22,332 nucleotides of DNA from a virus. Below are positions 1 through 22,332 of the stretch, one piece after another (positions within the stretch are counted from its first letter, which is position 1; each line of letters starts with the position of its first letter). The DNA lies in IMG/VR virus record IMGVR_UViG_3300002141_000001, positions 1 through 22,332 of that record, one strand, 5' to 3'. The translations under genes and the position numbers were made by a program. The notes below the pieces were generated by a model. That model had not been told where the DNA came from, searched no databases, and was given only the letters and a program-made list of their open reading frames with translations.

Positions 1-3000
1 CGTTAATCCTGTGCCGCCGTTGGCTACGGGCAAGGTGCCCGTGACGCCCGTAGTAAGTGGTAAACCCGTGAGGTTGGTGGCAATACCGCTAGATGGTGTT
101 CCAAGAGCGCCACCACTGACTAGATTCCCGCTTGCCGTTCCAGTAAGTGCCGCTGTAATTGTTCCTGCCGCAAAGTTTCCACTTGCATCACGCGCAACAA
201 GAGTAGAAGCAGTATTTGCAGTAGCTACACCAGAGCCAGTCGCTAATCCAGTTATATCGGGCGTTGTAAGTGAAGGGTTAATAGCAAATACGGCTACACC
301 AGTGCCTGTTTCGTCGGTCAATGCGGTAGCAAGAGTAACTGAAGAAAAGCTACCTAATGATGTTGCGTTGCCGACGGAAGTAATATCTCCGGTCAGGTTA
401 GCGTTAGTTATTACTGTTGCAACTTGGCTTCCATTCCCTGGCCCGGCAGTCACTCCACCTGTGAGTTGAGTAATACCAGTATCTACGTCAGGTGGGGTAG
501 CCCAAGTCGCGTCGCCACGCCAGAATGTGGATGCTGAAGCTGCGGTGCCGCTATTTAAATTTGTAACAGGAAGATTACCCGTTACACCAGTAGTCAAAGG
601 CAATCCTGTTGCGTTAGTTAAAACAACAGTAGTCGGTGTGCCTAATTCAGGTGTTACTAACGTAGGGCTTGTAGCAAATACGTTTGCACCAGAACCGGTT
701 TCGTCAGTTAAAGCAGTTGCTAGTTGTGCGGAAGAAAAACTTCCTAGCAATGTTGCATTACCAATTGAAGTAACTGCCCCTGTAAGATTAGCGTTAGTTA
801 CTACTGTTGTTGCATTGCCGACAGACGTTACTCCACCAGTCAAATTGGCATTTGTTATTACAGTTGCTGCATTTCCAACTGAAGTAACACCACCTGTTAG
901 ATTTGCGTTTGTAGTAACGTTGCTTGCAGTAAAAGACGTTGCTGTGCCGGTGATATTTGTGCCTATCAACGCAGATGGCGTGCCTAAATCAGGAGTTACT
1001 AACGTTGGCGAAGTATCAACAACAAATTTAGTTCCCGTACCTGTTTGACTTGCAATTGATGTAACATTGCCGACTGACGTTATTGGCCCCGTCAAGTTAG
1101 CGTTAGTCGAATTATTGCCATCAAGTTTTTGAATTGCTTGGAGAATTGAGTCTGTGGCTGTCACTGTGCCAGCGCCAGAAATATATCCCGTCAACACTTT
1201 TGCAATAACTGGAGCATTGGTCAACGTAGTAGCATTGCCAACTGACGTAATGTCTCCAGTCAAATTTGCATTAGTAATTACGTTGCCAGCAGTAAATCCA
1301 GATGCAGTTCCTGTGATGTTAGTTCCGATCAACGCAGATGGCGTGCCAAGTGCAGGAGTTATAAGAGTAGGGGAAGTCGAAAACACTAAATCAGTGCTTG
1401 TTGTTCCCGTAGCACCCGTAGCGGTGTAACCAGTGATGTTGTTAAATGATGCTATTCCGGCAGACGTTTCATTTGTTCCGCCAAGCGCGACTGTGACTGG
1501 CGCAGTTAAGCTAAACGCCGTTCCAGTTAACGTTAAACCAGTGCTGGCGGTGTAACTGCCAACTCCGGCAAATTGCACAAAAGTGATTGCAGTGGTGCCT
1601 AACGTGCCACCAGCGTTGCTTGTGCAAACCCACCCAGTGTCTGCTTGCGTGGTGCCTTGTTCAATAAAAGCAAATACTCCTGGCACTTCTTCCCATGTAT
1701 TCATGTCGGCTGCTCTGGCCCAGACTCCAGAAGCAACAACGTAAATTCCATTTTCTGCTGGCGCTGTTTGATTTTTGACCAAGCATCTATCTGTCGCAAT
1801 CAAGGCAACGCCATCAATGGACTGCGTGCCAGATAGAGTGATGTTAGCTGTAGTAGCAGCAACGCATGAGGCTTTTGGGTCTAGCCCTTGCGCTACGGTA
1901 TCGACATAATCTTTGTTTGCAATGTCTGTTGCGGAAGATGGTGTTGTCGAAATTGTTCCTGCTGTGACAGACAAATTAGCAATTGTGCCAAGACCTGTCA
2001 GCGACGAGCCGGTAACGCCTGCCGCTAGCGTGTTGCCTGATAAGGTGCTTGCCGGTGCAATGACTGCTGCCGTAGTGATGCTGGTCGTTAAGCCTTTGGA
2101 GTTAATGGTCACTACTGGTATGGCGGTGCTGCTTCCTGTGGCCCCTGCCGTTGCTACGGTTGCCAGCGTGCCTGCTGCTGTGACGTTTGCAGACCCGTCA
2201 AAACTAGGCGATGCGTAGATTAGGTCGCCTGTAATTTCAATTGTCCTGCCTGTTGCCAATGCGGTGGCGGTGCTGGAATTGCCGGTTAATGCTGCCGTGA
2301 CAGTTCCTGCGGTAAAGTTTCCACTTGCATCCCTAGCAACAATTGCACTGACGGTGTTTGATGATGTTGCCGTAGTTGCTGAATTGCTAACTTTTAACGC
2401 TGTCGCAATTGTGGCTAGTTTGGTATCTTCAATGCCAGCAGCAGCGTTAATGTCTGCGTTAATAATTGCGCCAGCGGTTATCGCAGTTACATTTCCTACT
2501 GAGGTTATCGGCCCTGTCAGATTTGCGTTTGTTGTAACATTGCTAGCAGTAAAAGCTGTAGCCGTTCCGGTAATGTTTGTGCCAACCATAGCGGACGGAG
2601 TGCCAAGAGCAGGAGTAATTAACGTGGGCGAAGTAGCAAACACAGCTACGCCCGTTCCTGTTTCGTTAGTTAAAGCATCAGATAATTGCTCCGAAGAAAA
2701 CGACCCAAGTAAAGTAGCATTTCCTGTCGAAGTCACAGCGCCGGTAAGATTAGCGTTTGTAGTTACATTTCCTGCGGTCAGACTTGCAGCAGTCCCAGAA
2801 ATGTTAGTACCAATCAATGCCGACGGAGTGCCCAGCGCTGGAGTTACAAGAGTAGGTGATGTCGCAAATACCAGCGATCCACTGCCCGTTTCATCTGTAA
2901 CGGCTGAAATAAGATTAGCACTAGATGGCGTTGCAAGAAACGTTGCTACATTTGCGCCAAGACCAGATACGCCTGTTGCAATAGGTAGTCCTGTAGCATT

Positions 3001-3483
3001 TGTTAATGTTCCCGCCGACGGTGTACCTATGTTTGGCGTGGTAAGCAAAGGCGAGGCTTGCATTACAAAAGTTGAACCTGTACCTGTTTGTGCAGCAACA
3101 GAAGTTGCATTTCCAACGGAAGTAATTGGTCCTGTTAAATTAGCATTGGTTGTTACAGTTGCCGCGTTGCCGTTAATAGATATAGACCACGTTCCAGTTG
3201 CCCCTGTGCCGCTTGGAGTTGGCGGCGTATAACCTAATGCATCAGTTACATCACTCGATTCAAGCGTTACCAAGCCTATACGAGTGTTAAATGATTGAAC
3301 GCCAGTAGCCACCGCAGGTAGTTCAACCAACTCGGTAGTGCCGTTTGTATATGTAAATTCTAAATAATAAATAGGATCGTCATAAACAATAGCAACACTT
3401 TCTATTCCAACACCGGAAACGCTAGAGTCTACAATGACGTCTATATTATTTCCGTCCACCACTTCAATTGTTAGATTAGCCAT
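1..3483 (-). CDS. Giant repetitive tail fibre protein, 3' end outside window
   Basis: An open frame of 1161 codons starts at ATG 3483 and reaches the left edge without a stop; I checked the in-frame codons line by line over most of its length, and the long antisense-open frames all share one phase, which argues against a frameshift. The start overlaps the upstream stop as TAATG. Residues 1-60 form a short N-terminal domain, followed by [19 protein letters not shown], a module common in phage fibres. The body is rich in Thr, Gly, Ala, Asn and Ser. It repeats NANLTG-x-(I/V)-TS-x-GN nine times, a TSPTL(V/I)TP-x-LGTPSA unit about seven times, and [11 protein letters not shown] at the window edge. 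A non-repetitive block near residues 520-650 ([35 protein letters not shown]) resembles a module found in many environmental phage fibres. The protein probably forms a trimeric shaft that ends in a receptor-binding tip beyond the window. The receptor is unknown. Confidence 0.9.
388..3147 (-). repeat. Nine dispersed NANLTG repeat units in the fibre gene
   Basis: The hexapeptide NANLTG, followed by x-(I/V)-TS-x-GN, is encoded at 3130-3147, 2740-2757, 2512-2529, 1255-1272, 1087-1104, 892-909, 835-852, 778-795 and 388-405. Read on the minus strand, all nine 18-base coding versions differ from each other while the peptide is identical. The repeats are therefore conserved as protein and not as DNA. 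They likely form a structural turn of a beta-rich fibre shaft. Confidence 0.9.
739..909 (-). repeat. Tandem 57-base (19-residue) fibre repeat, three units
   Basis: Three head-to-tail units lie at 853-909, 796-852 and 739-795. The first two read [14 protein letters not shown](A/T)TV(I/V)T and the third starts [18 protein letters not shown]. Elsewhere in the gene the same unit occurs singly, so this is the only place with back-to-back copies. It marks a local expansion of the shaft. It is coding and has no unique spacers, so it is not a CRISPR array. Confidence 0.85.
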
Positions 3484-3968
3484 TAGTTAGTTACTCCATC
3501 AGAACGCATTAAAAACAACAAAAATATAATTAAGTCTTGCGCTGGAGTTGTGCCTTGTTCCGGCATACTTATTTTTATTCTGCCGCTAAAACCTACACAA
3601 TTTTCTGCATTAATATCAAGCTGCACCGAACTGGAAAGAACTTCCCAATCTGCATCGTTGATTACAAGCGTAAACGCGCCATTTTCCTCAACAACATTTG
3701 TTATTGTAAGGTTTACTGGATCGGGTTCAGGATCAAAGTCTGCAATATCAAAAGTAAGCCCGTAGCGGGTGTCTCGAATATTGCTTAAATTGCGGCGAAG
3801 AATTTGAGCGTCTAATGTCGCTCCTGTTAAATCATAAGCATCGCCAGTCGAAGCATTTTTAAAAGTCAAATTCCAATACGTTTGTTGTTCCCATACTAAT
3901 TCGCCAGCAATAATTGGATTATCAAATCCGCTTATTTGTGTAAGTGTATTTTTTGAAAATATTGCCAT
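3483..3968 (-). CDS. Small BppU-like baseplate or fibre-attachment protein
   Basis: A 161-residue protein that starts at ATG 3968 behind a good Shine-Dalgarno (GGAGAAG, about 3 bases before the ATG) and ends in TAATG overlap with the large fibre gene. Residues 30-60 ([20 protein letters not shown]) followed by ATLDAQI look like the N-terminal beta-sandwich of upper-baseplate proteins such as BppU, which often read x-L-T-G-A-T in this position. The C-terminal part ([20 protein letters not shown]) is also beta-rich. No signal peptide or membrane segment is visible. Its position between two fibre genes suggests that it attaches a fibre to the tail tip or helps it fold. The family assignment is from memory of motif patterns and is weak; a plain structural protein of unknown function is the fallback. 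Confidence 0.6.
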
Positions 3969-4034
3969 GACTTCTCCGCTTCTCGGTTAATGGGCTATCC
4001 ACAGACAGCACCACGAATCATGTTTTATTTTGTA
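3969..4034 (-). promoter_or_regulatory. Short intergenic leader with ribosome binding site
   Basis: This 66-base gap is one of the longest non-coding stretches in the window. On the minus strand it ends with GGAGAAG just before ATG 3968, a strong Shine-Dalgarno. Unlike most neighbours, this gene does not overlap the one before it, so it is initiated independently of its upstream neighbour. I see no convincing promoter or terminator hairpin in it. Confidence 0.5.
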
Positions 4035-4601
4035 TTAAGTTATTCTAATAAATAAACTAGCATAATATGTATTCGGATCATATCCAGGTGCAGGACAATA
4101 TCCTAAACATCTCCAGGTACCCGATCTAGCAGAGGCTTGGTAAGACTCTGGGGTTCCTGCTGGATACAAATCAGAACCATTCGCTACTTCACCAAAATTA
4201 TAACTTGTGTTGTCATTTCTATTTTGCAAAAAAGCAAATGTTCCAACTGCGCCCGCAGTCAATCCAGTCAAAGCCGATAAGACAGCAGATGTATCTACAG
4301 TAGTTGTAGAAGTCAACGCACCGCCAGATAATGACAAACCGCTGCCAACAGTAATTTCTTCTATCGCACCAGTAGATGCGGTTGTTCTTCCTAAAATTCT
4401 TGCGCTTGTCATCGTAATAGAGGACGAACCAACAGCACCAGAACCGGCAGCAGATAGATTAGTTCTTGCTCCAGAGTCGGTGGTGCTTGCCGTACCGCCA
4501 TTAGCAATAGGCAATGTACTTGTTATCCCAGTGTCGAGGGATAATTGTCCAGAGGAATTTACATTGTTGGCAAGTTGTGAAAGATTAAAGGCAACGGTCA
4601 T
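4035..4601 (-). CDS. Short tail fibre or receptor-binding protein
   Basis: A 188-residue protein that starts at ATG 4601, overlapping the stop of the tail tip gene as ATGA. Residues 1-60 contain a hydrophilic start and the fibre shaft signature TLPIANGGT, the same phrase found as LPVANGGT in the giant fibre gene. The middle (VGSSSITMTSARILGRTTAS) is a Ser/Thr/Gly-rich shaft. The last 60 residues (NRNDNTSYNFGEVANGSDLY, then GTWRCLGYCP and YASLFIRIT) look like the compact C-terminal tip domain found on many phage fibres. A complete short fibre followed by a long fibre suggests two adhesins, or a long fibre that replaced or supplements this one. Which one binds the host cannot be told from the sequence. 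Confidence 0.75.
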   Translation of the reverse strand: MTVAFNLSQLANNVNSSGQLSLDTGITSTLPIANGGTASTTDSGARTNLSAAGSGAVGSSSITMTSARILGRTTASTGAIEEITVGSGLSLSGGALTSTTTVDTSAVLSALTGLTAGAVGTFAFLQNRNDNTSYNFGEVANGSDLYPAGTPESYQASARSGTWRCLGYCPAPGYDPNTYYASLFIRIT

Positions 4602-7600
4602 GCGGCACCTGTTCTAGCAAATGTTTGCTGTTGAAGAATATTAGTAATTGTTGTTGGCGAATTACTTAAAGTATACGTCCCGGTTGCTGTAGTGTAATCT
4701 GTTCCTTGCTTTAACAATACGCCGTTTTGGTAAAGGTTAAAAGCATCAACCTCATAACTAAATGAATAAATAGTTTGCCCAATAACGGTGTTAGCTACAA
4801 TGTTTACCGGACTTCCGTTTGGAACTCCAAGATTGTTAGCAGTCCATTTAATCATGGTTAATGTTCCTGTCACTATAGACGGGAAATTAGTAATTGTATT
4901 GCTAACAATATCGTAATCTTGTTCATTTAAAGCCGTTCCATTAATGAATAGCAATTCGTATCCGCTAGGAATAACGGGTGAAGGTAGGTAAGAACTGCTA
5001 TTTGTTAATGCTGCCGTAGTGCGCGTAAACGAAGCATAATAACCGCTGGTGCCGTTGTAGCTACGGAACGAAACTACGGTAATTATATTATTAACCGTCG
5101 CGCCAACGGCGAGGGTTACGGTTGCGGAAGCGTCTGTATATTCGGATTCATCCAGCAGACAACCGTTTTCAAATACAAAGCATTGGTCGGTTATGTAGCC
5201 AGTTCCTCGTGTCACACTAAACACGGTTTGACTAGCAGTCGCGGTGAATGATTGTATAGTAATGTAAAAATCATCAGGGGCTTCAAACCCAACTACACGG
5301 CCATAAATATCAATTGTAAGAGTTGCCACGCTTGATGTTTTAGTAGGAATGCCGTTTCCAAAATCTAGGAATTGCTTAAGAGACGCGATAATCTGACCGC
5401 TAGAATTATTTGTTACCAAAATCTCTCCGGTGCCTACGGTTGTAGTTCCGGTAGAAAGTAACTGGCCTGTTGCATAATCTAGGTCGATAGAATTAGTGCC
5501 ATCGGGTAACGCAGCAAAAATCGTTGGATCAAATATAGTGGCTTGAGTCGGTACGAAAGCACCAGTGCCAGCAGCGTAAGCCGCAAAGCCAGTAGCAAAA
5601 CTAAATCTGCGCGTTGTCCGGTTTGCATAACATAAATAGATGGTAGTCCCAAAAGTTGGGTCAGCAAGATACCACGTATAGTCAGAAGCGGTCTGGCTAG
5701 GCGTTTCGCTGGCTTGATTGTATAGCCCGTAGTAGTCGTGGTTTCGCGGGTCTAGATCAAATCCTGTTCCGGTAAGACTATCAGCGTAAGCCACTGACAA
5801 ATACCGTTCAGTGTATTGAAATGTCCGTGGTCGCCAATTAAATACTGCGCTTGCAGGGGAATAATGAGAAGCACCAAGACTATTTACCATGCGAGAAAAG
5901 AAATACCAATTTCCCGAAGGAATGTCGCTCAACAATACAGATGGAAGTGGTGCATTTGGTGTGTACGGATTTCCGTTTGATTGAATCGCCGTAGTACCTG
6001 CAAACAATAATTGCTCAGTAGTAGGGTTTGCAAATGCTGAATACCAGACTTCGGCGTATTGAATAATTCCTACATAACTTGCAGTCAATGCCAACACAAA
6101 ACTAGGTATTTCAGCAGTAGGATATTGAGCCGCTACAACCGGAGCAGGAACCGATCCAAACACTACCGGCGAAGCTATACCGGTGTTTGGTGCTGGCGTA
6201 AACTGCGTAACGCTTACATCGTCGTAAACTTCAGCATTGAACTCTGAAACGGTTAATTTAACTGTGACGGAAGCATCATCAGCAAATTCTTGTATTACTT
6301 TGTTGATCCTGAATTCTTTAGCATCCCATCCGTAATTTGTGCTGGTTATCGTAACAATATCGCCTGCTTCTAATTGAATACCAGAAAAATTTGTATTAAC
6401 TTGCACCTGCAAATCCTCGCGTCCGGACTTCAACATTCGGTTAGCAAGATATTGCGCCCTGACGGAATCATTAACTAATGGAAGGCTAACTGACTGTTTG
6501 TTTACCGGCTCATTAGCAAAGAGCAAAGCAGGATCAATTTGAGCAAGATCAAAAGTAGAAGAATTGAAAGCGTCTTGGTTGGAATTATCTGGAAACTTGC
6601 ACTCGATGACGTTGTAACTTGATGCAATATCAAGGGGAGAAATGCTGATAGCAGAAACCATGTTGCTATCATCTAGCGCCATTGCAATCGTGTAGGTAGG
6701 CTTTTGGGTAATGACTCCCCACGTTCCCATAATTTCGTTGTATTTAATTAAGCAATCGCAGCAGGAAGCCATGTCCTGCATGTTCGCCATGATGCTGCGC
6801 GTTGGGTCTAAAAGCCCGTCAAAACGAAACCGTGTTTGTGTAGCAGACGAGCCTTCGTACGTAATGTAGGTAAATGACTCGTTGCAATAAGCATCCAGCT
6901 CATCCAAACTGGCTGTATCAATCTGCAACACAGGAATGGCGCCACCGTATACCGTGTTTGTCAGATAGTCGTAAAAACATTCTCCTGGCTTGTGGCGGCT
7001 ATTCGTTAACTGGAATCTAGTTTGCTCAAGGCCAGTAATGTTTTGATCTTGATTGTAAGTTAAAACAATAATGGCGAAAGCGCAGTCCGTCATTAATTTA
7101 TTGCCATCCCAAGTATAGACGAGACCAGCGCCATTCATTACAGCAATTGCTGAACTGCTTGAATTGACCTGACTGTTGCTTCCGTTACTATATTTATAAA
7201 TTTTTATGTTTCCGTTGATGATCTGGCTTTCTCCAGTCGACTCATCAAGCAAGGAATCAACGCTGTATTGGTTGGTAGCGTTAAAAACTACTTTCTTGCC
7301 GCCGTAATAAATATCTCCAAAAGTAATAGTGTCAGAGCCGTACGAAGTTACCTCAGAAAGCGACATAACGTAGTACAACGTCTGATTGTCTGCCGTAATA
7401 CTCAAGTCAGTAATTATTCCACCAACCCATGCTGAACCATAGATAACTGGAAGTTTGTTATCTGTCGCTGGCGCTATTTGAGTTCTGTTACCGGGGTTAG
7501 GTGAACTTCCGGATAGTTCATTTGCGGATTGTTGTGAGCTTGCAAATGCTTTTGATATGATTGCAGATACAACCATGTTGATTGCAAACGCTACTGCTGT

Positions 7601-7705
7601 AGCGGCTAGACCAGTCAACCCAATTCCAACGGCAATCATCATGCCAACAGCAAACGCTGGAGGAGCAAAACTAAACAATAATAAAAACGAAACAATATAT
7701 TTCAT
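4598..7705 (-). CDS. J-like central tail tip protein
   Basis: A protein of about 1035 residues at the place of lambda gpJ. I chose ATG 7705, which overlaps the preceding stop as TAATG; a longer frame begins at a TTG at 7717 without a clear binding site. Residues 1-19 (MKYIVSFLLLFSFAPPAFA) look like a Sec signal peptide with an A-F-A cleavage site, and residues 20-55 are a second hydrophobic stretch. The region after it (LPVIYGSAWVGGIITDLS) and the CFYDYLTNTVYGGAIP motif are typical of tail tip proteins of this kind. The C-terminal third contains beta-rich modules (IQSFTATASQTVFSVTRGTG, CFVFENGCLLDESEYTDAS). The protein should form the trimeric tip that closes the tail and carries fibres. Function rests on size, position and motifs. 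Confidence 0.85.
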   Translation of the reverse strand: MKYIVSFLLLFSFAPPAFAVGMMIAVGIGLTGLAATAVAFAINMVVSAIISKAFASSQQSANELSGSSPNPGNRTQIAPATDNKLPVIYGSAWVGGIITDLSITADNQTLYYVMSLSEVTSYGSDTITFGDIYYGGKKVVFNATNQYSVDSLLDESTGESQIINGNIKIYKYSNGSNSQVNSSSSAIAVMNGAGLVYTWDGNKLMTDCAFAIIVLTYNQDQNITGLEQTRFQLTNSRHKPGECFYDYLTNTVYGGAIPVLQIDTASLDELDAYCNESFTYITYEGSSATQTRFRFDGLLDPTRSIMANMQDMASCCDCLIKYNEIMGTWGVITQKPTYTIAMALDDSNMVSAISISPLDIASSYNVIECKFPDNSNQDAFNSSTFDLAQIDPALLFANEPVNKQSVSLPLVNDSVRAQYLANRMLKSGREDLQVQVNTNFSGIQLEAGDIVTITSTNYGWDAKEFRINKVIQEFADDASVTVKLTVSEFNAEVYDDVSVTQFTPAPNTGIASPVVFGSVPAPVVAAQYPTAEIPSFVLALTASYVGIIQYAEVWYSAFANPTTEQLLFAGTTAIQSNGNPYTPNAPLPSVLLSDIPSGNWYFFSRMVNSLGASHYSPASAVFNWRPRTFQYTERYLSVAYADSLTGTGFDLDPRNHDYYGLYNQASETPSQTASDYTWYLADPTFGTTIYLCYANRTTRRFSFATGFAAYAAGTGAFVPTQATIFDPTIFAALPDGTNSIDLDYATGQLLSTGTTTVGTGEILVTNNSSGQIIASLKQFLDFGNGIPTKTSSVATLTIDIYGRVVGFEAPDDFYITIQSFTATASQTVFSVTRGTGYITDQCFVFENGCLLDESEYTDASATVTLAVGATVNNIITVVSFRSYNGTSGYYASFTRTTAALTNSSSYLPSPVIPSGYELLFINGTALNEQDYDIVSNTITNFPSIVTGTLTMIKWTANNLGVPNGSPVNIVANTVIGQTIYSFSYEVDAFNLYQNGVLLKQGTDYTTATGTYTLSNSPTTITNILQQQTFARTGAA

Positions 7706-8139
7706 TATTTGACCCAAATTTCGTCTTGTTTACGATAACCAAATTTGGAATAATCTACATCTGGGCTAGTTACCAATTTGCTCATGGTGTAATACTTAAT
7801 CCGCCCTATTGTTTTTAATAGTTCTCCATATTCGTTATATTCTTTTAATAATTTATATCCTGCCCTTGAGCCACGATTTTCGGGTTTTACATACCAAGCT
7901 AATTCATGTAACCCAAATATTCTATCCGACCAAATACACGGAAGAATAATGGACATAAGTATTCCGTAATTATCCGCCATAAATATAGCGCCTCGGCCAG
8001 CAAAGATTTCGTCTAGCAATTTATTACCATATTCCATATCCGAGTATGAATGGCAATAATCTACCGGACTCTCATCGGCAAACTGTTTCATCAAATCAAT
8101 AATTATTGGTTTGTGAAATTTTGTTGCCCGATAAATCAT
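7705..8139 (-). CDS. GNAT-family acetyltransferase in the tail tip cluster
   Basis: A 144-residue protein that starts at ATG 8139, overlapping the previous stop as ATGA and the next start as TAATG. It shows the GNAT layout: a helical N-terminus (FHKPIIIDLMKQFADES), central strands (AIFMADNYGILMSIIL), strand and acetyl-CoA loop HELAWYVKPENRGSRAGYK at 78-96 with RGSRAG as the pyrophosphate-binding turn, and a terminal FGYRKQDEIWVK strand. The loop has Arg where the usual R/Q-x-x-G-x-G/A motif has its first Gly. GNAT genes do occur among tail genes of environmental phages, but their substrate is unknown to me. Possible targets are a virion protein, a host surface molecule or a host protein. It is not a structural protein by appearance. 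Confidence 0.8.
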   Translation of the reverse strand: MIYRATKFHKPIIIDLMKQFADESPVDYCHSYSDMEYGNKLLDEIFAGRGAIFMADNYGILMSIILPCIWSDRIFGLHELAWYVKPENRGSRAGYKLLKEYNEYGELLKTIGRIKYYTMSKLVTSPDVDYSKFGYRKQDEIWVK

Positions 8140-8729
8140 TGCGTCTTGCCAAAGTAATAGTTAATAGTTGAAATAAACGGAACTCTGTTCATGCTGGTGT
8201 CGCCGTTATTAAAAAATTGCCACGAATTATCATTTGTATAACGCCCGGCAGTTCTGTTCTGAAGTATTAACTGGATGGATGATGCACTAACAGTAATGAT
8301 GCCGACGTATGTCCTGAGTTCTTCCATCCATTCTTCGTTGATGGAAAATGAATTTATAAAACCATTGAAGAATTGGTAAAGCCCGCCGGTGCCTCCATCT
8401 GTAATTAAAACTTCATCTGTATCAAAGAAACCATGCCACGCTTCGATTTTCGCGCCTTTAACATTTTGCCCAAGAACCCAACCAAGCATTGCGGTATCTA
8501 TGCCCACTAAAGTGAACGTAGTTTCGTTTGCTGTGCTTTTAATATCTCGTTGAGCGCTTCCGACTTTCATCAACTGCCCAACAGCGTCAAAAGGCAAAGC
8601 ATCAACCGCAGGAATTGTTAAAGCCTTAGGTGTTGTTGCAAATCTATATACCGCGTCGCCAGTAGTCACACGAACAAAATCCGCGTATCGGATATTATTT
8701 GTTCCATCGACTGGAGCAATTACATTCAT
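8136..8729 (-). CDS. Tail tip/baseplate hub protein
   Basis: A 197-residue protein that starts at ATG 8729 (ATGA overlap with the preceding gene) and ends in ATGA overlap with the acetyltransferase. The N-terminal part (MNVIAPVDGTNNIRYADFVR, TFTLVGIDTAML) is beta-rich. The middle contains FDTDEVLITDGGTGGLYQFF and FINSFSINEEWMEE, and the end contains ILQNRTAGRYTNDNSW and GDTSMNRVPFI. This last pair resembles the closing segment of phage hub proteins related to DUF2163 or lambda gpL, where a Arg-x-TND motif and a later GD..F/M..VP motif occur. Its place two genes after the tape measure protein is that of lambda gpM/gpL. It probably forms a ring at the tail end. The exact family is uncertain. 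Confidence 0.65.
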   Translation of the reverse strand: MNVIAPVDGTNNIRYADFVRVTTGDAVYRFATTPKALTIPAVDALPFDAVGQLMKVGSAQRDIKSTANETTFTLVGIDTAMLGWVLGQNVKGAKIEAWHGFFDTDEVLITDGGTGGLYQFFNGFINSFSINEEWMEELRTYVGIITVSASSIQLILQNRTAGRYTNDNSWQFFNNGDTSMNRVPFISTINYYFGKTQ

Positions 8730-9406
8730 AACACCGCCTCAAATGCTACGAAATCCCCGCTCCATTGAATAAACGAATCATTCTGTATTGGAATCAATGT
8801 ATAGGTCGGATAACTCCGAAGAATAACGCAAAACGTAGTGCCGATATAAGACGACCCACCCAAAGAAACAGTCGTGCCAAACTCGCCAATAACAGCACTG
8901 ACGGGGCTTACCAGTGGAGTTAGCAAGCTGCGGTGAACCGGAATATTAACCGTTGAGCCGCCGCCTCTCTGTACGTTCGCCGTGGCTATATAAGCATAAC
9001 GCCCAACCTGACAAAAATCTCCTATCTTAACGATATACGCGGAACTGGAAATCGAGGGTAGTGAACCTAGCACCAAATTGTTATTTGCGGAGGAAGTCTG
9101 CCAGGCACAGGCGCTAATCTGTCCGGAAGTCATATCGCCTTGATACTCGATATAGTTACTCCAGCCAGTAGTGCTAAAGTTAAGATATTGCTCTAAGGCT
9201 TTATCCGGCACTCGCAAGCTACTAAGTAAAGACCGGCTTTCAGAATACCGAAGGTAGTTCATCGGCTTCATGGTGAAAGCAAAAGGAACTACCGTCAGTT
9301 GTTCTGAAGTATTGATCCTTTGATTCCGGCTAAGAACCTGCCCGATAAATCTTTGATCGTTTATCCCGACGGATTCCGCTATAGCTAGTATTTGATTAAG
9401 GCTCAT
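8726..9406 (-). CDS. Distal tail protein-like tip component
   Basis: A 226-residue protein that starts at ATG 9406, overlapping the tape measure stop as TAATG. It begins with MSLNQILAIAESVGINDQRF, then LTVVPFAFTMKPMNYLRYSE and SLRVPDKALEQYLNFSTTGW, followed by a beta-rich C-terminal half ending in IPIQNDSFIQWSGDFVAFEA. The gene directly after the tape measure gene usually encodes the distal tail protein (or lambda gpM), which makes the ring between tube and tip. The opening helices and the closing beta-rich part would fit that role. I do not recognise a named family, so the call rests on position and fold impression. Confidence 0.55.
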   Translation of the reverse strand: MSLNQILAIAESVGINDQRFIGQVLSRNQRINTSEQLTVVPFAFTMKPMNYLRYSESRSLLSSLRVPDKALEQYLNFSTTGWSNYIEYQGDMTSGQISACAWQTSSANNNLVLGSLPSISSSAYIVKIGDFCQVGRYAYIATANVQRGGGSTVNIPVHRSLLTPLVSPVSAVIGEFGTTVSLGGSSYIGTTFCVILRSYPTYTLIPIQNDSFIQWSGDFVAFEAVL

Positions 9407-12081
9407 TATCTACTCGTGGGCAAAGACCGCGCAGCGGATTGATTGGCGGCGTAAACAGATAGCTTATTTCGCGCTAGGAACTGCGTAGCCGACTGCGTAT
9501 CAATGGCTTGCATGTTCGCTATGTATGGACCGTTGTAAGTGATCTGAGGCCCTCCCATGGCTCCTGCAAGCTGATTATTGGGGATAACTGTTCCTGCGCC
9601 TTTTGGAATAATCAATTCAGGACCACGCTCGCCTACCATGTAAGGCGTATTTGCAGCTACAGGCCCCCCGTCTGCCATGTAACCTCCAGCAGCGACTGCT
9701 GCAAAATTTGCGCCACCACCAGCAGAACCAATATCAGCGGCAAGGGATGAGTTTCCGCCACCAAATAATGATCCCAAACCGCTAAACATTGAAGTTATTT
9801 GCGCCCGCATTTGTATTCTGATTAAGTCTTTAATTATGCTAGAGGCTAAATCCTTAAACGACAATTTTCCGGTAGTAACAAACTGGTCTAATGCGCGGTC
9901 CATATTGGTTGTAAAAGACGTAAACGCTTCTTCGCCCGCTTTAAAAGCATTGGACGCATTTGCGGAATACTGCCTGAAAGCATAATCCCATCCTTCTACA
10001 AAACTGCGTTGTCTTGTAGCTTCGTTTTCTAGTGAAATATTACGCTCTGCTGATAATTCTTTTTCGCGCTTTATTGCTTCATCTATGCGAGTGCGTTCCT
10101 TGTCGGCTCGTTCGCCTACGCCGTATCTGTCTGTTACTGCAAGCCGTTCCTGTTCCAATTCCAACAATCTTCTATTTAATTCTAGCAATTCATTTTGTTT
10201 TTTGTATTCAAGATCAGTCAAATATATACGCTTATCTTCTAACGCTATTTTTGCTAAATCAAATTCATGTAGTCGTGCGGACGTGATGCTTTGTGCGTCA
10301 AGGATGCGGAATTCTTTTTCTTTGTTTGCAATTCTTAATACATCACGAGCAGCAGCATCGATTTCAATTCGAGCTATTTTTGAACGCGCATCTACTTCTA
10401 TTGCTGCTATCGCCGCTGCTGATTGACCTGTGGGACGTAACTTTTCATTTTTATCTGCTATAACTTGTGCAATTGCTTTTTCTTTTTCTAGCAAAATTGT
10501 TTTGGCTTGAATCTCATATTGACCAGTACTCACCGCCAACAATCTAAGATCAAATGCTTTCTTTTCAAACTCAAATAATTCTTCCTGCAATTTTGTTTGC
10601 CGTTTTAAATCCTCAATTTCCTTATCTCTACTTGCTGCTGCAAATTTTTTCGCGCCTTCCGATTTTTTATAAGCGGTACTTAACGCAATTGCTGCTTTTT
10701 CTCCGGCAACAGCTTCTAGTTCTACCGAATCTTTAGCCGCCACTCGATCTGCTGCATATTCAGCAAGAATTTTTGCTTTTCCTTTTTCAAATTCTATATC
10801 CGCTTTTTTAATCTCCAGCGCCCATTTATCTGTCGTTAAACCTTCAATTTTTAATTGATTCTCTCTCTCCATTATTTTTAATAATGCAGCGGCAGCGGCA
10901 TTCTTTGCTCGTGCAGCGTCAGAATCTCTTGATGCTTTAGCTGCATCTTTTTCTTCTTCATCTTCTTTTGTTGTATCAGGAGGAGTTAAATTAAGTCCTC
11001 TGTCTGGAATTTTTGTCTTAAGTAATTCTATTTCTTTGTTAATCTTAGCTATTTGTCTTTTACTAATTTCACTAATTGCTGTACTTCTTCCTTCGAACTG
11101 TTGTTTTTCTAATTCTAATTCGGCTATCCGTTCTTCAGGGTCTTGTAGAATTTTATTTAGGATTGCATAAGCCGCAACAGCGCCGCCTACTAATGCAATG
11201 CCTTTTGCTCCACTTAGCGCAGCCATCGTACCGGCTATTTTTGCGCCTGTTCCCATCGCTTTATTTAATGCAATAAACAGACCAACTATTTTTGTTAATT
11301 GAGTAACGACCGCAACACTTGCAATAGCTAACAACGCTATCTTAAATTGCTCTACCGATCTTTTGCCTTCACCGATAAACGGACTAACCAAATCAGAAAA
11401 AGCAATCTTGAGATTATCCATTGACGATTTTAAATTGTCGGATAACTCGCCAAATCTTTTTAGACCATCTTCATGTTTCTTGAAAGCAGCGGTTGATTGA
11501 TTTATTTTGTCCGATAATTCTGCAACACCAAGACCAACGCCGCCCTTACCCATCACCTCGCGCAATAACTTTATTCTTTCTGTTGTAGACCCTATATTTT
11601 TAAGCCCAATAAATACTTTGTTCAAAGCATCTTCAGGTTTTGTTGTTTGCAATTCTGCAAAGCTAATTCCGAGTTTGCGGAATGTTTCAATGACCGGCTC
11701 GCTACCTTTTTTGCCTTCTTCTATTTTTGTAAACAAAGTAGAAAGCATCTTTGCTGCGCTTTCTGCTTTGCCGCCGGATGTTTGCAGCGCGTCGCGGAAT
11801 TGCAATACTTTCGATATGGTTATATCAAAGCCTTCGGCTAGGTCTTTTACTTCATTTGCGTAAGCTGCTGTACTAGCAAATAAAGCAGTAAAGCCTATTG
11901 CCCCAACAGAGGTAATCCCGCCAAGCGTTTTAAAATGCTGGCTTAAAACTGAAAGTTCAGACGTTAAGTTTTTAAACGCGCCCTGCAAGTCTTTGGCTTG
12001 CGCTTTAGCTTTCGCTGTCGCCTGATCCCACTCTACTGTGACTAATCCGAGTTTTACGGATAGCGAACCAATAACTGCCAT
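9406..12081 (-). CDS. Tape measure protein
   Basis: An 891-residue protein at the place expected for the tail length ruler. It starts at ATG 12081, two bases after the stop of the gp10-like gene. Residues 1-50 and 80-240 are helical and charged. Residues 247-310 are hydrophobic (FKIALLAIASVAVVTQLTKI, GIALVGGAVAAYAIL) and could cross a membrane during DNA entry. Residues 315-700 are dominated by charged coiled coil (LELEKQQFEGRSTAISEISK). The C-terminal part (FTTNMDRALDQFVTTGKLSF, IQMRAQITSMFSGLGSLFGG) matches the lambda-type tape measure C-terminal domain, and GGYMADGGPV...YMVGERGPELIIPK is a usual ending. At about 0.15 nm per residue the tail would be near 130 nm. The protein fills the tail tube and is ejected with the genome in relatives. 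Confidence 0.95.
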   Translation of the reverse strand: MAVIGSLSVKLGLVTVEWDQATAKAKAQAKDLQGAFKNLTSELSVLSQHFKTLGGITSVGAIGFTALFASTAAYANEVKDLAEGFDITISKVLQFRDALQTSGGKAESAAKMLSTLFTKIEEGKKGSEPVIETFRKLGISFAELQTTKPEDALNKVFIGLKNIGSTTERIKLLREVMGKGGVGLGVAELSDKINQSTAAFKKHEDGLKRFGELSDNLKSSMDNLKIAFSDLVSPFIGEGKRSVEQFKIALLAIASVAVVTQLTKIVGLFIALNKAMGTGAKIAGTMAALSGAKGIALVGGAVAAYAILNKILQDPEERIAELELEKQQFEGRSTAISEISKRQIAKINKEIELLKTKIPDRGLNLTPPDTTKEDEEEKDAAKASRDSDAARAKNAAAAALLKIMERENQLKIEGLTTDKWALEIKKADIEFEKGKAKILAEYAADRVAAKDSVELEAVAGEKAAIALSTAYKKSEGAKKFAAASRDKEIEDLKRQTKLQEELFEFEKKAFDLRLLAVSTGQYEIQAKTILLEKEKAIAQVIADKNEKLRPTGQSAAAIAAIEVDARSKIARIEIDAAARDVLRIANKEKEFRILDAQSITSARLHEFDLAKIALEDKRIYLTDLEYKKQNELLELNRRLLELEQERLAVTDRYGVGERADKERTRIDEAIKREKELSAERNISLENEATRQRSFVEGWDYAFRQYSANASNAFKAGEEAFTSFTTNMDRALDQFVTTGKLSFKDLASSIIKDLIRIQMRAQITSMFSGLGSLFGGGNSSLAADIGSAGGGANFAAVAAGGYMADGGPVAANTPYMVGERGPELIIPKGAGTVIPNNQLAGAMGGPQITYNGPYIANMQAIDTQSATQFLARNKLSVYAANQSAARSLPTSR

Positions 12082-12083
12082 GA

Positions 12084-12614
12084 TTAACCTTTTTTCTCAG
12101 CTATTTTCGAAATAGCCGCCCAAACCGAAACACCTAATCTATCTTGCACATTTTTAATATTTGTATCCAATGCTGGACGCAGAAACGGTCGCGCCGCTAC
12201 ATTTGCTGTCCCAAATTCTACCGCCAAACCAACCGGCGCATGTTTCCATGCAGTTCTAAAACGACCACTTTTGCTTAATGTTGTTTTGGCTTGGCTATCG
12301 TCGCGTTTTGGATTTAGTGTAACTCGCGCAAGAAACAATTCGCCTCGATAGGAAAGGCTTGATTTGTCTCTGGCTTGCGGTCTATGCACTTTCATATAAA
12401 TATGATCGAGCATTTGCCCTGTGTCTACATGCGCGGAAGCATTTGATCTTGCTTGTTCATAGACAGGAGCTATAGCAAAACCCATAGCTTTCTTCCAGAT
12501 GGATTCGGTTTTGCCTTTGCCTATTTCTTCGGCAAGTTTCTCCATCCGTTTAAACAGATCATCGAACCCTGTTGTCCCGGTAGCGCCTTTGTTTTGCGGC
12601 GAAAACTCAGCCAT
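12084..12614 (-). CDS. HK97 gp10-like tail completion protein
   Basis: A 176-residue protein from ATG 12614. A longer frame goes back to ATG 12656, but only the ATG at 12614 has a G-rich Shine-Dalgarno-like stretch before it and the short overlap with the upstream stop that is typical here. The N-terminal part is charged and helical (FDDLFKRMEKLAEEIGKGKT). The diagnostic part is SNASAHVDTGQMLDHI and then VGLAVEFGTANVAARPFLRP, the EFGT...A.PFLRPA signature of the HK97 gp10 family, which completes or connects the tail end to the head. In most relatives this gene lies before the tail tube gene. Here it lies after the chaperones and directly before the tape measure gene. Confidence 0.85.
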   Translation of the reverse strand: MAEFSPQNKGATGTTGFDDLFKRMEKLAEEIGKGKTESIWKKAMGFAIAPVYEQARSNASAHVDTGQMLDHIYMKVHRPQARDKSSLSYRGELFLARVTLNPKRDDSQAKTTLSKSGRFRTAWKHAPVGLAVEFGTANVAARPFLRPALDTNIKNVQDRLGVSVWAAISKIAEKKG

Positions 12615-12966
12615 GATTGAACCGCCCCACTTTAAATCCAGGAGCTTGCGTAACATACGCCATCAAGTTACTGCTTGCTATTTCGCTTGGCGTTGGTTCG
12701 TAGTCGGGATTGTTTGCGTATTCGTTGATACACGGAAAGATTTGATCTGAACGATACGCAGCCGCATTTTGTGGGCGCATATAGTTAAAGACTGCGGTAG
12801 TCACTGGCACTAAAGCATCGAAGATGCCTTTGTTTCCGAGCATACCGTCAGCGTACATGACTTGAATCTCCGCAAATAATTCTTCGTCTATTGAATCTAT
12901 ATATTCTTGTGTATGTCCGTTAAACACCATCGCAGCTGCTACCTGCGCCCGCAATGAACGTCTTAG
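12607..12966 (-). CDS. Tail assembly chaperone, -1 frameshift extension (T part)
   Basis: This frame encodes 119 residues reached by -1 frameshifting from the upstream chaperone. Read from base 12966 it gives LRRSLRAQVAAAMVFNGHTQ and continues to TGA at 12607-12609. Read alone it could only start at a TTG (12954) without a ribosome binding site, so independent translation is unlikely. The full fusion would be 292 residues (173 + 119). The sequence (HTQEYIDSIDEELFAEIQVM, MLGNKGIFDALVPVTTAVFN) is not one I can place in a named family. Position between the G-like gene and the tape measure gene, and the frameshift, match lambda gpGT, where the T domain contacts tail tube protein and G coats the tape measure protein. 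Confidence 0.8.
   Translation of the reverse strand, partial: LRRSLRAQVAAAMVFNGHTQEYIDSIDEELFAEIQVMYADGMLGNKGIFDALVPVTTAVFNYMRPQNAAAYRSDQIFPCINEYANNPDYEPTPSEIASSNLMAYVTQAPGFKVGRFNHG
12931..12947 (-). other. Weak hairpin downstream of the frameshift site
   Basis: CGCAG at 12931-12935 and CTGCG at 12943-12947 can pair into a 5-base stem with a 7-base loop on the transcript. It starts about 18 bases after the slippery heptamer, farther than the 5-9 bases usual for stimulators. It may add to frameshifting or mean nothing. Confidence 0.3.
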
Positions 12967-13484
12967 TTTTTTTTTGCGGTTTTGTAGTCTGGCTTTATCG
13001 CGCTTTCAATTGCTTCCAATATCTCCTTAATTGCAATGTCTGGAAATTCTGCCGATATTTCTTCAAATGATTCTGTTATTAAATCGCCAGTTTCAGATTG
13101 CAACAAATGGAAATATTCTTCTACTCTGCTTTCCCATATTGCAGTATATGTTGCTACCTGTTTGACCGATGTTCCATTTACTTCTATATCTTTGTCTTTT
13201 ATAACAATGGTTTCTTTATCGGAATTCAATGCTTCTAAAAAACCTTCCGCACTATCTTTAACAACCGCTAAAATAGGTGTCACCAAAGTTTGGTAAATAG
13301 CTTCAATTTTTTCTTCAGATGGACTCGTTATTCTTAAAGAAATTTCTTCCATTTCTTTTTTTAAAGGAATCCGCACTTTAAGATCAAACGCAGCATCGCC
13401 CAATTTAATATTGAGCGTCCGTATTTTTGATTGGTCTCTTACTTTGTCGTATTGTTTTCCTAGCTTACTTGCTAACTTGCTCAT
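12963..13484 (-). CDS. Tail assembly chaperone (G-like)
   Basis: A 173-residue protein from ATG 13484 to TAA 12963-12965, overlapping the upstream gene by 20 bases. It begins with a basic segment (MSKLASKLGKQYDKVRDQSK), followed by a beta-like part (IRTLNIKLGDAAFDLKVRIP) and long charged helices (PSEEKIEAIYQTLVTPILAV; ITESFEEISAEFPDIAIKEI). Its last codons form a run of nine As and then C. This is the site of a -1 frameshift. In lambda, phage HK97 and relatives the gene in this place makes a short G protein and a smaller amount of a longer GT protein that keep the tape measure protein soluble and recruit tube subunits. I infer the same here; sequence similarity to G is too weak to see by eye. 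Confidence 0.8.
   Translation of the reverse strand: MSKLASKLGKQYDKVRDQSKIRTLNIKLGDAAFDLKVRIPLKKEMEEISLRITSPSEEKIEAIYQTLVTPILAVVKDSAEGFLEALNSDKETIVIKDKDIEVNGTSVKQVATYTAIWESRVEEYFHLLQSETGDLITESFEEISAEFPDIAIKEILEAIESAIKPDYKTAKKN
12966..12972 (-). promoter_or_regulatory. Slippery heptamer A AAA AAC for -1 frameshifting
   Basis: On the minus strand the codons GCA AAA AAA AAC TAA end the chaperone frame. The last seven bases before the stop read A AAA AAC, the canonical X XXY YYZ slippery form. Slipping back one base on AAA AAC allows the frame to continue CTA AGA CGT TCA TTG into the open T-like frame. The stop codon directly follows the site, so ribosomes pause there and both products are made. 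The position in the genome is exactly where this device occurs in lambda-like and HK97-like phages. Confidence 0.85.
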
Positions 13485-13734
13485 TAGATTCGCCTTTTAT
13501 CAGTTTTTTGTATATGGAATCATTTAATCGCAGCACGTATTCCGTCACTTCATCCGGTGACATATCTGCTGCGTGATTCTTTGCTATTTCGTAGCAAAGA
13601 TTTATTCCTATTATTTTTTGTTGTTGAAACCCAAACCAGTTCTTAGCGCCGGAACTGGATTGGGTTATTAAATAAGCCAGTAAATCTTTTGATCCTGTAT
13701 TGTCCATGTATTTTTTTAAGCGTTCGTTGTCCAT
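13465..13734 (-). CDS. Small protein between tail tube and chaperone genes
   Basis: An 89-residue protein from ATG 13734, overlapping the tail tube stop by 19 bases and the chaperone start by 20 bases. The sequence is helical and polar (MDNERLKKYMDNTGSKDLLA, LITQSSSGAKNWFGFQQQKI, MSPDEVTEYVLRLNDSIYKK). It has no signal peptide or membrane segment. The gene lies in the tail assembly region, so a role in tube assembly or chaperoning is possible, but I do not recognise the family. A second methionine at codon 10 is an alternative start. Its double overlap argues for a real coupled gene. Confidence 0.7.
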   Translation of the reverse strand: MDNERLKKYMDNTGSKDLLAYLITQSSSGAKNWFGFQQQKIIGINLCYEIAKNHAADMSPDEVTEYVLRLNDSIYKKLIKGESNEQVSK

Positions 13735-14240
13735 CCATAAGAACTGCCGCCAACCGGATGCAACGTAAACATAAACTTCCCTTCAGCAGCCGGTGACATA
13801 TCCCATTGCAAACCACCGACACGAGCGTTAAATGCGTAAGCAACGGTATCAGTACCATCGTAAACCGCAATAACATACGTACGAATAACCAAACCGCTAT
13901 AACCGTCCGCTCGAATTTGAAGCATTGCGGCATCAGCAGAATTCCACGCACTAGTTATAGTCATAGACGTAGGCTGATTTTGCGTAGTTATTTTTGCCCC
14001 AGTACGTTGACCTGCAATGCCATATGCCGCCACTGCATCATCACTACCAAAAGCCGGGATTGCTTCTACAAGAACCTGCATACCTGACTCGCCAGAGCCA
14101 CCAGCGGTGGTGCCGACAATCGTGGTTACTTGAGCAGCCCAAGTCCCAAGCTGCGTGTCGGTTAATGGAGTCGGCGTTGCATCGTCTTGCATCCACAACG
14201 TAGCAACATAACCTGGCAAAACTGTATCAATTAGGGGCAT
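13716..14240 (-). CDS. Major tail tube protein
   Basis: A 174-residue protein from ATG 14240 behind the best ribosome binding site of the tail region (GAGGT, seven bases before the ATG), as expected for a protein made in many copies. It is rich in Gly, Thr and Ala, with alternating strands: MPLIDTVLPGYVATLWMQDD, ITTQNQPTSMTITSAWNSAD, GLVIRTYVIAVYDGTDTVAY, and EGKFMFTLHPVGGSSYGW at the end. Size, composition and place between the tail-completion gene and the chaperone/tape measure genes fit the tube protein whose hexameric rings stack around the tape measure protein. The position rules out a head protein. I did not see a C-terminal Ig-like decoration domain. Confidence 0.8.
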   Translation of the reverse strand: MPLIDTVLPGYVATLWMQDDATPTPLTDTQLGTWAAQVTTIVGTTAGGSGESGMQVLVEAIPAFGSDDAVAAYGIAGQRTGAKITTQNQPTSMTITSAWNSADAAMLQIRADGYSGLVIRTYVIAVYDGTDTVAYAFNARVGGLQWDMSPAAEGKFMFTLHPVGGSSYGWTTNA

Positions 14241-14277
14241 TTTAATTACCTCAAAAAAAAGTTAATAAAATTTTATC
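14241..14277 (-). promoter_or_regulatory. Leader and strong ribosome binding site of the tail tube gene
   Basis: This 37-base gap is almost pure A/T. On the minus strand it holds a run of eight Ts and GAGGT seven bases before ATG 14240. A 12-base palindrome of A and T lies at 14265-14276. The gap interrupts the otherwise overlapping tail genes and probably allows high independent translation of the tube protein. I see no clear -35/-10 promoter. Confidence 0.55.
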
Positions 14278-14685
14278 TTATGCTGGAACGTAAAGAGTGC
14301 AATCCAGAATAATCTGGTTTAATCCCAATTCGTTGTCGTAAGTATTGTAAAGCCAAAAAACATCTGCTTTCGCTACGAAGAACTGATCTCCAAATTCACC
14401 AGAATAACCATGCAAAGATTGTAGTATGTCATTACTTAAATTGAAAGCATCACTCATTGCCTGGCTAAACACACTAATTTGGAACGTTGGTGTATCTATA
14501 CCTTTATTGTTTTGCGTTTGTCCCGTATAGACTGGTTGATGAACATTCCTTAATTGCCAAGTTAAAAACTGGCTTTCAGTAGCATAATTCCGGTTGAAGT
14601 TTGCATACACAGGAACGTTAACAATACTGGTTAATTGTGCTTGTATAGCTTCTGCGTAAACATAAGGGTTAAGCTGCGTAGTCAT
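14278..14685 (-). CDS. Tail completion/terminator-like protein
   Basis: A 135-residue protein from ATG 14685, overlapping the head-closure gene stop as ATGA. It starts with a helix (NPYVYAEAIQAQLTSIVNVP), continues with strands (SQFLTWQLRNVHQPVYTGQT, GIDTPTFQISVFSQAMSDAF), a helix (NLSNDILQSLHGYSG) and a final strand (NQIILDCTLYVP). This helix-strand-helix-strand order, the length, and the place directly before the tube gene resemble tail terminator proteins of the DUF3168/lambda gpU type, which cap the tube at the head-proximal end. The family identity is inferred from layout and is not certain. Confidence 0.6.
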   Translation of the reverse strand: MTTQLNPYVYAEAIQAQLTSIVNVPVYANFNRNYATESQFLTWQLRNVHQPVYTGQTQNNKGIDTPTFQISVFSQAMSDAFNLSNDILQSLHGYSGEFGDQFFVAKADVFWLYNTYDNELGLNQIILDCTLYVPA

Positions 14686-15026
14686 ACTGGGGTCGTTGGA
14701 TCATTGCGATAACAAAGCAATGTAACCTTCATCCTGTCGTTAGACTCTCTTATATCCGTTATACGCCAATCAAACCCGCGCCACGTAATGCTATACAAAT
14801 TCTGGTTATCTACAATGCTTTTAATGTTAGGCGTGTAGTTAAATGTTAAATTTACCAAATCCTGATACACACGATAGCGCTCGGATATTCTTAAACTATT
14901 TGATACATCAGCTACCAATGCTCTTGAGGTAAACCATTCCGTAATAGTCGTAGTGTACTCACCAACAGAATTTACTCCGTTGGTTACATTGTTAATGTCT
15001 ACATTTTCATATCGCGTAATAGCCAT
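14682..15026 (-). CDS. Head closure/head-tail joining protein
   Basis: A 114-residue protein from ATG 15026, overlapping the upstream stop as TAATG. Residues near 60-114 (YTPNIKSIVDNQNLYSITWR followed by GFDWRITDIRESNDRMKVTL) show the small beta-barrel pattern of head-tail joining proteins (lambda gpFII or SPP1 gp16 type; Phage_H_T_join), with the W-R-x-x-x-x-W-R-I-x-x-I segment followed by a strand that ends the protein. It would bind below the gp6-like connector and close the head after packaging. Position and length agree with this. Confidence 0.75.
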   Translation of the reverse strand: MAITRYENVDINNVTNGVNSVGEYTTTITEWFTSRALVADVSNSLRISERYRVYQDLVNLTFNYTPNIKSIVDNQNLYSITWRGFDWRITDIRESNDRMKVTLLCYRNDPTTPV

Positions 15027-15667
15027 TACATTATCAGCGGTTTATACGGCCTCAACAAAGCATCAACGCCAAAAGGAATACTTTTCAGCGCCACTTCGGT
15101 TGTATTAGAACGGTTATTATATAAATGGGTAAGCAGCAACAATCCAGCTTGTTTAATAACCGGATATTGCATGATCGAATTAGCCGGGACTGTGTACAGC
15201 ACTTCTAACGGATTTGCATTGTATTGATCTACCGTATTTGGCAAACTTTGCAGGATTACTCTATTGCCGGTCGCGTCATACCAATAAGTATTGGTTGCTA
15301 AAGCGGTTAACACCGGAGGCAGTCCAGACCAAAGACTTACAGAGTTGATTGCAGCCCCGCTACGGCCTTGCGAAACTTCAGGAAGGTCCAGATATACCGC
15401 ACTGCTTGTAAGGCCGGGGTTGCCGTAATAGATTCGATATTGGGTAGGAAATACAGCCATACCCAAGTAATCCTCAATGGCAAACCGAGTCGCAACTTCT
15501 AAACTAGTCAAATAAGAATCCTGAGATTCATCTTCAAACAAGTTTAGTTGCTGCGTAATTTCATCTAGCGTCAACCATTGAGTTACATAGTCTCTCGCCA
15601 CCTGTTCAATTTTTACATAATTAAACGGGTTGCGATTGGACGAATACGTTTGGTTTTCGACCGGCAT
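15026..15667 (-). CDS. gp6-like head-tail connector protein
   Basis: A 213-residue protein from ATG 15667, six bases after the second capsid gene. Residues 25-80 (DYVTQWLTLDEITQQLNLFE, SYLTSLEVATRFAIEDYLGM, FPTQYRIYYG) match the helical start of HK97 gp6-like proteins: a residue run that ends in TLDE or similar, then a helix with A-x-x-x-I-E-x-Y/F-L-G/T. The C-terminal helix (IKQAGLLLLTHLYNNRSNTT) followed by IPFGVDALLRPYKPL is also a family hallmark; many relatives end with a short 'p.g..aLl.pyr' segment. It forms the ring under the portal. No good Shine-Dalgarno precedes it, so it is probably translated by coupling to the capsid gene. Confidence 0.85.
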   Translation of the reverse strand: MPVENQTYSSNRNPFNYVKIEQVARDYVTQWLTLDEITQQLNLFEDESQDSYLTSLEVATRFAIEDYLGMAVFPTQYRIYYGNPGLTSSAVYLDLPEVSQGRSGAAINSVSLWSGLPPVLTALATNTYWYDATGNRVILQSLPNTVDQYNANPLEVLYTVPANSIMQYPVIKQAGLLLLTHLYNNRSNTTEVALKSIPFGVDALLRPYKPLIM

Positions 15668-15673
15668 GATTTT

Positions 15674-16912
15674 TTATGAGTGATAACAACGGACACCAGC
15701 AAAAACATCGCGGATTGTCGAACAAACGCGCTTCTCCGCAAACAGGGTTACATACCCCGGTTGTGTTTGATCGAACATCTGGATGTCCATTGTTTCATTG
15801 TCAGCTATCGTTACAAACTGATCCCACGCCGCAAAGTAAATTGCGAACTTACCGGCAGCAAGGTCGTCCATGTAGGGATTTATTCGTACTGGTTTCCCCA
15901 TCAGATAGACGGTAGAACTTGTCCCATCTTCACCTGCTTGATTAAGAAACAAACCTGAATTTGATGCAAGTTTACGCAACACCGCAAGAGTGGCGGGACT
16001 CATCATCCATGCACAAGTAGGATCAAGCAAATACTGCGGTGGCAGGGATGCGTATATGTCAGACAGATCATTAACAACAACTGCGCTTGCGCTTGCCAAA
16101 GTAAAAGTTAAAACGGTATGAATGCCGTTCGTCATTGCTATTCCGCTTGAACCAAATGCAGCAGCAGAATCCGAAGTGGTATAGCTGTTCAACCCACGCA
16201 AGCCCAACGTCCCGCCGTAATAGCCGGTAGTCGATGCTGCTTGGTCATTATTAAACATCATCGACAGAGCTTCTTGTTGAGCAAATTCCAAAGCAATGTC
16301 TCGCACAATAGATTCTTCAAGATTATTAACGTCCGACAGCATTGCAGTCCGAATTGGCACAGACGCTTGAATGGCTCTTAACGGCAATTGCCAAATTGAA
16401 GTCGAGTATCCGGCGGCAGCATTATTGCTGTTGATCGGGTAATAGCCCCACGGATTACCTACCGCGGTAATCGTGGTTTCTGAGGCAGTCGTATCACCAA
16501 GCACGTTGTAAGTGCCTGTGCCGCCAGTGCCGGTGCCTAGCGAACTAATATAAGTGCCAGCAGCAACACCAGTGCCGGAAAGGATTTGACCAACGCGCAA
16601 CGTGCCGCTAGTCACCGCCGAAACCGTCAACACCGAGGCAGCAATTGCACCAGTAACAACCGCCCCATTTTGGATATTGGTTGCATTACCAGTTTTAACT
16701 ACAAAGGTTTGGTCTGAACCGATTGTATCTACTACCCGCGCACCTGCTCCGCGAATAGGATTAAACATACGCAATGATGCAAAAGCATCATCGTAAATAT
16801 TTCTGCCGCCTATGCCAGAACCCGATCCGGTCAGCAAAGCAGCTTCTTTCAAGTTTACAGATGCTTTTCCATTCTTAAGCGCGGCTTTAATGGATTCCAG
16901 AATCAGGCTCAT
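15674..16912 (-). CDS. Second HK97-fold capsid protein with inserted module
   Basis: A 412-residue paralogue of the adjacent capsid protein. I chose ATG 16912 because a GGAA lies 8 bases before it; a TTG start at 16924 has no binding site. Both proteins share NP(I/L)RG, IWQ...P(I/V)RTA, EF.Q.EA.SM...DQ, YGGT.GLRGLN and DQT.PGY.T.F.EKRV; by eye about half the positions from IWQ to LRGLN are identical. Two differences stand out. It lacks most of the roughly 115-residue delta-type N-terminus (only about 40 residues precede YDDAF). It also has about 73 extra residues (about 80-152) between GNA and WGY, where the first protein has only a few residues; these read [18 protein letters not shown] and [10 protein letters not shown], a Gly/Thr/Ser-rich module seen in other phage virion proteins. 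It could be a minor shell protein, for example at vertices. Confidence 0.85.
16457..16675 (-). other. Gly/Thr-rich module inserted at the E-loop of capsid protein 2
   Basis: This part encodes residues about 80-152 of the second capsid protein, absent from its paralogue. It is flanked by GNAT and VGNPWGY, while the first protein goes directly from GNAGA to QWGY. It contains [19 protein letters not shown] and then [14 protein letters not shown] and TTASETTIT, the pattern of alternating strands and glycine turns. The location corresponds to the E-loop hairpin of the HK97 fold, which lies on the shell surface between subunits, so the module may be exposed on the capsid. The boundaries come from visual alignment. 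Confidence 0.65.
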
Positions 16913-16932
16913 ATTAAATTCCAATAAATGTT

Positions 16933-16957
16933 AAAAAGAGGGGGGATTTCTCCCCCC
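16933..16957 (-). terminator. Intrinsic terminator between the two capsid genes
   Basis: On the minus strand GGGGGGA, loop GAAA, TCCCCCC form a 7-base perfect stem with a GNRA-type tetraloop (16940-16957), followed by TCTTTTT (16939-16933). It begins five bases after the stop of the first capsid gene (16963-16965). This is a classic rho-independent terminator. The second capsid gene and the whole tail operon lie downstream, so it must be read through in part, or be bypassed by antitermination or by another promoter. The expected result is more transcript for the first capsid protein than for genes that follow. Confidence 0.85.
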
Positions 16958-16962
16958 ATCCT

Positions 16963-18288
16963 TTAGTCGTTTGCGGTGGTCGTCGAACGGTATGCTACAA
17001 GGGCCTGTGCGTCGTGTATCGACGATGCAACTCTTTTCTCACCAAAAAAAGTTATATAACCGGGGGCCGTTTGGTCGTACCTACGCATAACCATGTTCAG
17101 ACGGTCGATAATAACGTGACCACGCGCCCAATCTCCAAAGAAAATCGGATACAGGTTAGGTTTATCAACACCAGCGTAATTCGGCGTGTCCACGTATTTA
17201 TTAACGACCACATCAAAGCCGAGCAACTGACCGACAATGCCATCAGTCCGCGCCAGACCATCCAGATAGATCGGACGCCCGTTATCATCAACCAACCCGC
17301 GGATTGCTTGCAGTTCGATCGGGTTAATCAAGAAAGCGGCTGATTCAGTCCAGTATTGATTCGGCAGACTGTAGATCAGATTGATAACGTCGGCATACGT
17401 TACATTATTAGTCGTAGCGGAAGTGCCGTTTGTCGTAGCCTGATCGTAAGTAGCAATCTGCGACAAACCGTTAGTAGTAGCAACGCCGCTGCTGCCGAGA
17501 ATAACCGGATGTACAGTTCCGCCCGCATACGTGCTGGTGTAAGCGTACTGGTTCAATCCACGCAGACCATTTGTTCCGCCATACGTATCTGGCGAATCGG
17601 TTTGGTCATCGTTAAGAACCATTGATTGCGCTTCAACCTGGCTAAACTCAGCAAGCATGTCCGAAACAATGTTGGACTCAAGACCATCAATGTCGTCCAG
17701 TGTTGCAGTACGGACAGGGAATTGGCAGTTCAGGTCGCGCAGGATCATCTGCCAAATCAGCGTGTCCTGAGTAGTCGGGCTGCCGTTGTTCTGGATTGCA
17801 TAGCCCCATTGTGCGCCAGCATTGCCAATCTTTTGACGCAGTTGGTAAGCAGAGCCATCAGTTGATACGGTGCGCGAAACGCCACGCAACGGATTCGTCT
17901 GACGCAGAGCCACAAACACCGGATCATAACCAGTGCGTCCGCCAACGTTGTAGCCCGAACCGTATCCGGCAGGATTACCCAGTTGCGAACCTGTTTCTTG
18001 AAGGTATGCATCGTACTGGTCAGTGGATTCAAACATCTTGATTTCTTTTTCCGAACGAGCATTGGATTTGTAGAAATCGCGGAGTTGTTCTTTGACCGAA
18101 CGGTTAATTTCTTGGCTCAGAGTCTTAGCCGGTGCTTTGATAATAGCCGGTGCTTGCACTTCGGCAATTTTGGCTTCCAAAGCATTCAGTTTTTCAGTGA
18201 ATTCATTTTTAATGGCTTCAACCGATTCCGTAATCTTGGCAGTATTGCCCGCTTCAATTGCGTCTAGCTTTTCGAGGATTTTTTCCAT
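16963..18288 (-). CDS. Major capsid protein, HK97 fold
   Basis: A 441-residue protein from ATG 18288 with a good ribosome binding site (AAGGAA, about 6 bases before the ATG, overlapping the previous stop). Residues 1-100 are charged and helical (ILEKLDAIEAGNTAKITESV, FTEKLNALEAKIAEVQAPAI), like the delta scaffold domain that the prohead protease removes in HK97. A Gly/Tyr/Asn-rich linker at 101-120 (GSQLGNPAGYGSGYNVGG) may contain the cleavage site. The shell domain follows: NPLRG at 132-136, the E-loop region 145-180, IWQMILRDLNCQFPVRTATL, YGGTNGLRGLN at 236-246, LINPIELQAIRGL, and the closing YDQTAPGYITFFGEKRVASS. This order is typical of the Phage_capsid family. Position after the protease and the strong binding site support it as the main shell protein. 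Confidence 0.95.
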   Translation of the reverse strand: MEKILEKLDAIEAGNTAKITESVEAIKNEFTEKLNALEAKIAEVQAPAIIKAPAKTLSQEINRSVKEQLRDFYKSNARSEKEIKMFESTDQYDAYLQETGSQLGNPAGYGSGYNVGGRTGYDPVFVALRQTNPLRGVSRTVSTDGSAYQLRQKIGNAGAQWGYAIQNNGSPTTQDTLIWQMILRDLNCQFPVRTATLDDIDGLESNIVSDMLAEFSQVEAQSMVLNDDQTDSPDTYGGTNGLRGLNQYAYTSTYAGGTVHPVILGSSGVATTNGLSQIATYDQATTNGTSATTNNVTYADVINLIYSLPNQYWTESAAFLINPIELQAIRGLVDDNGRPIYLDGLARTDGIVGQLLGFDVVVNKYVDTPNYAGVDKPNLYPIFFGDWARGHVIIDRLNMVMRRYDQTAPGYITFFGEKRVASSIHDAQALVAYRSTTTAND

Positions 18289-18297
18289 TATTGTTCC

Positions 18298-19077
18298 TTA
18301 AATGCGTTTATTAAGAATTGACAGAAGTTCGCGTTGCTCAAGAGCCGCGAGAATCTCTGCTTCGGTTACCACCGCGTCAGAGTCACTCTGAAGTGGGGCT
18401 TGTTCAATCGGTTTTAGTTGGGCATCACGCTCAAGCAGCAACTTTTTGAACAGACTAGACGCGGTGGCCGCATCTTTTTTTGAACACCCTGCATCACGCA
18501 GAGATTTTTCAATTGTTCGCGGATTCGGCTGGCCTTTGTCATCAAAGTATTCCAGCTTTTGAATTTCCGATTGTAGATTGTTGGGATACATCACCACGGA
18601 TACTTCTCGCAAACCACCTTTTGTGATTTGGAAGTATCCTTTTTCATAATCTGCGTTTTGATCTAGCGGTACGCCATCTTCGTCGGTATATATTGCTTCG
18701 TCAGCATAAGCCCCAACAGAAACGCCACCGAACATCTTAGGTGATTCTTTTAGAATCGTATGCAGGTCTGAACCGTTCATCGTATTCATAAAAATACGAC
18801 CTTTTGCGGTCATGCCTTCTTCGTCGAAATTGAATTCGTCCCATTGGCCTACTGGCATTCCTTCGTCGTTGTGATTGAGGAACATCGGCAAAGGCTTATC
18901 AGATTTAGAGAATTCATCTGCCCATTGCGCGAAACCTTCGGGCTTGTAGTTGAATCTACGCCCGTCTGCGCCTTCACGAATGCCCCACGTGGTAGCTCTG
19001 GCTTCTATAGCGCCGATTGCTGCCTCATCTGCCGCCAGCTTTAGTTGAGCTTCGCAAATCAAAATGAGATTCTTCAT
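18298..19077 (-). CDS. Prohead protease (S78 family)
   Basis: A 259-residue protein from ATG 19077, the only methionine before the conserved core and preceded by GGGG about six bases upstream. The core has IEARATTWGIREGADGRRFN, the catalytic-type His69 in PLPMFLNHND, Ser120 in MFGGVSVGAY, and the LREVSVVMYPNN strand near 156-167 that ends the protease domain. These match HK97 gp4 (His65, Ser115). The remaining 90 residues (NPRTIEKSLRDAGCSKKDAA, EILAALEQRELLSILN) are a C-terminal extension present in many relatives. The enzyme would cut the delta domain off the capsid protein and itself during maturation. The gene overlaps the upstream small gene by 53 bases in another frame. Confidence 0.9.
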   Translation of the reverse strand: MKNLILICEAQLKLAADEAAIGAIEARATTWGIREGADGRRFNYKPEGFAQWADEFSKSDKPLPMFLNHNDEGMPVGQWDEFNFDEEGMTAKGRIFMNTMNGSDLHTILKESPKMFGGVSVGAYADEAIYTDEDGVPLDQNADYEKGYFQITKGGLREVSVVMYPNNLQSEIQKLEYFDDKGQPNPRTIEKSLRDAGCSKKDAATASSLFKKLLLERDAQLKPIEQAPLQSDSDAVVTEAEILAALEQRELLSILNKRI

Positions 19078-19207
19078 TAACTACCCCGTTTTTAATAGAT
19101 TGGTTATTATCTTTTATTTTATGGGGTCTGCCAGCTTTCTTCGGCAGTTTAACACTTGTTTTCTTTATTTGGGAAGCAAGCGTTTCCATCATGTCTTGTA
19201 TTGTCAT
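19025..19207 (-). CDS. Small basic protein between portal and protease
   Basis: A 60-residue frame from ATG 19207, which overlaps the portal stop as ATGA. It runs on for 53 bases inside the protease gene. The sequence is basic and polar: MTIQDMMETLASQIKKTSVK, then LPKKAGRPHKIKDNNQSIKN. The Lys/Arg-rich GRP core looks like an AT-hook that could touch DNA, but this is a short pattern and could be chance. I know no named family for it. The ATGA overlap with the portal gene is the best evidence that it is translated. It may also serve mainly to couple translation from portal to protease. Confidence 0.55.
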   Translation of the reverse strand: MTIQDMMETLASQIKKTSVKLPKKAGRPHKIKDNNQSIKNGVVNEESHFDLRSSTKAGGR

Positions 19208-20601
19208 GTAGTTCCGATATTCATTTTCTTAACTTGATTGCCGCCGCCACCACCTGTGTCTTGCGGCGAAGTACCGGAAATTAAATCAGTTGCTTTAGTA
19301 TCTTGTTTCAAATCGTCCGCGCCATCTTTCTTTTCAATGTTTAAGTATTCTCGCGCCTCATTCGGAGACATAATACCCGCGTTTACGCCAGAGACTACAA
19401 AATTCATCTGGTCTAGCGCAGCGCCCTTTAAGAAATCTTTAGTGTCAAACCTGATACACAGGTTCGGGTAACCCTTTAACAAATGCTGTTTTAGCTTTTG
19501 CTCAATGTTGATTACCATCGGATACATCGTGGTTTTATAAAACTCGTCAAGCATGGTTTGCGAATTGTTAAACTTTCCCTCGCCAAATGAAAGCATTTGC
19601 GGCGGCACACCAAACAATCCACAAATCCGCTTCATGGTTTGGTCTTTAAGTTTGGCACAATCAGCGTCTTGCAAAGTTAGCATGTCGATCGGCATGTATT
19701 TCATACCTTGATCGAGCAACATGCCTTGGCCCGCTTTGCTTTGGTCAACGTCACGACTGCCGGTCATCGCATTCCAGGCCTCTTTCAACCGCGCCGCGAC
19801 TTCTTTATATTTCGCGTCTGGAATAACCATATCGGTTGTAAATATACCCGACGGTTTAGCGCCATTTTGCATCACAAAATTAGCGTACAGGTCTATGTCT
19901 TGGTCAAGAGCAACCAATTCCGTAGCCAGAATGCCTTTGTTAAAGCCGCTGGAACCTTGCCAAGCGGCTTCTTTAACGTGCATCACTTGGTGCGAGGCTA
20001 ACGGCTGGTCTTTCGAGAACCCGTAGCTTGGGGTAGAGAGTCGGTACGAAGGATAGCGCGTCGGAGTCAGAATAACCGTTATTAAAGTCGAGTCAAGGTT
20101 ATACATTTCCAGCGGCGTAGTGCTAGCGTCTTTTTGGTCTTTCCTCCACCACAACGTAAAAGACTCGCCCGCTATATCTTGCCACATGCACCATTGATAC
20201 CAGAACTCGTACATGCTCTGGAAATTGTTAGGTTCACTCAGTAAGTTAGTGACCTGCTTTGCTTTGGATTTATCTCTGTTGCTTACGTCTGGAGATTTGA
20301 GAGCATCGACAAATGTACCGTCATCTGTTTTATACATAACGCTAACAGAAAGTTGCGCCAATGATCTAGCCTTAACGCCAACGCAACCCATTATTGTCGA
20401 ATTGCGGGTGAGAAGTGATATATCTACAGTCCGTCCTGCGACGGTAGAACTGCCGGTGGTGACATACAGCAGTTGTGAGGATACCGGACCTTTCTGCGAC
20501 GTAGCGAACAGCACTTGGTTGCCCAATTGCATCTGGCCTAGAACGGTATTTGCTTCGTTCCTAGCCGTTGTTTTTCGCTTGAATATGTCCAGAATAGCCA
20601 T
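19204..20601 (-). CDS. Portal protein (HK97 gp3 type)
   Basis: A 465-residue protein from ATG 20601 with GAGAG a few bases upstream, 19 bases after the terminase stop. The N-terminal part (MAILDIFKRKTTARNEANTV) and VKARSLAQLSVSVMYK precede the wing and stem; EFWYQWCMWQDIAGESFTLW is the typical helix, and GLFGVPPQMLSFGEGKFNNS with TMLDEFYKTTMYPMVINIEQ is the most conserved block of this family (about 330-375). SGVNAGIMSPNEAREYLNI near the end is also typical of the last helices. Portal rings of twelve subunits form the DNA entry vertex and bind terminase. The C-terminal tail is Gly- and Asp-rich and probably flexible. Confidence 0.95.
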   Translation of the reverse strand: MAILDIFKRKTTARNEANTVLGQMQLGNQVLFATSQKGPVSSQLLYVTTGSSTVAGRTVDISLLTRNSTIMGCVGVKARSLAQLSVSVMYKTDDGTFVDALKSPDVSNRDKSKAKQVTNLLSEPNNFQSMYEFWYQWCMWQDIAGESFTLWWRKDQKDASTTPLEMYNLDSTLITVILTPTRYPSYRLSTPSYGFSKDQPLASHQVMHVKEAAWQGSSGFNKGILATELVALDQDIDLYANFVMQNGAKPSGIFTTDMVIPDAKYKEVAARLKEAWNAMTGSRDVDQSKAGQGMLLDQGMKYMPIDMLTLQDADCAKLKDQTMKRICGLFGVPPQMLSFGEGKFNNSQTMLDEFYKTTMYPMVINIEQKLKQHLLKGYPNLCIRFDTKDFLKGAALDQMNFVVSGVNAGIMSPNEAREYLNIEKKDGADDLKQDTKATDLISGTSPQDTGGGGGNQVKKMNIGTT

Positions 20602-20620
20602 ATTTTCTCTCGTTTTTCTA

Positions 20621-22288
20621 CTAAAAACTTCTGAAACCGAAGCTATTATTTACCATAGGATTATCCAGAGCGCAATGGAACGCGATAATCATGGCGATAA
20701 TACCATCAACTTTTGCCGCGGTATCCGCAGAGTTCTTGCGAACCTTAATATTACCGTTTACATCAGTGAACACTTCGCAATTGCCTAGTTGCCATGCAAG
20801 AAATGGATTCCCATCGTGCTTGATGCTTTTATTAAGTATTAGCTTTTCAACCTGCTTAGAAGGATTGTTTAATACCGCCATGCCCTGCCCAACCTTTTTG
20901 ATAGGCATACCTTCATCGTGCAACCGAGCCACCAGCGAGGCGGCGTTGTAAGCGTCGTAGCCGATTTCTTTGGTCATCTGGTATCTATTTACCTGCTGCT
21001 TAATATATTCGCTGACCTCGCGGTCATCCATCACATTGCCTTCAGTTAACTTTAATATATTGGATTTTATAGCGGCGCGGAATATATCCTGATAGTGTTT
21101 CGGGACAAAATTAAAGCCTTCTTCCGGAAGAAAGAATTTAAATTCCGCTTCGTAATCGTCAGCAGCAAAACGCTTAAGAGTGCATACCGCATTCAAATCG
21201 CGGGTAGCTGCTAAGTCAAAACCTATAAATACTGCATCCGGTTCTCTGACTTCTTTAATTAAGCAAACCTTATCCTCCCACAACGACCGATCAATCCACG
21301 CCGCATTTGCGGATACGAATATATTAAGAGTCTTGCAAAGGAACTCATTAAGGCTTGCTGGCTTGTGCTTGGCTTCTTCTGCGCGTTGTTTAATCGCGTC
21401 ATCAAATACTGATATTCCATGCATCGGATTAGCCTTTAGCCAAGAGGCCGGATCTCGCCAATCGTCTTGCTGGTCGAGACCGTAAAGCAAACCAAACCAT
21501 TTAGGATTGTCTGCTGCCTCGCCGTGAAGAATGGCCTGGAACATCGCCATATCCTCGTAGAACTTTGTCTCTTTAGTAAATGAAGCCGTGGTAATGTAAA
21601 TCCGTAACGGGTTCTGCCTTGCCACCATGCCTGAGTGCAGCACCTCGATAGCGTTGCGGTCTACGATCTGCGCGGCTTCGTCAATGATTACACAGCTAGG
21701 ATTTTTACCGTCGCCAGTCTTTTTAGTGTCGCGGCTCAATGCTTTAAACATTGATTGCGAATCGCCTAGTTTTTTTATCTCAAATTTAGATAAATGGAAT
21801 TCGGCAGATAGCTCCGGCAACATTCCTTCGACCAGTCCTTTAGCCGCGTCGAATACGATGGTGGCCTGTTCGCGGTTCGTGGCTAGGGTAAAGACTTCGC
21901 TACCTGCCTCGCCAAAGCGCAATTCATAAAGCCCGATAACCGCAGTCAGAGTTGATTTGCCAGCCTTGCGCGGGATGTACAGGATTACATCCGACACCAT
22001 GCGCTTCGTGCGGTCAATCTTGTTGCGGAAGCCGTATATGCCGCAGATTAAGAAAATCTGGAACGGTTCCAGCGCAATCAGTTTTCCAGCCAGCGGGCCT
22101 TTGGTATGTCGGAGCGTGACGCAGAAATCTAGTACGTGCTGCGGGAATCGTTCGTCAAAGACATACGCCCATTCTTGGTTTTCGTATTGGTTAATGAACC
22201 GCTGGCAAGCTAGGCGAACATCGCGGCAAACGTCAATCTCACCCTTACTAACATCAATAGCGTATTTAACGCCCTGTTCCCAAATCAC
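20621..22288 (-). CDS. terL: Terminase large subunit
   Basis: A 555-residue protein from GTG 22288, whose start overlaps the stop of the upstream frame as GTGA. It has the packaging ATPase and nuclease parts in order: IPRKAGKST at 105-113 as the Walker A loop, CVIIDEAAQIVD at 199-210 as Walker B with the following Glu, ITTAS near 232-236 as the coupling motif, and the nuclease acidic residues in FIGFDLAATRD (Asp358), EIGYDAYNAA (Asp445) and KVDGIIAM (Asp528). The order and spacing match the Terminase_1 family used by HK97-like phages. It cuts concatemeric DNA and drives it into the prohead through the portal. The length is normal and all key residues are present. Confidence 0.95.
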   Translation of the reverse strand: MIWEQGVKYAIDVSKGEIDVCRDVRLACQRFINQYENQEWAYVFDERFPQHVLDFCVTLRHTKGPLAGKLIALEPFQIFLICGIYGFRNKIDRTKRMVSDVILYIPRKAGKSTLTAVIGLYELRFGEAGSEVFTLATNREQATIVFDAAKGLVEGMLPELSAEFHLSKFEIKKLGDSQSMFKALSRDTKKTGDGKNPSCVIIDEAAQIVDRNAIEVLHSGMVARQNPLRIYITTASFTKETKFYEDMAMFQAILHGEAADNPKWFGLLYGLDQQDDWRDPASWLKANPMHGISVFDDAIKQRAEEAKHKPASLNEFLCKTLNIFVSANAAWIDRSLWEDKVCLIKEVREPDAVFIGFDLAATRDLNAVCTLKRFAADDYEAEFKFFLPEEGFNFVPKHYQDIFRAAIKSNILKLTEGNVMDDREVSEYIKQQVNRYQMTKEIGYDAYNAASLVARLHDEGMPIKKVGQGMAVLNNPSKQVEKLILNKSIKHDGNPFLAWQLGNCEVFTDVNGNIKVRKNSADTAAKVDGIIAMIIAFHCALDNPMVNNSFGFRSF

Positions 22289-22332
22289 CCCATCGGCCCT
22301 TTAAGCATTCGCGCAATCGGGCTAGAGTTTTC
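22285..22332 (-). CDS. 3' end of upstream gene, probably terminase small subunit
   Basis: On the minus strand a frame enters from the right edge and reads ENSSPIARMLKGPMG before TGA 22287-22285, which overlaps the GTG start of terL as GTGA. Only 15 residues are visible, so the identity rests on position: the gene directly before terL is usually the small terminase subunit, which recognises the packaging site. The residues alone do not prove a family. The start and most of the gene are outside the window. Confidence 0.5.
   Translation of the reverse strand, partial: ENSSPIARMLKGPMG

Follow-up and report, generated by a model that had tools for sequence, protein, structure and literature searches.

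We describe a group of mostly uncultured tailed phages in which two related genes for HK97-family shell proteins, here MCP1 and MCP2, adjoin each other. The pairing of these genes, together with the position of a hairpin between them, suggests that the head combines a major with a minor shell protein. To our knowledge, such a design has so far been established only for phage T4. The material is an IMG/VR virus record of 22,332 bp (the whole of which we call the window), whose head operon lies on the minus strand and runs through TerL, portal, S78 protease, MCP1, MCP2, connector and head-tail genes, tape measure and tail genes. The features on which the argument draws are as follows:

20621..22288, minus strand: terminase large subunit (PF20441 and PF03354)
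19204..20601, minus strand: portal protein (PF04860, 200 bits), which served as a capsid-independent anchor
18298..19077, minus strand: prohead protease, Peptidase_S78 (PF04586, 33.9 bits), presumed to process both capsid proteins
16963..18288, minus strand: MCP1, HK97-fold major capsid protein, 441 aa, ATG start (PF05065, 105 bits; TIGR01554, 105 bits)
17974..18288 (approximate), minus strand: N-terminal coiled-coil/delta-type (scaffold-type) prodomain of MCP1, about residues 1-105, the region before the GGR motif when MCP1 is compared with MCP2, with a putative end
16940..16957, minus strand: GC-rich hairpin and U-tract (GGGGGGAGAAATCCCCCC TCTTTTT), terminator- or attenuator-like, directly 3' of the MCP1 stop codon
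15674..16912, minus strand: MCP2, second HK97-fold capsid protein, 412 aa, short N-terminus (PF05065, 74 bits; AlphaFold2 pLDDT 74; VIA Z 22.1)
16457..16678, minus strand: beta-rich 74-aa insert at the tip of the MCP2 E-loop, residues ~79-152, junctions uncertain by a few residues
15026..15667, minus strand: head-tail connector/adaptor directly 3' of MCP2 (PF05135, 27 bits; phrog_40/442)

The MCP2 reading frame itself extends over 15674..16924 on the minus strand, giving 416 aa from a TTG at 16924 and 412 aa from the ATG at 16912. In the tail module of the same strand, two small overlapping genes upstream of the tape measure (12963-13484 and 13465-13734), the first with a sub-threshold match to Pre_tape_measure, form a possible tail-assembly chaperone pair. 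A 144-aa gene at 7705-8139 (minus strand) has an N-terminus, MIYRATKFHKPIIIDLMKQFADESP, that by eye is GNAT acetyltransferase-like, and gave no Pfam match; the frame of a 1039-aa tail protein at 4598-7717 (minus strand, weak PF13550) opens with TTG and then MKYIVSFLLLFSFAPPAFA, which resembles the start of a signal peptide, and its TTG start may be wrong.

A sequence-only reading of this DNA had placed two tandem HK97-family capsid genes at these coordinates and lengths, and profile searches bear it out, with PF05065 scores of 105 bits for MCP1 and 73.7 bits for MCP2 against a cut-off of 24.2, and a TIGR01554 score for MCP2 of 80.7 bits against 27.5. MCP1 and MCP2 match each other with E = 9e-47 and 37% identity across 282 aa plus an N-arm segment, their profile-to-profile comparison reaches a probability of 100, and all three motifs that the earlier reading had quoted are present. 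To that reading our analysis adds the hairpin between the genes, the weaker ribosome-binding sites of MCP2 and the MCP2 E-loop insert. An AlphaFold2 model of MCP2, built with 48 relatives (pLDDT 74), has the full HK97 fold with N-arm, E-loop, spine helix, and A and P domains, so the structural objection raised beforehand, a second protein lacking the A and P domains, does not apply. Among solved structures, this model is matched best by the capsid protein of the Rhodobacter capsulatus GTA (RcGTA), with a VIA Z of 22.1 and an rmsd of 3.7 for 257 residues, spanning 46-412. The MCP1 model is poorer (pLDDT 59, with residues 139-215 below 50); the PF05065 profile covers residues 123-433 of MCP1, and its Foldseek matches are HK97 capsids. 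By both profile and fold, the RcGTA protein (Rcc01687; PDB 6TB9) is the closest solved relative of MCP1 and MCP2 alike, but in RcGTA a single capsid protein forms the hexamers and pentamers of an oblate head (PMC7296036), whereas here there are two capsid genes.

The two proteins differ most plainly at their N-termini. Ahead of the VGGR/IGGR motif that both contain, MCP1 has about 115 residues and MCP2 about 34, in agreement with the earlier observation that only the first protein carries a full scaffold-type prodomain. This prodomain, of ~100-105 residues, is mostly helical (helices 2-43 and 57-74 in the MCP1 model, which is poor as a whole); it presumably provides the scaffold function and is presumably removed by the protease. 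MCP2 keeps only ~30 residues at its N-terminus, and the stretch after them looks like the junction in MCP1. In both groups the consensus KEASALTGSG.GVGGR stands before the mature shell domain, and the S78 protease could cut both proteins at this segment.

How widespread is the pair? Searches of viral contigs returned 80 loci with the MCP2 query and 77 with the MCP1 query. MCP2 was present, in the same order, at all 152 MCP1 loci with at least 1200 nt downstream, and MCP1 likewise at all 159 MCP2 loci with at least 1500 nt upstream. Because searches with capsid genes select for capsid genes, we repeated the count from the portal, using 80 of 430 portal relatives (these 80 share 75% identity or more with the portal of the window), and found both capsid genes in 41 of the 41 loci with room for them. 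These figures are locus counts, with some contigs taken twice, and comprise 104 distinct intergenic sequences. Five contigs from metagenome-assembled genomes also carry the pair, but imply no host because their bin names disagree. The sole isolate that we found with the pair is Methylophilaceae phage P19250A (KX815270), where it is annotated as 'gene transfer agent capsid protein' (APC43890) and 'hypothetical protein' (APC43891); in this record, the second capsid gene went unrecognised. P19250A shares the window's gene order, and its portal and TerL are 67% and 68% identical to the window's, but its MCP2 lacks the E-loop insert. The search for genomes with the same pair that the sequence-only reading had proposed thus found many, and what had been taken for a feature of the window is fixed in a whole lineage, one isolate included. 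Phage Venkman, a reported relative of P19250A (PMC8163748), has no detectable match to MCP1 or MCP2; its annotated layout includes a separate scaffolding protein and tail tubes A and B. An estimate of how often PF05065 genes occur in tandem by chance, made on 185 genomes of a single class, was uninformative; it missed the known second copy in G001.

In a maximum-likelihood tree, unrooted and without outgroups, MCP1 and MCP2 form two reciprocal clades with 100% SH-aLRT, and the same split is recovered with seven distant single-MCP phages as outgroup (SH-aLRT 84 and 90%), which implies one split older than the sampled diversity. The earlier judgement that the copies are far from identical and not recent is upheld by this old split and by their 37% identity. 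Purifying selection is strong on both genes (median dN/dS 0.061 for MCP1, 0.083 for MCP2). A functionless recent or degenerate duplication, or an assembly artefact, can practically be dismissed, given more than 100 distinct loci, an isolate, five contigs from metagenome-assembled genomes, the divergence of the copies and the dN/dS values. Acquisition of MCP2 from a distant phage is not favoured either, since no known protein is closer to either than its partner, with 37% identity between the two and 21-32% to single-MCP phages; a source in an unsampled sister lineage is still conceivable. Pairwise identities of MCP1 and MCP2 correlate at 0.52, hardly above the 0.49 of MCP1 with the protease and the 0.49 of MCP1 with the connector, so no special coupling between the two is seen. 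Among L018, L020, L022, L091-L098 and the window, MCP1 is 73-82% identical to that of the window, yet MCP2 is only 53-70% identical and falls in different clades, which suggests that MCP2 has been exchanged between phages.

The genes are separated by 38 nt in the window (median 50 nt), and GGGGGGAGAAATCCCCCC followed by TCTTTTT is the top terminator-like element within window positions 8000-22332. A GC hairpin lies at most 60 nt from the MCP1 stop in 103 of the 104 distinct gaps, whereas shuffles have one in 2% of cases and five other gene boundaries in 0-6%; the terminator-like form, which has a T-run as well, occurs in 81 of the 104 (shuffles 2.8%, other gene boundaries 0-12%). The gaps contain 86 distinct stem sequences, and compensatory change is seen at all 7 consensus stem pairs in an alignment of 44 sequences. 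Because G and C blocks abound in it, the window's sequence taken alone gives a fold that beats shuffles by only a modest margin (z about -2); the evidence for the hairpin is comparative. With no room in the gap for a promoter 3' of the hairpin, expression of MCP2 should require read-through. The Shine-Dalgarno sites of MCP2 are also weaker (median -3.3 versus -5.6 kcal/mol for MCP1; P = 3e-11, a value that is indicative only because the loci are related and each start codon was taken as the one with the best Shine-Dalgarno in a 40-codon range). From these signals, we infer that MCP2 is made at a lower dose than MCP1.

We considered the hairpin as a device specific to the pair, but this idea is weakened by the presence of a GC hairpin after the capsid gene in all 7 single-MCP outgroup phages (L163-L169), which makes a step-down of expression at this point look general. 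The hairpin is therefore no signature of the pair; it marks MCP1 as occupying the ancestral major position, with MCP2 downstream of the step-down, and indicates that MCP2 lies in a low-dose part of the operon and not that pentamer dosage was the reason for its position.

How might two shell proteins share one head? A division of labour as in T4 needs the fewest assumptions, and we give about an even chance to a two-protein head with hexamers of MCP1 and with MCP2 in low copy, most probably at the vertices as the pentamer subunit. Given its long prodomain and strong ribosome-binding site, MCP1 would be the major subunit and would supply the scaffold function; MCP2, a diverged paralogue, would co-assemble on the MCP1-led prohead, enter virions and probably be matured by the same S78 protease. 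The dose of MCP2 would be kept low by the stopping or pausing of many transcripts at the hairpin after MCP1 and by its weaker ribosome-binding site. Assuming T=7, MCP2 would stand at the 11 pentameric vertices in ~55 copies beside ~360 of MCP1, in a role like that of gp24. A T=7 head needs no separate vertex protein, which counts against placing MCP2 at the vertices.

T4 itself is an apt comparison, as the sequence-only reading had proposed. In T4, 65 residues are removed from the N-terminus of gp23 but just 10 from that of gp24 (PMC9958956), and the two are present in 960 and 55 copies (PMC5694885); here the sequences show a long prodomain on the first protein and a short N-terminus on the second. 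As in T4, where the order is protease, major, vertex, two HK97-fold paralogues are retained downstream of the prohead protease, and a hairpin with a T-run follows the first capsid gene (gene 23 in T4). The likeness has limits: T4, a large myovirus, has a prolate head and encodes its scaffold in separate genes, its two shell proteins are only ~20% identical (PMC9958956), and gene 23 is followed by 812 nt that hold a homing endonuclease gene and leave room for a promoter of gene 24 before that gene starts, whereas MCP1 and MCP2 are much more similar, nearly abut and belong to small siphoviruses (38.7 kb in P19250A).

The main rival to a vertex role is that MCP1 and MCP2 mix in hetero-hexamers and/or hetero-pentamers with no strict position, as in the two-component Family 2B encapsulin of Streptomyces lydicus, in which two HK97-fold shell proteins encoded together (Enc1 and Enc2) are incorporated randomly into hetero-capsomers (PMC12407261). 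MCP1 and MCP2 do share the same HK97 core, with 62 positions at least 90% conserved in both groups, as compared with the low identity of gp23 and gp24, and few solved folds come closer to MCP2 than the two S. lydicus chains (Z ~17). However, that encapsulin is a cellular nanocompartment that comes without a phage head operon, prodomain or prohead protease, and where a two-component encapsulin would call for an operon without portal or terminase, our pair sits in a complete phage head-packaging operon. The long and short prodomains, the asymmetry of dose and the difference in constraint (mean column identity 66% for MCP1 and 49% for MCP2, which evolves faster and is less constrained) suggest distinct roles, and we regard free mixing as rather unlikely.

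Less probable still is that MCP2 is a low-copy protein with another local task, either near the portal or as a surface-display or reinforcement protein in a decoration-type slot. Its gene lies between the MCP and connector genes, where outgroups often encode a protein of ~90-140 aa, its E-loop accepts a 74-aa beta-domain and its N-terminus a ~100-aa fusion in four loci, and its faster evolution fits such a task; yet a complete HK97 fold with conserved N-arm, E-loop, and A and P domains argues for insertion into the lattice rather than binding to its surface, and the E-loop insert occurs in a minority of members. We give little credence to a third possibility, that MCP2 is at most scarce in the mature shell and serves instead as an assembly factor, a decoy or an alternative shell for other conditions. 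Virion data were found for no member, and MCP2 lacks the prodomain needed for scaffolding, both of which leave room for such a role, but the fixed co-occurrence, the strong purifying selection and the intact shell fold speak against it, as does the KEASALTGSG..VGGR segment common to MCP1 and MCP2, a feature to be expected of two proteins that are cut within the prohead.

If MCP2 does stand in the lattice, some members appear to have elaborated it. Among 176 parsed full-length MCP2 loci, the ~74-aa E-loop insert is found in the window and 31 others, at one site in all carriers; it is in no MCP1 and is absent from most MCP2 relatives. In the MCP2 model the insert has a pLDDT of ~75-87 and several beta strands. 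It matches phrog_21413, of unknown function, and a stretch of the tail-fibre family phrog_38233; no Pfam or PDB match was found, and the one weak phage match is to a gene of a Manatee Spring myovirus annotated as portal. The MCP2 of L011, missed by the parser and so not in that count, also bears the insert and groups with insert-free MCP2 in a tree built without the insert columns, which points to two separate gains or to transfer of the insert by recombination. If HK97 is a guide, the tip of the E-loop would lie on the outer surface, and in the window's subgroup the extra beta-domain would project outward beside each MCP2 subunit. Four loci carry the N-terminal fusion (MPKPT..GGTEVGVARARDI..PSAGRIAWALWGGDAGK), which matches phrog_2859, of unknown function, and would lie inside the prohead if the MCP2 N-terminus is internal as in HK97:

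L097, 5962-7287: MCP2 with N-terminal fusion
L118, 6365-7693: MCP2 with N-terminal fusion
L133, 5934-7262: MCP2 with N-terminal fusion
L134, 6077-7405: MCP2 with N-terminal fusion

For a siphophage lineage with tandem HK97 capsid genes we found no precedent in the open-access literature. With confidence just short of even, we propose that these small siphoviruses represent a second lineage of tailed phages in which HK97-fold paralogues have come independently to divide the work, with an obligate major/minor pair; an attenuator hairpin between the genes would set the ratio of the two proteins, and MCP2 would serve as a variable platform for surface display through its E-loop insert and N-terminal fusions. 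If this is true, hexamer and pentamer roles were divided on more than one occasion, with no need for a large prolate head. Public records overlook such systems when the second gene is labelled hypothetical, and P19250A offers a small, culturable test case for the replacement of quasi-equivalence by gene duplication.
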